Origin: Palleniella intestinalis
Lineage (GTDB): Bacteria > Bacteroidota > Bacteroidia > Bacteroidales > Bacteroidaceae
Assembly (NCBI RefSeq): GCF_013166595.1
Contig: NZ_JABKKG010000003.1
Span: 149,408-213,407 of the forward strand
DNA: 64,000 nt
Direction: 5' to 3'
Shown: positions 1 through 64,000 of the stretch, piece after piece
Numbering within the stretch: position 1 is the first letter of the stretch
Layout of the letters: the number at the start of each line of letters is the position of its first letter
Notes under the pieces: generated by a model
What the model saw: the letters and a program-made list of their open reading frames with translations, nothing else
What the model was told of the DNA's origin: nothing
Database searches by the model: none
Position numbers and translations under genes: made by a program

Positions 1-1
1 C

Positions 2-1249
2 AACAGCCTTATCTCTGAGAAGCGTTATCCTCTTGGTGGACACAGGGACAAGTTCCTCTTTGTGGGCGGCATGACACGCTTGAACCAGGGCGATGCCGAC
101 AGTTGCCTTCATGCCATGGAGCGTGTGGTCAATGAGTACCCGCAGAGCGAGGTGTCGCCGTTGGCGGGAATGATAATCAATGGTGTCAAGGCAGGACGGA
201 AACTGAGAGGTGCCAAGTTTGACATCGCCAATATATGGGACTATCGCTCCACAGTGCTGACAGAAGATGCCGACACTGCAGTCTCATTTTCTCCTAACCC
301 TGACGAGGAGTTCATATTCCTAATGACATACAATCCTGACTCCTTGAATGAGAATCGGTTGCTGTACAGTCTTGCGAAATATAACTTCACAAGCTATCTT
401 GTGCGCAATTTCGACATTGAGATAGAGAATTTCAGTGACATGCACCGCCTTGCTGTCAGTGGTTTCCGTAACTTTGGCGAAGCACTTGTGTATGCCCGTG
501 AACTGTATCGCAACACCTCTATCATGACGATTGCCAAGGGCAGCCGCAATGTTGTCATAAGCAGGACGAATCTTCCGCTCCTTGGGGCGCAGTTCAGTTA
601 TAATGATTACGACAAGTTCTATTCAGAACATTTCGCTCCTTTGCCAAGGCCGTCGATAGCTGTCCTTGAGGAGCAGACTGTCTCACCTGAGCAGTATGAC
701 CCGGAATTGACACCGGACTCCGGTAAAAAGGATGATGGTGAAGGCGAGGAAACTCCTGCTGCAACCGGTGAAGATGACGGTATCATAGTGCCGGAAGATG
801 TCCCGACAGAAAATGAAAGTACGGAGATCGTGACGGACACTGTTACCGAAACTCCTGCAACAGAAGAAACTCCTAATAATGATAACAGTATCATTGTCCC
901 TGTTGAACAGCCAAGTCAGGAGAGTGGGCAGCCACAGGAGATTCCGGACAGCCCATCAACGGAGATAAAGGATGATGACACTGTCCGGGAAGATTCGGCA
1001 GGCAATGAAGGTGTGGTTGCCACACAACCTAAGGAGAACGCTGCAAAGACGGAAAGTCCTGTAAATGCAGTAATGGAAAAGGTGCAACAGCAGAACAGCG
1101 GCAACACTGTCCGTATGGACATCAACAGCGATATTCTTGAGATTATCGATGAGGATGCAGTGAAGAACGATGCCCCCTCCAATAGTGGCAATGTCTCAAA
1201 AGAGCCTGTCGAAGATGATGATGAGTACTTTGACTTTGACGGCTTCTGA
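2..1249 (+). CDS. TPR-type protein, 3' part (PorW/SprE-like candidate)
   Basis: The frame is open to the left edge, so the true start lies outside the window and the GTG at 62 is only an internal codon. The first visible residues (LNQGDADSCLHAMERVVNEY and following) look like the last helix pair of a tetratricopeptide array. A globular stretch follows to about residue 210 of the visible part. The rest is a long acidic Glu/Pro/Thr/Asp-rich, low-complexity tail ending in DDDEYFDFDGF. The gene lies 45 nt upstream of porX. A TPR protein next to PorX suggests the PorW/SprE type of T9SS-associated lipoprotein, but the diagnostic N-terminus is missing, so this is inference. A generic TPR protein is the alternative. 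Confidence 0.7.
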   Translation, partial: NSLISEKRYPLGGHRDKFLFVGGMTRLNQGDADSCLHAMERVVNEYPQSEVSPLAGMIINGVKAGRKLRGAKFDIANIWDYRSTVLTEDADTAVSFSPNPDEEFIFLMTYNPDSLNENRLLYSLAKYNFTSYLVRNFDIEIENFSDMHRLAVSGFRNFGEALVYARELYRNTSIMTIAKGSRNVVISRTNLPLLGAQFSYNDYDKFYSEHFAPLPRPSIAVLEEQTVSPEQYDPELTPDSGKKDDGEGEETPAATGEDDGIIVPEDVPTENESTEIVTDTVTETPATEETPNNDNSIIVPVEQPSQESGQPQEIPDSPSTEIKDDDTVREDSAGNEGVVATQPKENAAKTESPVNAVMEKVQQQNSGNTVRMDINSDILEIIDEDAVKNDAPSNSGNVSKEPVEDDDEYFDFDGF

Positions 1250-1294
1250 TAGTAGTGTTCAAATGTAACTTCTTATAACAGATTATATTCATAG

Positions 1295-2917
1295 ATGACA
1301 AACGGCAAAATTCTCTGGGTTGACGATGAAATAGAACTTCTTCATGCCCACATCATATTTCTTGAAAAGAAAGACTATGAGGTCATTACCGTGTCAAATG
1401 GTACTGACGCCATAGAGCAGTGCCAGCAGCAGACCTTTGACCTGATTCTGCTTGACGAGATGATGCCGGGAATCACCGGTCTTGAGACTCTCCAGCAGAT
1501 AAAGGACATACAGCCGCAGACTCCTGTCGTTATGGTCACGAAGTCGGAGGAGGAGAACATCATGGACCAGGCGATAGGGCAGAAGATTGCCGACTACCTT
1601 ATCAAGCCTGTCAATCCTTCGCAGATTCTCCTTGCGCTTAAGAAGCACATCCATCGGCGTGAGATTGTTACTGAAGTGACACAGACACAGTACCGGCAGT
1701 CGTTTGGACAACTGTCGATGCAGATAATGGACTGCCGTACACTTGATGACTGGAAAGCAGTGTACCACCGTCTTGTGCTTTGGGAACTTGACCTGTCGGA
1801 GACGGATTCGCAGATGACGGAAATGCTTGCCTCACAGAAGGAGGAAGCTAACATAGGGTTCGCAAAGTTCATAAAGCAGAACTACATGTCTTGGGTTGAC
1901 CCGAAGACATTCCTTGATTATGAACGGCGGCCGGTGCTGTCGCCGGACATCTTCCGCAAATACGTTTTCCCGGCGCTTGACGGAAAATATTCGCCTTCCG
2001 GCAAGCCGGAGAAAGTGTTCTTCATCGTTGTGGACAATTTCCGCTATGACCAGTGGCGCATTCTGTCAAAGGAGATTGGCGACATGTTTGACATAGACGA
2101 GGATATGTACCTCACCATACTTCCTACTGCAACCCAATATGCACGTAATGCCATATTCTCAGGACTTATGCCTGAGCAGATAGAGAGGATGTTTCCGGAA
2201 CTGTGGGTTGACGAGGACAGCGAGGAGGGGAAGAACCTTAATGAGGCTCCGCTTATACGCACGCAGATAGAAAGATACCGAAGGGGCTATTCATTCTCTT
2301 ATAACAAGGTCAATGACTCTCAGGGAGCAGAACGTTTCCTTGACAAGCTGCCCAATCTTTCGCAGAATGACCTGAATGTCCTTGTTGTCAACTTCATAGA
2401 CATGTTGTCACATGCGAGGACAGAGTCAAAGATGGTGCGTGAACTTGCCAACAATGAGTCAGCCTACCGTTCCATAACGCTCTCGTGGTTCCGCCATTCT
2501 GTCCTTGCAGAGCTGTTCCGCCAGCTTGCCCAAAGCGATTATAAGATTGTGCTGACAACAGACCATGGTTCTATCAGGTGTGGAAAGCCTGTCAAGATTA
2601 TCGGGGACAAGAACACGAACACGAACTTGCGGTACAAACTTGGCAAGAACCTTAACATCCTTGCCAACGGAAACGGCAATGTGAAGGAAAAGGATATATC
2701 GAAAGAGCTGTTTGTCATAAAAGAGCCGGGCAAGGCACAGCTGCCTTCTCCGAATATCTCAACAAACTATGTGTTTGCCACAGGCAACTCTTTCTTGGCA
2801 TATCCCAATAACTATAATTACTATGTCTCCTATTTCAAGGACACTTTCCAACATGGTGGCATCTCGATGGAGGAAATGCTTGTCCCTATCATAACAATGA
2901 AACCGCGCAAGCGCTGA
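1295..2917 (+). CDS. porX: PorX: response regulator fused to PglZ/alkaline-phosphatase-like domain
   Basis: This is a 540-aa two-domain protein. Residues 1-120 form a CheY receiver with acidic pair DDE at 10-12, phospho-acceptor Asp54 in LLDEMMPG and the conserved Lys in YLIKPVNPS. A helical linker follows. From about residue 235 comes a PglZ/alkaline-phosphatase superfamily domain: VVDNFRYDQW (metal-binding Asp), LPTATQYAR (candidate nucleophile Thr), VNFIDMLSHART and LTTDHGS (metal site). The length matches PorX, the regulator of type IX secretion, whose C-terminal domain is reported to hydrolyse oligonucleotides. ATG at 1295 leaves 45 nt after the upstream stop. The sensor PorY is not in the window. 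Confidence 0.93.
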   Translation: MTNGKILWVDDEIELLHAHIIFLEKKDYEVITVSNGTDAIEQCQQQTFDLILLDEMMPGITGLETLQQIKDIQPQTPVVMVTKSEEENIMDQAIGQKIADYLIKPVNPSQILLALKKHIHRREIVTEVTQTQYRQSFGQLSMQIMDCRTLDDWKAVYHRLVLWELDLSETDSQMTEMLASQKEEANIGFAKFIKQNYMSWVDPKTFLDYERRPVLSPDIFRKYVFPALDGKYSPSGKPEKVFFIVVDNFRYDQWRILSKEIGDMFDIDEDMYLTILPTATQYARNAIFSGLMPEQIERMFPELWVDEDSEEGKNLNEAPLIRTQIERYRRGYSFSYNKVNDSQGAERFLDKLPNLSQNDLNVLVVNFIDMLSHARTESKMVRELANNESAYRSITLSWFRHSVLAELFRQLAQSDYKIVLTTDHGSIRCGKPVKIIGDKNTNTNLRYKLGKNLNILANGNGNVKEKDISKELFVIKEPGKAQLPSPNISTNYVFATGNSFLAYPNNYNYYVSYFKDTFQHGGISMEEMLVPIITMKPRKR

Positions 2918-2990
2918 AGCATGATTGTGGATAGGCAGAGTTAATAGATAATGGACTTTTGGACGAACTTTTTAGTACAGCTATCCAAAT

Positions 2991-3851
2991 ATGATTACTT
3001 TCATAATATGTAGCCTTGAACCTGCCAAAGCGTCTGCTGTAGAGAAGAATGTACGGGAGACGGTAGGTGTGCCATGCGAGTTTGTCATAGAGGACAACCG
3101 AATCAAAAAAAATGGTATATGCTCTGTATATAACCATTGCGCCCGGAAAGCACGTGGTGAATATCTCTGTTTCCTGCATGAGGATGTCGTGTTCCATGGA
3201 AACGGTTGGGGACAGTCTGTCATAGCACAATTGCAAAAGAAGGAGACAGGTATTATTGGCTTTATGGGCAGTATATATAAGAGCAAGGCACCATCAGGCT
3301 GGAATGTGTTGCCAAGACTCAACCGTTGTCATTTTATCCAGACGGATAAGTCCGGAGGGATGCGTAGAAGTGACGAGGGGGCAGGAGACTTCCGTCCTTG
3401 CCTGCTACTGGATGGGGCATGCCTGTTCGTAAGGCGTGAGGTTTGGGAAGAGATTCCGTTTGATGATGTTCTGCTGGATGGTTTCCACTGCTACGACATA
3501 GACTTCTCCTTGCAGGCTGTGGCAAAGGGCTACCGTAACTATGTCTGCGGAACGGTATGGCTGGAACATCTCTCCTGCGGAGCATTCTCTGATGCTTGGG
3601 GCGATGCTACGTTACGCCTTTATCTTACAAAATGGCAGCAGGCAATGAGTGCAAAAGGGTTGGATGAAGAAGAATTGTCTTACATTGCAGGACACCGTTC
3701 ATTCATCGAGGCACGCAGTTTCTATGTGTTTCTGAAAAACCAGAAGCATAGGAAGTGGGATAAAGAAGAACGCAGAAAACTACGCTCGTTCTTGTTCCGG
3801 CATATGGCACACCCTGTGCTTTGTTTGAAATGCTTGCCTTACCTGATTTAA
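2991..3851 (+). CDS. Glycosyltransferase, GT2-like (first of two tandem paralogues)
   Basis: The protein has 286 aa. Its N-terminus MITFIICS starts a GT-A type Rossmann fold. RGEYLCFLHEDVVF carries the DxD-equivalent HED motif, and VLLDGFHCYDIDFSLQ is the downstream acceptor/metal segment typical of the family of short cytoplasmic transferases resembling Pfam Glyco_tranf_2_5. No signal peptide or membrane span is seen, so it should act on the cytoplasmic face, probably adding a sugar to a surface glycan. The neighbour at 3895 shares the same motif order (CFMHEDILF, TYDGFHMYDTDI), so the pair arose by duplication. The donor and acceptor sugars cannot be read from sequence. Confidence 0.85.
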   Translation: MITFIICSLEPAKASAVEKNVRETVGVPCEFVIEDNRIKKNGICSVYNHCARKARGEYLCFLHEDVVFHGNGWGQSVIAQLQKKETGIIGFMGSIYKSKAPSGWNVLPRLNRCHFIQTDKSGGMRRSDEGAGDFRPCLLLDGACLFVRREVWEEIPFDDVLLDGFHCYDIDFSLQAVAKGYRNYVCGTVWLEHLSCGAFSDAWGDATLRLYLTKWQQAMSAKGLDEEELSYIAGHRSFIEARSFYVFLKNQKHRKWDKEERRKLRSFLFRHMAHPVLCLKCLPYLI

Positions 3852-3894
3852 TAAACGCTATCACAAAACAATAGAAAAAACTTAATTGCAAAAT

Positions 3895-4944
3895 ATGATT
3901 TCCATTATAATTTGTTCTCGTTATTCTTCACTTTCCCAAGAACTCCAGAGCAATATTCATGCGACAATCGGTGCTTGTGAATACGAACTGGTTCATATTG
4001 ATAATTCTGAAAACAAATATAATATTTTTGAAGCGTACAATCTTGGTGTCCGCAAAGCACAGGGAGACATACTTTGTTTCATGCATGAGGATATTTTGTT
4101 TCACTCAAAAGACTGGGGTGGGAAAATGGCAAGATGGCTTGCTAACGACGAATATGGCATAATGGGTGTTGCCGGCGGTTATGCTGTCCTTGCCCAAAGC
4201 GATTGGCGGCTGTATGGCAAATGCCTTGTGAATCTTATACAGGGCTATAACACAATAGAGGAGAACTGCAAATATTATGTTTTTCCAAACTCTTCCCGCA
4301 AGGCGAAGCGGAAATTGAAGGAGCCTGTTGAAGTGGCAGCGCTTGACGGGGTCTGGTTCTGCATAAGGAAAGAATTGTTTGACAAGATTTCCTTTGATGA
4401 AATCACTTATGATGGATTCCATATGTACGATACGGATATATGCATGCAGATTCACAAACTCGGAAAGAAGGTGATGATATGCCCGGATGTGTTGCTGGAA
4501 CATCTGTCGGTAGGGTCATATACTCCTGCTTTTGTCACAGGGCTTTCTGCTTTTCATGCAAAATGGAAAGATTACCTTCCGGTAATAAAGACAATAACCT
4601 TGACTGATGAACAGATAGAAGCGTTGCATCAGCGTGGTGAGTCGCGCCTTAAAGAATACATTATCCTTGACGGTGTGAAAAACGGATTGAAGCAGCTGTT
4701 TTCCGAGAAAGCAAAAGGGTTGCCCATACGTCCTTTCACTGACAAGGAAAAGAGTGTGATGAAAAAGTCCAAGTACACTTACTGTAAGGCGACGATTAAG
4801 AACCGTAACCTGAGCTTTTCTGAAGTGTATCGCAGTGTCCGCCCTTATCTTATGGATCATTATTGTCCTAATAAGCACAAAATAGTCCTCAAATTCATAT
4901 GGTACAGAACCATGATAGGGCTGAAACGCAGGACTTATGACTGA
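3895..4944 (+). CDS. Glycosyltransferase, GT2-like (second paralogue)
   Basis: The ATG at 3895 (MISIIICSRYSS) is preferred over an in-frame TTG at 3886, because the paralogue at 2991 begins at the same point of the fold. It has 349 aa: a GT-A core with GDILCFMHEDILF and TYDGFHMYDTDICMQ, plus a C-terminal basic extension of roughly 100 residues that the first copy lacks. It lies 43 nt after the first copy on the same strand, probably cotranscribed. It is more AT-rich than porX, which is compatible with acquisition together with a surface-polysaccharide function. The substrate is unknown. Confidence 0.85.
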   Translation: MISIIICSRYSSLSQELQSNIHATIGACEYELVHIDNSENKYNIFEAYNLGVRKAQGDILCFMHEDILFHSKDWGGKMARWLANDEYGIMGVAGGYAVLAQSDWRLYGKCLVNLIQGYNTIEENCKYYVFPNSSRKAKRKLKEPVEVAALDGVWFCIRKELFDKISFDEITYDGFHMYDTDICMQIHKLGKKVMICPDVLLEHLSVGSYTPAFVTGLSAFHAKWKDYLPVIKTITLTDEQIEALHQRGESRLKEYIILDGVKNGLKQLFSEKAKGLPIRPFTDKEKSVMKKSKYTYCKATIKNRNLSFSEVYRSVRPYLMDHYCPNKHKIVLKFIWYRTMIGLKRRTYD

Positions 4945-5068
4945 TCAGAAGGTAAACTGTACTGTAAAAGAGAAATGCCGGAATTTGCTTTGATGCTCGG
5001 ACATGAAGGCTATGAAATGCGTAGATATAAGGAAATTTGAGCGGAAAAAGAAAAAAAACGTAGAATTA

Positions 5069-5100
5069 TTTGGTCGTTTGGAAAAAAATGACTACCTTTG
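5069..5100 (+). promoter_or_regulatory. Promoter of tRNA-His
   Basis: TTTG at 5069-5072, a 20-nt spacer and TACCTTTG at 5093-5100 match the Bacteroidetes sigma consensus exactly. The 30 bp at 5082-5111 (spacer end, -7 box and start of the leader) are identical to the promoter block of the convergent tRNA-Met. Confidence 0.9.
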
Positions 5101-5178
5101 CACTCGCTTTTGAGATGATGGGTTGAAAATGTTTCTAATGACAGTGATTCTCTTTCTTGATAGCAAAAGACATAAATG

Positions 5179-5252
5179 GTGCCCGTAGTTCAGTTGGTTA
5201 GAGCGTCAGATTGTGGTTCTGAATGTCATGGGTTCGAGTCCCATCGGGCACC
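5179..5252 (+). tRNA. tRNA-His(GTG)
   Basis: Acceptor GTGCCCG (5179-5185) pairs with CGGGCAC (5245-5251). The anticodon stem TCAGA/TCTGA encloses the loop TTGTGGT with anticodon GTG at 5213-5215, and the T-arm has the GGTTCGAGTCC pattern. G at 5178 can pair with discriminator C5252, giving the extra G-1 typical of tRNA-His. The CCA end is not fully encoded. Confidence 0.97.
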
Positions 5253-5260
5253 CAAAGTTG

Positions 5261-5300
5261 AATGAGGTTAAAATCGAAAGGTTTTAACCTCATTTTTTTA
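5261..5300 (+). terminator. Intrinsic terminator after tRNA-His
   Basis: The 13-bp perfect stem AATGAGGTTAAAA / TTTTAACCTCATT (5261-5273 with 5282-5294) is followed by a T-run, 9 nt after the tRNA end. Confidence 0.9.
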
Positions 5301-5496
5301 TTGGCTAATTTTTTTTGGGGGGGGACAGCCGGAAAGTATATGGGTGTATGGCAAGGAAGCGGTTCTTGGGGGCAGAGAATGCAGGCTTTGACCTTTTGTA
5401 AGTAGAATATCTGTTTTTGCTTGCAAAAGGATGGGCGTTTCAATGCTTTTGGTGAACTGAAAAATCAACAAACGTTAAAGTGCTGTTGGTTTTGTG

Positions 5497-5575
5497 AAAG
5501 GTGACACTTTGCTTGGTAAAAGGTAACCTTTCGCAAGGCAAAGCGTTATCTTTTGCAATGTCAAAGGTTATCTTT
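5497..5575 (+). repeat. Dispersed 21-23-bp-phased palindrome array, copy A
   Basis: Four near-palindromic cores start at 5497 (AAAGGTGACACTTT), 5518 (AAAAGGTAACCTTT), 5540 (AAAGCGTTATCTTT) and 5563 (AAAGGTTATCTTT), spaced 21, 22 and 23 bp apart. A conserved flank CAACAAACGTTAAA at 5466-5479 precedes it. The array sits between the two convergent tRNA terminators. The rest of the 5301-5655 gap holds a T8G8 homopolymer junction at 5309-5324 and no gene. Confidence 0.85.
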
Positions 5576-5655
5576 CATTCTGCCATTCATGTTTTATGAT
5601 GTTATGGCAGCAATTGAAGTGGATGCTTTCCGAATGCTGTTTGGAGAGTGTAGGG

Positions 5656-5687
5656 AAAAGAAAAAGGAATTGCAAACCTGCAACTCC
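5656..5687 (-). terminator. Intrinsic terminator after tRNA-Met
   Basis: On the minus strand the stem GGAGTTGC/GCAATTCC with a 6-nt loop is followed by TTTTTCTTTT, just 3' of the tRNA. Confidence 0.85.
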
Positions 5688-5693
5688 TTTTTG

Positions 5694-5767
5694 TAGCGGG
5701 AGGGGGGCACGATCCCTCGACCTCCGGATTATGAATCCGACGCTCTAACCAGCTGAGCTATCCCGCC
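5694..5767 (-). tRNA. tRNA-Met(CAT)
   Basis: On the minus strand, acceptor GGCGGGA pairs with TCCCGCT (G1-U72 wobble), the D-arm is GCTCAGCTGGTTAGAGC, and the anticodon stem TCGGA/TCCGG holds loop TTCATAA with anticodon CAT. The discriminator is A and CCA is not encoded. The anticodon stem lacks the three G-C pairs of an initiator, so this is elongator Met or a lysidine-modified Ile2. The T-loop reads ATCGTGC instead of the usual TTCRANY. Confidence 0.95.
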
Positions 5768-5793
5768 ATACCGCTTGTTCTTAAAAGCGAGTG

Positions 5794-5824
5794 CAAAGGT
5801 AGTCATTTTTTTTGAATTGACAAA
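5794..5824 (-). promoter_or_regulatory. Promoter of tRNA-Met
   Basis: On the minus strand TTTG (5821-5824), N19 and TACCTTTG (5794-5801) match the consensus. Bases 5783-5812 are the exact reverse complement of the tRNA-His block 5082-5111. Confidence 0.9.
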
Positions 5825-5884
5825 GAGTTTTGCGATTTTTTTATCAAAAACATTGAAAATTTCTTTTATTCGAGATTTTATTAC

Positions 5885-5892
5885 TACCTTTG
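5885..5892 (+). promoter_or_regulatory. -7 element of the LptF/G-like gene
   Basis: TACCTTTG at 5885-5892 lies about 50 nt before the ATG at 5941. No good TTTG is seen at the -33 distance. Confidence 0.65.
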
Positions 5893-5940
5893 CACCCCGA
5901 AAGTATATAATGTACGCGTAAATGTGTGTGTGAAACGTTT

Positions 5941-7848
5941 ATGTTCAGAATAAAGAAACTCGATATATTCATAGCCAAGCAATTCGGACTGCTTTTCGCA
6001 GGAACGTTCTTCATTTGCCAGTTTGTGCTGATGATGCAGTTCTTGTGGCGTTATGTTGATGAACTGATAGGTAAGGGACTTTCGCTGGATGTGCTGGCGA
6101 AATTCTTCTTCTATATGGGTCTGATGCTTGTGCCGCAGGCCATTCCTCTTGCCATTTTGTTGTCGTCATTGATAGCTTTCGGCAATCTTGGCGAAAGTTC
6201 GGAGCTGACGGCGATAAAGGCTGCCGGCATATCACTCATGCAGGCGTTCCGTTCGCTGATCGTGATAGCACTGTTTATCACTGCCGGCTCATATTTCTTC
6301 CAGAATGACATTGCGCCGGAATGCCATAAGAAGATGGCGCAGCTTCTTGTCGCGATGAGGCAGAAGAGTCCGGAACTGGAAATTCCGGAAGGTGTGTTCT
6401 ATGATGGTATTCCCGGCTGCAACCTCTATGTCCAGAAGAAAGATGTCGGGACAGGCATGCTATACGGTGTGATGATTTACCGCATGACAAACTCTTTTGA
6501 AGATGCGGCGATAATACTTGCTGACTCAGGGCGCCTGCAGTCTACGGCAGACAAGCACCATATTGTGCTGACACTGCATTCAGGCGAATGGTTCGAGAAC
6601 ATGAAGTCACAGGAGCTGGCCGGAAACTCGAATGTCCCTTACCGTAGGGAGACCTTCGTGGACAAGCGTATAGTCCTTGACTATAATGACGATTTGGAAG
6701 TTGACGACAATGTCTTTGCCGGTGATGCCCGTGGCAAGAGCATCTATGCCATAAAGGAGGGACTTGTTAAGACACGGCATGCCATCGACAGTGTTGGCAT
6801 GGCGGTGAAGAAGGATATGGACAGGCAGTATTTCGCGAAATATATGCCGGAGAAGCGTGACACGGTTACCGGGGCGCGTCTTGCAAAGGCAGGCAACAAG
6901 GCGTATGACCCGGACAGCGTGTATTCCCGCCTTTCTTCTGAGGAGCAGCGGACAGTCATGGCGCAGACCGCCAGTGAGGTGAGGATGGCGAAGGATTTTC
7001 TTTCGTTTGGAGGGCTGATGGCGAAGAATGGCCATCAGATTGTGCGTGAGCATTATCTTGAATGGATAAACAAGTTTACCACAGCGTCACTCTGCCTTAT
7101 ATTCTTTTTTATAGGTGCTCCGCTCGGTGCCATTATCCGAAAGGGAGGTCTTGGTGTGCCTGTGATAATCTCTGTTTTTGTCTTCATTGTCTTTTACATC
7201 CTTGACAATACAGGCTTCCGCATGGCACGAATAGGCGACTGGCCGGTATGGTTTGCCAAAGGCATAGCCCCTGCAGTCTTAATCCCTACAGCCGTGTTTT
7301 TCACGTATAAGGCCAATAAGGATTCCGTTGTCTTCAACATGGATATGTATGTCGACGCTTTCAGGAAGATTTTTGGGCTTAGGCTGCAGAGGCGTATTGC
7401 AATGAAGCAGGTTGTCATAGAAGAGCCGGATTATGCAAGTGACACGACGAGGCTGCAACAGGTCACGGAAGATGTTGCAAGCTATAATCAGGCGCATCGT
7501 CTGTGGCTGATGCCTAATATAATAAAGGTGTTCTTTGTATATGTCCCTGACAGGGAAATAGAGCGTATAGTTTTGGAACTGGATAGCGTTATAGAAGACC
7601 TTGGGAATACTCGCGACAAGGGGATTATGAAACTGTTGAGGCAGTATCCGGTTGTGTCCATAAAAGCACATACGCGTCCTTTCGACCGTCGTTGGATGAA
7701 TATTGTGGCTTTCGTGCTCTTTCCTGTCGGAATCTTCCTGTATCTGCGAATGTGGCGCTTCCGTCTTCGACTGTTTGGTGATTTGAAGAAAATTCACGAA
7801 CTCAATGATGCTGTGATTAAGAGAATAGAGGGGGTGGCTGTGCGGTAA
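5941..7848 (+). CDS. LptF/LptG (YjgP/YjgQ) family permease
   Basis: The product has 635 aa. The ATG at 5941 (MFRIKKLDIFIAKQF) is preferred over an in-frame GTG at 5926, because family members start just before the first membrane helix. Three N-terminal membrane spans lie at about residues 15-125, with the family-typical proline-rich LVPQAIPLAILLSSLIAFG segment and GESSELTAIKAAG amphipathic loop. A long periplasmic beta-rich region follows, then three further spans at about 375-465 (FFIGAPLGAIIRKGG). The extra C-terminal cytosolic region of about 150 residues carries one more span (MNIVAFVLFPVGIFLYL). The family forms the membrane part of the LPS exporter LptB2FG. Whether this copy is F, G or a merged Bacteroidetes variant cannot be told. 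Confidence 0.9.
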   Translation: MFRIKKLDIFIAKQFGLLFAGTFFICQFVLMMQFLWRYVDELIGKGLSLDVLAKFFFYMGLMLVPQAIPLAILLSSLIAFGNLGESSELTAIKAAGISLMQAFRSLIVIALFITAGSYFFQNDIAPECHKKMAQLLVAMRQKSPELEIPEGVFYDGIPGCNLYVQKKDVGTGMLYGVMIYRMTNSFEDAAIILADSGRLQSTADKHHIVLTLHSGEWFENMKSQELAGNSNVPYRRETFVDKRIVLDYNDDLEVDDNVFAGDARGKSIYAIKEGLVKTRHAIDSVGMAVKKDMDRQYFAKYMPEKRDTVTGARLAKAGNKAYDPDSVYSRLSSEEQRTVMAQTASEVRMAKDFLSFGGLMAKNGHQIVREHYLEWINKFTTASLCLIFFFIGAPLGAIIRKGGLGVPVIISVFVFIVFYILDNTGFRMARIGDWPVWFAKGIAPAVLIPTAVFFTYKANKDSVVFNMDMYVDAFRKIFGLRLQRRIAMKQVVIEEPDYASDTTRLQQVTEDVASYNQAHRLWLMPNIIKVFFVYVPDREIERIVLELDSVIEDLGNTRDKGIMKLLRQYPVVSIKAHTRPFDRRWMNIVAFVLFPVGIFLYLRMWRFRLRLFGDLKKIHELNDAVIKRIEGVAVR

Positions 7849-7967
7849 AAGGTCGCTCAGGATGCTTGCAGCTATGGCTGTGCCGTGCAGTTACGAATGC
7901 AAGTGTCAGTCATTTGGGTGGTTATACGTTAAAAGAACAAAAGAGAAATTGAAAAGTGTAACAAATG

Positions 7968-7999
7968 TTCGCCTAAATGAATAAAAATGACTAATTTTG
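7968..7999 (+). promoter_or_regulatory. Promoter of the aminotransferase gene
   Basis: TTCG (7968-7971), N20 and TAATTTTG (7992-7999) lie 42 nt before the ATG at 8042. Confidence 0.7.
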
Positions 8000-8041
8000 C
8001 ACAGATTAACAAATGAACAATAAGTAAAAAACGGAATTGCT

Positions 8042-9235
8042 ATGTCAAATTTATCAGAACGCTTGAACCGTCTGGCGCCATCTGCAACTCTTGCTATGTC
8101 ACAGAAGAGCTCCGAGATGAAATCACAAGGGATTGATGTCATCAATCTCAGTGTTGGTGAACCTGACTTCAACACTCCGGATCATATCAAGGCGGCCGCA
8201 ATAAAGGCTGTTGAGGACAACTGGAGCCGTTATAGTCCTGTGCCGGGATATCCTGAGTTGCGCAAGGCTATTGTCAACAAGCTGAAAAACGAGAACGGCC
8301 TTGATTATGAGCCATCCCAGATCCTCTGTTCCAATGGTGCCAAACAGTCTGTATGTAACGCTATAATGGCACTTGTCAATTCCGGTGATGAAGTGATTAT
8401 TCCTGCACCGTACTGGGTGTCCTATCCTCAGATGGTTCTTCTTGCAGAAGGAACTCCTGTTTTCGTGGAAGCCCCTATAGAGCAGGATTTCAAGATTACT
8501 CCGGAACAGTTGGAGGCTGCCATCACTCCAAAGACACGTGCTATAATACTGTGCTCTCCGTCAAACCCTACAGGTTCGGTGTACAGTAAGGAAGAACTGA
8601 AAGGATTGAAGGATGTGCTTCTGAAGCATGAACGTGTGATTGTCATCGCGGATGAAATCTATGAACATATAAATTATGTGGGCAAGCATGCCTCTATGGC
8701 AGAGTTTGCTGACATCAAGGACCGTGTGGTTGTTATTAACGGTGTGTCAAAGGCTTATGCCATGACAGGCTGGCGTATAGGTTTCATCGCAGCACCGGAA
8801 TGGATAGTCAAGGGATGCAATAAGCTGCAAGGACAGTACACGTCCGGACCATGCTCTGTTTCGCAGAAGGCTGCAGAGGCGGCTTTTGCCGGTGACCAGC
8901 AGTGTGTGGAGGACATGCGTCAGGCTTTTGAACGCCGCAAAGACCTTATTGTCAGATTGGCTAAAGAAATCCCGGGACTTGAAGTCAATGACCCGCATGG
9001 CGCATTCTACCTGTTCCCTAAATGCTCAAGTTTCTTTGGAAAGGAATATGAAGGCAATGTGATACGCACATCGACCGATCTTGCACTTTATCTTCTTGAA
9101 AAAGCACATGTGGCAACAGTTGCCGGTGATGCGTTTGGCTCGCCAGAATGCTTCCGTATGAGCTATGCGACAAGTGATGAGAATATCATGGAGGCAATGC
9201 GCAGAATAAAGGAAAGCCTTGCGTTACTCAAATAA
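8042..9235 (+). CDS. aspC: Pyridoxal-phosphate aspartate aminotransferase, class I
   Basis: The 397-aa length matches subgroup I-gamma aspartate aminotransferases. Visible family features are SVGEPDFNTP near residue 40, CSNGAKQ (phosphate-cup region), CSPSNPTGSVY with the pyridine-ring Asn, VIADEIYEHINY with the Asp that contacts the ring nitrogen, and GVSKAYAMTGWRIGF, whose Lys forms the internal aldimine. The C-terminal RMSYATSDENI carries the substrate-carboxylate Arg. It transfers an amino group between aspartate/glutamate and their oxoacids in the cytoplasm. It is monocistronic with its own promoter. Confidence 0.93.
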   Translation: MSNLSERLNRLAPSATLAMSQKSSEMKSQGIDVINLSVGEPDFNTPDHIKAAAIKAVEDNWSRYSPVPGYPELRKAIVNKLKNENGLDYEPSQILCSNGAKQSVCNAIMALVNSGDEVIIPAPYWVSYPQMVLLAEGTPVFVEAPIEQDFKITPEQLEAAITPKTRAIILCSPSNPTGSVYSKEELKGLKDVLLKHERVIVIADEIYEHINYVGKHASMAEFADIKDRVVVINGVSKAYAMTGWRIGFIAAPEWIVKGCNKLQGQYTSGPCSVSQKAAEAAFAGDQQCVEDMRQAFERRKDLIVRLAKEIPGLEVNDPHGAFYLFPKCSSFFGKEYEGNVIRTSTDLALYLLEKAHVATVAGDAFGSPECFRMSYATSDENIMEAMRRIKESLALLK

Positions 9236-9303
9236 TAAAAAGTTTTTTGGCTGCAAATGTGGTTAAAATTCCTTAAACGCGCAGTTTATTCTAATAAATT
9301 GCG

Positions 9304-9311
9304 TATCTTTG
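9304..9311 (+). promoter_or_regulatory. -7 element of the exbB operon
   Basis: TATCTTTG at 9304-9311 lies about 70 nt before the exbB ATG. The -33 position is poor. Confidence 0.65.
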
Positions 9312-9380
9312 CGAGGAAAAACAATTGTAGAGACTTATTTCTAATCAATATTTATAATTAAATCTAAACAAAAATCAATT

Positions 9381-10214
9381 ATGGCAAATTCACAGAAAGC
9401 AGCTCCTGCTCAGAAGAAGCAGGGCTTCACAGGTGTTCGCGCAGCGATTTGGATTATCGTACTCTGTTTCATCGCAGGTGTATGCTTCTTCGAGTTCGTA
9501 CTCGGCAACCCAGACAATTTCCAGGGCGGTGACAACGCAAACGCTCCTCTTCCAGGTAACCTTCTCGGTACAATCTACAAAGGTGGTATCGTCGTTCCTG
9601 TGATTATCACACTCCTCTTCACCGTGGTTGCTCTCTCAGTAGAGCGTGCTCTTGCACTCTCAACAGCTCACGGTAAGGGCAAGCTCGCTAAGTTCGTTCA
9701 GGAGGTGAAGGCAGCTCTTGCAGCTAACGACCTCGCTAAGGCTCAGCAGCTCTGCGACAAGCAGCAGGGTGTTGTAGGTAACGTCGTTTCTGCATCTCTC
9801 AAGACTTACAAGGAGATGGAGACTGCAACAGGTATCAAGAAGGAGCAGAAGATCTCTAAGATCCAGCAGGCTCACGAGGAGGCTGTACAGCTCGAGATGC
9901 CAACTCTCCAGATGAACATGCCTATCCTTGCAACTCTCGTTACTCTTGGTACTCTGACCGCTCTCTTCGGTACCGTTGTGGGTATGATCAAGTCATTCGC
10001 AGCCCTCGCAGCTGGTGGCGGCGGTGACTCTCTCGAACTCTCTACAGGTATCTCTGAGGCCCTCGTAAATACTGCATCAGGTATCTTGACTTCTTGGTGT
10101 GCTGTTATTGCTTATAACTTCTACTCTAACAAGATCGATAAGCTTACTTACGCTCTTGACGAGGTTGGTTACACAATTGCTAAGACATACGAGGCTAACC
10201 ACGAAGAGGCTTAA
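9381..10214 (+). CDS. exbB: ExbB/TolQ/MotA-family proton channel subunit
   Basis: The product has 277 aa. One membrane span lies at about 22-42 (AIWIIVLCFIAGVCFF), a second at about 70-90 (GIVVPVIITLLFTVVALSVE), and the last pair in the conserved core MNMPILATLVTLGTLTALFG...IYGMI-type segment and SGILTSWCAVIAYNFY. Together with two ExbD proteins it forms the proton-driven inner-membrane motor that energises TonB. Codon use is strongly biased towards a small set (CTC, TCT, AAG, GTT), unlike the neighbours, which indicates very high expression. First gene of exbB-exbD-exbD-tonB. Confidence 0.95.
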   Translation: MANSQKAAPAQKKQGFTGVRAAIWIIVLCFIAGVCFFEFVLGNPDNFQGGDNANAPLPGNLLGTIYKGGIVVPVIITLLFTVVALSVERALALSTAHGKGKLAKFVQEVKAALAANDLAKAQQLCDKQQGVVGNVVSASLKTYKEMETATGIKKEQKISKIQQAHEEAVQLEMPTLQMNMPILATLVTLGTLTALFGTVVGMIKSFAALAAGGGGDSLELSTGISEALVNTASGILTSWCAVIAYNFYSNKIDKLTYALDEVGYTIAKTYEANHEEA

Positions 10215-10247
10215 TCTTTTTACTAACCCTTTAAAACTTTTATCGCT

Positions 10248-10868
10248 ATGGGTAAAGTAAAAATTAAGAAAGCCGACGTCTGGATTGATATGACCCCGAT
10301 GTCAGATGTCATGGTCCTTCTTCTCACCTTCTTCATGTTGACATCAACATTCGTGAAGAATGAAGTCGTGAAGGTCAATACACCTGGCTCCGTGTCTGAA
10401 ATCAAAGTCCCGGAAACAGAGGTTCTGCAAATCCTTGTAGACAAGGAAGGCAAGATATTCCTCAGCCTGGACAAGCCTGGATACATGAAAGAAATGCTTG
10501 AGAACGTTCAGAGCCAGATGACTGGTCTTGACCTTGCACCACTGCAGGTGAAGAACTTCGTAGCTCTCGCATCTTTCGGTATGCCGGTGTCAGAAATGTC
10601 AAATGTCCTCAAGCATGAGGCTTCTGATGTCAACGAACTGCAGAAGAGCATGGGCGTTCCTACCGACAGCATCAATGGAGGTATGAGCGAGTTCCAGATG
10701 TGGGTGGATGCCGCTCGCAGCTCATCATTCGGTTCTGACATGAAGATTGCTATCAAGGCTGATGCTGCGACACCTTATAAGGTTGTCAAGAAGATGATGT
10801 CTGAGCTTCAGGACATGAGTGAGAACCGTTACTATCTTATAACATCGTTAAAGAAGGAGGGCGAATAA
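10248..10868 (+). CDS. exbD: ExbD/TolR-family protein, first copy
   Basis: The product has 206 aa with a short basic cytoplasmic tail and a single membrane span near residues 15-40, containing the proton-carrying Asp in WIDMTPMSDVMVLLLTFFM. A periplasmic domain follows. It is longer than E. coli ExbD (141 aa) because of an insert at about 80-150. The next gene begins 2 nt after its stop. Two non-identical ExbD copies in one operon are usual in Bacteroidetes and suggest a heteromeric ExbD dimer in the ExbB pore. Confidence 0.94.
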   Translation: MGKVKIKKADVWIDMTPMSDVMVLLLTFFMLTSTFVKNEVVKVNTPGSVSEIKVPETEVLQILVDKEGKIFLSLDKPGYMKEMLENVQSQMTGLDLAPLQVKNFVALASFGMPVSEMSNVLKHEASDVNELQKSMGVPTDSINGGMSEFQMWVDAARSSSFGSDMKIAIKADAATPYKVVKKMMSELQDMSENRYYLITSLKKEGE

Positions 10869-10869
10869 T

Positions 10870-11514
10870 ATGGCAAAGAAAAAAGCAAGCCGCCAGAAAA
10901 AAGCGGAGACCCGAGTGGACTTCACTCCGATGGTGGATATGATGATGTTGCTTATCACCTTCTTCATGCTGTGTACATCTTTGAGCAAACCTCAGTCAAT
11001 GCAGTTGACGATGCCAAGTAACGATAAGAATGTCGCAGAACAGGATCGTGGTGCAACAAAAGCGTCACAGACTATCACACTGTATCTTGCAGGAAATGAT
11101 GCTGTATATCATGTTGACGGTATTCCTGATTATGATAACCCTGCTTGTCTGAAAAAGACCACATGGGGAGCGGAAGGTCTCCGTGATGTGCTTATCAACC
11201 ACAAGACAGAGGAAGGCTACACACCTGTAAAGAACATCAAGGCTTCCAAAGCCCTTCTTGATGCAGAGCGCGCAAAAGACAAGTCTATGACAGACTCAGT
11301 TTATAATGCACGTCTTACAAAAATCAAGAATGGTGAGCTTGAGACCGGCAAGGTTCCGGTTCTTACAATCATCATCAAGGCTCTGGACACAGCTTCATAC
11401 AAGAACCTTGTTGACGCACTTGATGAAATGCAGATTTGCGCAATCGGTAAGTATGTTATTGACCAGGTTAATGATGACGACATGCGTCTTCTGAACGCAG
11501 CCGGTATCAAGTAA
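10870..11514 (+). CDS. exbD: ExbD/TolR-family protein, second copy
   Basis: The product has 214 aa. A Lys/Arg-rich N-terminus (MAKKKASRQKKAETR) precedes the membrane span with RVDFTPMVDMMMLLITFFML, where the conserved Asp is retained. The periplasmic domain differs strongly from the first copy outside the span. It starts 2 nt after the previous stop, and tonB follows 47 nt later. Confidence 0.94.
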   Translation: MAKKKASRQKKAETRVDFTPMVDMMMLLITFFMLCTSLSKPQSMQLTMPSNDKNVAEQDRGATKASQTITLYLAGNDAVYHVDGIPDYDNPACLKKTTWGAEGLRDVLINHKTEEGYTPVKNIKASKALLDAERAKDKSMTDSVYNARLTKIKNGELETGKVPVLTIIIKALDTASYKNLVDALDEMQICAIGKYVIDQVNDDDMRLLNAAGIK

Positions 11515-11561
11515 TCTGTGATATGGCAAATTGTTAAACCATAAAAAGAAAGAACAGAACT

Positions 11562-12395
11562 ATGTCAAAAATAGATCTTATTTCAAACGATTGGACTGAG
11601 ATTGTCTTCTCAGGTCGCAATCAGGCCTATGGTGCTTACCAGTTGCGTAAAGGTACAGGCAGACGTAACCTATGGTCAATGGTGTTCGTTGCTGCCGTTG
11701 CTGCGTTGGCGTATGTAGGTCTTTCAATGTACAACTCTTATCAGGAATCACAGAAGGCCAAGTTCGAGGCTGAGATGGAGGCATCTCTCCTTGAGCAGAA
11801 GAAGGAAGCTAAGGTTGAGAAAAAGACTGAGGCTCCAAAGATTGAGCAGGTTAAGCAGGTAGAGAAGGTCAAGTCTTCTATTGCCTTCACACCACCTGTC
11901 ATCAAGAAGGACTCTGAAGTGAAGCCTGAGGAGGAAATGAAGACTCAGGAAGAACTTAACGAAAGTAAGACAGCCGTTGGTGCCTTCACTGTTGAGGGTA
12001 ACGACGAAGAGGGCGGTACAGTCCTCAAGGCTGTCGAGGAAATCGCTGCACCGGAACCTCCTAAGCATGAGGAGGAGAACAAGGTGTTCGATGTAGTGGA
12101 GCAGATGCCTGCATTCCCTGGCGGTCCGGCTGCCCTTATGCAGTATCTTTCTTCTCACGTTAAGTACCCTGCAGTTGCTGAGGAGAATGGCATTTCAGGC
12201 CGTGTTACTGTCCAGTTCGTCGTAGAACGTGACGGTAGTGTGACTGACGTTAAGACAATGAAGTCTGTTGACCCATCACTTGACAGGGAGGCAGAGCGCG
12301 TTGTCAAGTCAATGCCTAAGTGGATTCCTGGTAAGCAGAACGGCGCACCTGTTCGTGTGAAGTACTTCGTACCGGTTGTATTCCGTCTCCAGTAA
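11562..12395 (+). CDS. tonB: TonB energy transducer
   Basis: The product has 277 aa. The N-terminal cytoplasmic signature NDWTEIVFSGRNQAYGAYQ is typical of Bacteroidetes TonB. One membrane span lies at about 37-57 (WSMVFVAAVAALAYVGLSM). A Lys/Glu-rich periplasmic spacer to about residue 175 follows, and then the TonB C-terminal domain with FPGGPAALMQYLSSHVKYP, GRVTVQFVVERDGSV and the terminal KYFVPVVFRLQ. It carries force from ExbBD to SusC-like and other TonB-dependent receptors, none of which are encoded in this window. Confidence 0.95.
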   Translation: MSKIDLISNDWTEIVFSGRNQAYGAYQLRKGTGRRNLWSMVFVAAVAALAYVGLSMYNSYQESQKAKFEAEMEASLLEQKKEAKVEKKTEAPKIEQVKQVEKVKSSIAFTPPVIKKDSEVKPEEEMKTQEELNESKTAVGAFTVEGNDEEGGTVLKAVEEIAAPEPPKHEEENKVFDVVEQMPAFPGGPAALMQYLSSHVKYPAVAEENGISGRVTVQFVVERDGSVTDVKTMKSVDPSLDREAERVVKSMPKWIPGKQNGAPVRVKYFVPVVFRLQ

Positions 12396-12421
12396 TATGT
12401 GATATAAAAACTATGTAATAT

Positions 12422-12472
12422 ATGAAGAGTAGGGCGAGGCTTCTCAAAGAGGGGTTTTCCTCTACTCTTCAT
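12422..12472 (+). terminator. Hairpin after tonB
   Basis: The 11-bp stem ATGAAGAGTAG/CTACTCTTCAT (12422-12432 with 12462-12472) has a weak T-tract. The rest of the gap to 12759 shows no gene, promoter or repeat that I can support. Confidence 0.65.
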
Positions 12473-12759
12473 TGTCAACGGAAGTCAATGCATATTTGCC
12501 ACAAGTGCTGACAAATCTTTGTTCTTGACAGTTGCATTGTTGGTTTTCTGCAAATATAGTTGCCGAAGTCCAAGAATGACTAACAATTTATATGTGGAAG
12601 AATCTGTTATTCGTAGTAGCGAATATACAGTATAGAACAGAGGCGAGTCATGTTATATGTGCAGAAAAGAAGGTTGCAAGATGCAGGCAATCGGAGCTTT
12701 CCTTAGGTGGAGAAATGCTTGATGTACGATAGGTTATCCTTAAATTAATACCATAAACA

Positions 12760-13716
12760 ATGAAGAAAATAATATATATATCCCTCATAGCCATTACATC
12801 CCTGATGGTTCTTGGAGCATGTAAGAAGAAATCCGCTAACGGAAGAACCGACACATACGCCTCAGGAGAGATGACCGTGATGTGTGATGAGAGCTTCAGT
12901 CCCATTATCAATGAAGAGATAAAGGTGTTCCATGCCACTTATCCGGATGCGAAAGTCACTCCGAAATATACCAATGAGCTTGATGCGTTCAATGCCTTGA
13001 TGGAGCAGAAGGTCCACCTCATCATCACTGCGCGCAATTATAGTGCAAAGCAACTGAACTACTTCAAGACTAACGGCTTGCAGCCACGCTATTTCCCTCT
13101 CGGTTATGACGGGCTTGCATTCATAATCAACAAGGACAATGTTGACTCCTGCATACATGTTAACGACATCAAACGCATCCTTAGTGGTAAGGTGCGTAAT
13201 TGGAATGAGGTTAACAAGGACTCCAAATTAGGTGAAATAGACGTCGTTTTTGATAACGCAAAATCCGCAGCAGTCCATTGGGCTGTAGACTCAATCCTTG
13301 GAGGAAAGCCTATCAACAGCCCTAACATAACAGCTGTAAATACAAGTGCGGAGGTCATCAACTATGTTGAGAAAACGAAGAACGCAATAGGAATCATCGG
13401 CAGCAACTGGCTTAATGACAAGCGTGACACGACAAATGTCACCTTCAACAAGAACATAAATGTCATGTCCGTCTGCCAGGTGGAAGGCGCAAAGGCAGAT
13501 GAAATGAACTCATGGAAGCCATATCAGCTATACCTCCTTGACGGCCGCTATCCTTTCGCGCGCACTGTCTACGCTTTGCTGGTAGACCCATATCACGGTC
13601 TTCCTGTCGGCTTTGCGAACTTCATGCAGTCACCAATAGGGCAGAAGATTGTCCTCAAGTCAGCGCTTCTTCCTTATCGTGGAGACTTGCAGTGGCGCAA
13701 GGTGCAGACAGATTAG
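12760..13716 (+). CDS. PstS-like substrate-binding lipoprotein
   Basis: The product has 318 aa with a lipoprotein signal (lipobox VLGAC, Cys21). After the linker, the PBP-like fold starts with GEMTVMCDESFSPIINEEI, and the phosphate-binding-protein pattern LIITARNYS, YFPLGYDGLAFIIN and ILSGKVRNWNEV is clear. Pst permease genes are absent. In Bacteroidetes this gene commonly follows exb-tonB, so it may act in envelope sensing or TonB-linked uptake rather than as the subunit of a classical Pst transporter. That role is inference. The next gene is the TPR protein, under its own promoter. Confidence 0.88.
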   Translation: MKKIIYISLIAITSLMVLGACKKKSANGRTDTYASGEMTVMCDESFSPIINEEIKVFHATYPDAKVTPKYTNELDAFNALMEQKVHLIITARNYSAKQLNYFKTNGLQPRYFPLGYDGLAFIINKDNVDSCIHVNDIKRILSGKVRNWNEVNKDSKLGEIDVVFDNAKSAAVHWAVDSILGGKPINSPNITAVNTSAEVINYVEKTKNAIGIIGSNWLNDKRDTTNVTFNKNINVMSVCQVEGAKADEMNSWKPYQLYLLDGRYPFARTVYALLVDPYHGLPVGFANFMQSPIGQKIVLKSALLPYRGDLQWRKVQTD

Positions 13717-13794
13717 TCAGATGCGCGGACACATAATGTGCGCAAAGGCAGGAAAGCGAAACGCCAAGTGCGGTTTGGGATATATCTCCATTTG

Positions 13795-13857
13795 TTGACA
13801 CTTTTATGCCAGATATTGACACATGTTTTGCACATCCGAAAAATAGTCTTAATTTTG
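13795..13857 (+). promoter_or_regulatory. Promoter of the TPR gene with phased TTGACAC operator
   Basis: TTTG (13827-13830), N19 and TAATTTTG (13850-13857) form a consensus promoter. Just upstream, TTGACAC occurs at 13795-13801 and again at 13816-13822, exactly 21 bp apart. The same arrangement, with about 70 bp of similar sequence, stands before the lipoprotein gene at 23143. Confidence 0.85.
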
Positions 13858-13929
13858 CATACGGAAATAAAAACAGTAAGATAAATCACTAACACAAATA
13901 CAAATAACCAAGCTAATACAAAAAGATTT

Positions 13930-15375
13930 ATGAATACAATGAAATATCTTTTGGCTGGTGCCCTGATGGTTGTCAGTGGCTCAGCAATGGCTCAGTCTTT
14001 CGATGAAGCAGTGAAAGCAGTTAAGTCCGGACAGTCCCCAAAAGAGGTGGAATCCCTTGTCAAGGATGTCAAGGACTGGAAGAAAAATGCAGCAGGTCTG
14101 GCTAAGGTAGGCCGTGCTTATCTTGATGTGAAGGACACCCTTAACACACGTAAGTATGCCAATCTCGCCGTTGATGCAGAGAAGAAGTTGAAGGAAGGCA
14201 AGACAGCCGTGGGCTATATCCTTCTTGGTGACCTTGAGGTCTACAATGATAATCCGGGCGATGCAGCTGCTTGGTATCAGAATGCCATATACTTCAACCC
14301 GAAGGCAGCAGAGGCATACAAGAAGTATGCTTTCATCTATCGTGGCCGTGACCCAAAGCAGGCTGTTCAGACACTTGAACAGCTCCGCACTGTAGACCCT
14401 ACTTATCCTGTTGATGCAGAGGCAGGACACATCTATTATATGTCTGCAACAAAGAACTCTGACTATATGCCGCTTGCCCTCCAGGCTTACCAGAAGGTTC
14501 AGCTCGAAGACCTTTCCAAGCTGGAGCCATACTATATGACAGAGTATGCCCTTGTAGCATTCGCTTCACAGAAGAACGAACTCTCAAAGAAGATTGCAGA
14601 GTTCGGCCTCAAGTCCACACCACGCAATGCCGGCTACAACCGTCTTGCAATGTACAACTCTGTCGAGTTGAAGCAGTTTGAGGATGCGGTGAAGTACACA
14701 AACAAGCTTTTCAATGAGAGCGATACTGCCAAGTTCACTCCAATGGACTATAAGTATGCCGCACTTGCATACGAAGGCATCAACGACCTTGACAACGCTG
14801 TAGCAAACTACAAGAAGCAGATAGATTGCTGTACTTCTGAAACTCAGAAGATTGCAGCTTTGAAAGACCTCTCTGACTGTTACAAGGCAAAGGGTGACCT
14901 TGTCAACTCACTTGCAACTTACGAGGAGTATCTGAAGCTCAATCCTAAGGCAAGTGCAAATGACTATGCAGGTTTTGCAAATATCTACCGCAACATGGCT
15001 GCAGAGCAGACCGGTGCAGAGCAGAAGGAATCCGTGGACAAGGCACTTGCCATCTATAAGGACATGATAGAGAAGTTCCCTAATTCAGCTGACTACTCCA
15101 ATTTCATGGCAGCTCGTACAAGCTCTATCATCGACCCTGATCAGAAACTCGGACTTGCACGTCCATACTATGAGGCTCTCTTCAACTCTATCAGTGCTGC
15201 CGGCATCAAGGACAACAGTGACAAGGCACGTATCGTAGAGGCTTGCCAGTACCTTGGCATCTATTTCTTCAAGATACAGAATGACAATGAAGCCGCTAAG
15301 CCATATTTCGAGAAACTTCAGGAGATTGACCCTGAGAACGCTCTTGCAAAGCAGGTTCTTTCAATAATCAAATAA
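13930..15375 (+). CDS. Exported TPR protein
   Basis: The product has 481 aa. A signal peptide ends at GSAMAQ near residue 22. The mature part is almost entirely helical repeats; recognisable TPR units include ILLGDLEVYNDNPGDAAAWY, AYKKYAFIYRGRDPKQAVQT and YAALAYEGINDLDNAVANYK. No enzymatic motif is present. It lies downstream of the PstS-like gene but has a strong promoter of its own. It is probably a periplasmic scaffold in the TonB/ExbBD neighbourhood. The shared operator with the 23.1-kb lipoprotein hints at common control. Confidence 0.88.
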   Translation: MNTMKYLLAGALMVVSGSAMAQSFDEAVKAVKSGQSPKEVESLVKDVKDWKKNAAGLAKVGRAYLDVKDTLNTRKYANLAVDAEKKLKEGKTAVGYILLGDLEVYNDNPGDAAAWYQNAIYFNPKAAEAYKKYAFIYRGRDPKQAVQTLEQLRTVDPTYPVDAEAGHIYYMSATKNSDYMPLALQAYQKVQLEDLSKLEPYYMTEYALVAFASQKNELSKKIAEFGLKSTPRNAGYNRLAMYNSVELKQFEDAVKYTNKLFNESDTAKFTPMDYKYAALAYEGINDLDNAVANYKKQIDCCTSETQKIAALKDLSDCYKAKGDLVNSLATYEEYLKLNPKASANDYAGFANIYRNMAAEQTGAEQKESVDKALAIYKDMIEKFPNSADYSNFMAARTSSIIDPDQKLGLARPYYEALFNSISAAGIKDNSDKARIVEACQYLGIYFFKIQNDNEAAKPYFEKLQEIDPENALAKQVLSIIK

Positions 15376-15405
15376 AATATAGAATATAGACTGAAATGTA
15401 GAAAG

Positions 15406-15439
15406 TAGGGACAGACTGACTTCAGTTTGTCCCTATTTT
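15406..15439 (+). terminator. Intrinsic terminator after the TPR gene
   Basis: TAGGGACAGACTGA (15406-15419) pairs with TCAGTTTGTCCCTA (15422-15435), followed by TTTTC. Confidence 0.85.
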
Positions 15440-15601
15440 CAGTTATGCAGAGCGGCAGCCTCTTTCCTTATGCAGCAGTTACGGCGCAGGCTTTGGCATC
15501 TCGTTGCATTGTGAGAACTGTATAGTAATTCCATGGAGTATGATATTTTCTCTGTATAGATGTCTCCTCTACAAAACAATGAGATTATAAGTGGCAAAAT
15601 G

Positions 15602-15680
15602 AAAGATAACACTTTACCGTGCGAAGGGTTACCTTTGACAGTACAAAACGTTACCTTTCACCAAGTAAAGCGTTACCTTC
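15602..15680 (-). repeat. Dispersed phased palindrome array, copy B (reverse orientation)
   Basis: Cores start at 15602 (AAAGATAACACTTT), 15623 (GAAGGGTTACCTTT), 15645 (AAAACGTTACCTTT) and 15667 (AAAGCGTTACCTTC), 21-22 bp apart. Read on the minus strand, this copy has the same flank as copies A and E (a CAAC...GTTAAAA block at about 15698-15714). It occupies the centre of the 15440-15899 gap, which has no gene. Confidence 0.85.
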
Positions 15681-15899
15681 CGCCAAATCAATGATGTTTT
15701 AACATTCATTGTTGTTTGAGTTTAGGAAAATGCCTGTATATGTGACATTTTGAAAGTAATTGTCATGTTTGGCTTACATATAGGAATTTGTGCTAACTGT
15801 ACGATAGATGCACTTACATCCAATCCACGCACGATAAGGTTCAAATGTAGAATAATTTGCATGACTACTGATAACATTACAATTACAAACTGACACTCT

Positions 15900-16334
15900 A
15901 TGACAGACGACGAGAGATTCATGCGTATGGCATTGAAAGAGGCAGAGCAAGCTGCCAATGACAATGAAATCCCCATAGGAGCAGTCATTGTCAGCAATGG
16001 CAGGGTGCTGTCACGTGCCCATAACCTAACAGAAACATTGTGTGACGTCACCGCCCATGCTGAGATGCAGGCGATAACCTCTGCCGCCAACACTCTCGGA
16101 GGCAAGTACCTGCAAGGCTGCACGTTGTATGTCACAGTAGAGCCTTGCCCCATGTGTGCCGGTGCCATAGGGTGGGCACAACTCTCACGCATTGTCTATG
16201 GCTGTCCCGATGCGAAGCGCGGCTATCGTGAGTATGCTCCCAAGGCATTCCACCCTAAAGCTACAGTCACGGAAGGTGTGCTGTGCGAGGAATGCAAGGC
16301 TCTTATGCAGTCTTTTTTCAAGAAAAGACGCTGA
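15900..16334 (+). CDS. tadA: tRNA-adenosine deaminase TadA
   Basis: The 144-aa single-domain zinc deaminase has the catalytic pair HAE at residues 53-55 (THAEMQ) and zinc ligands PCPMC with Cys83 and Cys86. The usual length is about 150 aa. The downstream Arg/Lys-rich tail (QSFFKKRR) fits tRNA binding. It converts the wobble adenosine of tRNA-Arg(ACG) to inosine. A guanine deaminase reading is less likely because of the TadA-type signature EPCPMCAGAIGWAQLSRIVYG. Confidence 0.9.
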   Translation: MTDDERFMRMALKEAEQAANDNEIPIGAVIVSNGRVLSRAHNLTETLCDVTAHAEMQAITSAANTLGGKYLQGCTLYVTVEPCPMCAGAIGWAQLSRIVYGCPDAKRGYREYAPKAFHPKATVTEGVLCEECKALMQSFFKKRR

Positions 16335-16415
16335 CGGTCTTCCGCACAACCATGAACCATGCTTTACCATAAGTACGGCATGACATCTGTATATTGCTCA
16401 TTTTATATATAATAT

Positions 16416-17519
16416 ATGAATAACATCAAACGAATAGTTCTTACAGGCGGCCCTTGTGCAGGCAAGACAACAGCCCTTGTAAGGATAAGAGAACATTTCT
16501 CAAGTCTTGGATACAAAGTGTTCACAGTTCCGGAAGTTCCTACAATGATTACTCAGACCGGCTGGAACTACCTTACGGACAACAAGAAATTCTACTACGA
16601 AGGCGAACTTGTCATCCTACAGATGCAGCTTGCCCTTGAGGACAGTGTGCAGAGAATGGCAGAGACTGTCGCGCCTGACAAACCGTGTGTCATAATCTGT
16701 GACCGTGGCACAATGGACATCTCCACCTACATCTCTCATGAGATCTGGGAGGACATCTGTGGCAAGGTAGGTTACACCACCGAGGAGTTGCGCAACCGTT
16801 ATGACGCTGTCCTGCATCTTGTCACTGCTGCCGATGGGGCAGAGGAGTTCTATACCATTGAGACAAATGCCAACCGATATGAGCAGGCAAACGAAGAAGG
16901 GCTGAAGATAGCACGCATGCTTGACCATAAAGTGTTCGATGCATGGTTCACCCACCCACATGTGCGTGTCATCGACAACAGTTCCGACTTTGACCTAAAG
17001 CTCAACCGTGTGCTGACCGAAATATCCCAAGTCCTTGAACTCCCGTTGCCTGTAAAGGAAGAGCGCAAATACATTGTGGAACTTGCCGGAGAGTTGCCGG
17101 AATGCATTGAGAGTGAGATAGTCCAGACTTACCTTGTCGCCGATCCGGGACGCGAAGTGCGTCTGCGCCGCCGCTGGCAGGATGGACAGGCGATAAACAT
17201 CCATACGACGACAAAGATGATTTCCCCACAGGAGAAGATTGTCACAGAACGTCAAGTGAGCAACAGCCTTTACGAATCACTCTTGCAGCAGGCAGACCCT
17301 TACCGTGCCACGATACGCAAGCAGCGCCGCAGCTTTATTTGGTGCGGCCAGTACTTTGAGTTGGACACTTATCTTGAACCTGTCTCCGGCCTTATGATTC
17401 TTGAGACAAAGGAGAAGACCTGCCATGAGGAAGTCAAATTCCCTCCGTTCCTGAAGGTTGTAGAGGACATAACAGGCAACACAAAGTACTACAACTACAA
17501 CCTTGCCTTGAAGAAATAG
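16416..17519 (+). CDS. P-loop NTPase fused to a CYTH-like domain (TTD14-like architecture)
   Basis: The product has 367 aa. The N-terminal AAA_28-type nucleotide-binding domain starts immediately with a Walker A motif TGGPCAGKTT (residues 10-19). VIICDRGTMDIS (about 90-100) resembles the Walker B/kinase-like motif. From about residue 205 the sequence becomes beta-rich, with YIVELAGELPE, EIVQTYLVADPGREVRLRRR, KMISPQEKIVTERQVS and an acidic strand FELDTYLEP: the ExE/RxR charge pattern of the CYTH (triphosphate tunnel) fold. The same two-domain order is known in Drosophila TTD14. The substrate is unknown; a polyphosphate or nucleotide ligand is plausible. It stands alone, with a hairpin after it. 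Confidence 0.75.
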   Translation: MNNIKRIVLTGGPCAGKTTALVRIREHFSSLGYKVFTVPEVPTMITQTGWNYLTDNKKFYYEGELVILQMQLALEDSVQRMAETVAPDKPCVIICDRGTMDISTYISHEIWEDICGKVGYTTEELRNRYDAVLHLVTAADGAEEFYTIETNANRYEQANEEGLKIARMLDHKVFDAWFTHPHVRVIDNSSDFDLKLNRVLTEISQVLELPLPVKEERKYIVELAGELPECIESEIVQTYLVADPGREVRLRRRWQDGQAINIHTTTKMISPQEKIVTERQVSNSLYESLLQQADPYRATIRKQRRSFIWCGQYFELDTYLEPVSGLMILETKEKTCHEEVKFPPFLKVVEDITGNTKYYNYNLALKK

Positions 17520-17543
17520 GCAGCCATCTGCCACACTGCCACA

Positions 17544-17591
17544 GCTGTCACATTTTCTGTCTGCTGCTTTTGCAGACGGAAATGTGGCAGC
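17544..17591. terminator. Long hairpin after the AAA-CYTH gene
   Basis: About 20 bp of imperfect stem (17544-17564 with 17572-17591), GCTGTCACATTTTC... against ...GAAATGTGGCAGC, with a 7-nt loop. No strong T-run on either strand. Confidence 0.6.
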
Positions 17592-17724
17592 ATAACCCTC
17601 AATCTTCAGCCACTCTTCGCTGTATGTGCAAGTGTTGCCATGGTGATAAACCGCCTTGCTGCCCAAAGGAAAACAATCTTTCAGGCTGTCATCCATCCGA
17701 ATCCATGTAACATTCTTTTCCCAC

Positions 17725-18753
17725 ATGAAATTTTCAGTACACAGCACGACCCTCGTTTTTGACCTGTTCTTCTGCCTTGTCTTCGTGCCGCTCATCGTCA
17801 TTCTCGGGCCTGCACGCTACTGGCTTGTGCGCTGGACCGGCTTTTTCTTCCTTGCATGCGCCTATCTTTATATGTGCTATTTCACGATAAAGTATTTGAA
17901 TTTCCCGAAACTGATGATTGCAAGAAAGTACAAGAAGATAGGTATCTCCATTGCACTCTTCATCCTTTCCAACATTCTTATCTCCCACTTTCCCCTGCCT
18001 GACGTGGAATTCATCACCCCGGCAATGACAGAATATCAGACCAGTGTCCGTGACCAAGGCATAATGCTGAACATGTGGCTTATGTTTTCCTTGGTGGTAG
18101 GCTACTCCCTCACGGTCTCTTTTGCCAATGAACTCTATGAGCAGCTGTTGCTGAAAAAGAGGATTGAAAACCAGAAGAACAAGGCGGAGATGGCTATGTT
18201 CAAAGCCCAGATAAGCCCGCATTTCCTTTTCAACACGCTCAATTCGCTGTACAGTCTTGTCATAGGGACGTCGCAAAAGGCTGAGGACGCATTCATAAAA
18301 TTCACGGAAATACTGAGATATACATACGTCACGATAGAAAACGAGTCTGTGACATTGAAAGATGAGGTGACCTACATACAGAATTACATAGACCTTCAGG
18401 CATTGCGCCTCAACAAGCACACCACCGTGGACTGGAGCCATGACATCGATAACGATGGCGTGACGGTGCCTCCGATGATATTCCTCACCTTCGTTGAGAA
18501 CGCTTTCAAATATGGCACATCGCCAAGCCACGACTGCTCCATCGTCATACGCCTTACCGTGAAGGACGGAACCCTTTCGTTCAAGACGCAGAATAGTGTG
18601 ATGAAGCATGCCCATGAGTTCCGCCGCGATTTGCCTGTGGGCATGGAGAACTGCCGTGCGCGTCTCGAAGCATTGTTTCCGGGAAAACATACGCTTGAAG
18701 TCTCGGAAGCAGACAACAAGTTCAATGTATCACTCACCATACAGCTCTTCTGA
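17725..18753 (+). CDS. LytS/YehU-type sensor histidine kinase
   Basis: The ATG at 17725 (MKFSVHSTTL) gives 342 aa; an in-frame ATG at 17656 would add 23 residues without any feature. Four membrane spans (about 10-30, 35-55, 70-90, 125-145) precede the HisKA-type box QISPHFLFNTLNSLYSLV, in which His is the phospho-acceptor, and an ATPase domain with N-box FVENAFKYG. No periplasmic sensor domain exists, so the signal is probably within the membrane or the membrane state. The cognate LytTR regulator follows after 90 nt. Confidence 0.9.
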   Translation: MKFSVHSTTLVFDLFFCLVFVPLIVILGPARYWLVRWTGFFFLACAYLYMCYFTIKYLNFPKLMIARKYKKIGISIALFILSNILISHFPLPDVEFITPAMTEYQTSVRDQGIMLNMWLMFSLVVGYSLTVSFANELYEQLLLKKRIENQKNKAEMAMFKAQISPHFLFNTLNSLYSLVIGTSQKAEDAFIKFTEILRYTYVTIENESVTLKDEVTYIQNYIDLQALRLNKHTTVDWSHDIDNDGVTVPPMIFLTFVENAFKYGTSPSHDCSIVIRLTVKDGTLSFKTQNSVMKHAHEFRRDLPVGMENCRARLEALFPGKHTLEVSEADNKFNVSLTIQLF

Positions 18754-18843
18754 CCATACGTTGCTCCGCAGAGCCAACAATCCACGGCAAACAGGCGTTT
18801 GCCATAAACCAAACATAAAAGCACTACGCAACAATAAGCAATA

Positions 18844-19539
18844 ATGAACAGTAATGTAAACTGCATAGCCATTGACGATGAGCCATTGGCACTGGAGATT
18901 ATAGAGAAATTCTGCACACGGATGGACGGTTTCGCGCTCCGTACATATTCTGACCCGGAAGAGGGGCTTGCCGCCATTCTCCAAGAAAGGCCTGACATAG
19001 TGTTCCTTGACATAGAAATGGAAAACATCACGGGACTTGCCATTGCACGCCAGCTGCCTAAGGAGATTTGCGTCATTTTCACGACTGCTTATCTCAACTA
19101 CGCACTTGAAGGCTTCAATCTTGATGTCGTCGACTATCTTCACAAGCCATTCGCATTCAGCCGTTTCCAGGCCGCCTGCACAAAAGCCTTGCGCAGAATC
19201 GAATTTAATGCGATGAACTCCGCAAGCCAGAATCTTGTGGTCAAGCAGGAATATAGTAATGTAAGCATCCCATTGAGCGACATCCTTTATATAGAAGCCA
19301 TGGAAGGCTATTCCAGGATACACAGGCTCAGCGACAAGCCAATCATGTCGCGTGGCGTGCTGAAATCCTTTGGCGACAGGTTGTCCCCCACAGAGTTCAT
19401 ACGTACACACCGCTCATATATTGTGGCAGCGGGTAAAGTGAAGAGTTTCACAAAGCAGTCCGTCACACTCGTTAACGGGGCAACACTGCCTATCAGCAGG
19501 CAGTATTCGGAGAATGTGGTAAGGCTCCTGAGCGAATAA
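18844..19539 (+). CDS. LytTR-family response regulator
   Basis: The product has 231 aa. The receiver domain has acidic residues DDE at 11-13, phospho-acceptor Asp56 (VFLDIEME) and Lys in YLHKPFAF. From about residue 130 follows a LytTR DNA-binding domain with VKQEYSNVSIPLSDILYIEA, GVLKSFGDRL and FIRTHRSYIVA, typical of the fold. It works with the upstream kinase. Its targets are unknown; no obvious direct-repeat LytTR site was found nearby. Confidence 0.93.
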   Translation: MNSNVNCIAIDDEPLALEIIEKFCTRMDGFALRTYSDPEEGLAAILQERPDIVFLDIEMENITGLAIARQLPKEICVIFTTAYLNYALEGFNLDVVDYLHKPFAFSRFQAACTKALRRIEFNAMNSASQNLVVKQEYSNVSIPLSDILYIEAMEGYSRIHRLSDKPIMSRGVLKSFGDRLSPTEFIRTHRSYIVAAGKVKSFTKQSVTLVNGATLPISRQYSENVVRLLSE

Positions 19540-19583
19540 TCGGTCACTTTTGCGCAATACATCTGTTTTTGCGTGTCAAACAG

Positions 19584-19622
19584 ACAGTGTTTAATGATTT
19601 TTCAATCATGAACACTGTTTTA
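19584..19622 (+). terminator. Intrinsic terminator after the LytTR gene
   Basis: Nested stem ACAGTGTT...AATGATT/AATCAT...AACACTGT (19584-19618) followed by TTTTATT. Confidence 0.8.
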
Positions 19623-19694
19623 TTATGGATTTAACTTTATGAAAGAATGTCTTATAAAAAATATTCTTACATGTTCAAAAAAACGCAAAAACAA

Positions 19695-19725
19695 TTGTTG
19701 GTTATGCAATTTCTTAGTACTTTTG
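19695..19725 (+). promoter_or_regulatory. Promoter of rubrerythrin
   Basis: TTG (19695-19697), N20 and TACTTTTG (19718-19725) give a leader of about 110 nt before the ATG at 19843. The leader contains no supported gene. Confidence 0.65.
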
Positions 19726-19842
19726 CCACCGAGATTTTCAACCAAGGCTGCCGACAGTGCCGGTGACTGGCTCAGGACCAAGACCACGGGAAGTGCATTA
19801 TTGGCAGGCTTAAAAAGTTAAACCCTTAAAAACACACTTATT

Positions 19843-20421
19843 ATGAACAAAAGTATTAAAGGGACTCAGACAGAGAAGAATCTGATGTCATCATTTGCAG
19901 GTGAGTGTCAGGCCAGAATGCGTTACACTTATTTCGCATCAAAGGCTAAGAAAGAAGGATTTGAACAAGTGGCTGCCATTTTCGAGGAGACAGCCAACCA
20001 GGAGAAGGAGCATGCGGAGCGTATGTTCAAGTATCTTGAAGGCGGCACATGTGAGATTTGTGCCTCATTCCCTGCCGGAGTGATTGGAACAACCGTTGAA
20101 AATCTGCAGGCAGCAGCAAAAGGCGAGCATGAAGAAGCGGAAGTTGACTATCCGAAGTTTGCCGACATAGCAGAGGAAGAGGGCTTTGACGAGATAGCAA
20201 AGATGTACCGTAACATTGCTATTGCGGAGCGTGGACACGAAAGCCGATACAGCAAACTGCTGAAAAACCTTGAGGAAGGCACTGTCTTCAAGAAAGATGG
20301 CAAAGTCTATTGGCAGTGCCGCAACTGCGGATACATTGTTGAAGCAAGTGCCGCTCCGAAGGAATGCCCGGCATGTCTGCATGCACAGGCTTACTTTGAG
20401 GTGATGAAAGACAACTATTGA
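19843..20421 (+). CDS. rbr: Rubrerythrin
   Basis: The 192-aa length is that of classical rubrerythrin. The N-terminal four-helix diiron domain carries Glu ligands in FAGECQARMRYTYFA, FEETANQEKEHAERM and NIAIAERGHESRY. The C-terminal rubredoxin-like domain has CRNCGY and CPACLH, two CxxC knuckles for one iron. It acts as NADH-linked peroxidase in anaerobes, in the cytoplasm. Superoxide dismutase follows, which fits an oxygen-stress cluster. Confidence 0.96.
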   Translation: MNKSIKGTQTEKNLMSSFAGECQARMRYTYFASKAKKEGFEQVAAIFEETANQEKEHAERMFKYLEGGTCEICASFPAGVIGTTVENLQAAAKGEHEEAEVDYPKFADIAEEEGFDEIAKMYRNIAIAERGHESRYSKLLKNLEEGTVFKKDGKVYWQCRNCGYIVEASAAPKECPACLHAQAYFEVMKDNY

Positions 20422-20433
20422 TGTAAAGTCAAA

Positions 20434-20492
20434 TATGGCACAGTGGCAGTAATGGCGGTGCTTGTTGCCGGAAGACAGGCGGCTGTGCCATA
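20434..20492. other. Inverted repeat between rbr and sod
   Basis: A perfect 10-bp inverted repeat TATGGCACAG/CTGTGCCATA with 39 nt between the arms. There is no T-run, so it may be an mRNA-processing or attenuating hairpin rather than a terminator. Confidence 0.55.
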
Positions 20493-20544
20493 CAAAGTCC
20501 CCAATCTGACCCTTTGGTCTTAAACTTTTAATTCGCTTACAACT

Positions 20545-21138
20545 ATGGATAACATGAGATTTCAAATGCCCGCACTCGGCTATGCCGCTGACTCACTCGC
20601 GCCGGCTATCAGCGCAGAAACTGTCAACCTGCATTACGGAAAGCATCTGCAGACTTACGTAGACAACCTTAACAGGCTTGTTGCAGGAAGCGGGTTTGAG
20701 GACAATACATTAGAAGAGATTGCGGCAAAAGCCACAGGGCCGCTCGGCAACAATGCCGGACAGGTAGTGAACCATACACTGTATTTTGAACAGTTGTCAC
20801 CCAATGCCAAGTCAACCGAACCGTCGGCAGCGTTTATAGAGAAGATAAACCGCGCTTTTGGAAGCATGGAGGGCATGCGCGAAAAGCTCAGCGAAGCCGC
20901 CATAGGGCTCTTTGGCTCCGGCTGGGCATGGCTGGCAATGGACGAGAATGGTGAACTTTCAATCCTTCAGATGCAGAATGCTGACAACCCATTGCGTCAC
21001 GGACTGCGCCCGTTGCTGACCATTGACGTATGGGAGCATGCTTACTACCTTGACTATCAGAACAGGAGGGCAGAGCATGTAAAAGCAATATGGGACATCA
21101 TTGATTGGAATGTTGTCTCTGCTCGTGCAGAGCAATGA
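20545..21138 (+). CDS. sodB: Superoxide dismutase, Fe/Mn family
   Basis: The product has 197 aa. Metal ligands can be placed in NLHYGKHLQTYVDNL (His30), VVNHTLYFEQLS (second His) and DVWEHAYYLDYQNRR (Asp and His). The AWLAMDENGELSI segment belongs to the C-terminal alpha/beta domain. The exact metal cannot be assigned safely; many Bacteroidales enzymes are cambialistic. An ATG at 20554 would shorten it by three residues. Probably cotranscribed with rbr or expressed from an unseen promoter in the 123-nt gap. Confidence 0.95.
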   Translation: MDNMRFQMPALGYAADSLAPAISAETVNLHYGKHLQTYVDNLNRLVAGSGFEDNTLEEIAAKATGPLGNNAGQVVNHTLYFEQLSPNAKSTEPSAAFIEKINRAFGSMEGMREKLSEAAIGLFGSGWAWLAMDENGELSILQMQNADNPLRHGLRPLLTIDVWEHAYYLDYQNRRAEHVKAIWDIIDWNVVSARAEQ

Positions 21139-21206
21139 TGAAATAAGCCTGTACAATCAGTGCCGGCTTGTCTGGCTCTGATGTACGGAAGATGCAATAA
21201 TCAAAT

Positions 21207-21257
21207 ATAAAACGTGGTGACACAACCTTTATTTTTGGTCGTGTCACCACGTTTTAT
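21207..21257. terminator. Bidirectional terminator between sod and the carbonic anhydrase gene
   Basis: Perfect 17-bp inverted repeat ATAAAACGTGGTGACAC/GTGTCACCACGTTTTAT (21207-21223, 21241-21257) between two convergent genes. Confidence 0.85.
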
Positions 21258-21290
21258 ATACTTGCCTTTCCGGCAAACCAAAGGAAGCAA

Positions 21291-21830
21291 TCACATCTCC
21301 TCAAGCTCTCCGGTCTCTGAGTCTATGATGAAACCGCGCACAATGATGTCCTTCGGAACCAGTGGGTGGGTTCTTATCGTCTCCACAGTTCTGCGCACTG
21401 ACTCCGGTGTGTCCTTGAATCCTTCAAGCCATGCATCAAGGTCAATGCCACATTTGCGTATGGTTGCCAGTGTGCTGTCTGTCACTCCGCGGGCTATCAT
21501 CTGCTCATGGAAATGCTCATAACTCATGTGGCATGCACCGCAATGGGAATGGGCGACAACCATAATCTCCTCAACTCCAAGTTCGTAGATGGCGACAATC
21601 AGGCTGCGCATCGCTGAATCGAATGCGGAAATCACCAGTCCTCCGGCATTCTTTATGATTTTCGCGTCACCATTCTTCAGACCTAACGCCGCTGGAAGCA
21701 GCTCTGTCAGGCGCGTGTCCATACAACTGAGCACGGCAAGTTTCTTGTCAGGATACTTGTCGGTAACAAATTTCTCGTACTCCTTGTTCGCAACAAAACT
21801 TTTGTTGTAATCGATAATTTGGTCTATCAT
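21291..21830 (-). CDS. can: Beta-class carbonic anhydrase
   Basis: The start at 21830 (MIDQIIDYNKSF, 179 aa) is chosen because the promoter at 21893-21923 lies inside the longer open frame that begins at 22013. Zinc ligands are visible in VLSCMDTR (Cys36, Asp38) and VVAHSHCGAC (His, Cys). The product interconverts CO2 and bicarbonate in the cytoplasm. Its small size fits the short clade of beta anhydrases. Confidence 0.92.
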   Translation of the reverse strand: MIDQIIDYNKSFVANKEYEKFVTDKYPDKKLAVLSCMDTRLTELLPAALGLKNGDAKIIKNAGGLVISAFDSAMRSLIVAIYELGVEEIMVVAHSHCGACHMSYEHFHEQMIARGVTDSTLATIRKCGIDLDAWLEGFKDTPESVRRTVETIRTHPLVPKDIIVRGFIIDSETGELEEM

Positions 21831-21892
21831 AATTATATAGTTGTTTGTATCAATAGGCATATCAAAGATTTGCGTATAATGAAAGCGCAGGA

Positions 21893-21923
21893 CAAAAATA
21901 CGGAAACTTATTGAGAAAACAAA
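21893..21923 (-). promoter_or_regulatory. Promoter of the carbonic anhydrase gene
   Basis: On the minus strand TTTG (21920-21923), N19 and TATTTTTG (21893-21900). The start site near 21886 decides the short reading of the gene. Confidence 0.8.
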
Positions 21924-22130
21924 ATATTTTAAGTCTTTATTGCAATTTTCTCCTTTGGCGCACAATCCAAAGCCTATACCATATTCCTTATATAATGTGA
22001 AAGTTCTTGCCATTATTGGATATGGAAGTCAAGAAAACGGAATCTTTTGTGATGATTTCTTTCTTTGTGTTAAAAATACTTTCTGTGTCCGCACACAAAA
22101 ATCATGACACAAAAAACACAGTCAAAATAC

Positions 22131-22161
22131 TTGCAACTCTCAGGAAAAGTGCTTATCTTTG
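22131..22161 (+). promoter_or_regulatory. Promoter of candidate small RNA
   Basis: TTG (22131-22133), N20 and TATCTTTG (22154-22161). The -7 box sits inside an inverted repeat (CAGGA..AGTGC / GCACT..TCCTG, 22141-22175) that could be an operator. Confidence 0.8.
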
Positions 22162-22167
22162 CACTCG

Positions 22168-22258
22168 TTATCCTGAAAACAATCTCTTTACCTTAGAAAA
22201 AGACTAATACCTATTGAAGTTAAGAGCGGTAGCCTGTGAAGGTCATCGCTTTTTTTTT
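22168..22258 (+). ncRNA. Candidate small RNA of about 90 nt
   Basis: A consensus promoter is followed after about 90 nt by an intrinsic terminator: AGCGGTAGCCT (22225-22235), GTGA loop, AGGTCATCGCT (22240-22250), then eight T. No start codon with a plausible frame lies between. I do not recognise a named RNA family. Gene context (between carbonic anhydrase and a zinc-ribbon gene) gives no target. Confidence 0.6.
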
Positions 22259-22338
22259 GCTCATATTTCAAGTTAAAAAGAGCAACAGTAAAGAGAAATT
22301 CCGGCTATGCAAGCAAGTTCGGCAAGAGAAGTTGCTTG

Positions 22339-22533
22339 TCATTCCATCTGTTTCCACAATATCTTATACCTGACCTTGTCAAGCCATGATATTATTTTAG
22401 GGAAAGTGCGAATGCTGCCACACTTTGTGCATTTCACCGGTGTAATCAAATTGGTGTTTTTCCATTGTATTCCCATCTCGTCAAATTCTTGTCCACAATC
22501 AGTGCAGACAAACGTGATATTTCCTTTCAGCAT
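22339..22533 (-). CDS. Small zinc-ribbon protein
   Basis: The product has 64 aa. Two CxxC knuckles 25 residues apart (FVCTDCGQEF and VKCTKCGS) form a complete zinc-ribbon, followed by an amphipathic basic tail. There is no signal peptide or membrane span. The spacing and the motif-flanking residues look selected rather than random, so I regard it as real despite its size. The function is unknown; nucleic-acid binding or a chaperone-like zinc finger is possible. It reads away from the candidate RNA at 22684-22858, which could be its leader. Confidence 0.6.
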   Translation of the reverse strand: MLKGNITFVCTDCGQEFDEMGIQWKNTNLITPVKCTKCGSIRTFPKIISWLDKVRYKILWKQME

Positions 22534-22683
22534 GGTTGGTTCATAGTTTATGAATTAGATTTCTGGTTAAGTGCCTGCAAGCCATGTCAAGCATGCCGCA
22601 GCTCCTTTGATGGCAATGATAGAGTATGGGATTGTCATGCTAATGGTTTCCGGCTCTGTGTTCATCATTCTTCATGATAGGAA

Positions 22684-22858
22684 AAGAGCCCCTGAAGTCC
22701 TCAGACTTTCTGGGGCTCAAATTCTCTCTCTGCATTATTACTATTCAAATGAATCTCAAACCATGACTCTCGTACTTTGCCAATATTCTGTATAGAGACT
22801 TTACTGATAGTAATGTTATTAACCACTCGTAAAGCACTCCTTAATATAGTTCTCTAAT
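22684..22858 (-). ncRNA. Candidate RNA or attenuated leader of about 175 nt
   Basis: On the minus strand a perfect -7 box TATCTTTG (22860-22867, weak -33) is followed by 175 nt without an ORF. It ends in a terminator: GAGCCCC (22712-22718) with GGGGCTC (22686-22692), extended by AAGTC/GACTT to a tetraloop, then TTTTCC. CTTTAC/GTAAAG pairing is also possible inside. It may be a free RNA or a leader that controls the zinc-ribbon gene 150 nt further on. The plus-strand gap 22534-23040 has no supported gene. Confidence 0.5.
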
Positions 22859-23046
22859 GCAAAGATAATAATTTTATTGTATTTTAACTGCAATTTCGGG
22901 GGGGTAACATCCTTTAACAAAATAAAACTGAAATTTGCACATCAGGGTAAGTGCTGTGTTGTCTGTTAAAATGTGGCGAAAGGCGTCTGAAAGCCGCTTA
23001 AACACGCCTCTTTTGTCTATGCCGGCTTGCGGTGCAGTTCCATTCG

Positions 23047-23109
23047 TTGACACATTTATGTCAGATATTGACACATATTTTGATTATCCAAGAATAAGTC
23101 ATAATTTTG
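23047..23109 (+). promoter_or_regulatory. Promoter of the lipoprotein gene with phased TTGACAC operator
   Basis: TTTG (23079-23082), N19 and TAATTTTG (23102-23109). TTGACAC at 23047-23053 and 23068-23074 is the same 21-bp phased direct repeat, at the same distance from the promoter, as before the TPR gene at 13930. Confidence 0.88.
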
Positions 23110-23142
23110 CCGGCAGTTAATAACCAAAATAGGAGAAACATT

Positions 23143-24000
23143 ATGAAAAAGCAAATCATCACATCACTTGCCGCATTGGCACTGCTTTGTGCTTGTGGCA
23201 ACGACAAGCAGTCAAAGGAACAGCAAAACCTCATGGAAGCCTCAAAGCAGGAACTTGCAGAGGCTGTCAGTGAGCGTGACCAACTTTTACGCCTTGTGGG
23301 CGAAGTGTCTTCGGGAATGGAACAGATAAAGCATATTGAGAACATACTTACGCTTTCCAAGTCAGGGGAGAACAAGTCACAACGCGCTCAGTTGCTTGCT
23401 GACATGGAGACCATACAGAAGACTTTGCAGGAAAGAAGGGAACAGCTTGAACAGCTTGAGGCTAAGTTGAAGAAATCAACACTTTTCAACAAGGAACTCC
23501 AAACAACCATCGAGGCGCTTCGTGCACAGATAGAGGCACAAACAACAGAGATTGAAGACTTGCGCACACAGCTTACTGCTGCAAAGGAGCGTATTGGACA
23601 GTTGAAGAACTCTGTCGATTCCCTCAACACTGCTGTGGCTAACGTGACAACAGAAAAGGATGCTGCGCAGAAAGCGTCATTGCAGTTGGAGAACGAGCTG
23701 AACACTTGCTACTACACTGTAGACACAAAATCAAATCTCAAGAAGCATAAGGTCATCGAGACTGGTTTCCTGCGCAAGTCAAAACTCATGAAGGGTGACT
23801 TTGACCAGAACGTGTTTGTCATCAGTGACAAGAGAACCCTCACCACAATTAATCTGAAGTCAAAGAAGGCGAAGATACGCACAAACCATCCTGCCGGCTC
23901 TTATGAGTTGGTGGAGAACAACGGACAGAAAGTGTTGCGCATAACAAAGCCGCAGCAGTTCTGGGAACTTTCCAACTATTTGGTTGTCCAGACGGATTAA
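23143..24000 (+). CDS. Coiled-coil lipoprotein
   Basis: The ATG at 23143 gives 285 aa. A lipoprotein signal peptide (LALLCAC, lipid Cys18) is followed by a heptad-rich coiled coil from about residue 25 to 190 (EQLEQLEAKLKKS, LRAQIEAQTTEIEDLRTQL). The C-terminal globular domain of about 90 residues has KHKVIETGFLRKSKLMKG and ends QQFWELSNYLVVQTD. No enzymatic motif is seen. It is presumably anchored to the inner leaflet of the outer membrane or to the inner membrane, with the coil spanning the periplasm. It shares its promoter design with the TPR gene. Confidence 0.88.
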   Translation: MKKQIITSLAALALLCACGNDKQSKEQQNLMEASKQELAEAVSERDQLLRLVGEVSSGMEQIKHIENILTLSKSGENKSQRAQLLADMETIQKTLQERREQLEQLEAKLKKSTLFNKELQTTIEALRAQIEAQTTEIEDLRTQLTAAKERIGQLKNSVDSLNTAVANVTTEKDAAQKASLQLENELNTCYYTVDTKSNLKKHKVIETGFLRKSKLMKGDFDQNVFVISDKRTLTTINLKSKKAKIRTNHPAGSYELVENNGQKVLRITKPQQFWELSNYLVVQTD

Positions 24001-24144
24001 AGTCTTGCGCCTTTCCGAACATAAGGAAAAAAGGAGATTCATCCAAACTGGGATTGGCAAACCTGAAAGCCTTCTGACATGGTTTACACATTTATATAAT
24101 TAGGTTTGCCAGTACAGTGTTTTTATAAAGAATATCCTTCTGAG

Positions 24145-24195
24145 GAGCGTTCGCAGATACTTGCATCTTATGTGCAGTCTGTGGACGCTCTTTTT
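24145..24195 (+). terminator. Intrinsic terminator downstream of the lipoprotein gene
   Basis: GAGCGTTCGCAG (24145-24156) pairs with CTGTGGACGCTC (24179-24190), followed by TTTTT. Confidence 0.75.
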
Positions 24196-24255
24196 GTGTT
24201 ATGGCTGTTATATTCCCGTTTGGGTAATAAGAGTATGTATCGCATAGACAGAGGC

Positions 24256-24551
24256 ATAAAACAAAGATGTGCAGACATTTCACAATGTCTGCACATCTTG
24301 TTTGTATTGATTTCTAAACTTTTCAAAAAGAAAGACGAGCCTCACGGCTGGTCGGTGTTACCTGAATTAACAACAAATCTTTTTACACTTAAAAATCTAA
24401 TACAATCTAAACTAACTAACTTTTACCTAATAACTAAAACCTAACTATATACTATCTATGAAAAACTAATTTCTTTTTTGTGTCAAGACTGTGTTTCAAG
24501 TCCTGTTGTCATCAGTACTTTTTGATGTCTCTACATCCTTTGTTCCTTTTG
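24256..24551 (-). ncRNA. Candidate structured RNA of about 295 nt
   Basis: On the minus strand a consensus promoter (24558-24588) is followed by 290 nt without an ORF. The segment contains a GNRA-capped hairpin GACCAGCC-GTGA-GGCTCGTC (24334-24353) and ends in a perfect 16-bp terminator stem (AAGATGTGCAGACATT with its complement, 24264-24299) plus TTTGTTTT. An A/C-poor, unstructured middle (24370-24470) links the parts. I recognise no Rfam family. This accounts for most of the 24001-24941 gap. Confidence 0.6.
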
Positions 24552-24557
24552 ACGATG

Positions 24558-24588
24558 CAAAGGTACGACTGTTCTCGCACATGACAAA
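24558..24588 (-). promoter_or_regulatory. Promoter of the 24.3-kb candidate RNA
   Basis: TTTG (24585-24588), N19 and TACCTTTG (24558-24565) on the minus strand, a full consensus match with no gene behind it. The A/T-rich stretch 24590-24885 upstream holds nothing that I can support. Confidence 0.85.
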
Positions 24589-24887
24589 ATATTTATGTTG
24601 TTTTTTACTCAAAAAAGCGTTATTATTGATAGGGGTCAAGCAGGTTTCGCGGTGTATAGTGTAAATGTAACACTTTTTCGCATTTATCACGATTCTTTGT
24701 GTTTTCTCTGAACAGCATATTTTTGCATATTGTTTGTGCTTATTGTTCCTTTTTGTGACATATATTTATGGTAGGGTAGAGTATTCCTGACATTTTGCAA
24801 TATGGACGTTTTACGTGTTTTTCATGTTTAATGCTTTGAAAAAGATGTTTTTTGTTGTGAAAAGCCTTTTTTTGCGGATATGAAAAA

Positions 24888-24920
24888 ATGGGGCTGCACT
24901 TCAAATAGGTGCAGCCCCAT
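24888..24920 (-). terminator. Intrinsic terminator of the malic enzyme gene
   Basis: Perfect 12-bp stem ATGGGGCTGCAC/GTGCAGCCCCAT followed on the minus strand by TTTTTTC. Confidence 0.9.
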
Positions 24921-24941
24921 GGAAAGGTAAGGTAATGTTCT

Positions 24942-27221
24942 TTATTTTATCTTGTTCACGTAAGCATCGATTACAGCCACGGCAACAATGTTGACCACGT
25001 CACGAACTGTAGAGTCGAAGTCAGTGAAATGGATAGGCTTCTTAAGACCCATCTGTATAGGGCCTATCACTTCAGTCTCAGGAGAGAAGCCCTTTATGAG
25101 CTTATAGGCAGAGTTTGCTGCCGAGAGGTTTGTGAAAATCATTGAGTTCACTACCTCACCGTGCAGGCGGAGGAATGGGTACTTCTTGTCTCTGCGCTCA
25201 TGGTCAAGTGCAAGGTCGATAGACATCTCGCCGTCAATCTTCAGGTCCGGGTATTCAGCCTGCATCTCTGCCACGACATCGTGCATAAGTCTTGGGCTGC
25301 CATCCTTGTCCACACCGAAGTTTGAGTATGAGATCATTGCCATCTTCGGCTCATCATTGAAGAATCGGATGGAGTCGGCTGTGAGGCGTGCAATGTCCTT
25401 CAGCGTGTCCTTGTCCGGGTGACGGTTGATGAGAGTGTCAGCGATGTAGTATGTGCCACGCTTTGAATTGACGAGATGCATTGTGCCGAAGTGCTTGTAG
25501 TTGTCGCGTATGCCGATTACTTCCTTTGCCACTTTGATGGTGTTTGAGAACTTTGTGTAGACACCAGTGATGAATGCGTCAGCCTCTCCTGTCTCAACCA
25601 TCATCATGCCGAAGTAGTTGCGCTCGAACATTTTGTCGTTTGCCTCCTCAAAGTTATACCCTTCGCGGCAGCATTTCTCAGCAAGCAGCTGTGCATACTT
25701 CTCACGGCGTGCCATTTCTCTGTCATGACGGAGGTTGATGATTTCTATTCCTGTCATGTCAAGATCCAGTTCGGCGGCTTTCTTTGCAATCATCTCGTCG
25801 TTTCCGAGAAGTATTGGCTGGCAGATGCCCTCCTGCTTAGCCTGCACGGCAGCCTTTATCATTGTCGGGTGGAGTCCTTCGGCGAACACCACGCGTTGCG
25901 GATGCTTGCGTGCGGTCTCGTAAAGTGACTGTGTGACATTTGTCTCCTGGCCCATCTTGCGGCGCAGGTTACGCTTGTATTCCTCCCAGTCAGTGATAGA
26001 GGTGCGTGCCACTCCTGAGTCCATGGCTGCCTTTGCAACAGCAGCGGAAACCTCAGTGATGAGGCGTGGGTCGACAGGTTTCGGAATGAAATAGTCAGGG
26101 CCGAAGGTAAGGTTGTTCACCTTATATACTTGGTTCACCACATCCGGAACCGGCTGTTTTGCAAGGTCAGCGATGGCATGTACAGCCGCAATCTTCATTT
26201 CCTCGTTGATTGCAGATGCGTTAACGTCCAGTGCTCCGCGGAAGATGTAAGGGAATCCGATGACATTGTTTATCTGGTTAGGATAGTCAGAGCGTCCTGT
26301 TGACATGAGGACATCAGGGCGTGCCGCCATTGCGTCCTCGTATGAGATTTCCGGTACAGGGTTTGCGCATGCGAAGACGATAGGGTTCTCTGCCATGGAA
26401 CGTATCATGTCCTGGCTGACAACATTGCCCTTTGAGAGTCCGAGGAACACGTCTGCACCCTTCATTGCCTCTTCCAGAGTGTGTGCGTCGCGGCGTTCTG
26501 TAGCGAAGAATTTCTTCTCTTCCGTAAGATTAGGTCTGTCGCTGGTGATTACGCCCTTGGAGTCAAGCATCAGGATGTTCTCCAGTTTTGCGCCGAGGGC
26601 GACATACAGCTTTGTGCACATTATGGCTGCCGCACCCGCACCGCTGACCACAATCTTCACATCCTCAATCTTCTTTCCTGCCACCTCAAGTGCGTTGAGA
26701 AGGCCTGCTGAAGAGATGATTGCCGTACCATGCTGGTCATCGTGCATGACAGGGATGTCAAGTGTCCTCTTCAGACGCTCCTCGATGTAGAAACACTCTG
26801 GAGCCTTGATGTCCTCAAGGTTGATGCCGCCGAATGTCGGTGCTATCTTCTCCACTGCCTCGCAGAATTTCTCCGGGTCTTTCTCGTCAACCTCAATGTC
26901 GAAGACGTCCACTCCGCCATAGATTTTGAACAGAAGGCCTTTTCCCTCCATGACAGGCTTGCCTGACATCGCGCCTATGTCACCGAGTCCGAGAACGGCT
27001 GTGCCATTGGAGATTACGGCAACGAGGTTGCCCTTGTCTGTGTACTTGTAAACAGAATCAGGATTATCTTGAATCTCCAGGCAAGGATATGCCACGCCCG
27101 GTGAGTACGCTAATGACAAGTCTGTCTGAGTACGATAAGGTTTTGTTGGCACTACCTCGATTTTACCGGGTCGGCCGGCCTCGTGATATTCAAGGGCGGC
27201 TTCTTTCGTTATTTTCACCAT
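24942..27221 (-). CDS. maeB: NADP-dependent malic enzyme with C-terminal phosphotransacetylase-like domain
   Basis: The 759-aa length is that of MaeB. Residues 1-420 form the malic enzyme: [35 protein letters not shown], the metal/substrate site [13 protein letters not shown] and nucleotide-binding [10 protein letters not shown]. Residues about 430-759 form a phosphate acetyltransferase-like domain ([30 protein letters not shown]), which in characterised MaeB proteins binds acetyl-CoA and regulates rather than catalyses. The reaction is oxidative decarboxylation of malate to pyruvate, yielding NADPH. Monocistronic with a clear terminator. Confidence 0.96.
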
Positions 27222-27364
27222 AATATTATATGTATTTAAAAAGTTTAGTTATCGTGAATGAATCTTTTTATAAGAAAAACCTGCTGCAAAATAACAAAAA
27301 AAAAACGAGTTGACCAAATATATATAATGTTTTTCTCCAAAATAACAAAAAAACTAACAAACTT

Positions 27365-27396
27365 TTTGGTACTTATTGATAATTTTCTTAACTTTG
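27365..27396 (+). promoter_or_regulatory. Promoter of fba
   Basis: TTTG (27365-27368), N20 and TAACTTTG (27389-27396). Confidence 0.85.
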
Positions 27397-27455
27397 CGGT
27401 ACAAAAAAACTATACCGAAGATATACAGTTCAACTATATAAACAAATAAAAAACT

Positions 27456-28454
27456 ATGGTAAATTACAAAGAACTTGGTCTCGTAAATACTCGCGAGATG
27501 TTCAAGAAGGCTGTTGCCGGTGGTTATGCTATCCCTGCGTTCAACTTCAACACAATGGAGCAGATGCAGGCTATCGTCATGGCAGCAGTGGAGACAAAGT
27601 CACCTGTCATCATGCAGGTGTCACGCGGTGCACGTAACTATGCTAACCCGACAATCCTCCGCTACATGGCAGAGGGCGCTGTCGAGTACGCTAAGGAGTT
27701 GGGATGCCCTAATCCTGAAATCGTTCTTCATCTTGACCATGGTGACTCTTTCGAGACCTGCAAGTCATGTATCGACATGGGCTTCTCTTCTGTAATGATT
27801 GACGGTTCTTCACTCCCTTACGAGGAGAACATCGCTCTCACAAAGAAAGTCGTTGAGTATGCACACCAGTTCGACGTGACTGTCGAGGCTGAACTCGGCG
27901 TGCTCGCAGGTGTTGAGGATGAGGTTGTTGCTGAGGAGTCTCACTATACAAAGCCTGAGGAGGTTATCGATTTCGCTACACGCACAGGCTGCGACTCACT
28001 CGCTATCTCTATCGGCACATCCCACGGTGCATACAAGTTCACACCGGACCAGTGCACACGTGACCCTAAGACAGGCAAGCTCGTGCCTCCTCCACTCGCA
28101 TTCGAGATTCTTCATGAAATCGAGGAGAAGCTCCCGGGATTCCCAATCGTGCTCCACGGCTCTTCTTCCGTGCCACAGGACTGCGTGGATACAATCAACG
28201 AGTTCGGCGGCAAGTTGCCTGATGCAGTAGGTATTCCTGAGGAACAGCTCCGTGAGGCTTCCAAGTCTGCCGTTTGCAAGATTAACATCGACTCCGACTC
28301 ACGTCTTGCAATGACAGCTGCCATCCGCAAGTATCTCGCAGAGAACCCAAGCCACTTCGACCCTCGCCAGTACCTTACACCGGCTCGTGAGGCAATGAAG
28401 CAGATGTACATCCACAAGATTGTTGACGTACTGGGCTCCAACGACAAACTGTAA
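27456..28454 (+). CDS. fba: Class II fructose-1,6-bisphosphate aldolase
   Basis: The product has 332 aa. Zinc-site motifs are VLHLDHGDSF (catalytic Asp and zinc His), a conserved Glu/His pair in the middle (TVEAELGVLAGVEDE, SIGTSHGAYKF) and VLHGSSSVP near the C-terminus. It cleaves fructose-1,6-bisphosphate to dihydroxyacetone phosphate and glyceraldehyde-3-phosphate. Codon choice is strongly biased, as expected for a major glycolytic enzyme. A nucleotidase gene follows after 3 nt and may be read through from the fba promoter. Confidence 0.96.
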   Translation: MVNYKELGLVNTREMFKKAVAGGYAIPAFNFNTMEQMQAIVMAAVETKSPVIMQVSRGARNYANPTILRYMAEGAVEYAKELGCPNPEIVLHLDHGDSFETCKSCIDMGFSSVMIDGSSLPYEENIALTKKVVEYAHQFDVTVEAELGVLAGVEDEVVAEESHYTKPEEVIDFATRTGCDSLAISIGTSHGAYKFTPDQCTRDPKTGKLVPPPLAFEILHEIEEKLPGFPIVLHGSSSVPQDCVDTINEFGGKLPDAVGIPEEQLREASKSAVCKINIDSDSRLAMTAAIRKYLAENPSHFDPRQYLTPAREAMKQMYIHKIVDVLGSNDKL

Positions 28455-28457
28455 TCT

Positions 28458-29216
28458 ATGCAAATGAAGAAATATATAGTTGTGGCAGTCGTCTTTTTGA
28501 CGGCTGCCATTTCTGCTTTTGGGCAGAAATACCATGTCACCAATGTCACACGGGAACGCATCCTTGTCGACAGCACCTTTGCCGACGATGCGCGTGGCGT
28601 GGAGGTTCTTGCGCCCTACAAGCACATTGTCGATTCCATAATGTCACCGGTTGTCGGCAAGGTTGCCAAATACATGGCGGCACACAATCCTGAAAGCGAG
28701 CTGTCCAACCTCCTTGCGGACATCATGGTGTGGCAGGGCAGGCGGTACGGCGAGAAGCCCGACCTCGGCATCTACAACATGGGAGGCATCCGCGCGGCAC
28801 TTCCCGCCGGCGATGTGACGTTCGGTGATGTCAATGACGTCGCGCCTTTTGAGAACTACATCACTTTCATCTCCCTTACAGGCGGGCAGATGAAGACACT
28901 CTTCGACCAGATAGCCAAGAGCAACGGGTGCGGCCTGTCAAAGGGAACAGCCCTCGTCATAAAGGGCAGGGAGGTGGAATCGGTCACCCTCAACGGACAG
29001 CCGATAGACCCGAACCGCACCTACCGCATTGTCACACTGAACTATCTTGCTGAAGGAAACGACGGTTTTGCGGTGCTTCCTGAAGGTTTTGACATAAAAT
29101 CCCCTAAGGATGAGCAAGCCCGCACAAGAGAATTCATTGTCGACTATTTCATCGAGAAGAACAAGGCCGGTGAGGTTGTAGATGCGGAAATAGAGGGGCG
29201 TGTCGTGCTGAAGTAA
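28458..29216 (+). CDS. 5'-nucleotidase C-terminal (substrate-binding) domain as separate exported protein
   Basis: The product has 252 aa. A signal peptide ends at SAFGQ (about residue 21; the ATG at 28464 is an equally good start). The mature part matches only the C-terminal UshA/5'-nucleotidase domain: ESELSNLLADIMVWQ, YNMGGIRAALPAGDVTFGDV, and RTYRIVTLNYLAEGNDGF with the substrate-stacking aromatic region. No metallophosphatase domain is present in this gene; it is encoded by the next one. Together they should make one periplasmic nucleotidase. The order is the reverse of the usual N-to-C fusion. Confidence 0.9.
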   Translation: MQMKKYIVVAVVFLTAAISAFGQKYHVTNVTRERILVDSTFADDARGVEVLAPYKHIVDSIMSPVVGKVAKYMAAHNPESELSNLLADIMVWQGRRYGEKPDLGIYNMGGIRAALPAGDVTFGDVNDVAPFENYITFISLTGGQMKTLFDQIAKSNGCGLSKGTALVIKGREVESVTLNGQPIDPNRTYRIVTLNYLAEGNDGFAVLPEGFDIKSPKDEQARTREFIVDYFIEKNKAGEVVDAEIEGRVVLK

Positions 29217-29260
29217 GCATGAAAGGCCGGAATTCAAAGTAAACAAAAAAGCGGAAAACT

Positions 29261-30103
29261 ATGATTGATTCTATAAAGATTAAAGCCATTGTCGTCTGTG
29301 CCCTTGCCTGCACCCTGCTGCCTGCATACGCACAGAAGCGGCTCACCATACTTCACACCAATGACACGCACTCATGCGTCCTGCCGATGAACCCGAATCT
29401 TTCCGACAAGAGCGTTGCCGGACGTGGCGGATACCTGCGGCGCATCACGCTGATTAACGAGGAGCGGACGAAAGACCCTGACCTCCTTTACATCGATTCG
29501 GGTGATTTCTCGCAAGGCTCTTCCTACTACACACTCTTCAAGGGTGACGTGGAGGTGCAGCTGATGAATGAGATGGGCTGTGACGCGTCGACAATCGCCA
29601 ACCATGAGTGGGACTACGGACTGGAAAATCTTCTGCGCAACGCACGCATGGCAAAGTTCCCGTTCATCTGTTCTAACTACGACTTCAAGGGCACGGAGCT
29701 TGAGGATGTCATCAAACCGTATACAATCATCAAACGTAACGGTCTGAAAATAGGCATATTCGCCCTTTGTCCGCCACTCGAAGGGCTTGTGTTTGCCGGA
29801 AACTGCAAAGGTGTTACCTACAACGACCCTATTGCTTGCGGGCTGGAAATGGGGACGTTTTTGAAGAAAAAGAAGAAATGTGATGTCGTCATCTGCATCT
29901 CCCACCTTGGCTGGGACGAGCGTGGCGACATCGGGATGATAAAAGGCTCACGCAACATAGACATCGTTCTTGGAGGCCACAGCCACAGTTATTTCACCGA
30001 ATTGCAGTATGCCAAGGACCTTGACGGCAAGGATGTCCCTGCCGACCAGAACGGAAAATCCGGCATATATGTAGGCAAAATCGTCCTCGAGCTTGACAAA
30101 TGA
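29261..30103 (+). CDS. 5'-nucleotidase N-terminal metallophosphatase as separate exported protein
   Basis: The product has 280 aa with a signal peptide to about residue 25 (LLPAYAQ). Dinuclear metal motifs of the calcineurin-like fold are ILHTNDTHS, LLYIDSGDFSQG, TIANHEWDYG (NHE) and VICISHLGWDERGD ... VLGGHSHSYF. It stops right after the catalytic domain (YVGKIVLELDK), so substrate recognition must come from the preceding gene, 44 nt upstream. Expected activity: removal of phosphate from periplasmic nucleotides. Confidence 0.9.
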   Translation: MIDSIKIKAIVVCALACTLLPAYAQKRLTILHTNDTHSCVLPMNPNLSDKSVAGRGGYLRRITLINEERTKDPDLLYIDSGDFSQGSSYYTLFKGDVEVQLMNEMGCDASTIANHEWDYGLENLLRNARMAKFPFICSNYDFKGTELEDVIKPYTIIKRNGLKIGIFALCPPLEGLVFAGNCKGVTYNDPIACGLEMGTFLKKKKKCDVVICISHLGWDERGDIGMIKGSRNIDIVLGGHSHSYFTELQYAKDLDGKDVPADQNGKSGIYVGKIVLELDK

Positions 30104-30187
30104 CATGACTTCCATGTAGTGGTTGCCGTTGTTTTGCGGCAAACACGACTTGCGTATAGGTTGGTTTGCCATAGCTGTTTATGGAGT

Positions 30188-30228
30188 CAGGCGGTATCTG
30201 TAACGCACGGATACCGCCTGATTTGTTT
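30188..30228 (+). terminator. Intrinsic terminator after the nucleotidase pair
   Basis: CAGGCGGTATC (30188-30198) pairs with GATACCGCCTG (30210-30220), followed by ATTTGTTT. Confidence 0.8.
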
Positions 30229-30351
30229 ATGGATGTTATCGAAAAAAAGTGCATGAGTTTTCTAATCCTCTATTTATCATAATGTGAGAAACAAGCCTTC
30301 GTTACGTGAAAAATCATGCTCCATTCAGTCAAAGCCGGTCATTCAGACAGT

Positions 30352-30432
30352 AAATCAATACCTTTGGCAGTGCGAAAGGTATTGATTTTCACTGCAAAGC
30401 GTTATGGTTTGCAGGGTAAATGGTAACGAATT
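30352..30432 (+). repeat. Dispersed phased palindrome array, copy C (degenerate)
   Basis: Cores at 30352 (AAATCAATACCTTT), 30375 (AAAGGTATTGATTTT), 30396 (AAAGCGTTATGGTTT) and 30418 (AAATGGTAACGAATT) keep the 21-23-bp phase but have drifted in sequence. The first two form an inverted pair. The remaining gap 30433-30680 shows no supported gene. Confidence 0.65.
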
Positions 30433-30680
30433 GGCGTGCTTTATCATGCCCCATAAGTGCTGTTTTGTTGCTAATGCTTTGATTTTCAGAAGAATGATAA
30501 AGCGGCTAAATTTGAGGAATTTCCGTAATTCCCTTGCGAAAAAATCTACAGACGATTCTCAGAGGGCAAAAATGGTGTGAGTTTTCTAATTCTTCTCCTC
30601 TTTCAGCGGTTGGGCATACAGCACAAGTGCATATCCCACAGGATTTCTGCTGCCCCGTGGAAATACCAATACAACGAAAT

Positions 30681-30716
30681 AGTCCACAGTCTGTTCGTAG
30701 GAACAAGCTGTGGACT
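30681..30716 (-). terminator. Hairpin after porT
   Basis: AGTCCACAG/CTGTGGACT (30681-30689, 30708-30716), 37 nt beyond the minus-strand porT stop. Weak T-tract. Confidence 0.55.
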
Positions 30717-30752
30717 GTCATGTCATAAGCTGCTATGTAGCAAAAAGCGTAA

Positions 30753-31496
30753 CTACTCAAAGTACAGTGACAAGCAAATCATCTTCGTGCGTGTCTTGTC
30801 CACGGAGTAGGCGTAGGGCAGCATACTCTCGTCGCGGAGAGTGCCGGCATGCTTCGTGTCAAGGCTGTTTGTCAGGCTGTACATGAACTTCAGTTCCGGG
30901 CGGAGCTTGAAGAAAGGCAGATAAAAATCGCACCCCAAGCCCGCAGAAAGGAATATGTCGTACTTCTTCAGGCGCAGATAATCGTTCGCCTTTGTTGTCA
31001 GATTGAACATCGGAGTCAGTCCGGCAACGATGTAAGGACGGTGGTTGTTGAAACGTTTCGCACTGAAAATCATGTCCATTGTCGCCGCGATGTACACGGA
31101 TTTCATGTTCTGCACCACCTCTCGCGGCTGTTCCTGCTCGTCAAGGTCTGTCCGATTGTGGAATGTAAGGTGCTTTGTGCCGAAATAAAGCATCGGTGCA
31201 AGGCGGAAAGCAAAGTGTGCTCCGAGGCGCGCTTCGCCAAGCACACCAACCTGAAAGCCCGGATCCCAACGGTCCTGGTCAACGCTTACGACAGATGTGT
31301 ATTGCCCTCCGTCCTCCGTCTCTATGGTGACGGGACCGACATTGTTCAGTTCCATGTCCTGCAAGTGAGTGCCGAGAACCACGCCGAAATGGAACGGACG
31401 CAGGTCTGTATACGGGCGGTTCTCCACCGACCTGTCCTGTGCGCCGGCGTTGAGAGCCGGCAGCAAAGCGAGTATTATTATCAAAATATTCTTCAT
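30753..31496 (-). CDS. porT: PorT-like outer-membrane beta-barrel protein
   Basis: The product has 247 aa. A signal peptide ends at NAGAQ (about 19). ENRPYTDLRPFHFGVVLGTHLQDMEL is the N-terminal strand region typical of PorT/SprT. The following segments alternate in beta-barrel fashion (FAFRLAPMLYFGTKHLTF, YDIFLSAGLGCDFYLPFFKL) and the chain ends with the aromatic C-terminal strand ICLSLYFE. Length and pattern match PorT, a type IX secretion component at the outer membrane. With porX at 1.3 kb it argues for a T9SS in this organism. A generic PorT-fold porin is the alternative. Divergent from the DUF1599 gene. Confidence 0.8.
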   Translation of the reverse strand: MKNILIIILALLPALNAGAQDRSVENRPYTDLRPFHFGVVLGTHLQDMELNNVGPVTIETEDGGQYTSVVSVDQDRWDPGFQVGVLGEARLGAHFAFRLAPMLYFGTKHLTFHNRTDLDEQEQPREVVQNMKSVYIAATMDMIFSAKRFNNHRPYIVAGLTPMFNLTTKANDYLRLKKYDIFLSAGLGCDFYLPFFKLRPELKFMYSLTNSLDTKHAGTLRDESMLPYAYSVDKTRTKMICLSLYFE

Positions 31497-31600
31497 CTTT
31501 TATATAACGTGTAGGCTTTTGTTTTATTGTGCCAAAATGGTGCTGCATGAATTTATCTGCATTTTCCTTGGTAGTGCATAATATAAAATAAGGTGAAAAG

Positions 31601-31632
31601 TTTGGGAAATTGGGGAAAAATGAGTAACTTTG
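31601..31632 (+). promoter_or_regulatory. Promoter of the DUF1599 operon
   Basis: TTTG (31601-31604), N20 and TAACTTTG (31625-31632), 20 nt before the ATG: a very short leader. Confidence 0.85.
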
Positions 31633-31652
31633 CCCCAAATTAGCAAACCGTA

Positions 31653-32213
31653 ATGGCAAAAGACTTGCAGAAGACAGAAAGTCAGTTCCATGAAGCATTG
31701 GAACTGTGCAGAGATATTTTCCGGAAGAAGCTCTATGACTATAAGCCGTCATGGAGGATGCTGCGTCCGTCGTCACTGACCGACCAGCTCTTCATCAAGG
31801 CAAAGCGTATCCGTTCGTTGGAGATAAAGAGGGAATCCAAAGTCGGTGAGGGCATTTTCCCTGAGTTTATAGCGTTGATAAACTACGGTATTGTAGGGCT
31901 TATCCAGCTTGATAATGGCTTTGTGGACGAGATAGACATCACCAACGACCAGGCTATGGCACTCTATGACGAGTATGCCGAGGCATGCCTGTTGCTGATG
32001 ATGAAGAAGAACCATGACTATGATGAGGCATGGAGAGGCATGCGTGTGAGCAGCTATACCGACTTCATCCTCACGAAGATAGAGCGCATCAAGGAAATCG
32101 AGAACCATAATGGCGAGACCATCGCTTCGGAAGGCATCGGCTCCAACTATATGGACATCATCAACTATGCGGTGTTTGGTGTCATAAAGTTCATGGAAGC
32201 GGCAAAAATGTAG
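31653..32213 (+). CDS. Tandem DUF1599 (Nmad1-type) protein
   Basis: The 186-aa protein consists of two copies of one domain. First: FRKKLYDYKPSWRMLRPSSL, TDQLFIKAKRIRSLE, FIALINYGIVGLIQL. Second: MMKKNHDYDEAWRGMRVSSY, TDFILTKIERIKEIE, MDIINYAVFGVIKF. Motif order and spacing correspond throughout, so an internal duplication is clear. DUF1599 is also called nucleotide-modification-associated domain 1, but nothing nearby modifies DNA. Cytoplasmic; function unknown. The DoxX-like gene follows after 6 nt. Confidence 0.88.
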   Translation: MAKDLQKTESQFHEALELCRDIFRKKLYDYKPSWRMLRPSSLTDQLFIKAKRIRSLEIKRESKVGEGIFPEFIALINYGIVGLIQLDNGFVDEIDITNDQAMALYDEYAEACLLLMMKKNHDYDEAWRGMRVSSYTDFILTKIERIKEIENHNGETIASEGIGSNYMDIINYAVFGVIKFMEAAKM

Positions 32214-32219
32214 AAGCCT

Positions 32220-33365
32220 GTGGATAAACGTAAGATTGCGAATGCTGTCATAGTAAACCTCTCCAGGGTATTGCTTGGCGTGGTTTTTGTGTTCTCGGGC
32301 TTTTCCAAGGCTGTCGACCCGTTAGGGACTGTCTACAAGTTCCAGGACTATCTTGCAGCCCTCGGGCTTGGAAACACTATTCCGGACGCCCTGCTTCTGC
32401 TCTGTGCCGTGGCATTGTCAACTGTCGAGTTTGCCATGGGCGTGTTCATCCTGCTGGCAATATGGCGTCGCAAGACATCGAAGGCTGTGCTTGCCTTCAT
32501 GGCTTTCATGACGTTGCTGAGCGTCTGGATTTATGCTGCCGACCCGGTGCAGGACTGCGGATGCTTCGGCGATGCACTTGTTCTGACGAACAGGGACACA
32601 CTCATCAAGAACCTGCTCCTCATGGTCTGTGCCATCGTGCTTGCCCGCTACCCGCTGTCAATGCCACGCATGCTTGGCAAAAACATACAATGGATGACAG
32701 TGCATGTCACTGTTGCAGGCTCAATCGTGCTTAGCGGATGGTGTCTTTACGACTTGCCGGTGGTGGATTTCCGCCCGTATCATGTCGGAGCCGACATACG
32801 TCAGGGGATGATTGTGCCGGAAGACGCCGAGCAACCGGAGTTTGAGACTGTCTTCATCTTGGAGAAAGACGGCAGGCGGGAGGAGTTCTCGCTGGAGAAC
32901 TATCCGGACTCCACATGGACATTTGTTGACAGCAGGACAACCGTTGTCAAGCAAGGGTATGTCCCTCCGATACATGACTTCTCGATAATGACCTCCGGTG
33001 ACGAAGACATAACCGAGGATGTGCTGTCCTATAAAGGCTGCACGTTCCTGCTCATAGCACCTTTTATTGAGAAGGCTGACGACTCCAATTTTGGTGAGAT
33101 AGACCGGATTTATGAGTTTGCGGACGACAACGGCCACCGGTTCTATTGCCTGACATCCAGTGGCGAAAAGGCGATTGGGCACTGGCGGAACATCACCGGC
33201 GCGGAATATCCTTTCTGTTTCACCGACGGAACGACGCTGAAGACCATAGTCCGAAGCAATCCCGGTCTGCTGCTCCTTAAGGATGGCAGGATTATAGGCA
33301 AGTGGAGCCATAACTTCCTTCCGTCATTGGAGAGGCTCTCGGAGATGATAAAGCAGAACAAATAA
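32220..33365 (+). CDS. DoxX/MauE-like membrane protein with thioredoxin-like C-terminal domain
   Basis: The product has 381 aa from a GTG start 6 nt after the previous stop (no earlier ATG in frame). Residues 1-160 hold four membrane spans with LLGVVFVFSGFSKAVDPLGT, FKAVLAFMAF-like helices and DCGCFGDAL, the Cys pair typical of MauE/DoxX-type quinone-linked proteins. After a fifth span (about 160-180) comes a periplasmic region whose last 120 residues (YKGCTFLLIAPFIEKAD, YPFCFTDGTTLKTIVRSNPG, LLLLKDGRIIGKW) follow a thioredoxin-like pattern but lack a CxxC. It is followed by tpiA after 29 nt. Confidence 0.82.
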   Translation: MDKRKIANAVIVNLSRVLLGVVFVFSGFSKAVDPLGTVYKFQDYLAALGLGNTIPDALLLLCAVALSTVEFAMGVFILLAIWRRKTSKAVLAFMAFMTLLSVWIYAADPVQDCGCFGDALVLTNRDTLIKNLLLMVCAIVLARYPLSMPRMLGKNIQWMTVHVTVAGSIVLSGWCLYDLPVVDFRPYHVGADIRQGMIVPEDAEQPEFETVFILEKDGRREEFSLENYPDSTWTFVDSRTTVVKQGYVPPIHDFSIMTSGDEDITEDVLSYKGCTFLLIAPFIEKADDSNFGEIDRIYEFADDNGHRFYCLTSSGEKAIGHWRNITGAEYPFCFTDGTTLKTIVRSNPGLLLLKDGRIIGKWSHNFLPSLERLSEMIKQNK

Positions 33366-33394
33366 CAGTTTAACACTTAAAAAATAAAAACAAA

Positions 33395-34147
33395 ATGGCA
33401 AAGAAAATTGTTGCGGGCAACTGGAAGATGAACAAGAATCTTCAGGAAGGTGTTGCCCTTGCTAAGGAACTTACAGAAGTTGTCAAGAACCCTAATTGCG
33501 GTGTAATCATCTGCACACCATTCATCCACCTTGCAAGTGTGGCTGAGGTTGTCAAGGGTTCTGCAATAGAGCTTGGCGCAGAGAACTGTGCTGACAAGAC
33601 TTCCGGCGCATATACAGGTGAGGTTTCAGCAGAGATGGTCAAGTCAACCGGTGCAGAGTACGTTATCCTCGGCCACTCAGAGCGTCGCGAGTACTACAAT
33701 GAGACTCCGGAAATCCTCAAGGAGAAGGTTGAGCTTGCACTGGCTAACGGTCTGAAGGTGATCTTCTGCATCGGCGAGTCTCTCGAGGAGCGCGAGGCAA
33801 ACAAGCAGAACGAGGTTGTTAAGGCAGAGCTTGCAGGTTCTGTGTTCCACCTTACAGCAGAGCAGTGGAAGAACATCGTCATCGCTTACGAGCCAATCTG
33901 GGCTATCGGAACAGGCAAGACAGCTACTGCAGAGCAGGCTGAGGAGATCCACGCTTACATCCGTTCTTGCGTTGCTGAGGTTTACGGCGCAGAGGTAGCG
34001 GCAGAGACATCTATCCTTTACGGTGGTTCTTGCAAGGCTTCCAACGCTCCTGAGCTCTTCGCAAAGCCTGACATTGACGGCGGACTTATCGGTGGCGCGT
34101 CACTCAAGGCTGCTGACTTCAAGGGCATCATCGACGCTTGGGGATAA
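33395..34147 (+). CDS. tpiA: Triosephosphate isomerase
   Basis: The 250-aa TIM barrel shows all catalytic signatures: VAGNWKMN (Lys), VILGHSERR (electrophilic His), [15 protein letters not shown] (base Glu, loop 6) and [12 protein letters not shown] / GLIGGASL (phosphate-binding). It interconverts dihydroxyacetone phosphate and glyceraldehyde-3-phosphate, linking fba to lower glycolysis. Codon use is strongly biased. In operon with the SPOR and folE genes. Confidence 0.98.
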
Positions 34148-34205
34148 TGGCGTGAAGCCTGTGGTGGAATGGAGGAGAGCATATTTTATATATGATTTTT
34201 TGAAT

Positions 34206-34772
34206 ATGATGAAACATCTCTTTATTACAATATGTCTGGCATTGGTGGCTTTCGCTGCCAATGCACAGACTATTACTGATGAACTCCGACGCTCCAAGGA
34301 CGGAGAGGGTACGGTAGTCATAAACCAAAGTCAGGAGATCGAACGTCTCGTGAATGCTGCAGATGTGCGCCAACAGGCAGAGAAAGCACCGTCGGCAACG
34401 ACATCAGAGCCGGCGACAGCAACCGCTCCGTCAACGGAGAGAGGCACTTCCGCCACGGAAGGTGTAGCCGCCACGGCGGAAACTGGAAAGAAAATAATGC
34501 GCCATAGTTACAAGACTACAGGCTACCGCATACAGATTTACAGCGGAGGAAACAAGCGTGCCGACCGCATCAAGTGTGAGCAGATTGCGCAAAGGGTGAA
34601 GGGCAGTTTCCCGAATCTCCCTGTTTATGTGCATTTCTACTCTCCGAGCTGGAAGTGCCGCGTGGGAAATTTCACCAACCAGGAGGAGGCCTCGGCTGTG
34701 CTTAAGCAGATACGTGCCATGGGATATTCACAGGCGTGTCTTGTCAAAGGTAAAATTAATGTTCAGTATTGA
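34206..34772 (+). CDS. Exported SPOR-domain protein
   Basis: The real start is ATG 34206 (or 34209); the open frame extends upstream into tpiA without coding sense. The product has 188 aa: a signal peptide to about residue 20 (AFAANAQ), a Thr/Ala-rich linker (residues 60-100) and a C-terminal SPOR domain [17 protein letters not shown] ... [19 protein letters not shown] ... [19 protein letters not shown] domains bind denuded peptidoglycan at the septum. Overlaps folE by one base (TGATG), so translation is probably coupled. Confidence 0.9.
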
Positions 34773-35350
34773 TGACAGAGGAAGAGACATATTTGCGTCC
34801 GGGGCTTGATGAACTTGCAGGACATTACAAGGAAATCCTCGGACTGCTTGGGGAAGACCCCGGGCGTGAGGGGCTTGAAAAGACACCGATGCGTGTGGCA
34901 AAGGCGATGCAGTTCCTTACGAAAGGCTACGGGCAAGACCCGAAAGCGATACTTGAAAAGGCGCTGTTCCATGAGGAGTACAGCCACATGGTTATCGTCA
35001 AGGACATCAATTTCTACTCGATGTGCGAGCACCACATGCTGCCGTTCTACGGGAAAGTGCATGTGGCATACATCCCAAACGGAACAATCACAGGGCTTTC
35101 CAAGATAGCACGCGTTGTGGAAGTCTTCGCACGACGCCTGCAAGTGCAGGAGAGAATGACTCATCAGATTATGGAAGTCATACAGGAGACCCTGCATCCT
35201 ATGGGTGTCATTGTTGTCATAGAGGCGGCACACATGTGCATGCAGATGCGCGGTGTGGAGAAGCAGAATTCCGTAACCACAACATCCGCATTCTCGGGTG
35301 TGTTCAAGGCACAGGAGACTCGGCAGGAATTCATGAACCTGATAAAGTGA
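34772..35350 (+). CDS. folE: GTP cyclohydrolase I
   Basis: The product has 192 aa from ATG 34772, whose A is the last base of the preceding stop. Zinc site: Cys and His in [19 protein letters not shown] and Cys in [16 protein letters not shown]. The catalytic core [20 protein letters not shown] is fully conserved. It makes dihydroneopterin triphosphate from GTP, the first step of folate and queuosine-type pterin synthesis. Confidence 0.97.
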
Positions 35351-35463
35351 GCAGGCTTTCCCAGGGATAGCCTTTAAGCGGTTCAATGCCGCCGTACGTA
35401 CGGTGGAAGCCGTATATTTACAGGAAGAAAACAAAAATAAATCAACCATAAATCAAACTAACA

Positions 35464-36291
35464 ATGACAGCAAAAGAACTTACTCTGCAGTCAGAAACCA
35501 ACCGTAAGCGCTTGGTGGAGATTGTCTACAATGGAGGTGCCGGCCATATTGGCGGCGACTTGTCATGCCTTAATGTTATGACAGCACTCTATTTCGATGT
35601 GATGAATGTTAACCCTGAAGACCCTAAAATGCCAGAACGCGACCGTTTCGTGCTCTCTAAGGGACATTGTGTGGAGGCTCTTTACAGTGTGCTGGAAGCA
35701 AAAGGCTTTATCACAAAGGAACTTACGGACACTCTCGGACAGTTCAATTCTGTGCTTTCCGGACACCCTACGATTGAGGTTCCGGGCATAGAGGTGAACT
35801 CCGGCGCTCTCGGCCACGGCCTTCCTATCGGTGTTGGAATGGCTATTGCGGCAAAGATGGACAAGCAGCCATGGCGCACTTATGTCATGATGGGCGACGG
35901 CGAGCAGGGTGAAGGCTCTATATATGAGGCTGCCATGGCAGGCTCTAACTACAAGCTGGATAATCTTGTGGCAATCATTGACCGCAATCATCTTCAGATT
36001 TCCGGTGACACAGAGGATGTCATGAAGATTGATTCCGTAAAGGAACGCTGGACAGCGTTCGGCTGGGATGTCATTGAAATCAATGGCGACTCTTGTGAGG
36101 AGATTCTTGATGCGTTCCATTCTATCGACTACACTAACGGCAAGCCTCACCTCATCATCTCTCATACGACAAAGGGATATGGCATCTCTTATATGGAGAA
36201 TGTGGCAAAATGGCACCACGGAATGCCTAATCAGGAGCAGTACGAGCAGGCTGTCAGTGAGATAAGCGCACGTATCGAAAGCCTGAAGTAA
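35464..36291 (+). CDS. Transketolase N-terminal subunit (candidate apulose-4-phosphate transketolase A)
   Basis: The 275-aa protein corresponds to the TPP-binding half only: HIGGDLSCLNVMTALYF, RFVLSKGHCVEALYSVL, GALGHGLPIGVGMAIAAK, and the pyrophosphate/metal motif GDGEQGEGSIYEAAMAGSNY...IDRN. The pyrimidine half is encoded by the next gene. Split transketolases occur in several lineages. Next to an FGGY kinase and a FucI-like isomerase the pair resembles, from memory, the AptA/AptB enzymes of D-apiose catabolism, but a plain pentose-phosphate or other sugar role is possible. Confidence 0.88.
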   Translation: MTAKELTLQSETNRKRLVEIVYNGGAGHIGGDLSCLNVMTALYFDVMNVNPEDPKMPERDRFVLSKGHCVEALYSVLEAKGFITKELTDTLGQFNSVLSGHPTIEVPGIEVNSGALGHGLPIGVGMAIAAKMDKQPWRTYVMMGDGEQGEGSIYEAAMAGSNYKLDNLVAIIDRNHLQISGDTEDVMKIDSVKERWTAFGWDVIEINGDSCEEILDAFHSIDYTNGKPHLIISHTTKGYGISYMENVAKWHHGMPNQEQYEQAVSEISARIESLK

Positions 36292-36362
36292 GTAGTCTTC
36301 ATGGCAGGATGTTATGCTTTTCCTGCCCAATCCATCAACATTTAACCTAAAAATCGAAAGAA

Positions 36363-37286
36363 ATGATTGCTTGTAGAAAGAGTTTTACCGATGAGCTTTT
36401 GCGTCTCGGTAAGCAAGATAAAGATATTATTGCCGTGACAAGTGACGCGCGCGGCTCAGTGACATTGGGCGATTTCGCCAACGAACTCCCTGAACAGTTC
36501 GTGGAGTGTGGCATCGCCGAGCAGGATGCTGTCGGCATTTCCGCAGGTCTGGCTCACTCAGGAAAGAAGGTTTTCTGCTGCGGACCGGCATGTTTCTATG
36601 TCGCACGCTCCTTGGAGCAGGTAAAGGTTGACCTCGCATATTCACAGAATCCTGTGACAATCCTTGGCGTATCGGGCGGTATTGCCTATGGCGCACTCGG
36701 CGCAACCCACCATTCTCTCCACGACATCGCTGCTCTCCGCACATTCCCGGGAATGTCTGTATTCCTCCCTGCTGACGGCCAGCAGACAAAGGTTCTTGTC
36801 GGCAAACTTGTGGATTACAATCAGGCGGCTTATGTACGTGTGGGACGTGCTGCCGTTCCTGAGGTTTATCCTGAGACAAAGACAGACTTCGAGATTGGCA
36901 AGGCAGAGCAGATTCATGACGGCGACGATGTAGCTATCATCGCAGTAGGTGAGCCTGTATGGCACGCTCTTGAGGCTGCAAAGCGTCTTGAGGCTGACGG
37001 AATCCACGCCCGTGTGATAGACATGTCATTGGCAATCAAGCCATGCGACCGTGAGGCTGTCATCAAGGCGGCACGTGAGACCGGACGCATCATCACCGTA
37101 GAGGAGCACTCCCGTTATGGAGGTCTTGGCGGTATGGTGGCAGAGATTGTCTGCGAGGAAGTTCCGGGAACAGAGTTGACAATCCTTGGTATTCCTGATG
37201 AGAATGCCGTACACGGCACAGACAAGGAGATTCGCCACTATTACGGACTCGATGCTGACGGCATCTATGCTACTGTTAAGGAGTAA
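36363..37286 (+). CDS. Transketolase C-terminal subunit (candidate apulose-4-phosphate transketolase B)
   Basis: The 307-aa protein covers the Pyr and C-terminal domains: the Glu that activates TPP in VECGIAEQDAVGISAGLAHSG, GVSGGIAYGALGATHHSLHD, and the C-terminal fold DVAIIAVGEPVWHALEAAK...GRIITVEEHSRYGGLGGMV. It forms the heterodimer with the gene 71 nt upstream. The substrate-phosphate residues differ between pentose-specific and apulose-specific enzymes, and I cannot assign them without an alignment. Confidence 0.88.
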   Translation: MIACRKSFTDELLRLGKQDKDIIAVTSDARGSVTLGDFANELPEQFVECGIAEQDAVGISAGLAHSGKKVFCCGPACFYVARSLEQVKVDLAYSQNPVTILGVSGGIAYGALGATHHSLHDIAALRTFPGMSVFLPADGQQTKVLVGKLVDYNQAAYVRVGRAAVPEVYPETKTDFEIGKAEQIHDGDDVAIIAVGEPVWHALEAAKRLEADGIHARVIDMSLAIKPCDREAVIKAARETGRIITVEEHSRYGGLGGMVAEIVCEEVPGTELTILGIPDENAVHGTDKEIRHYYGLDADGIYATVKE

Positions 37287-37326
37287 TTCGTATATTTGAT
37301 AATACATTTTACAAAACTGTAAAATA

Positions 37327-38820
37327 ATGATTATCTCTATAGATCAGAGCACATCGGCTACTAAAGCCCTGCTCTTCGACGATAACTGCAAACTTCTGAA
37401 GCAGGTGGGCGTGCCTCACAAGCAGCACTATCCTCAGCCGGGATGGGTGGAACATGATGCGGAGGAGATTTGGCAGAACACCATAACAGCCATGAAAGAG
37501 GCTCTCTGTGCGCTCCCGGAAGGGGAGGGCATGGGAGGCTCTCTCAGCGTTGCCATAACAAACCAGCGCGAGACGGTTGTCGTATGGAACCGCGAGACCG
37601 GCAAACCTGTCTGCAATGCTGTCGTATGGCAGTGCATGCGCGGACAGCAAATCTGTGATGACCTGAAGGCAAAAGGCTATGGCGACATGGTGAAAGAGAA
37701 GTCCGGACTTCTCATCGACCCTTATTTCGCAGGCTCAGGTGCCAAGTGGATTCTTGACAATGTTGACGGTGCGCGTGCCTTGGCAGAGGAAGGGAAGCTG
37801 TGTTTCGGCACGATTGACTCATGGCTTGTTTACAAACTGACCGGTGGAAAGGTGCATGCCACAGATTATACCAACGCTTCACGCACAATGCTGTTCAATG
37901 TCCACACTCTTGATTGGGACGACGAACTGCTTGACATGCTTACCGTGCCACGTTCAATGATGCCGGAAGCACTGCCTTGCGATGCCGTTTACGGTGAGGT
38001 GTGTGAGGAAGTGCTTGCGCAATTAGGATGCAAGGCAACCATAGTGAAGATAGCCGGAATCCTTGGTGACAGCCATGGCGCACTCAGCGGTCAGATGTGC
38101 TTCGCGGAAGGCTTTGGCAAAGCGACTTACGGCACAGGCTCTTCCGTCATGGTGAACATCGGTGAGAACTGCGCTCCAGCTCCTGACGGACTTGTGACAT
38201 CTGTGGGATTCTCTGCTCTTGGCAAGACTTTCTATGCTTTTGAAGGTAACATCCACTGCACAGGTGCAACGCTTAACTGGCTCCGTGACCAGCTTCAGCT
38301 CATCAACGGCCCACAGGAAGTGGAGGCAATGGCTACATCCGTGCCTGACAACGGTGGTGTTTATTTCGTTCCGGCGTTCTCGGGACTTGGAGCACCATGG
38401 TGGAATGCTGACGCAAAGGCGTGCATCTCAGGCATGACTTTCGCCTCTACAAAGGCTCATGTGGTACGTGCCGCACTCGAAAGCATTGCCTATCAGGTGA
38501 CCGACCTTATCAAGACCATGACCGAAAAGGCAGGAATCAATCTGAAGGAAGTCCGTGTCGACGGCGGTCCTACCAAGAACAAGTTCCTCATGCAGATGCA
38601 GTCCGACCTCCTTCAAGTGCCTGTCGTGCGTTCCGAAGTGGAGGATGCTTCAGCGTTCGGAGCACTTGTAATGAACCGTTTCGCCCTTGGCGTATGGAAA
38701 ACTTTTGACGAGGCACAGAAGGCATGGACAGCCCTTGAAGCCACAACTCCGGTACATACTCCTGAGGATATGGCACCGGCGTATGCCGGATGGCAGAAGG
38801 CTGTGCAGAGCTTACTATAA
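37327..38820 (+). CDS. FGGY-family sugar kinase (xylulokinase-like)
   Basis: The product has 497 aa. Phosphate 1 motif IDQSTSATKALLFD at the N-terminus, the catalytic base region NQRETVVVWNRETG / NAVVWQCMRG, adenosine motif TYGTGSSVMVNIGENC and FGGY signature region VVRAALESIAYQVTDLI...RVDGGPTKNKFLMQMQSDLL are present. The length suits xylulose, ribulose or glycerol kinases. Position directly after the split transketolase suggests that it phosphorylates a ketose (xylulose or apulose) feeding that enzyme. Confidence 0.88.
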   Translation: MIISIDQSTSATKALLFDDNCKLLKQVGVPHKQHYPQPGWVEHDAEEIWQNTITAMKEALCALPEGEGMGGSLSVAITNQRETVVVWNRETGKPVCNAVVWQCMRGQQICDDLKAKGYGDMVKEKSGLLIDPYFAGSGAKWILDNVDGARALAEEGKLCFGTIDSWLVYKLTGGKVHATDYTNASRTMLFNVHTLDWDDELLDMLTVPRSMMPEALPCDAVYGEVCEEVLAQLGCKATIVKIAGILGDSHGALSGQMCFAEGFGKATYGTGSSVMVNIGENCAPAPDGLVTSVGFSALGKTFYAFEGNIHCTGATLNWLRDQLQLINGPQEVEAMATSVPDNGGVYFVPAFSGLGAPWWNADAKACISGMTFASTKAHVVRAALESIAYQVTDLIKTMTEKAGINLKEVRVDGGPTKNKFLMQMQSDLLQVPVVRSEVEDASAFGALVMNRFALGVWKTFDEAQKAWTALEATTPVHTPEDMAPAYAGWQKAVQSLL

Positions 38821-38946
38821 AAATAACTTGGGTTGCAAGAGGAATTTAGTGATAAATCATGATTCATCATGATGAAACATGTTGCATCAACCCACAATCA
38901 ATCACCCCATAATCAATAACAAACAACCCAAATACCTATTAATATT

Positions 38947-40377
38947 ATGTATCAACCAGCTAAACCGGGAAAAGAGACTTTCGGTCTCATCATAGGCACA
39001 CGCGCCTATTTCAATTATGAGCTTGCCATTGACGTGCGCAACACTCTTATCAGTGAACTTACCAAAGCAGGCTATGGCATTGTGCTTCTTGATGAAAACG
39101 AGACAGTTACAGCAGGTGCAATGGAGACTGTCGAGGACGGCAAGAAGTGTGCTGAACTCTTCCGCAAACATCGTGACGAGATTGACGGAATCATCGTCTC
39201 TCTTCCAAACTTCGGCTTCGAGATTGGCATCATCAACGCCATCTCACGTGCAGAGCTGAATGTCCCTGTACTCGTTCAGGCTTGTGACGACGAGAACGAC
39301 AAGGTTGACCTTGACCACCGCCGTGACTCTTTCTGCGGAAAGATTTCTGTTTGCAACAACCTCTACCAGTATGGCATTCCTTTCACAGACACAACTCTCC
39401 ACACATACTCCATCAACTCTCCGCTGATGATGCAGGATGTCAACCGCTTTGCTGCCATTTGCCGCGTGGTGAAGAAGCTGACTCACTGCCGTGTGGGACA
39501 GATAGGCACACGTCCGCTTGGCTTCAACACTTGCCGCGCATCCGAGAAACTCCTTCAGGCTTCCGGCATAACAGTCGTTCCTGTCGACCTTTCTGAAATC
39601 CTCTACAATGCAGAGCGTGTGGCTGACGATGACCCGAAACTCATCGAAAAGATGGCTGCCATCCGCGGATATGCCACAGTTCCTGAGGCTTATGACGACA
39701 AAGTCAAGACACAGGCTAAGTTCGGTGTTGCCGTAGAAAACTGGATTGAGGCAAACGAAGTGGACTGTGTGGCAATGCAGTGCTGGGATTCTCTCGAAGT
39801 AAACTATGGCTGCGCTGCCTGCGTGACAATGTCCATGCTCGGCGAGAAGGGCATCCCTTGCGCTTGCGAGACAGACCTCGCCGGTGCTGTGGCTATGTAT
39901 GCTCTGCACCTTGCTTCTGAGCTTGCTCCTGCTCTTGCCGACTGGAACAACAATTTCGCCGAGGATCGTGAGAAGTGCGTGGTCACACACTGTGGCAACT
40001 TCCCTAAGTCATTCATCCGTAACGAGATAAAGCTCGGCCCTCTCGGTGTGCTCGGCCGTACTCTCGGTAAGGTTCGCACCTTCGGCGCTGTCTATGGCAA
40101 GTGTACAGAAGGTGAGTTCACATATTTCCGCATCTCTACCGATGACACTCTCGGCTGCATCAAGGCTTACCTTGGCAAGGGCGAGATGACAAACGACCCA
40201 TACGGAATGGACGGCTGCATCGCTGTCACTAAGGTGCCAAACCTCCAGGGACTGATGAAGTTCATCTGTAAGAATGGCTTCGAGCACCATGTCGCTATGG
40301 TACGTACCGATGTCGTTGAGATTCTCCGCGAGGCTATCGAGACATACCTCGGCTGGGAGCTTTATGTACACGAATAA
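38947..40377 (+). CDS. L-fucose/L-arabinose isomerase-family protein
   Basis: The product has 476 aa. The N-terminus FGLIIGTRAYFNYELAIDVR and the segment VSLPNFGFEIGIINAISRA follow the FucI/AraA Rossmann domains, while the C-terminal part DCVAMQCWDSLEVNYGCAACVTMSMLGEKGIPCACETDLAGAVA contains the Glu/Asp metal-site segment of the family. It is shorter than FucI (591 aa). Likely an aldose-ketose isomerase for an uncommon sugar; given its neighbours, D-apiose to D-apulose or D-arabinose/xylose-type isomerisation is an inference. No transporter is present in the cluster. Confidence 0.82.
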   Translation: MYQPAKPGKETFGLIIGTRAYFNYELAIDVRNTLISELTKAGYGIVLLDENETVTAGAMETVEDGKKCAELFRKHRDEIDGIIVSLPNFGFEIGIINAISRAELNVPVLVQACDDENDKVDLDHRRDSFCGKISVCNNLYQYGIPFTDTTLHTYSINSPLMMQDVNRFAAICRVVKKLTHCRVGQIGTRPLGFNTCRASEKLLQASGITVVPVDLSEILYNAERVADDDPKLIEKMAAIRGYATVPEAYDDKVKTQAKFGVAVENWIEANEVDCVAMQCWDSLEVNYGCAACVTMSMLGEKGIPCACETDLAGAVAMYALHLASELAPALADWNNNFAEDREKCVVTHCGNFPKSFIRNEIKLGPLGVLGRTLGKVRTFGAVYGKCTEGEFTYFRISTDDTLGCIKAYLGKGEMTNDPYGMDGCIAVTKVPNLQGLMKFICKNGFEHHVAMVRTDVVEILREAIETYLGWELYVHE

Positions 40378-40392
40378 TACATACGTTCCGCA

Positions 40393-41160
40393 ATGAAGTT
40401 CATTTCATGGAATGTCAACGGTCTGCGTGCTTGCGTAGGGAAAGACTTCGAGAAGTCTTTCCTTGCGCTTGACGCAGACTTTTTTTGTCTTCAGGAGACA
40501 AAGATGCAGGCGGGACAGCTTGATTTGCAGTTCGTCGGGTATAAGTCTTATTGGAACTATGCCGAGAAGAAAGGCTATTCCGGCACAGCCATCTACACAA
40601 AGCATGAGCCGCAGAGTGTGCTGTACGGCATGCGTCCAATCCTCGGTGACGATGTCGACGAGCATGAGCACGAAGGCCGCGTGATAACCCTCGAGTACGA
40701 GGATTTCTTCCTTACAACAGTATATGTGCCGAATGCCCAGGACGGACTGCGCCGCTTGGACTACCGTATGCGTTGGGAAGACGATTTCCTGCGCTACATA
40801 AAGGCTTTGGACGAAAAGAAACCTGTCATCTTCTGCGGTGACCTCAATGTCGCCCATGAGGAGATAGACCTTAAGAATCCGAAGACAAACCGCAGGAATG
40901 CGGGCTTCACCGACGAGGAGCGCGGCAAGTTCTCCACCCTGCTGGCAAACGGTTTTGCGGACACGTTCCGCACACTTCATCCCGAGGAGCAGACCTACTC
41001 ATGGTGGTCCTACCGTTTCCATGCCCGTGAGAAGAATGTCGGCTGGCGCATCGACTATTTTGTTGTGTCCGAACGTCTGATGCCGAGGGTGGAAAGTGCC
41101 GCTATCCATACAGACATTTTCGGCAGCGACCACTGTCCCGTGGAGCTTGTTTTGAAATGA
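40393..41160 (+). CDS. xth: Exodeoxyribonuclease III / AP endonuclease
   Basis: The 255-aa EEP-fold nuclease has SWNVNGLRA (Asn), CLQETK (metal-binding Glu), CGDLNVAHEEIDL (catalytic Asp and Asn), GWRIDYFVVSERL and GSDHCPVELVL (general base Asp-His). It cleaves at abasic sites and degrades 3' ends during base-excision repair. It begins 15 nt after the isomerase stop and shares that transcript, although its function is unrelated. Confidence 0.96.
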   Translation: MKFISWNVNGLRACVGKDFEKSFLALDADFFCLQETKMQAGQLDLQFVGYKSYWNYAEKKGYSGTAIYTKHEPQSVLYGMRPILGDDVDEHEHEGRVITLEYEDFFLTTVYVPNAQDGLRRLDYRMRWEDDFLRYIKALDEKKPVIFCGDLNVAHEEIDLKNPKTNRRNAGFTDEERGKFSTLLANGFADTFRTLHPEEQTYSWWSYRFHAREKNVGWRIDYFVVSERLMPRVESAAIHTDIFGSDHCPVELVLK

Positions 41161-41238
41161 GGAATCTTCGCTCGTCGCATGAGGATGTCATTACTTTCCC
41201 ATCCGGATTCGGAAGATTTTTGCAGATAAAACAAATCC

Positions 41239-41276
41239 AATGCGTGTTTGATATGTAAGAGTATCAGACACGCATT
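41239..41276. terminator. Terminator after xth
   Basis: 15-bp stem AATGCGTGTTTGATA/TATCAGACACGCATT (41239-41253, 41262-41276) with one G-U pair, then GTTT. Confidence 0.8.
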
Positions 41277-41382
41277 GTTTGTAAATCATTGTTTTCGCGA
41301 TACCCATTTTAAGCTTCGGATGCCAAACAAAAATATATTATTCTAACAGATTGAAAAACAGAAGGATAGAGACGGGGTGACG

Positions 41383-41485
41383 AAAGGTAACACTTTACAT
41401 TGCAAAGTGTTACCTTTCGCTTGGTAAAGTGTTACCTTTTACAGTGTCAAGTGTTACCTTTCGCCCGATGAAGTGTGTCACCTTC
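41383..41485 (+). repeat. Dispersed phased palindrome array, copy D (five cores)
   Basis: Cores start at 41383 (AAAGGTAACACTTT), 41404 and 41426 (both AAAGTGTTACCTTT), 41448 (CAAGTGTTACCTTT) and 41470 (GAAGTGTGTCACCTT), spaced 21, 22, 22 and 22 bp. The first is the exact reverse complement of the second and third. This is the best-preserved copy. Confidence 0.9.
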
Positions 41486-41623
41486 CGTAATGTCTCGGTG
41501 TCAATATGAGAGAAAGCCGTTTTTTTTCAGTAACTAATCAGTGTGTATCAGTCCGGAAAAAGTTACTTTTCCCATGGGATTTTGTTAATGTATTGTAAAA
41601 AATATGTTGTTCGCTTGATAGTT

Positions 41624-41655
41624 TTTGGATATTAATGAAATAAAAGTTAACTTTG
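41624..41655 (+). promoter_or_regulatory. Promoter of the tubulin-operon leader
   Basis: TTTG (41624-41627), N20 and TAACTTTG (41648-41655) form a full consensus. It is the only clear promoter between xth and the operon start at 42158. Confidence 0.88.
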
Positions 41656-41661
41656 TTGTTG

Positions 41662-42095
41662 ACTTTTTAGAGTCTTTGTCAAAATGTTGTGAATGAGAAC
41701 GTGTTCTTGCAATGCAACATGACGAGGGCAGCCTGCGCCGGGTTGATAAGCAGACGCTTTGCAACGGATGGGTGGGAAAGAAAAGTCAAGACATAATTAA
41801 GGCGTTTACTTAACGCTACGTTCGTGACGTATCAGAAATCTAGCAAATTTTAAGATACAAATATTAAAGTCGTGGACATAGCAACGGTAGATGCCCCGGG
41901 TGTGATTATATCACGACCTATCGTGGATTGGTGCAAAAACCTCTTTAAAAAAAGTGGTCATATTGCGCCATGGGATGGGTGTATTATATTCATATCGGCG
42001 TGGGCTCTGACGTTGTCTGTTCGACTTTAATAGGCAATTGCTAGAGCCTCTGATGCGTGGAATGGACAGCAGGAAGTTCTCACGCTTTTTTTGTG
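41662..42095 (+). ncRNA. Long structured leader or non-coding RNA (about 435 nt)
   Basis: From the promoter to the terminator there is no ORF of note but many helices: TTGAC/GTCAA, ATGTTG..CAACAT enclosing GAGAA/TTCTT (41684-41719), GCGTT-TACTT-AACGC (about 41802-41816), ACGT/ACGT, GTCGTG..CACGAC (41869-41917), CGCC..GGCG, and GGCTCT enclosing TTGTCT/AGGCAA and closed by AGAGCC (42003-42048). It ends in an intrinsic terminator 65 nt before the first operon gene, so it may be a regulatory leader. tmRNA, RNase P and SRP hallmarks are absent. Confidence 0.65.
42055..42092 (+). terminator. Leader terminator / attenuator
   Basis: GCGTG (42055-42059) pairs with CACGC (42081-42085), extended by GAA/TTC, then seven T. 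GGACA in the loop (42064-42068) can instead pair with TGTCC (42094-42098), a possible competing fold. Confidence 0.75.
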
Positions 42096-42157
42096 TCCTA
42101 TTGAGTTGATTATATATTATTATGTAGGACTATTTCCGGCTCAGCCGTTATTCATTT

Positions 42158-42727
42158 ATGGGTGCATTGTTTGATATCATGTATTATGCCATTGGTAGCT
42201 TCTTTTTAGGAGTTATCCTCACGTTGTTAGGCATGATTCTTATGTTTTTTCTTGTGAAGTCTTGGCTTAAGAATGCAGAGTTCACTCTTGCAAGTTACAT
42301 TGTAGGAGGCGTCCTGTTCTTTTTCCTTGCGTTTCAGACAGTTCTTCTTTGTGGTGCTGTAACGATAAAGTCGTATGTCGGTGATGTGGAACTCTATGTA
42401 AACAATTTGGTTTCAGGACTATCACAATCGGCAGTGTTGTCAAGTCAGGATAGCCAGGAGATACTTGAAAGCATCAGTAATGAATTCCCGCTTGTCGGCT
42501 ACTATGTCGATATTGCAGATTTCAGTGGGCATACTCCGCTTACAATTGCTGCATCTATGGCTGAGGAGTTGGGCAGCTATATGAATTGGTATATTCTGAG
42601 GCGATTGTTATGGATGTTGCTGTTCATTGCCATAGGCGCATTTGCTGTGATTAAGACAATGGACAAAAGCATGAAATATACGCCAAAGCGTGGCAGCACA
42701 ACTAACAGGTATGTGTATGACGACTAA
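42158..42727 (+). CDS. Inner-membrane protein of the tubulin operon
   Basis: The product has 189 aa. Three hydrophobic spans lie at about 8-35 (AIGSFFLGVILTLLGMILMFFLV), 42-70 (IVGGVLFFFLAFQTVLLCGAV) and 147-163 (LLWMLLFIAIGAFAVI), with an extramembrane region of about 70 residues between the second and third and a basic Tyr-rich tail of about 20 residues. No known domain recognised. It is the first gene of the operon, 65 nt behind the leader terminator and 52 nt before the tubulin-like gene, so it is a natural candidate for the membrane anchor. Confidence 0.8.
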   Translation: MGALFDIMYYAIGSFFLGVILTLLGMILMFFLVKSWLKNAEFTLASYIVGGVLFFFLAFQTVLLCGAVTIKSYVGDVELYVNNLVSGLSQSAVLSSQDSQEILESISNEFPLVGYYVDIADFSGHTPLTIAASMAEELGSYMNWYILRRLLWMLLFIAIGAFAVIKTMDKSMKYTPKRGSTTNRYVYDD

Positions 42728-42779
42728 CTTTCCAGTAGAAATAAACAAGTAATCAAATAACTTAATAAAAACAATAATT

Positions 42780-45700
42780 ATGTCAAATCATCTTATCATT
42801 GGACTTGGAGGTACAGGTGGAAAAGTTCTCCGTGAATTCCGTAAGCGTGTATACGAGGAATTTCGTAGTAACGACCCTTGCCATGGTGTGTTTTTGGATT
42901 ATGTCTATGTAGATTCGTCGCCTGCCGACCTTAACGACCGTTCCGGTTGGAAGGTAATAGGCAAAAGTGTTCATCTTGGTGAGGCTCAGAAAGTTAACAT
43001 CAATGGCATGAACGCTTCTGTGCTCCAGAATCTTGGAATGTATCCTGGCATCCAGAGCTTTATCAATGGCAATGACAAATCCTTGATGGACAGGCACATG
43101 GGGCCGCTTATCACTGCCGGAATTGGAGGTCAGCGTCGCCGTTTGGGACGCATGTTGCTGGCTAACAACCTTAGTGATTCTGCCAACCAAAGCAATCTGA
43201 ACAATGTGATTCACAATGCCGTGGTACGTTTGCAGAGCGCGTCAGGCGACAATGATGTGACTTTCCACATCTGTGCAGGTTTGGCAGGTGGAACAGGTTC
43301 GGGTTCGATTGTGGATGTCATTGCCCAGATACGAAAGCAATATCCTTATCAGGAGAGCACTCATGCATTCAAGATTCGCCTTTTTGTGTACATGCCTGAG
43401 CGCAATATGGTTTATGCCAACCATGACAGCGGATTCTATCAGGCCAATGGCTATGCTGCTTTGCAGGAACTGAACGCCATCAGTGCAGGTTACTATGCCC
43501 CTGTGGACATTACAGGCGAGAAGGATGTCTACACTCAGGAAGTAAGGAAACTTATGGAGAGGCAGGAATCTTTTGAGGCTGCCTACATTTACAGTAATGT
43601 GAATGAAGCCGGCAAGATGCTTGACTTGAGCCATGGACTTCCGGCATCTGTAGCTGATTTCATGTTCCAGACCATCGTTGTCGCCAACATGACAGGCGGC
43701 GCAGGAAAGATGGCAAGGCTTGTGGGATGCGAGAATGACGGTGCCGGTCCTGAGCAGGATCAAAGCGGTGCTAAGAACAGAAGCCGTAAATTCCTGTCAT
43801 TCGGTATCAGCCGCATAGAGTACCCTGAGTCAGAAATCAATGAGTATATGGTTTATAACTATGCCATCCAGGCTGCACGTCAGCTCACATACGACATGTG
43901 GCAGGAGGGTATAGGCTATGGTGAACGTTCCATAGAAGAGGTTGGTGCCGGATTCTTGGATGAAATCAAGAACCCAACAAACAGAGAGCGCTTCAAATTG
44001 GCGAACTCTTATATCACCTTAGGACGCCCTATCATTGAGTCTTCCTCAACAAAACGGTGGAAAGACCTGACTACCACATGGGAAGACCGCACACAGCAGG
44101 ATGCCGGTCTGGTGCAGTCGCAATATGAAAAGAAACAGTGGTTTGCTGAGTTTACCACATTGATAGACGCTTATTATGCCGATGGATTCCGTTCCCATGG
44201 TGTAGTGAAGTTCTATGATATACAGCGTCAGGAAGTGAAAGCCTACGCCCGCAACATCCGTAGGGTCATTGAGAAAATTCTTTTTGATGAATGGACAAGC
44301 GGTGGAAAAGATAGCAAAAGCATATTGGCGATAGAGCGTTATGCACAGTTGCTGCGAGCGGACTGTAATGACCGTATTGCTACTTTTAAGCGGCAAATCG
44401 GAAATATGGAGGCGGAACTTGAAGAACATTCTGCTGCTGTCAAGGCTGCTGATACCGCTTGGAATAACATAGGCTGGCTTAAGGATGCGCTTACAAATGC
44501 GTCATCAAAGGTTTTTGCACAATACAAGACTGCAAAATGCAACTATTACACAACATCCACGCGCATTCAGGCTTACCTCTATGGCATAACCCTCCTGCAA
44601 GAGATTATTGTGGAATTGGGCAACATGATAGAGGGAGTGCAGGCGTTTAAGAATGAACTGAACGAAATCTTGTCACAGGTGGTTGTTCAGGCAGGCACGA
44701 AATGCCAGGTGAATGCTGTTCAGGATGATGCTATCATCAAGAAGTATGACCCGGAGAAAATACAGCAGTTGGGCAAATTGTATGCAACAAACTTTGAGTA
44801 TCAAAGTGGTAATGCTGCCGAGATTCGTGCAAAAATGGTAGCGAACTTAGGCGAGGATGGTGAACATACATTTGCTAATCTGTATGATTCCATTGACCAG
44901 GAGACGGCTATGGGAATCATTTTGGATGTCTGCACAAAGAACGCCCATGCCGCAATGGATGATTCAGCAAAGAATGACCCGATGATGAAAATGGTAGGAG
45001 TGAACATCCTTGACAAACTTAAGGTGGAATTGAACACAGAGGAAAAGATAGAGGCGTTTGTTAAGTCGTGTGTCAATTGGGCGCGTTCCTATGTACAGTT
45101 CAATCCGGAGGAGACAGGCAAGGTCATTGCAGGCAATTCGGGTAAGATGATGTCTATGGTACAGGTGGCTCTGCCAAAGGCTGAAAGTGACTCCACAGAG
45201 GCTTTCCGAAACAAACTCCTTGATGCCTTTGTGCAGAATGTTCCTGGATTTGTTCCTAACCTGGACACTGACTTGTCAATCAACTATAAGTCGAACCAAA
45301 TGGTTGTGGTGTGTGCTAACGCCGGTTTCCCACTGCGCTATCTGGAGAACATGAAGACTTTGAAACAGAAATATGACCAACTGTTAGCTTCTCCTGAAGG
45401 AGAGTTGAACAAGATGGTGCTTCATACAGCAAGTTTTGCAAAGCCTCTTCCATCGCTCTTTGAACAAAGTGCGGTAGACTTGATGGAGAAGGCAAAGCGT
45501 CAGTTGATGTTGGCATTTGCATTTCAGATTGTCAAGCAGCACCAAGATCCTGTCACAGGGGAAAGTTTCTATGCACTGCGTGTGCCTGACGGAGACTTTG
45601 GTGATAGCTGGGTTAAACTGGCAAAAGATTTCAAGAGCTGCTTGGAGGCACTGTCACAAAACTTCAAGAACTACACACTTGTGGAAGAACAGGTTGCAGC

Positions 45701-45881
45701 AGAATTGAAAATCCAGGCTCGCAGCAATGAGCAGAAAGCAAACATGCGCAAGGCTGTTGGTGCTGTTGTTAAGCAAGTGATATTGCCGACAATGTGTGAG
45801 AACAATGAGTTTGACCCAACATACCTCAAATACAGAGATTTGGCAAAAGACATCTTCAATATGGAACTGAAAGAACTTTAA
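42780..45881 (+). CDS. Large tubulin/FtsZ-superfamily protein (Tubulin_2-like)
   Basis: The product has 1033 aa. The N-terminus LIIGLGGTGGKVLREFRKR is the nucleotide-binding start of the tubulin/FtsZ fold, and CAGLAGGTGSGSIVD at about 165-180 is the tubulin signature (GGGTGSG type) that holds the GTP phosphates. The GTPase-like part covers roughly residues 1-420. The rest is helical, with a probable coiled coil at about 525-640. It is far larger than FtsZ (about 380 aa) and has no signal peptide or membrane span, so it is cytoplasmic. It resembles the FtsZ-like family (Pfam Tubulin_2) that Makarova and Koonin linked to membrane remodelling. A T7 catalytic loop was not identified by eye. Confidence 0.85.
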   Translation: MSNHLIIGLGGTGGKVLREFRKRVYEEFRSNDPCHGVFLDYVYVDSSPADLNDRSGWKVIGKSVHLGEAQKVNINGMNASVLQNLGMYPGIQSFINGNDKSLMDRHMGPLITAGIGGQRRRLGRMLLANNLSDSANQSNLNNVIHNAVVRLQSASGDNDVTFHICAGLAGGTGSGSIVDVIAQIRKQYPYQESTHAFKIRLFVYMPERNMVYANHDSGFYQANGYAALQELNAISAGYYAPVDITGEKDVYTQEVRKLMERQESFEAAYIYSNVNEAGKMLDLSHGLPASVADFMFQTIVVANMTGGAGKMARLVGCENDGAGPEQDQSGAKNRSRKFLSFGISRIEYPESEINEYMVYNYAIQAARQLTYDMWQEGIGYGERSIEEVGAGFLDEIKNPTNRERFKLANSYITLGRPIIESSSTKRWKDLTTTWEDRTQQDAGLVQSQYEKKQWFAEFTTLIDAYYADGFRSHGVVKFYDIQRQEVKAYARNIRRVIEKILFDEWTSGGKDSKSILAIERYAQLLRADCNDRIATFKRQIGNMEAELEEHSAAVKAADTAWNNIGWLKDALTNASSKVFAQYKTAKCNYYTTSTRIQAYLYGITLLQEIIVELGNMIEGVQAFKNELNEILSQVVVQAGTKCQVNAVQDDAIIKKYDPEKIQQLGKLYATNFEYQSGNAAEIRAKMVANLGEDGEHTFANLYDSIDQETAMGIILDVCTKNAHAAMDDSAKNDPMMKMVGVNILDKLKVELNTEEKIEAFVKSCVNWARSYVQFNPEETGKVIAGNSGKMMSMVQVALPKAESDSTEAFRNKLLDAFVQNVPGFVPNLDTDLSINYKSNQMVVVCANAGFPLRYLENMKTLKQKYDQLLASPEGELNKMVLHTASFAKPLPSLFEQSAVDLMEKAKRQLMLAFAFQIVKQHQDPVTGESFYALRVPDGDFGDSWVKLAKDFKSCLEALSQNFKNYTLVEEQVAAELKIQARSNEQKANMRKAVGAVVKQVILPTMCENNEFDPTYLKYRDLAKDIFNMELKEL

Positions 45882-45907
45882 TAGCAACAAAAAAACTGAA
45901 ATACAAA

Positions 45908-46531
45908 ATGGCAAAGATAAAAGGACTGTGTCACAATGATGATTGTGACTTGGCGGCAGAAAGAGTTATCCAAGAGGTAGAGAAATCCAACTTTGTGTGT
46001 GAGGAATGTGGCAAACCGTTGATTCCATTCGGCAACACATCCACAAAACCTAAGAACGGCTGGCAAAAGAATGTAGCCATTGGTGTTGCTGCATTGGCAG
46101 TGCTTGGTGGCGGTGGCTTCGCCCTTTCCCAAATGGGTGGCGGTGAGGAAAAGACTCCGGAGGCAGTTAATAAAGTTGATACAGCCAAAGTTGAACCGGT
46201 AAAAGCCGATACAGCTAAGGTTGAACCTGTCTCCGAACCTGTGAAGCCGGAGACGGAGAAAAAGGAGGAGACAAAGCCTGCACCGGAGAAAACACAGCCT
46301 GCTGCCCCTAAAGGCCCGTCTGTATCGTGGGGCAAATATACCGGTCCTGCTAACGGACTTGGTGGCACTATACGTGTGACAAAGTCATACTCTCTTGACC
46401 TGAACAATATGGATGGCGATGTCCTTGAACTTAATCCGGGTGATGAGATACAGAACACACAGTTCAAGAACGGACAGCTGCGCGGAGGTGTATGGGTGCA
46501 TGGCGGTAAGCGCAGGTTCTTCAACAGATAA
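45908..46531 (+). CDS. Zinc-ribbon / single-TM / Pro-rich linker protein
   Basis: The product has 207 aa in four parts: an N-terminal zinc ribbon with Cys8, Cys13, Cys31 and Cys34; a basic stretch and membrane span at about 54-76 (VAIGVAALAVLGGGGFAL); a Lys/Pro/Glu linker with a repeated unit (VDTAKVEPV, ADTAKVEPV) to about 135; and a C-terminal domain GKYTGPANGLGGTIRVTKS...FKNGQLRGGVWVHGGKRRFF with MORN-like Gly/Trp pattern. Topology is ribbon inside, C-terminal domain outside, which would connect the cytoplasmic tubulin-like protein with the exported partners. It follows the tubulin gene by 26 nt. Confidence 0.82.
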   Translation: MAKIKGLCHNDDCDLAAERVIQEVEKSNFVCEECGKPLIPFGNTSTKPKNGWQKNVAIGVAALAVLGGGGFALSQMGGGEEKTPEAVNKVDTAKVEPVKADTAKVEPVSEPVKPETEKKEETKPAPEKTQPAAPKGPSVSWGKYTGPANGLGGTIRVTKSYSLDLNNMDGDVLELNPGDEIQNTQFKNGQLRGGVWVHGGKRRFFNR

Positions 46532-46537
46532 TCCTCG

Positions 46538-47692
46538 ATGCTGATGGCACAGCCATTTATGATAATAAAGCGTTTGTTGGCATTCCTTGTCTTGGGGATG
46601 CTGGCAAACGTATGCTCTTTTGCTGCTTCAGGATTCCGCTCCAATCTCTTGCAGGAAATGGCGGTGGTGTCGGGCATAAAACCTCAGATTGATAAACTTA
46701 CGGACGGCTGTTATTATGATGTGTTCTCTTATAAGAACCGTCCGCTGACAGTGGTTGTGGACAATGATGAGGTTGTGCATGTCGGTTACACAATCTTTTC
46801 TCCAATGCAGAGGGAGTTTGTTGGCAGAGATATTGCTGATTTTATTGAAAGGTATTGGCTGTCAACTGATTTGCCATTGAAACGTTTGAAGACAGTAGAG
46901 CAACAAATGCGTGAGGACAGAGTCGTTTTTTCCAAAGGCTCTATGTCTGTAATTGCCAAGTTGCAAGGAGATTCAACTTTGTCTGTGCAGACATTAATGG
47001 ATTTTGAGAGGCGTTATGACATTACTTGGAAGAAAGGCGATGTTACAGTGTGTGCATTGAGCTTCCCTGTCGATAATGAATTGCTCAGTGGCAGAAGCCT
47101 TATCGAGAATGACCAAAGGTTGGCTGATGACATTCAACGTGCAAGACAGATTCAGCCCTCGAAGGACATTACCGTAAATGGCGACATGTTGCAACATTCT
47201 CAGGAACATGGATATTATGTGCTTCCGGGTGAAAGCTATTACATGGATTCGCTTACAGGCAACCGTTATTTCCATAGGGACAAGAAGAATAGACAGTTCC
47301 ACTTGCTGAATACTCCTGAATATGGGTTTGAAACCATAGCGAACATGTTGACAGGCACAGACTTGCCTCAGGCAGAGAACTATGCTCTTACGCTTCGGCA
47401 GCAGACCTATAATTACCAACAGAAGATTGTCACGACTTCCTTAAGGCAATATGTCTCGTTTTGCCTGCAGAGCGGTTGCACTCCTTATGTGGGGCTTATA
47501 AGTGAGACGGGCAACATCGTGGAGGTTGAACTTGTGATGCGTAATGTCGCGTTGGGATATGTGCATGTCGCAAAACTGACATTCGACACCTCACAAATGG
47601 GTGAGGGCAGGGGAACAGTGTCCGGACGACTGAACGCGTATGTTCCGACTGCCAATGTCAAGAATCTGTTCAAAGACTTAAAAACAAAATGA
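46538..47692 (+). CDS. Exported protein of unknown fold (tubulin operon)
   Basis: Starts are possible at 46538, 46544 or 46559; the last (MIIKRLLAFLVLGMLANVCS) gives the most usual signal peptide, cleaved near CSFAAS. The mature part, about 350 aa, is mixed alpha/beta with no Cys pairs or recognisable catalytic motif. Near the C-terminus GNIVEVELVMRNVALGYVHVAKLTF looks like a beta-sandwich edge. I do not recognise it. It sits 6 nt after the zinc-ribbon gene and 7 nt before the LPP20-like gene. Confidence 0.78.
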   Translation: MLMAQPFMIIKRLLAFLVLGMLANVCSFAASGFRSNLLQEMAVVSGIKPQIDKLTDGCYYDVFSYKNRPLTVVVDNDEVVHVGYTIFSPMQREFVGRDIADFIERYWLSTDLPLKRLKTVEQQMREDRVVFSKGSMSVIAKLQGDSTLSVQTLMDFERRYDITWKKGDVTVCALSFPVDNELLSGRSLIENDQRLADDIQRARQIQPSKDITVNGDMLQHSQEHGYYVLPGESYYMDSLTGNRYFHRDKKNRQFHLLNTPEYGFETIANMLTGTDLPQAENYALTLRQQTYNYQQKIVTTSLRQYVSFCLQSGCTPYVGLISETGNIVEVELVMRNVALGYVHVAKLTFDTSQMGEGRGTVSGRLNAYVPTANVKNLFKDLKTK

Positions 47693-47699
47693 AAGAGTA

Positions 47700-48509
47700 A
47701 TGAAAAAGATATTTTTATGTTTGGTTGCATTGCTGACGTTTTTCCCAAACCTTTCCATCGATGCTATGGCACAGGAAGGGGAGTCCCCTTCGAAGACTAT
47801 CAATAAGATAAAGCGGGACGGCAGCTATGTTTATGCGGAAGCTACTGCAAAGACAAGGGAAGAAGCTGCTGAGGCTGCAAAACAGTTGCTGTTGATAGAG
47901 ATTAGTCAGTATGTGGCAACAAAGAAGAAGTTCTCAGGAGCCGACCAGGTGCTTATCAAGGACATGCAGACAGAAAGCCAGTCCATAGAGATGCCGCGTG
48001 GAGACATGACAAGAGTTTTCCTGTATGTAAAGAAAAATGACCTTATTGCCGCTGAAACTGTTGAGGCTGTCAATCAGAAAACGCTCAATGCTATCACACC
48101 GCGACCTGAACCCAAGAAGGTGAAAGAGGAAAAGAAAGCTGCTCCTGCACGTAAGGAAGAGGTGGCAGAAACCGTAACTCATAAGGTGTTGACGGTGAAT
48201 GACCCTTCATTGAAGGACTGGCAGAAGAAACTTGTACAGGATGTGATGGACAGACAGGAATTCCATAAGGTCAAATTGGCTCTCAATAAGTACAAGTCAC
48301 AATACAAGGTTAAACGCCTTGGCAGCAATGAAACATCTTGTCCAAATCCAAGCGAAGCGTTTTACGTGGTGTTTGGGAACGGTGGGAGCATCACACAGTT
48401 CATAAGTGCCGATACAGGCTCAGGGCGTATAGACTACGTGTCAGGCAAGTCGGCTGATGCAAGGGGTATAGAGTCAAAAAAGCATGTATGGTTTACGCTT
48501 TCTAAATAA
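47700..48509 (+). CDS. Exported LPP20-like protein
   Basis: The product has 269 aa with a signal peptide to about residue 25 (SIDAMAQ). Residues 38-120 (GSYVYAEATAKTREEAAEAAKQLLLIEISQYV) follow the pattern of the LPP20/lipoprotein-20-like domain, often found on outer-membrane-associated proteins. A charged Lys/Glu/Ala linker of about 40 residues precedes a C-terminal domain with FHKVKLALNKYKSQYKVKRLG and AFYVVFGNGGSITQFISAD. Probably a periplasmic or outer-membrane-facing partner in the operon. Confidence 0.75.
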   Translation: MKKIFLCLVALLTFFPNLSIDAMAQEGESPSKTINKIKRDGSYVYAEATAKTREEAAEAAKQLLLIEISQYVATKKKFSGADQVLIKDMQTESQSIEMPRGDMTRVFLYVKKNDLIAAETVEAVNQKTLNAITPRPEPKKVKEEKKAAPARKEEVAETVTHKVLTVNDPSLKDWQKKLVQDVMDRQEFHKVKLALNKYKSQYKVKRLGSNETSCPNPSEAFYVVFGNGGSITQFISADTGSGRIDYVSGKSADARGIESKKHVWFTLSK

Positions 48510-48526
48510 ACAAAACTTATATAACA

Positions 48527-49498
48527 ATGAAAAAACTTATATATTTATTTCTCTTTTCACTTGTCTTCTGTGGCAGTGTGCATGCGCAGAATCATGTTGC
48601 TTTTGAAATAGACAAGAATGGTGGAGTCGCTTCCGATATGCCTGTCTCCATGATAGAGACAAATACGGCACGGCTGTTGACTGCCATTAATAATGCTGAG
48701 GCTGCAAAATCAAAGGAGCTGGACTTCTCCGGCATCAACATGACGGATGATGCAAAGAACAGTTTGGCTCAGATGTGGGCGAATGTTCATTTCAAAGTCA
48801 TGGATGATGATATTTTCCAGAAGTGCATATCACTGAAAGCCAATGGGCGTGTGCGTGGCTATGAGGTGGCAAACATCGCCATTGAGATGATTCCTATGAA
48901 TGACGAATATAAAGAGAGCCGCACTCAGGAGATAACCATCAGCTACAACAAGGGTGGAACGATTGATGACATTGTGATTTCAATGGGCAAGCATCAGTAC
49001 ACATCGTTGATGAAAGGTGCGGTGACACTTGATGACTACGACCGCCGCATGCAGATTCTACATTATGTGGAGCAGTTCCGCACGGCTTACTGCCAGAAGG
49101 ATATGACTTTCCTTGACAATGTCTTCAGCGACGACGCACTTATCATAACCGGCAAGCGCACGATGAACAGAGTAAAGGATGGGCGTGGCATGGTTGCCAA
49201 GACTGAATACACCAAGCAGTCAAAGGCGGATTATCTTGCAGGGCTTGCCAAGGCATTCAAAAAAAACAAATACATCAATGTGAAGTTTGATGAAATCGAG
49301 GTTGAGAACAATCCTTTGCATACTCACATGTACGGAGTGACATTGAAACAGAAATGGAACTCTTCCACATACAGTGATGAAGGCATTGTCTTCCTCTTAT
49401 GGGATTTCTCCAACGAGGAAGCTCCGAAGATTTATGTGCGTACATGGCAGTATCTGGACGATCCAAACAGGTTCAAGACAACTGATTTCGAATTCTAA
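48527..49498 (+). CDS. Exported protein with NTF2/SnoaL-like C-terminal domain
   Basis: The product has 323 aa with a signal peptide to residue 20 (FCGSVHAQ). The N-terminal 170 residues are of unknown fold. Residues 175-315 match an NTF2-like cone: QILHYVEQFRTAYCQKDMTF, LDNVFSDDALIITGKR, YLAGLAKAFKKNKYINVKF, and paired strands GVTLKQKWNSSTYSDEGIVF. In bacteria such domains bind small ligands or peptides. 17-nt gaps on both sides keep it within the operon. Confidence 0.8.
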   Translation: MKKLIYLFLFSLVFCGSVHAQNHVAFEIDKNGGVASDMPVSMIETNTARLLTAINNAEAAKSKELDFSGINMTDDAKNSLAQMWANVHFKVMDDDIFQKCISLKANGRVRGYEVANIAIEMIPMNDEYKESRTQEITISYNKGGTIDDIVISMGKHQYTSLMKGAVTLDDYDRRMQILHYVEQFRTAYCQKDMTFLDNVFSDDALIITGKRTMNRVKDGRGMVAKTEYTKQSKADYLAGLAKAFKKNKYINVKFDEIEVENNPLHTHMYGVTLKQKWNSSTYSDEGIVFLLWDFSNEEAPKIYVRTWQYLDDPNRFKTTDFEF

Positions 49499-49515
49499 CA
49501 AATAAAAGCGATTTT

Positions 49516-50676
49516 ATGAGACACCGATTAGTGTTTTTGCTGGCAACATTCTTCCTTTTAGCCTCTGAGTCCTATGCCCAGTTGAAGGTTTCGACCCCAT
49601 GCTACAAGAAGGAAGGAGACATTTCTGCTAGCACAGAGGCACAAAACAGACCTTCAAAGAATGCTTATGGACAGAATCTTCCGTTTGCCTTGGTTCGCGT
49701 AGGCTTGGCGGAAGAGAATGTAAAGTTTGAGGGAAAGGGCGTCATCGAGAGCGAGTTCCGTGACAATGAGTATTGGGTTAGATTGCTGAGTACGGCAAAG
49801 GAGATGACCATCAAATCCCCACTGCATGAGCCATTGATTTACAGATTCCCCATACAGCTTGAAAACAACGCCACTTATATCATGTCCATAAACAAGGTTT
49901 TAGGAAAGCTGGAAATATCAAGCAATCTTGGTTCAAAAGTCAAAGTCTACATTGACAGCTGTCTGGTAAGCGAAGTGACCCCTTTCGTCTTTGAAGGAGA
50001 CCAGGGGGAGCATGAACTGCTTGTCAAAGCCGATGGTTATGCCGATGAGAAGCGCGCTGTGAAAATCCCTGCCAACGGAACTGTAAAGATAACTGTCAAT
50101 CTTAATGTGGAAGGCTCTCTGAAGGTAGGCAATGTCAGCTATGGAGAGATAGCCGTACGGAATGTTTCATTCTCCATGGGTGACAATAGTTTCTACTATG
50201 GTCGTCCTGTGCATACTGTGCAACTCCGTCCGTTCAACGTTGGCAAGGCAATGGTTTCCGCATCATTATGGAAGAGCGTGATGGGAGAGATTGACGAGAA
50301 CATGATAGGTGCAAACGGTCAGGTTGTCAATGTGACTTACAGCCAATGCCTGGATTTCATTGCGTTGCTGAATGAGAAGACCGGCAAGTCCTATCGCCTG
50401 CCTACTGAGGCAGAGTGGGAGTACTGCGCCAAGAATGCCGGCAAACTTGGCATTGAAGATATGACAAGATGCCGTGAATGGTGTTCGGACTGGTTCGGTC
50501 ATTATGCACAGTCAGGACCTTCGCCACAGGGACCGGCAACCGGCTTCCTGCGTGTTGTCAGAGGAGCAGATGGTCCGGGTACTTATTTTACTGTGGGCAG
50601 TGCCACATGGCGTGGGCAGATGAATCCTGAATCATCTGCCAAGGATGTCTCTTTCCGTTTGGCATCCGATAACTGA
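49516..50676 (+). CDS. Exported PEGA-domain protein with shortened sulfatase-modifying-factor-like domain
   Basis: The product has 386 aa with a signal peptide to about 22 (SESYAQ). A PEGA domain lies at about 135-195 (LGKLEISSNLGSKVKVYIDS, DQGEHELLVKADGYADEKR), and from about 215 an FGE/SUMF1-like fold begins: FSMGDNSFYYGRPVHTVQLRPF, SASLWKSVMGE, YRLPTEAEWEYCAKNAG, REWCSDWFGHY, VVRGADGPG, VSFRLASD. The SUMF part is about 165 residues against 250 or more in full enzymes, so it is probably a binding fold, not a formylglycine-generating enzyme. PEGA domains are usually surface-exposed. Confidence 0.88.
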   Translation: MRHRLVFLLATFFLLASESYAQLKVSTPCYKKEGDISASTEAQNRPSKNAYGQNLPFALVRVGLAEENVKFEGKGVIESEFRDNEYWVRLLSTAKEMTIKSPLHEPLIYRFPIQLENNATYIMSINKVLGKLEISSNLGSKVKVYIDSCLVSEVTPFVFEGDQGEHELLVKADGYADEKRAVKIPANGTVKITVNLNVEGSLKVGNVSYGEIAVRNVSFSMGDNSFYYGRPVHTVQLRPFNVGKAMVSASLWKSVMGEIDENMIGANGQVVNVTYSQCLDFIALLNEKTGKSYRLPTEAEWEYCAKNAGKLGIEDMTRCREWCSDWFGHYAQSGPSPQGPATGFLRVVRGADGPGTYFTVGSATWRGQMNPESSAKDVSFRLASDN

Positions 50677-50706
50677 TAAATTAAAACTACAATTAAAGAA
50701 AAGATT

Positions 50707-52410
50707 ATGAGAGCAAGAGAATTTCTTTTGACAGCATTTGCTGCTTTGGCTGCAATGTCTGCCAATGCACAAGTGGAAAAGGTTTACATGAACCCTGTAC
50801 AGTCTGCTGTCTCTTTGGACAGTAACAAGAAAAACCGTCTGCAGACAAAACTGATTATGGGTATGAGCAAGGCACATACTCTGAAAACGACAAAGGGACA
50901 GACGCTGACTGCCAACGGAAAACTGGCTTCCGACGGATATAAGTATGCACTCAACGTAAATGTTACGGAGGCGTCACACAAGCAGGATGAGGAACTTTTC
51001 TCAAGCAAGAAGAAGGACACCTACACTGCTACGGTGAAGATGAACGTTGCTTTGGTTGACGTTACAAACGGCAAGGAGGTGGCGAGCTCCCTCTTTGAGT
51101 GCTCTGCCAGCAACAAGGACATCAACACAGCCTACTATAAGGCTTTCAATACTGTTGACGAGGACATAATCGACTTCATAGACAACAGTCTTCCTGTCAC
51201 GGCTGAGATGATAGAAATCTATGAAAGCAATGTTGACAAGGAGGATGCCGAAGCTAAAGCAGTGAAGGTCAACAAAGGGGCTGCCGCCGGTGTGCGTCGT
51301 GACATGATGTTCACTGTCTATAAGGAAGTCAACGGCGACAGACAAGAAATCGGCAAGGCGCGTTGTGAGCAGGTGCTCAGTGCCGATGAGTCTTTGCTGA
51401 AGGTTTATGGCAAGGAGGATGGCGACAAGACTGTTGCCGAGTTGTTCAAGAACATGGATGGCTCGTTCAATGTGGTCTTTGTCTCACGCTCCAAAAAACT
51501 ATGGGGAAAGTTGGGCTCCAGTCTGACAAAGGTGTTCAAGAAGGATGAACGCACCAACTACTATGAGCCGGACCTTGACCGTCAGGCAAAACTCAAGGTT
51601 GGACTCATGGGCATCAATGCTGCAAACTCCAGTGTGACAAAGGAAGCCTTGGAACTTCTGGCATCTGAGACTGTGGAAGGCTTGTCAAAGGTGACAACAA
51701 TCGACTTCGTCAAGCAGCTGCATCCTACTCTTGAAGCTGCTCAAAAGGCGGGTCTCGACGGACTGATTAACATCACTTTCGACAAACTTGACCAGACGAC
51801 AAGCAAGACAAAGGAAGGCAAGACAAAGTATGAGTCTCACGCATACATCTCCATCGAGGGAATCAACGTGCACGACGGCTCATGGATAGAGATGACTGAT
51901 GCCGACCAGCCACACTCCTCAATGGAGAATGCTGCAGAAGCTGTGAAGAAGGCTGTGGACGCTATGGATGACCATATCAAGAAATTTGCCGAGGATGTAT
52001 TCCCTGTTGCCGGCAAGGTCATGGAAATCAAGGAGGCAAAAGACTATGTGGACAAGAAATCAAAGAAAAAGAAGGCAGAGGAGGACAATGCCCAGCCTGC
52101 CAAGCAGCGTGGCTCTGTGAAAGTGGCATCCATAAGCATCGGCTCAAATGTCGGAGTGCGCAAGAACATGATGTTTGACATCTACAAGCAGATAAAAGGT
52201 GTCGGTGCGGACTCACGTGTGTTCCTTGGAACAGGAAAAGTCAGCGAGAATCCATCTGCAACCGAGGCTGTAATCAAGATAAAGGGCTCAAAGAAGGGTG
52301 ACGAGGTGATTTATGACATACTGAAGAACGCCACCGACGATTCAATCGAAATTATCGTCATTTCACGTGCCTTTGACGGACTTGGCGGTTTCTTGGACAG
52401 ATTGTTGTAA
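50707..52410 (+). CDS. Exported 567-aa protein with internal duplication (tubulin operon)
   Basis: A signal peptide ends at SANAQ (residue 22). The visible structure is a repeated module. Copy 1 at about 178-265 has LPVTAEMIEIYE, KGAAAGVRRDMMFTVYKEV, QEIGKARCEQVL and NVVFVSRSKK. Copy 2 at about 425-555 has FPVAGKVMEIKE, SIGSNVGVRKNMMFDIYKQI, FLGTGKVSEN and EIIVISRAFD. Copy 2 carries a Lys-rich insert (about 446-464). Between the copies, AKLKVGLMGINAANSSVTKEALELL followed by VDFVKQL-type strands resembles a CsgG-like arrangement, but this is uncertain. Likely a major periplasmic or outer-membrane component. Confidence 0.8.
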   Translation: MRAREFLLTAFAALAAMSANAQVEKVYMNPVQSAVSLDSNKKNRLQTKLIMGMSKAHTLKTTKGQTLTANGKLASDGYKYALNVNVTEASHKQDEELFSSKKKDTYTATVKMNVALVDVTNGKEVASSLFECSASNKDINTAYYKAFNTVDEDIIDFIDNSLPVTAEMIEIYESNVDKEDAEAKAVKVNKGAAAGVRRDMMFTVYKEVNGDRQEIGKARCEQVLSADESLLKVYGKEDGDKTVAELFKNMDGSFNVVFVSRSKKLWGKLGSSLTKVFKKDERTNYYEPDLDRQAKLKVGLMGINAANSSVTKEALELLASETVEGLSKVTTIDFVKQLHPTLEAAQKAGLDGLINITFDKLDQTTSKTKEGKTKYESHAYISIEGINVHDGSWIEMTDADQPHSSMENAAEAVKKAVDAMDDHIKKFAEDVFPVAGKVMEIKEAKDYVDKKSKKKKAEEDNAQPAKQRGSVKVASISIGSNVGVRKNMMFDIYKQIKGVGADSRVFLGTGKVSENPSATEAVIKIKGSKKGDEVIYDILKNATDDSIEIIVISRAFDGLGGFLDRLL

Positions 52411-52426
52411 TATAAAAAAGCAGCTT

Positions 52427-52849
52427 ATGAGATTATTATTTGGAATCCTGTTCGCACTGTCGGTAATGCCCTTGTTCGCTAAAAGTGATGTAGTCTATTT
52501 GGAAAAGGTCGGCAATGGAGGGACACGCGTGTTCTCGGTCGTTGTCCCTGTGATGGACAAAGAGCCTGAGACGATAGACTTGGCGAAACGCACATTGATA
52601 AATGCCTTGCTGTTTGAAGGTGTGGAGAACTACAATGGCGGCTTTCCGCTTGTGTCGAATCCCGAGCATATCTATGCCAAGGAGATGGTTGACCCAAACA
52701 AAGGTCAGTACCGCATCTACAGCAAGGAAATCTATTATGAGAATCGCGACAGCAGATCGTTGGCGTATTTCACCATTGTGCTGAACCATTTCAATTTGCT
52801 GAGGGTGCTGAACATGCGCAAAGCGATGGACACTCCATTTGCGGAGTAA
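52427..52849 (+). CDS. Small exported protein, last gene of the tubulin operon
   Basis: The ATG at 52427 (MRLLFGILFALSVMPLFAKS) gives 140 aa with a clear signal peptide cleaved after LFA. The in-frame extension upstream to 52367 overlaps the preceding gene and is not credible. The mature part of about 120 residues has VYLEKVGNGGTRVFSVVVPV and a central helix LAKRTLINALLFEG. It contains no cysteine or known motif. The operon terminator follows 78 nt later. Confidence 0.8.
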   Translation: MRLLFGILFALSVMPLFAKSDVVYLEKVGNGGTRVFSVVVPVMDKEPETIDLAKRTLINALLFEGVENYNGGFPLVSNPEHIYAKEMVDPNKGQYRIYSKEIYYENRDSRSLAYFTIVLNHFNLLRVLNMRKAMDTPFAE

Positions 52850-52926
52850 CCGTGAAAAGCAGTGTGCAGCTTGTTCTTATGCAATGAAATAATCTGCACA
52901 CCGGAGAATGTTTTTAATTTAATCAG

Positions 52927-52968
52927 GGGTAGTAATGAGTTGTGAAAGTCATTACTACCCTTTGTTTT
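52927..52968 (+). terminator. Terminator of the tubulin operon
   Basis: GGGTAGTAATGA (52927-52938) pairs with TCATTACTACCC (52949-52960), then TTTGTTTT. Another stem GTGTGCAG/CTGCACAC (about 52861-52901) precedes it. Confidence 0.88.
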
Positions 52969-53075
52969 GTCAATATGTAAGCAAAAGTGTGCCTGTTGCT
53001 TGTAAAATGCTACGTATCTTAGTGTTTAAGGTAAACTGAAAAACCAACAAATGTTAAAATATTATTGCCGTGACG

Positions 53076-53154
53076 GAAGCTAACGCTTTGCATTGCAAAA
53101 GGTAACACTTTGCTTGGTGAAAGGTAGCCTTTCGCACTGTAAAAGGTAACCTGT
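53076..53154 (+). repeat. Dispersed phased palindrome array, copy E
   Basis: Cores start at about 53076 (GAAGCTAACGCTTT), 53098 (AAAGGTAACACTTT), 53119 (GAAAGGTAGCCTTT) and 53140 (GTAAAAGGTAACCT), 21-22 bp apart. The flank CAACAAATGTTAAA at 53045-53058 matches copy A. The remainder of the 52969-53316 gap is AT-rich without a supported gene. Confidence 0.85.
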
Positions 53155-53316
53155 CACTGTGCCCGGCATAGTTTGATGAATATGTAAGAATTCATTTGAC
53201 TGTTTTGACTTATACATAAACCTTAAGTTAATACAAATATTTGTGGAAAAAAGAGTGAAAATCTGGTGGTCTATAATTTAATTGCTCAAATCTTAAATAA
53301 TCTCAGTTATTTTCGT

Positions 53317-53324
53317 TAATTTTG
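53317..53324 (+). promoter_or_regulatory. -7 element of the restriction/defence operon
   Basis: TAATTTTG at 53317-53324, 23 nt before the ATG at 53348. No good -33 TTTG. Confidence 0.6.
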
Positions 53325-53347
53325 TGACAAAATTAGAAAGTAAAATT

Positions 53348-56300
53348 ATGAGCAATACTCTTATCGACAACAGTTGTGGCTTTGAACTTATTGAATACTT
53401 GAAAAAATATGTGTCAGACAACAGATGTAATCATATTCGCATAGCTTCCGGTTATTGGGATTTGCCGGGAACAAAACTCATTTACGACGAGCTCCAGGCA
53501 TTTCTGCATCATGGCGGCAGATTGGATTTGTTGATTGGGCAAGAGCCTATGCTGCGCAGTTATCAAATGCGTAACGATTTGTCCAAGGAAGAGAGATTCC
53601 CAGATTTCTATATCAAGAGGGATGTTGATAAACTTTCTGACGAATATAAGCCTGTTGTACATTTACTGCTTGACTATATGAATGAGGACGAGGATAAATC
53701 TCAAGTCAGGATAAGAGTGTATGGACAAGATGGCGAAGAAAAAAGATTCCTTCACGCAAAATGCTATATATTTACCGGAGAAGGCTTGGGCTACGGTATT
53801 GTAGGAAGCTCTAACTTTACTCAAAAAGGATTACAGGACAATGCAGAATTGAACTATCTTGAAACCAGTTCTTTGATTGTCAAAAACGAATCTATAATAG
53901 ACAATCAAATGCCACACCTTTATTGGTTTAACAAGCACTGGGAAGAGAGTATTCCTTGGACTGGTAAATTCATCAAGGAAATCCTCTTGCCTTCCCCGGT
54001 TGGCACAGCCGTACAGAAAGAAAAAAATGAGTTGACGCCATACGAGGTGTATATAAAATATCTACAAACGCAATTCGGTGACATTGCAAATCCTGATGCA
54101 ATTGAGATTCTGAAGTCTTATCTTCCCAAAGGGTTCACATCTCTAAGCTATCAGCTTGATGCTGTGCAACAGTGTTTCTACATTATGCGCCAGCATGGCG
54201 GTTTTATTCTTGGCGATGTTGTAGGACTGGGAAAAACAATTATAGGAGTATTGGTAATCAAAAAATTCCTGAACGAAGCATCCTCACTTGGCAGATTGCC
54301 AAAGGTTCTTGTTGTAGTTCCACCAGCCGTAAAATCATCATGGGAAAAGACTGTTAGTTATTTTGACAAGGAACGTATAGACAAAATAGCACCTTTCATA
54401 ACATTCATAACAACAGGCAGTATTGGAAAGATAATCATGGAATCCGATACCAATGATGCCACTGATGTAGAAGATACAGGCACAGAGGACTTTGAGTCTG
54501 AACTTGCATATGATAATTACGGGATGATTCTCATAGATGAAAGCCATAATTTCCGTAACCGCAGTGCTCAGAAATACAAAGACCTTGACGACCTCATACA
54601 GACGATAGATGCGCGAACCGGTGCTGCACCTTTTATCGGTCTGTTATCTGCCACACCTCAAAACAATACGCCTACCGACATATATAATCAGATTCTGTTC
54701 TTCCAAAGAGAACCAAACAAAAGCAGTCTGCCAAACATTCCCGGCGGAAAGCTTGACAGCTTTATGAGCGAGAAAAGTAAACTCTTTGCCGAACTCAGAA
54801 AAAAGGACACTCCTGAGGCAAAGGCGGAACTGCAACTGTTGGCGGAAGAAATAAGGGATAAGGTACTAAATGAACTGGTTGTCCGCAGAACACGTAAAGA
54901 CATAAAAACATTTTATCAGCAGGACAGCGAGACATTGCGCTTCCCTACGGTGAAAGGTCCGCACAAGCTGGAATACAAGCTGGACAAGCAACTTTGCCAA
55001 CTGTTTGCTGATACTATAGACTACATTGTCGGTGACCCTAAGAACAATCAGAAGTCAAAGATTGGTTACTATCGTTATACAGGCATCACATTCTTCAAAG
55101 ACAAAAAGAACAAGGATCTGTATAAAATCAAAAACCTGACACCTGAAAAGATTGCCGAGCAGTTGGCAAACATCATGCGCATCTTGCTTGTAAAACGACT
55201 TGAAAGCAGTTTCACGGCATTCAAGAAGTCGCTCCATAACCTGCAGCGATACACGCAGAACATGATAGACATGATAAATGCCGATGCAGTGTTCATTTGC
55301 CCGGACTTGGACATCAACGATATAATCGCAAAACACACGACACTGCAAAACGCCATTCCGTTCATAGAGGAAAAAATCAAAGAAAAAGGCGGCAATAACA
55401 GGCGTTTCAATAAGGCTGATTTCAAGGATGAATACTTGGATAATCTGAAAAAAGATAAGGCACTTATCGATGCATTGTGTGAACGATGGGATGAGAATGA
55501 CTATGACCCAAAGCTTGATGTATTCAAAGAGTGTATCAATACCAAACTGTTTAATCCTGAAATCAATAATCCTTCCGGATTTGACAAACCACGGCTTGTG
55601 GTGTTCTCTGAAGCCAAGGACACTGTGGATTCATTGGAACGTGTGCTTAATGCAAAAGGGCATAAGGTCTTAAAAGTCACAGCAGAAAACAGAGTAAAGA
55701 AACAATCCGAGATACAAGAGAACTTCGATGCAAACTCTAAAGTACAGAAAGATGACTACGATGTGATTGTCACAACTGAGGTGCTTGCCGAAGGCGTGAA
55801 CCTTCATCGTGCAAATGTCATTCTGAACTATGATACCCCATGGAATGCAACACGACTGATGCAGCGCATCGGACGTGTGAATCGCATTGGTTCAAAAGAA
55901 GAGTTTGTGCATGTATTCAATTTCTTCCCGTCATACGAAGGCAATGAACAGATAAAACTTGCAGAGATAGCATACGCCAAGTTGCAGGCTTTCCACACTA
56001 TGTTTGGGGAGGACAACAAAGTGTTCACAGAGGCAGAGGAACTGTCAGAAGCCGGATTTCAGCATATTGTAGACGGTGAAGTGTCTCCATTGAGTGAATA
56101 TATACAAGACATGAAGGACTTCCAGAACGAGCAACCTGAAAGATTTAAGTATCTGCAAGGGAAAGAGTTCCTGCACATTGGCGGAACTATTGGCTTCAAG
56201 GACGAGCAACAAAGCCTTGTGGTTATTCATTCAGAAAACAGGGGACTGACAAACATAATCATTGACAAAGACAGCAAAGCATCAGTCGTTGCACCAATCA

Positions 56301-56725
56301 CAGCTATGCAGTTCCTGAAATGCGGCAAGGATGAAAAGTTTTCCAAGAAGCCTATGGACTCGGAAATTGAAAAGCAGTCCATGATGGAATACAGTATGCA
56401 TGTGAATAAGATGCGCACCTCGAAAGATGCTACAGCTGAAGTCAAGAAAGCACAAAAATTCCTTCATGAAACTGTAAAACCAAAACTTATCTCACAAGAA
56501 GCACGTAAGGCATACGGATATGCAGATAAGGCACTACGTGGAAACTCACATGCAGTGGCACGGCAGATATTGAAATTTGCAAAGGTCTATGAAACCCAAG
56601 GCGCATCAATGTTTGGACTGGACAATGATGTGAATGAATGGGTGACATCCGCATTTGGAAGACTTGCAGAACAAGGAAACAAAAAAAATGGAGAAGCAAA
56701 AATTGCACTGACAATAACAAAATAA
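53348..56725 (+). CDS. PLD-nuclease / SNF2-like helicase (restriction-type subunit)
   Basis: The ATG at 53348 gives 1125 aa. The N-terminal phospholipase-D-like domain has FLHAKCYIF (HxK at about 136) with GSSNFTQKGL. The superfamily-2 helicase core follows: DVVGLGKTIIG (Walker A, about 288), VVVPPAVKSSW (Ia), LIDESHNFRN (DExH-type box, about 395), LLSATPQNN (III), TTEVLAEGVNLHRANVILNYD (V) and RLMQRIGRVNRIG (VI, about 838). A helical C-terminal region extends to 1125. The combination nuclease plus translocase next to a methylase fits a restriction subunit. The methylase starts 3 nt after the stop. Confidence 0.9.
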   Translation: MSNTLIDNSCGFELIEYLKKYVSDNRCNHIRIASGYWDLPGTKLIYDELQAFLHHGGRLDLLIGQEPMLRSYQMRNDLSKEERFPDFYIKRDVDKLSDEYKPVVHLLLDYMNEDEDKSQVRIRVYGQDGEEKRFLHAKCYIFTGEGLGYGIVGSSNFTQKGLQDNAELNYLETSSLIVKNESIIDNQMPHLYWFNKHWEESIPWTGKFIKEILLPSPVGTAVQKEKNELTPYEVYIKYLQTQFGDIANPDAIEILKSYLPKGFTSLSYQLDAVQQCFYIMRQHGGFILGDVVGLGKTIIGVLVIKKFLNEASSLGRLPKVLVVVPPAVKSSWEKTVSYFDKERIDKIAPFITFITTGSIGKIIMESDTNDATDVEDTGTEDFESELAYDNYGMILIDESHNFRNRSAQKYKDLDDLIQTIDARTGAAPFIGLLSATPQNNTPTDIYNQILFFQREPNKSSLPNIPGGKLDSFMSEKSKLFAELRKKDTPEAKAELQLLAEEIRDKVLNELVVRRTRKDIKTFYQQDSETLRFPTVKGPHKLEYKLDKQLCQLFADTIDYIVGDPKNNQKSKIGYYRYTGITFFKDKKNKDLYKIKNLTPEKIAEQLANIMRILLVKRLESSFTAFKKSLHNLQRYTQNMIDMINADAVFICPDLDINDIIAKHTTLQNAIPFIEEKIKEKGGNNRRFNKADFKDEYLDNLKKDKALIDALCERWDENDYDPKLDVFKECINTKLFNPEINNPSGFDKPRLVVFSEAKDTVDSLERVLNAKGHKVLKVTAENRVKKQSEIQENFDANSKVQKDDYDVIVTTEVLAEGVNLHRANVILNYDTPWNATRLMQRIGRVNRIGSKEEFVHVFNFFPSYEGNEQIKLAEIAYAKLQAFHTMFGEDNKVFTEAEELSEAGFQHIVDGEVSPLSEYIQDMKDFQNEQPERFKYLQGKEFLHIGGTIGFKDEQQSLVVIHSENRGLTNIIIDKDSKASVVAPITAMQFLKCGKDEKFSKKPMDSEIEKQSMMEYSMHVNKMRTSKDATAEVKKAQKFLHETVKPKLISQEARKAYGYADKALRGNSHAVARQILKFAKVYETQGASMFGLDNDVNEWVTSAFGRLAEQGNKKNGEAKIALTITK

Positions 56726-56728
56726 GAT

Positions 56729-59700
56729 ATGCTGAAAGATAATCTTAAAAACATATTCAATAGTGACTATCCCGGTATAAACACTATTGCCAACGAAGTG
56801 ATTTTACCTATATTCAAGGAGAGTGCAGAGATATTCCAATATCCTGAATCACAGGAAATAGACAGGTATGCTACCAACGCAAATATTACAGAAATCATAC
56901 ACTTTGGGTGCATTGACACTAATGCAGTAGGAAATGACCCAATAGAGCTGTTTGATGTTTCTGTAAATAGTCATTCTAAGTTGGAGCGTTCCCGTGTAAA
57001 CATTCAGCGATGGATAAGAAAAGAACTTGCCAACTATTCTCATGCATTCATTGTATTTCATTATGATGAGCCAAAAGGAAGAAGCTGGAGATTTTCATAT
57101 CTGCATAAAGACACGAATGCCTCATCCACAGATGCCAAGCGTTACACATACTTGTTAGGTAAGAATTTCTCTGCGAAGACAATCACAGAACGTTTCACCA
57201 AACTTGCATCAAGCAAACTTGATGATGCAGCATTAAAGGAGGCATTCTCTGTACAAGCTGTTTCAGATGATTTCTTTAACGGCTATCGTGACTTGTATGC
57301 AGATTTCGTACAGTATATTACAGGAACAAGATACGAAAAAGTTAAAGGTAAGTGGGTAGAAGTGCAAAAGGGAGAGCCGACGGAAGAAATCTTTGCTGAA
57401 TTCAAGAATGACAAAAAGGCTGTCCGTGACTATATCAAGAAGATGATGGGAAGACTCACATTCCTTTATTTCTTGCAGCGCAAGGGCTGGCTCAATGGCA
57501 GCTATGATTATATGAACAGCTTGTATGAATCTTCTTCCCAAAAGGAAGATTTCCTTGACGCTGTACTTGAACCTCTGTTCTTTGGTGTGCTGAATACTCC
57601 ATTAGAAAAAAGAATGGATGTTTTCACAAGAAATCATTGGGACACGGATTTGTTGGAGGAATGGAAGGGCATCCCTTACCTCAATGGCGGACTATTTGAA
57701 CAGAGCGATGATGACCGACGCACTGTCAAGTTCCCGATGGAATACTTTGACAATCTCTTCGATTTCTTTAGTCGGTATAACTTCACTGTTGACGAGAACG
57801 ACCCTAATGATTCGGAAATAGGCATCGACCCGGAAATGCTTGGACGTGTATTCGAGAGTCTGTTGGAGGATAATAAAGACAAAGGGGCGTTCTATACTCC
57901 AAAGGAGATTGTACAGTATATGTGCAAACAGAGTATCATCCAGTATCTGAAAACAAACACGGAGGAGACACTGTATCCTGACATTGAGGAACTTATCAAT
58001 ACAGGTTTCGTCAATCAATCATTGCAGGAAAAAGGAAATGCTACAATGGTGTATAATCTTCTCTGCAACGTAAAAGTATGCGACCCTGCCATTGGCTCCG
58101 GAGCTTTCCCTATGGGCATTTTGGATTTGCTGTACTCCACACGCAGGCATTTGTATGATTACTTGGAATTTCCTGAAGCGTTCAATCCTGTTGAAGTGAA
58201 GAAGTCTATCATTAAGAACAACATTTTTGGTGTGGATATAGAGCAGGGAGCGGTAGACATTGCTCGCCTGCGATTCTGGCTGGCTATATTGTTGGAAGAA
58301 ACAGAACCATCGCCACTGCCAAACCTTGATTACAGGATTATACGTGGAAACTCATTGTTGACAACTTTCAATGATGAGTACCTTGACTTGTCATGCCCAT
58401 CAGACAGAAAGGTGAAAATAAACAGAATGAAAAGAGAGCTGTTTATATTGCAGAACCAGTTGTATAGCTTAAATGGTGATAAGAAATTGGAATGTGAGAT
58501 TGCTGTCAAACATAAGATTCTTGATATTGTCGGGTATCAATTAGGCTTCCATAAGAAGAGTGCACTCTGTGGAATGAGAACAGATACCGAGGATTTGTTT
58601 TCAGACCAACCTGTATTAACCAAAGCACAAAAGAAACAAGAAGAAAAGGCAACGCAGATTTATCACATCAAACAGAAGAGCATAAACGCAATAGACGGAA
58701 TGCTGACCAAACTGAAAACTCCTAATTATTCATTGATGGATAGAGCACAAACAGACATAAATTTCTTTGACTGGGAGATTATGTTTAGTGACATATTCTG
58801 CAATGGGGGATTTGATGTTGTCATTGGTAATCCGCCGTATTTTGTTTACGAAGGTTCTCATAAAGATGAAATATCCAATTTGAAATCTAAAGAGGAATTG
58901 AAAATAGCTTTTGGAGGAAAGTTGAATGCCTATAAATTATTTTTGGCAAAAGCATTGAATACACTTGTAAAGGAAAATGGTGTAATCTCCTATATATTCC
59001 AAAATTCTTTTTTGGCGGACAAACAGGCAGCTACTTTGAGGAAGAATGTCTTGCAGAATAATCAAATAATAGTGGTAGATTCTTATCCTGAACGTGATAG
59101 CATAAAAAAGCGTGTGTTTGAATCTGCCAAAATGAGTGTATGTATCTTAACTGTAAAACATACAAAAAACAACATGCCATTTGTTGTTAATATCTGGGAT
59201 GACAAATACAAATCATCTGGTATAACGACACATTTTGTATCTTCAGAAATAGAGAGCATTGATCCTGAAGGTTTCTCTATACCTAGATTAAGGCAAGAGC
59301 ATCTGCCATTAGTAATAAAAATAAACAACATAAACAAAAAGACTTATCTGCGTTGTTTCCAAGGGGAACTTAATATGACTATTCATCGTAATTTTTTCTC
59401 ATGTGACACAACGTTTCCGAAAGTGCTTAAAGGTGCTTCCATACAAAGATATTTCTGGACAGAAGATGTCAGCCAGGGAGTTAATGAAACTGTTGATGAG
59501 GTTGCCTATTTGAAAGCATTCCCAAAGTCGGAAAAATCTTCTCACCATGCAATTCCTCGTATAGCAATGCAAGGAATGACAGGAGCTAATGACAAAATAA
59601 GAATAGTCGCCACTTTAATTGATAATAATCTATATCTTGCCCATTCGTGTAACTATATAATACCAGTAGAGGGCTTTGAACTTAAGTATATATTGGGCAT

Positions 59701-59998
59701 ACTGAATTCAAAATTAGTTAATTGGTATTTTAGATGCTTCAGCACAAACAGTAATGTCAATAGTTATGAAATAGAAAACATTCCCTTTCCCAATATTTCC
59801 ATAGAACAGCAACAACCGATAGCAAAACTTGTTGATAGTATTCTTTCTGCTAAGAATTCAGATGCAAATGCAGATACCTCTACATATGAGCATGAAATAG
59901 ACTTACTTGTATATCACCTCTACGGCTTAACTTATAATGAGATGAAAATAATCAATCCAGATACACCAATAACAAAAGAGAAATATAATAATATATGA
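56729..59998 (+). CDS. Eco57I/PglX-like N6-adenine DNA methyltransferase
   Basis: The product has 1089 aa. SAM-binding motif I CDPAIGSGAFPMGI at about 451 and catalytic motif IV IGNPPYFVYEG at about 700 define an N6-adenine (gamma-type) methylase. The preceding PEMLGRVFESLLEDNKDKGAFYTPKEIVQYM is the characteristic helix-plus-GAFYTP entry of the Eco57I/PglX class. The C-terminal 250 residues, with repeated YLRCFQGELNM and LKYILGILNSKLVNWYFR, look like the target-recognition region of type I/IIG enzymes. No PD-(D/E)xK nuclease is obvious in it, so cleavage must come from partners. Stop overlaps the next start as ATGA. Confidence 0.9.
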   Translation: MLKDNLKNIFNSDYPGINTIANEVILPIFKESAEIFQYPESQEIDRYATNANITEIIHFGCIDTNAVGNDPIELFDVSVNSHSKLERSRVNIQRWIRKELANYSHAFIVFHYDEPKGRSWRFSYLHKDTNASSTDAKRYTYLLGKNFSAKTITERFTKLASSKLDDAALKEAFSVQAVSDDFFNGYRDLYADFVQYITGTRYEKVKGKWVEVQKGEPTEEIFAEFKNDKKAVRDYIKKMMGRLTFLYFLQRKGWLNGSYDYMNSLYESSSQKEDFLDAVLEPLFFGVLNTPLEKRMDVFTRNHWDTDLLEEWKGIPYLNGGLFEQSDDDRRTVKFPMEYFDNLFDFFSRYNFTVDENDPNDSEIGIDPEMLGRVFESLLEDNKDKGAFYTPKEIVQYMCKQSIIQYLKTNTEETLYPDIEELINTGFVNQSLQEKGNATMVYNLLCNVKVCDPAIGSGAFPMGILDLLYSTRRHLYDYLEFPEAFNPVEVKKSIIKNNIFGVDIEQGAVDIARLRFWLAILLEETEPSPLPNLDYRIIRGNSLLTTFNDEYLDLSCPSDRKVKINRMKRELFILQNQLYSLNGDKKLECEIAVKHKILDIVGYQLGFHKKSALCGMRTDTEDLFSDQPVLTKAQKKQEEKATQIYHIKQKSINAIDGMLTKLKTPNYSLMDRAQTDINFFDWEIMFSDIFCNGGFDVVIGNPPYFVYEGSHKDEISNLKSKEELKIAFGGKLNAYKLFLAKALNTLVKENGVISYIFQNSFLADKQAATLRKNVLQNNQIIVVDSYPERDSIKKRVFESAKMSVCILTVKHTKNNMPFVVNIWDDKYKSSGITTHFVSSEIESIDPEGFSIPRLRQEHLPLVIKINNINKKTYLRCFQGELNMTIHRNFFSCDTTFPKVLKGASIQRYFWTEDVSQGVNETVDEVAYLKAFPKSEKSSHHAIPRIAMQGMTGANDKIRIVATLIDNNLYLAHSCNYIIPVEGFELKYILGILNSKLVNWYFRCFSTNSNVNSYEIENIPFPNISIEQQQPIAKLVDSILSAKNSDANADTSTYEHEIDLLVYHLYGLTYNEMKIINPDTPITKEKYNNI

Positions 59999-61116
59999 TA
60001 TCACCTACACAAATAAGAAAACCTGAGAATTGGCAAGACTTTGAGAAACTCTGTAAGTTTTTATGGGGAGAGATATGGAATTGTTCAGATAGCATAGTTC
60101 GAAATGGACGTAGTGGTCAAAATCAACATGGTGTAGACATTTATGCTATGCCTAAAGGTGAAAAATGTTATTTTGGGATTCAATGTAAATTGAAAGACGA
60201 ATATACCCATGCTAAATTAAAAAAGAAGATTGTTGACGAAGAGATAAATAATGCAAGAAATTTCAGACCGAAATTGGGTAAATTAATTTTTGCTACTACG
60301 GCAAACAAAGATGCGGAAATTGAGCAATACATCCGTGAAAAGAATATTGAACATTTGGAGAATGAAGATTTTGGAATAGAATATAAAGCATGGGAAGATA
60401 TTGTTGATTTATTAGAACAGCATAGGTCTACATACCAGTGGTATGTCAATAACTGTCAGTATAAAGATGTTGCAAACATAAATGTATCATTTCAAGGAAA
60501 TGAAACAGTAACTATCTATCCGGAATATGTAAGAACAATTATCAAAACTGTTTTTGAGGAGTTTACGGAATATGACCCAGTTTTGATAAAGCTTAGGAAT
60601 TTAAACAGAAAGATAGCACAACAGCAAAAAATAGCTATTCGGGGAGAGCATGATTATAGATGGCAAAAGGTGTATATTGACATAGAAAACACAGGTAACG
60701 TAACATTAGACGATTGTAAGTTGTACTTATACTTAGACATGTCAAAAGTAGAAAATATCGATACACCATATCATTATATAAATGATTGGCGAATATCTGA
60801 TGTGGAAAAGGCTCAGGCTAATGCACGTATAGATAACGAACGAGATGTTTTCAAGATAGATAACGGTATTGTGTATGAACCTATAATTCCATTATTATTA
60901 AAGGATTCTATGCAATTTCATTTTAGTATTATTGCAAAAGATAATGTTACATGTATTCCTGTTGTATGGGAGTTTAAATCACGAGATTATACAAAAGAAG
61001 GATGTCTTAAAATACATGTATCGCCTCAATATGAGGAAGTCGTTGAAAAAAAAGTAGTAAGGGACAAGTCTGCAATTATTGATGATGTTATTGAGATTAA
61101 ACCAAAAATAAAATAA
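59995..61116 (+). CDS. Mrr-like restriction endonuclease-domain protein
   Basis: The product has 373 aa. GRSGQNQHGVDIYAMPKG followed by YFGIQCKLKD gives the D...QxK form of the PD-(D/E)xK active site used by Mrr-type nucleases (Asp in GVDIY, Gln-x-Lys in IQCK). KLIFATTANKDAEIEQYI is the usual next strand-helix. The second half (about 190-373) is a beta-rich domain of unknown kind. The 4-nt ATGA overlap implies translational coupling with the methylase. Markedly AT-rich. It may cleave modified or unmodified DNA under control of the partners. Confidence 0.83.
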   Translation: MISPTQIRKPENWQDFEKLCKFLWGEIWNCSDSIVRNGRSGQNQHGVDIYAMPKGEKCYFGIQCKLKDEYTHAKLKKKIVDEEINNARNFRPKLGKLIFATTANKDAEIEQYIREKNIEHLENEDFGIEYKAWEDIVDLLEQHRSTYQWYVNNCQYKDVANINVSFQGNETVTIYPEYVRTIIKTVFEEFTEYDPVLIKLRNLNRKIAQQQKIAIRGEHDYRWQKVYIDIENTGNVTLDDCKLYLYLDMSKVENIDTPYHYINDWRISDVEKAQANARIDNERDVFKIDNGIVYEPIIPLLLKDSMQFHFSIIAKDNVTCIPVVWEFKSRDYTKEGCLKIHVSPQYEEVVEKKVVRDKSAIIDDVIEIKPKIK

Positions 61117-61131
61117 TAAACTTTGTCAGAT

Positions 61132-62574
61132 ATGATAAACAAAGACGAACTCATAAAGCTTCTGCATAGCACAGAAACATACAGAATAGAGCGCACTGTG
61201 TCTACAGGAGACATGGATAAGTTTCAGGAAGCAATATGCGCTTTCTCAAATGACTTGCCAGGTTCTCACAAGAAAGGATATCTGATAATTGGAGCTCGAG
61301 ACAATGGATGTTTGTCCGGGCTTAAGGTCAATGATGCCTTGATGAAACGAATATCAGGTATAAGGTCGGATGGAAATATTCTTCCTGTACCTATTATGTC
61401 TGTTGAACGGTTTGAGTTTGACGATGGTGATTTACTTGTTGTAGAAGTCTCTCCATCATTACTGCCACCTGTGCGTTATCGTGGCAGAACATTCATCCGC
61501 ATTGGTCCACGTAGAGACATTGCAACAGAAGCAGAAGAGCGCATATTGAATGAGAGACGCACTGCGTTTATGGCGACATTTGATGCTATGCCTTGTTTCG
61601 ATGCAAAACTGACGGATATTGATGTAGACTTTATTGTAAACAAGTATCTGCCACAAATCATTGATGAAGAGATCTTGGTTAATGACAAACGTAATGTGAA
61701 AGAACAATTAGCTGCCATACACTTATATGACTTAAAGCATGATTGTCCAACGTATGCTTCTCTTATTCTGTTTGGGAAAAATCCCAAATACTTCATGTCT
61801 GGTGCCTATATCCAATATGTTCATTTTGAAGGTGTGGACAATGGAAGTGAGATAATGAATGAACGCCAATTACATGGAGGGCTTTATGCAATGCTGCCAC
61901 AGTTGGATACATTTGTGCGTGATGCGATTGTTATGGAACGCCCTATTCCGGAAAGTGTGTTACGTGAGAAAATGGTCGTCAATTATCCCTTTCCAGCTCT
62001 TCGGGAGCTACTCATGAATGCCTGTATGCACCGCGACTATCAGTCAAATATGCCCATCAGATTATATCAATACAAAGACCGCATTGAAATAATGAATGCC
62101 GGTGGTCTGTATGGTGAAGCACGTCCTGAGAATTTTCCGAAAGTAAATGATTACCGCAATCCCATTATAGCAGAGGCGATGAAAGGCATGAAATATGTCA
62201 ATATGTTCAATCGTGGTATACAGCGTGTAAAAACAATGCTTAAAGAGAATGGAAACCCTATACCGGAGTTCAGGGTTGATAAAATCACAGCTTTTGAGGT
62301 TTGCGTAAAATTAAACAGAAAGGCTCAAAAGGGCATGAAAGGGCATGAAAAAGGGCATGAAAAAGGGCATGAAAAAGGGCATGAAATCAAAGAGATAATA
62401 CTACTTATATCTAAGGATAACTCCATATCAATAGTTGGATTGGCTAAAGCGAGTGGATTGTCTGTGAAATCTGTCCGGAACATTATCAACAGATTGAAAG
62501 ATTCGGGAAAAATACAGCATATCGGACCTGCAAGAGGTGGACATTGGAAGATTATGGATGATTGTGATAAATGA
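61132..62574 (+). CDS. AlbA_2/Schlafen-type ATP-binding protein with winged helix
   Basis: The ATG at 61132 (MINKDELIKLL, 480 aa) is preferred over a TTG at 61123. Residues about 10-125 form an AlbA_2 (Schlafen core) domain: KKGYLIIGARDNGCLSG, YRGRTFIRIGPRRD. Residues about 270-395 form a GHKL-like ATPase region, FPALRELLMNACMHRDYQ and RIEIMNAGGLYG. After a GHEK repeat (about 405-417) comes a winged-helix domain IVGLAKASGLSVKSVRNIINRL. Such proteins are often annotated as putative transcriptional regulators and accompany restriction islands. It may regulate or assist the system. Confidence 0.85.
   Translation: MINKDELIKLLHSTETYRIERTVSTGDMDKFQEAICAFSNDLPGSHKKGYLIIGARDNGCLSGLKVNDALMKRISGIRSDGNILPVPIMSVERFEFDDGDLLVVEVSPSLLPPVRYRGRTFIRIGPRRDIATEAEERILNERRTAFMATFDAMPCFDAKLTDIDVDFIVNKYLPQIIDEEILVNDKRNVKEQLAAIHLYDLKHDCPTYASLILFGKNPKYFMSGAYIQYVHFEGVDNGSEIMNERQLHGGLYAMLPQLDTFVRDAIVMERPIPESVLREKMVVNYPFPALRELLMNACMHRDYQSNMPIRLYQYKDRIEIMNAGGLYGEARPENFPKVNDYRNPIIAEAMKGMKYVNMFNRGIQRVKTMLKENGNPIPEFRVDKITAFEVCVKLNRKAQKGMKGHEKGHEKGHEKGHEIKEIILLISKDNSISIVGLAKASGLSVKSVRNIINRLKDSGKIQHIGPARGGHWKIMDDCDK
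62331..62383 (+). repeat. Intragenic GGGCATGAAAAA tandem repeat
   Basis: GGGCATG recurs at 62331, 62341, 62353, 62365 and 62377. Three spacings are 12 bp and encode GHEK in frame, while the first is 10 bp, which shifts frame relative to the unit and reads GMK. This shows past slippage by a non-multiple of three. Confidence 0.85.
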
Positions 62575-62707
62575 ACTTTCTGACAAGATGTTTATTTCTG
62601 TGTCTTTTTAACATCTGACATAAATTGCAAGATTCAAGAATGCTTAACATTCCTGCCAGATTTATGAAGAAAAGAATAATCGTATTTTCTTCGCACCTTA
62701 TTACTAT

Positions 62708-62743
62708 GAGGCGTATCTCTTTCCCAATGAAGAGACACGCCTC
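62708..62743 (+). terminator. Terminator of the defence operon
   Basis: GAGGCGTATCTCTTT pairs with GAAGAGACACGCCTC (one mismatch), loop of 6 nt; AT-rich tail. Confidence 0.75.
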
Positions 62744-62884
62744 AATTATTATAATAAGTTCATCAACATGATTTCAGAGCTTTTATTATAACTCCTATGT
62801 TTTTATATAGTAAAATCTTTGCTTAAAACATGAAAAACAACAAAGATAATGGCATGTACCCCCCCCATTGATACCCCTATAAAA

Positions 62885-62916
62885 TTTGGAATCGCTTGTG
62901 AAATGTTGTACCTTTG
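62885..62916 (+). promoter_or_regulatory. Orphan consensus promoter
   Basis: TTTG (62885-62888), N20 and TACCTTTG (62909-62916). No credible gene follows on this strand: about 250 nt downstream, up to the rpsO terminator, contain helices such as GTAATC/GATTAC and GGCAC/GTGCC but no family I know. A C8 run at 62859-62866 lies just upstream. The surrounding gap 62744-63170 has no other supported feature. Confidence 0.6.
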
Positions 62917-63170
62917 CACCAGCGAAGATAAGTTGCACCTTAGCATACATGAATTAATTCTGTCTGCATTCGGTTGGCACTGGCTTTGCATCCGTAATCG
63001 AAACCTTGATAATGGGGGATTACAAGTGTTCTTTGACAGATTTGCCATACAATATTATATTATAGTGCCGGGAGAATGCCGTGGGTATGTTTTCGTAAAG
63101 CCAGATGGGCAGAGCCGAGTGTGCTTGTGCTATGCCATGGAGATGAAAGGTCGAATGGGGTGCAACAAAA

Positions 63171-63205
63171 AAATCTCGCCACCATTATTTTTGGTGGCGA
63201 GATTT
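63171..63205 (-). terminator. Terminator of rpsO
   Basis: Perfect 13-bp stem AAATCTCGCCACC/GGTGGCGAGATTT; on the minus strand it runs into TTTTTTT. Confidence 0.9.
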
Positions 63206-63259
63206 GAGTTCTCATTAATCGAAGATTGCCGATGTAGGAATGAATCCCGGCGGCACATC

Positions 63260-63529
63260 TTATCGGCGGAGACCAAGAGCCTTAATGATGGCACGATAGC
63301 GATTGATGTCGCGGTCGTAGAGGTAGTCAAGGAGAGCACGGCGCTTGCCGACGAGCTTTGTCAGTGAACGTGCTGTTCTGAAATCCTTGTGGTTAACCTT
63401 CAGGTGCTCTGTAAGGTGCTTGATACGGTAAGTGAAGAGTGCGATCTGGCTCTCTGCTGAACCTGTGTCAGTTGTTGACTTTCCGTACTGTGTGAAGATC
63501 TCTGCCTTCTTTGTTGGGTCTAAATACAT
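63260..63529 (-). CDS. rpsO: 30S ribosomal protein S15
   Basis: The 89-aa length is exactly that of S15. The conserved core DTGSAESQIALFTYRIKHLTEHL and DFRTARSLTKLVGKRRALLDYL are rRNA-binding helices. It binds 16S rRNA early in assembly of the small-subunit platform. Monocistronic, with consensus promoter and terminator, and divergent from typA. Confidence 0.99.
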   Translation of the reverse strand: MYLDPTKKAEIFTQYGKSTTDTGSAESQIALFTYRIKHLTEHLKVNHKDFRTARSLTKLVGKRRALLDYLYDRDINRYRAIIKALGLRR

Positions 63530-63639
63530 GAATTTAGTGTGATTAATGGTTTGTTAATTACGTTCTTCTGATGTCTCCGCAACCTTAATCGTAGTCCGGC
63601 ACATCATCGAATGCAGCACTCCTTAGTGAAAATGCGTTG

Positions 63640-63670
63640 CAAAATTACAACTTTTTCCTCTATCAGCAAA
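63640..63670 (-). promoter_or_regulatory. Promoter of rpsO
   Basis: On the minus strand TTTG (63667-63670), N19 and TAATTTTG (63640-63647), leaving a leader of about 105 nt that could hold S15 autoregulation. Confidence 0.88.
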
Positions 63671-63689
63671 ATATTTAATATATTTTTTG

Positions 63690-63697
63690 TAATTTTG
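63690..63697 (+). promoter_or_regulatory. -7 element of typA
   Basis: TAATTTTG at 63690-63697, divergent from the rpsO promoter; leader of about 130 nt before the ATG at 63837. The -33 position is not clear. Confidence 0.65.
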
Positions 63698-63836
63698 CAC
63701 CGAAAAATAATGATAATTAGGTTGTAACCATAAGTTTTTCTGTCACAGGAATGCAATGATACTGGTTTTCATGCTATTGTGGCAGGATGGCAACGGTAAA
63801 ATGAAATTGTGTTTCTTTGGAACACCAAAAAAGATT

Positions 63837-64000
63837 ATGCAGGATATTAGAAATATCGCAATTATTGCGCATGTCGACCATGGCAAGACTACTTTGGTTG
63901 ACAAGATGATGCTTGCGGGAAAGCTTTTCCGTGACGGCCAGAACAATTCCGGCCAAGTGCTTGATGCCAATGATCTTGAGAGAGAGCGTGGCATAACGAT
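63837..64000 (+). CDS. typA: Ribosome-associated GTPase TypA/BipA, 5' part
   Basis: Only the first 54 codons are inside the window, and the gene runs off the right edge. [24 protein letters not shown] contains the G1 P-loop of translational GTPases (AHVDHGKTT), and [14 protein letters not shown] the G2/switch I region (RERGITI). The [18 protein letters not shown] spacing is typical of TypA/BipA rather than EF-Tu, EF-G or LepA. It supports ribosome assembly and stress adaptation. Confidence 0.95.

Follow-up and report, generated by a model that had tools for sequence, protein, structure and literature searches.

A nine-gene operon of Palleniella intestinalis built around an FtsZl1-type tubulin-like protein, a possible modular trans-envelope receptor/organiser

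Palleniella intestinalis carries an operon of nine genes (g1-g9, Table 1) whose second product, g2, is a member of the known tubulin-like family FtsZl1. We propose that the operon encodes a modular receptor/organiser that spans the envelope, with a tubulin-like GTPase as its cytoplasmic part in this case, a reading that we prefer while giving it slightly less than even weight. An earlier note on this DNA had described nine same-strand genes with gaps of 6-52 nt, encoding one tubulin-like protein, two inner-membrane proteins and six proteins with signal peptides. This description holds: all the ORFs were found on the plus strand, three hydrophobic segments lie in g1 and one in g3, and g4-g9 each have an N-terminal signal peptide; family-wide, nearly every member of each exported family is hydrophobic at the N-terminus. 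From g1 to g9 the gaps are, in order, 52, 26, 6, 7, 17, 17, 30 and 16 nt, the last being measured with the ATG at 52427 as the start of g9; a longer GTG ORF of g9, from 52367, overlaps g8.

Table 1 Features of the operon and its surroundings (positions within the window, the whole 64,000-nt stretch that was analysed)
Feature	Position	Strand	Basis
Operon of nine genes, g1-g9	42158-52849	+	ORF list, Palleniella intestinalis
Predicted Bacteroidetes-type promoter match, TTTG-N20-TAACTTTG, ~500 nt upstream of g1	41624..41655	+	
g1, 189-aa inner-membrane protein, 3 hydrophobic segments	42158..42727	+	sequence
g2, 1033-aa tubulin-superfamily GTPase homologue, FtsZl1 / Pfam Tubulin_2	42780..45881	+	Pfam, AF2 model
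Helical/coiled-coil insertion in g2, ~400 residues, about 376-782	43905..45125	+	model secondary structure; limits approximate
Putative second tubulin domain in g2, about residues 783-895	45126..45494	+	AF2 model, superposition
g3, zinc ribbon (4 Cys)-TM-periplasmic MORN-like domain	45908..46531	+	MORN profile, homologues
g4, 384-aa exported protein, conserved block member	46538..47692	+	no known domain found
g5, 269-aa exported protein	47700..48509	+	sequence
g6, 323-aa exported protein, C-terminal NTF2-like domain	48527..49498	+	Pfam
g7, exported PEGA + short SUMF (FGE-sulfatase), exchangeable slot	49516..50676	+	Pfam
g8, 567-aa exported protein with internal repeat	50707..52410	+	repeat, weak FlgT_C
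g9, 140-aa exported protein, exchangeable slot	52427..52849	+	dN/dS 0.059
Stem-loop followed by TTTGTTTT, probable operon terminator	52927..52960	+	15-nt arms, 93% complementary, 4-nt loop

The predicted promoter is the only exact consensus match near the operon, among 11 in the window where shuffles gave 0.9 expected. The T-rich tail was read directly after the probable terminator stem-loop; a separate terminator scan, whose stem rules may exclude such a stem, missed it. An Rfam match to MIR814 at 41380-41464 was put down to chance, as a palindromic repeat lies there. The operon's upstream neighbour has no close orthologue among the genomes of the genus that lack the operon. All nine genes are under purifying selection (dN/dS 0.04-0.21 against Palleniella muris), and the gene order is kept across dozens of loci; therefore, the nine-gene arrangement is not due to chance. 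These results bear on one alternative, a loose cluster of envelope genes without functional coupling to the tubulin-like protein. The variable 3' genes, together with a g1 that 13 of 74 Bacteroidales loci lack or carry elsewhere (it lies upstream of the tubulin gene in the other 61), would fit such a cluster, but the strength of the selection and the fact that 64 of 67 Bacteroidales loci keep g3-g6 in order behind the tubulin gene, far beyond chance linkage, make it highly improbable.

The assignment of g2 to the tubulin superfamily is well founded. Pfam Tubulin_2 (PF13809) matches residues 5-365 with an E-value of 1.7e-50 (172.7 bits against a cut-off of 27), and both motifs named in the earlier note were located, GLGGTGG at residues 8-14 and the tubulin signature CAGLAGGTGSGS at 165-176. 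The GGTGSG loop is invariant in 65 homologues, the T1 and T4 GTP-binding loops are intact, and the dN/dS of g2 is 0.044 against P. muris. A tubulin fold is present in the AlphaFold (AF2) model built from a deep alignment (pLDDT 89, pTM 0.74), which superseded a poor model from 8 sequences (pLDDT 71). Superposition of this predicted structure on tubulins and CetZ by VIA-align gave Z 25-26 with 341-364 residues aligned over the model range 1..895, at an rmsd of mostly 3.4-3.9 (5.5 in one row). The canonical ftsZ is also encoded in the genome, by two TIGR00065 matches that both lie on other contigs; g2 does not match this equivalog. For the FtsZl1 family, no solved structure was found in a 2026 copy of the PDB and no experimental function in the literature.

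In the model, the tubulin fold of g2 appears to be split into an N-terminal GTPase part, an insertion of about 400 residues and a second tubulin domain. The limits of the insertion, which includes model helices at 515-562 and 574-639, were drawn from the secondary structure of the model and from its aligned range; beyond about residue 895 the C-terminal region is mainly helical. A profile of residues 783-905 found no tubulin in the PDB, so the second domain is a proposition of the structural model. A degenerate tandem tubulin paralogue aligns with residues 1-872 only, ending near the end of this putative domain. Among 65 homologues, E318 is invariant and N319 is present in 64; the pair follows a helix in the H7 position, where tubulins place the catalytic T7 loop, which is suggestive.

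These features are relevant to the proposal that GTP powers a polymer at the inner membrane, which in turn drives or positions an assembly of the outer membrane or surface, a form of the membrane remodelling suggested for FtsZl1 by Makarova and Koonin (PMC2875224). A complete tubulin fold with a second domain would make a tubulin-type protofilament sterically plausible, E318/N319 would occupy the T7-loop position, tandem paralogues without T1/T4 loops could act as caps or co-subunits, and outer-membrane beta-barrel and OmpA-type parts occur in relatives. Against this proposal, the exported block occurs without tubulin in many genomes (the g6 family in 34 of 121 genomes of the bacterial family, Tubulin_2 in 9 of 101), and outside Bacteroidales the tubulin gene is found with no exported block beside it. 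Since the two are found apart, a force-generating polymer is not required by the composition of the operon. Polymer-driven remodelling of the outer membrane, offered in the earlier note as a possibility, found no specific support, and we consider it possible but somewhat unlikely.

The membrane protein g3 is predicted to be the trans-membrane coupler, with an inferred topology. Its labelling as a zinc-ribbon/TM protein is upheld by its homologues, of which 97/97 have the TM and 94/97 the N-terminal 4-Cys motif; the MORN profile matches 8 of 21 (best 3.5e-5). Of 74 loci, 71 have its gene immediately behind that of the tubulin. A likeness of g3 to GltJ (E 0.002) was confined to the linker and dismissed as compositional. 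The Comamonas homologue is a zinc ribbon-TM-PBP-OmpA protein, and g3 is therefore the counterpart of a known OmpA-bearing partner; the absence of an OmpA-type partner claimed earlier is true of this locus and not of that homologue. The short C-terminal tail of g1 ends in acidic residues, YDD here and YDDF in many relatives.

Among the exported proteins, g6 is the most conserved, and its NTF2-like label is supported (Cds6_C 7e-4, DUF4440 5e-3), as is the PEGA/short-SUMF label of g7 (PEGA 6e-6, FGE-sulfatase/SUMF 6e-12). The duplication attributed to one exported protein is real, being the internal repeat of g8, whose family is weakly FlgT_C-like (3 of 8 relatives match, best 3.4e-3). The LPP20-like label of g5 gained little from the LPP20 profile, which matches 1 of 18 members at E 0.036. 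FlgT and LPP20 are outer-membrane ring proteins, to which g8 and g5 would thus have at most a faint likeness. Slot 7 holds alternative proteins, either T1 or PEGA, which may be homologous (hhalign probability 72%, partly over the signal peptide).

The co-conserved Bacteroidales core is g1-g6, and the final slots are exchanged. Loci with g3-g6 in order span tubulin identities down to about 25%, and the tubulin tree implies at least 12 replacements of the 3' slot genes (g7-g9 here). The unit is not the nine genes described in the earlier note. Outside Bacteroidales, only the tubulin and the zinc-ribbon/TM protein are kept, without g4-g9; such minimal pairs occur in Accumulibacter, Polaromonas, Comamonas, Sphingomonas, Azospirillum, Siphonobacter and Chitinophagales. 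The earlier note had named a tubulin gene that regularly lacks the exported genes as grounds against its reading; this is borne out in part, by the loci outside Bacteroidales. The periplasmic part of g3-type proteins differs among organisms (MORN, Ig-like Big_2 or PBP-OmpA), and in some minimal pairs PBP-OmpA takes its place, or a TAXI/NMT1-type binding protein that is separate from it.

Conversely, the g4/g6/tail block is also found in loci that lack tubulin, where its links are with Ser/Thr kinases and other modules. In the same genome, locus L177 encodes a kinase-TM-MORN protein (TM at 335-363), g4, g6 and an outer-membrane beta-barrel tail. The homologous TM-MORN, g4 and g6 stand in the same order as in the tubulin operon and are followed by an exported tail, whereas a Ser/Thr kinase, accompanied by genes for PP2C and FHA proteins, replaces the tubulin-like protein and g5 is absent. 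Kinase-TM-MORN is also found at L217, and TIR-TM-MORN adjoins one tubulin operon (L093). A secreted Big_2-MORN protein (L216) supports an extracytoplasmic location of the MORN domain. The exact tail, like g5, differs between tubulin and kinase loci.

The position of kinase-TM-MORN in homologous blocks suggests that the tubulin-like protein occupies a signal-output or organising slot, rather than powering a machine dedicated to the outer membrane. In the receptor/organiser that we propose, g1 and the zinc ribbon of g3 would anchor g2 to the inner membrane, the periplasmic domain of g3 would meet the tail proteins and g4-g6 at the outer membrane or peptidoglycan, and the state of this periplasmic complex would be coupled across the membrane to GTP-dependent assembly of the tubulin-like protein. 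A reviewer of the 2010 paper had already put forward a signalling/transport alternative, based on the TRAP-type binding protein of Polaromonas (PMC2875224). The swapped partners fit equally well a tubulin and a kinase that both regulate assembly of the same exported structure. In a more specific form, which we consider rather unlikely, a portable periplasmic block would act as the receptor and the tubulin GTPase would be its exchangeable output in the cytoplasm, filling the slot that belongs to a receptor-type Ser/Thr kinase in sister operons and converting trans-envelope signals into assembly or disassembly of tubulin-type filaments, with a 400-residue stalk inserted in the fold and, in some species, tuning by a GTPase-dead tandem paralogue.

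The distribution is patchy, with 5 of 60 genomes of the genus and the 9 of 101 of the family given above. This pattern and the swapped end modules would suit a biological-conflict (e.g. anti-phage) system, in which the tubulin-like protein would assemble on infection and the exported parts would sense or damage the envelope. TIR, kinase/PP2C/FHA and a secreted caspase-like protein (L215) around relatives point the same way, as do published GTPase-centred conflict systems that include tubulins, zinc ribbons and PEGA/NTF2 domains (PMC7159879). Directly downstream of the operon, and likewise in favour, lie genes for a PLD-helicase and for a type IIG-like MTase, but both are absent in P. muris. 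With PADLOC, the genes flanking the operon in some 70 loci showed no clear defence-island enrichment over distant control regions, the near set having somewhat more single hits in small samples; the eight products scanned with the PADLOC models (g1-g8) gave only two marginal matches (E 0.002-0.003) and one at 0.05. Carriage was found on one plasmid and in no phages or viral contigs, and a mobile element was rejected for want of phage, viral or typical plasmid carriage. Pfam searches of the nine products also revealed nothing of the DO-GTPase/GAP1/HSP70 core that the published systems have. We regard a conflict system as improbable.

Our results suggest that relatives of tubulin in bacteria may act as interchangeable components of devices that span the envelope and sense or organise. 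The exchange between a tubulin and a receptor kinase beside a single exported block provides a testable hypothesis for an envelope role, for which P. muris, B. mediterraneensis and B. caecigallinarum are culturable gut Bacteroidales.

Among known systems, the T9SS/gliding lipoproteins GldJ/GldK resemble the operon in placing a SUMF-type fold in a Bacteroidota envelope machine; g7 scores 17.6 bits against the GldK/GldJ NCBIfam equivalogs, below their cut-offs of 350 and 458, and GldL/M/N-like genes are absent from the operon. The GTPase-centric conflict systems of Kaur et al. 2020 (PMC7159879) share tubulin homologues, zinc ribbons and periplasmic PEGA/NTF2, sometimes with kinase/PP2C, whereas their DO-GTPase, GAP1 and HSP70 were absent from the nine products in Pfam searches. 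Known counterparts also include the FtsZl1 family and its operons, described by Makarova and Koonin 2010 (PMC2875224) with a Bacteroides caccae member; the family is thus a described one, while the exact composition was not found in the literature searched. FtsZl1 proteins likewise have an N-terminal FtsZ-like domain, a coiled coil and a helical C-terminal region in ~1000 aa, and their operons encode membrane, periplasmic and OmpA-type partners beside a coexisting canonical FtsZ. Their vWA, distinct GTPase and OmpA partners are frequent, not obligatory, and Pfam found no vWA, distinct P-loop GTPase, OmpA or kinase among the nine products. Candidate vWA partners at two FtsZl1 loci (L142, L148) have MIDAS-like motifs, yet were rejected with no Pfam match below 1e-3. 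The present subtype is marked by the zinc ribbon-TM-periplasmic coupler and the six-gene Bacteroidales core. Few relatives of tubulin have diverged as far as the FtsZl1 proteins, and the 2010 paper could not identify a second tubulin domain; the g2 model places it after the coiled coil. The split-fold model would therefore answer that question, and predicts that FtsZl1 keeps the second domain, so that canonical filaments would be possible.

Nine plus-strand genes (g1 to g9) of the 3.5 Mb genome form a single transcription-unit-like block, with a consensus match to the Bacteroidetes-type promoter (TTTG-N20-TAACTTTG) and a 3' stem-loop that runs into a T-rich tail. Synteny with Palleniella muris, at 92% nucleotide identity, extends through the operon and ends at 53156, just past it, and therefore the downstream PLD-helicase and type IIG-like methyltransferase lie outside the operon. 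Purifying selection acts on all nine genes in this comparison, with dN/dS values of 0.044 for the tubulin-like gene g2, whose product is 98% identical to its P. muris counterpart, and 0.059-0.212 for the other eight. Dispersed intergenic repeats of ~22-nt palindromic units (AAAGGTAACACTTT-like) flank the operon and recur elsewhere in the window; one coincides with the synteny break.

Coordinates of the operon and of related features (window positions unless a genome, contig or locus is named)
Feature	Position	Remark
Promoter match	41624-41655	
Operon g1-g9	42158-52849	plus strand
Stem-loop, T-rich tail	52927-52960	
Palindromic-unit repeats	41381-41474; 53077-53150	flank operon
Palindromic-unit repeats	near 5417-5588 and 15599-15781	
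PLD-nuclease/SNF2-like helicase, then type IIG-like restriction-methylation protein	53324-59998	missing at same place in P. muris
Canonical ftsZ genes	G000:C13:16249-17214; G000:C12:292174-293151	P. intestinalis genome
Tandem tubulin-like paralogues	L051:7664-9988; L052:7664-9988; L079:7805-9964; L083:6764-9349	719-861 aa; beside intact gene
Distant FtsZl1 type	L147:4189-6951; L148:9008-11773	~920 aa; same genus
L177 operon	G000:C2:81000-100900, 1861-12736	second g6; no tubulin gene
Secreted Sel1-repeat protein	L215:12202-14046	caspase-like Peptidase_C14 domain (1.1e-17); adjoins g4/g6 block
TIR-TM-MORN gene	L093:15931-16926	~1.1 kb downstream of same-kind tubulin operon

The g2 protein is a member of the known FtsZl1 family. 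It matches Pfam Tubulin_2 at 1.7e-50 and is the product of the only Tubulin_2 gene in the genome, which also encodes two canonical ftsZ genes; both of these exceed the TIGR00065 cut-off, and estimated genome contamination is 0.03%. The tubulin fold, like the topology and the gene linkage, is drawn from sequence or model: an AlphaFold2 model built from 65 homologues (pTM 0.74, mean pLDDT 89) matched tubulins and CetZ at Z 25-26 in a second-look structural alignment, with 341-364 residues aligned to tubulins and 312 to CetZ (rmsd mostly 3.4-3.9 A). Tubulin chains of ~427 residues align across the model range ~1..895. The modelled GTPase part occupies residues 1-375 and a long helical/coiled-coil stretch residues ~376-782; therefore, a second tubulin domain probably lies at ~783-895, separated by an insertion of ~400 residues, a placement that rests on the aligned range rather than on residue-level pairs. 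As a sequence profile, residues 783-905 retrieved no tubulin. The split fold is consistent with the alignment of a degenerate tandem paralogue from another species to residues 1-872 only, and with the replaceable nature of the region past ~900, which differs in two relatives and carries a GYF_2 domain in the Pfam scan of one. The 2010 description of FtsZl1 found T6-H7 elements and any C-terminal domain similarity not identifiable (PMC2875224). Only R124, GGTGSG, P206, N223, E230, E318, P349 and Y865 are invariant in the 65 homologues. E318-N319 sits after a helix at the H7 position and may thus correspond functionally to the catalytic T7 loop of tubulins. The tandem paralogues of L051, L052, L079 and L083 have no T4 loop, and those of L051/L052 also no T1 loop; they are possibly GTPase-dead partners or caps.

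The tubulin gene is patchily distributed: 9 of 101 family genomes carry it, as do 13/395 in a phylum sample; within the genus the count is 5 of 60 genomes, of which two have the distant FtsZl1 type. In Bacteroidales, the zinc ribbon-TM gene g3 lies directly 3' of it at 71 of 74 loci and the inner-membrane protein gene g1 upstream at 61/74, and g3-g6 follow in order at 64 of the 67 loci with sufficient downstream sequence. Two types of module occur after g6: PEGA/SUMF-type proteins, alone or accompanied by g8/g9-like genes (the type of P. intestinalis), and a pair of ~500-aa and ~255-aa proteins. At least 12 switches between the types map onto the tubulin tree. The distant FtsZl1 type is followed by a ~980-aa protein and has no zinc ribbon-TM gene.

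Loci in Beta- and Alphaproteobacteria and in other Bacteroidota retain, beside the tubulin gene, either g3 alone or g3 with a TAXI/NMT1-type binding protein. The architecture of g3 is zinc ribbon-TM-PBP_like_2-OmpA in Comamonas and zinc ribbon-TM, Big_2 in some, then MORN-like repeats in Bacteroidales (MORN match in 8/21 homologues, best 3.5e-5). The conserved heart of the system is therefore a cytoplasmic tubulin homologue paired with a membrane protein that extends into the periplasm and whose domain there varies.

The exported block also occurs apart from the tubulin. The gene for g6, an exported protein with a C-terminal NTF2-like domain, is found in 34/121 family genomes, far wider than the tubulin gene, and a search of the P. 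intestinalis genome recovered a second copy on another contig (L177). The L177 operon encodes a zinc ribbon/FHA protein, a Ser/Thr kinase that carries FHA, an FHA/trypsin-like protein, a secreted protein and a PP2C phosphatase, together with a kinase-TM-MORN protein (its TM at 335-363), g4 and g6; its tail bears the signature of an outer-membrane beta-barrel. A survey of 20 additional g6 loci turned up, among others, a kinase-TM-MORN protein in L217 and a TPR/Sel1-TM-MORN protein with zinc ribbons in L208. L216 encodes a secreted Big_2-MORN protein, L209 and L211-L215 encode secreted TPR/Sel1 proteins, of which one has a caspase-like domain, and L221-L226 have g5-g6 fusions along with PEGA proteins. 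The periplasmic block is therefore portable and linked to various cytoplasmic parts, the tubulin-like protein being one among them.

We favour a modular trans-envelope receptor or organiser. The periplasmic complex (the g3 MORN repeats, g4-g6 and the tail) would bind or monitor a target at either the peptidoglycan or the outer membrane; together, g3 and g1 would pass the periplasmic state to, or anchor, a tubulin-type assembly in the cytoplasm; binding, polymerisation and the direction of information flow are what we infer. Its main rival is the polymer-driven remodelling proposed in the earlier note, and a conflict system comes second. Within the open-access literature searched, we found neither the zinc ribbon-type subtype with its six-gene Bacteroidales core, nor the split-fold model of FtsZl1, nor the swap of tubulin and receptor kinase. 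A transport or signalling role had already been suggested by one of the 2010 paper's reviewers on the basis of the association with a binding protein in Polaromonas (PMC2875224), an association that was recovered in our analysis too.
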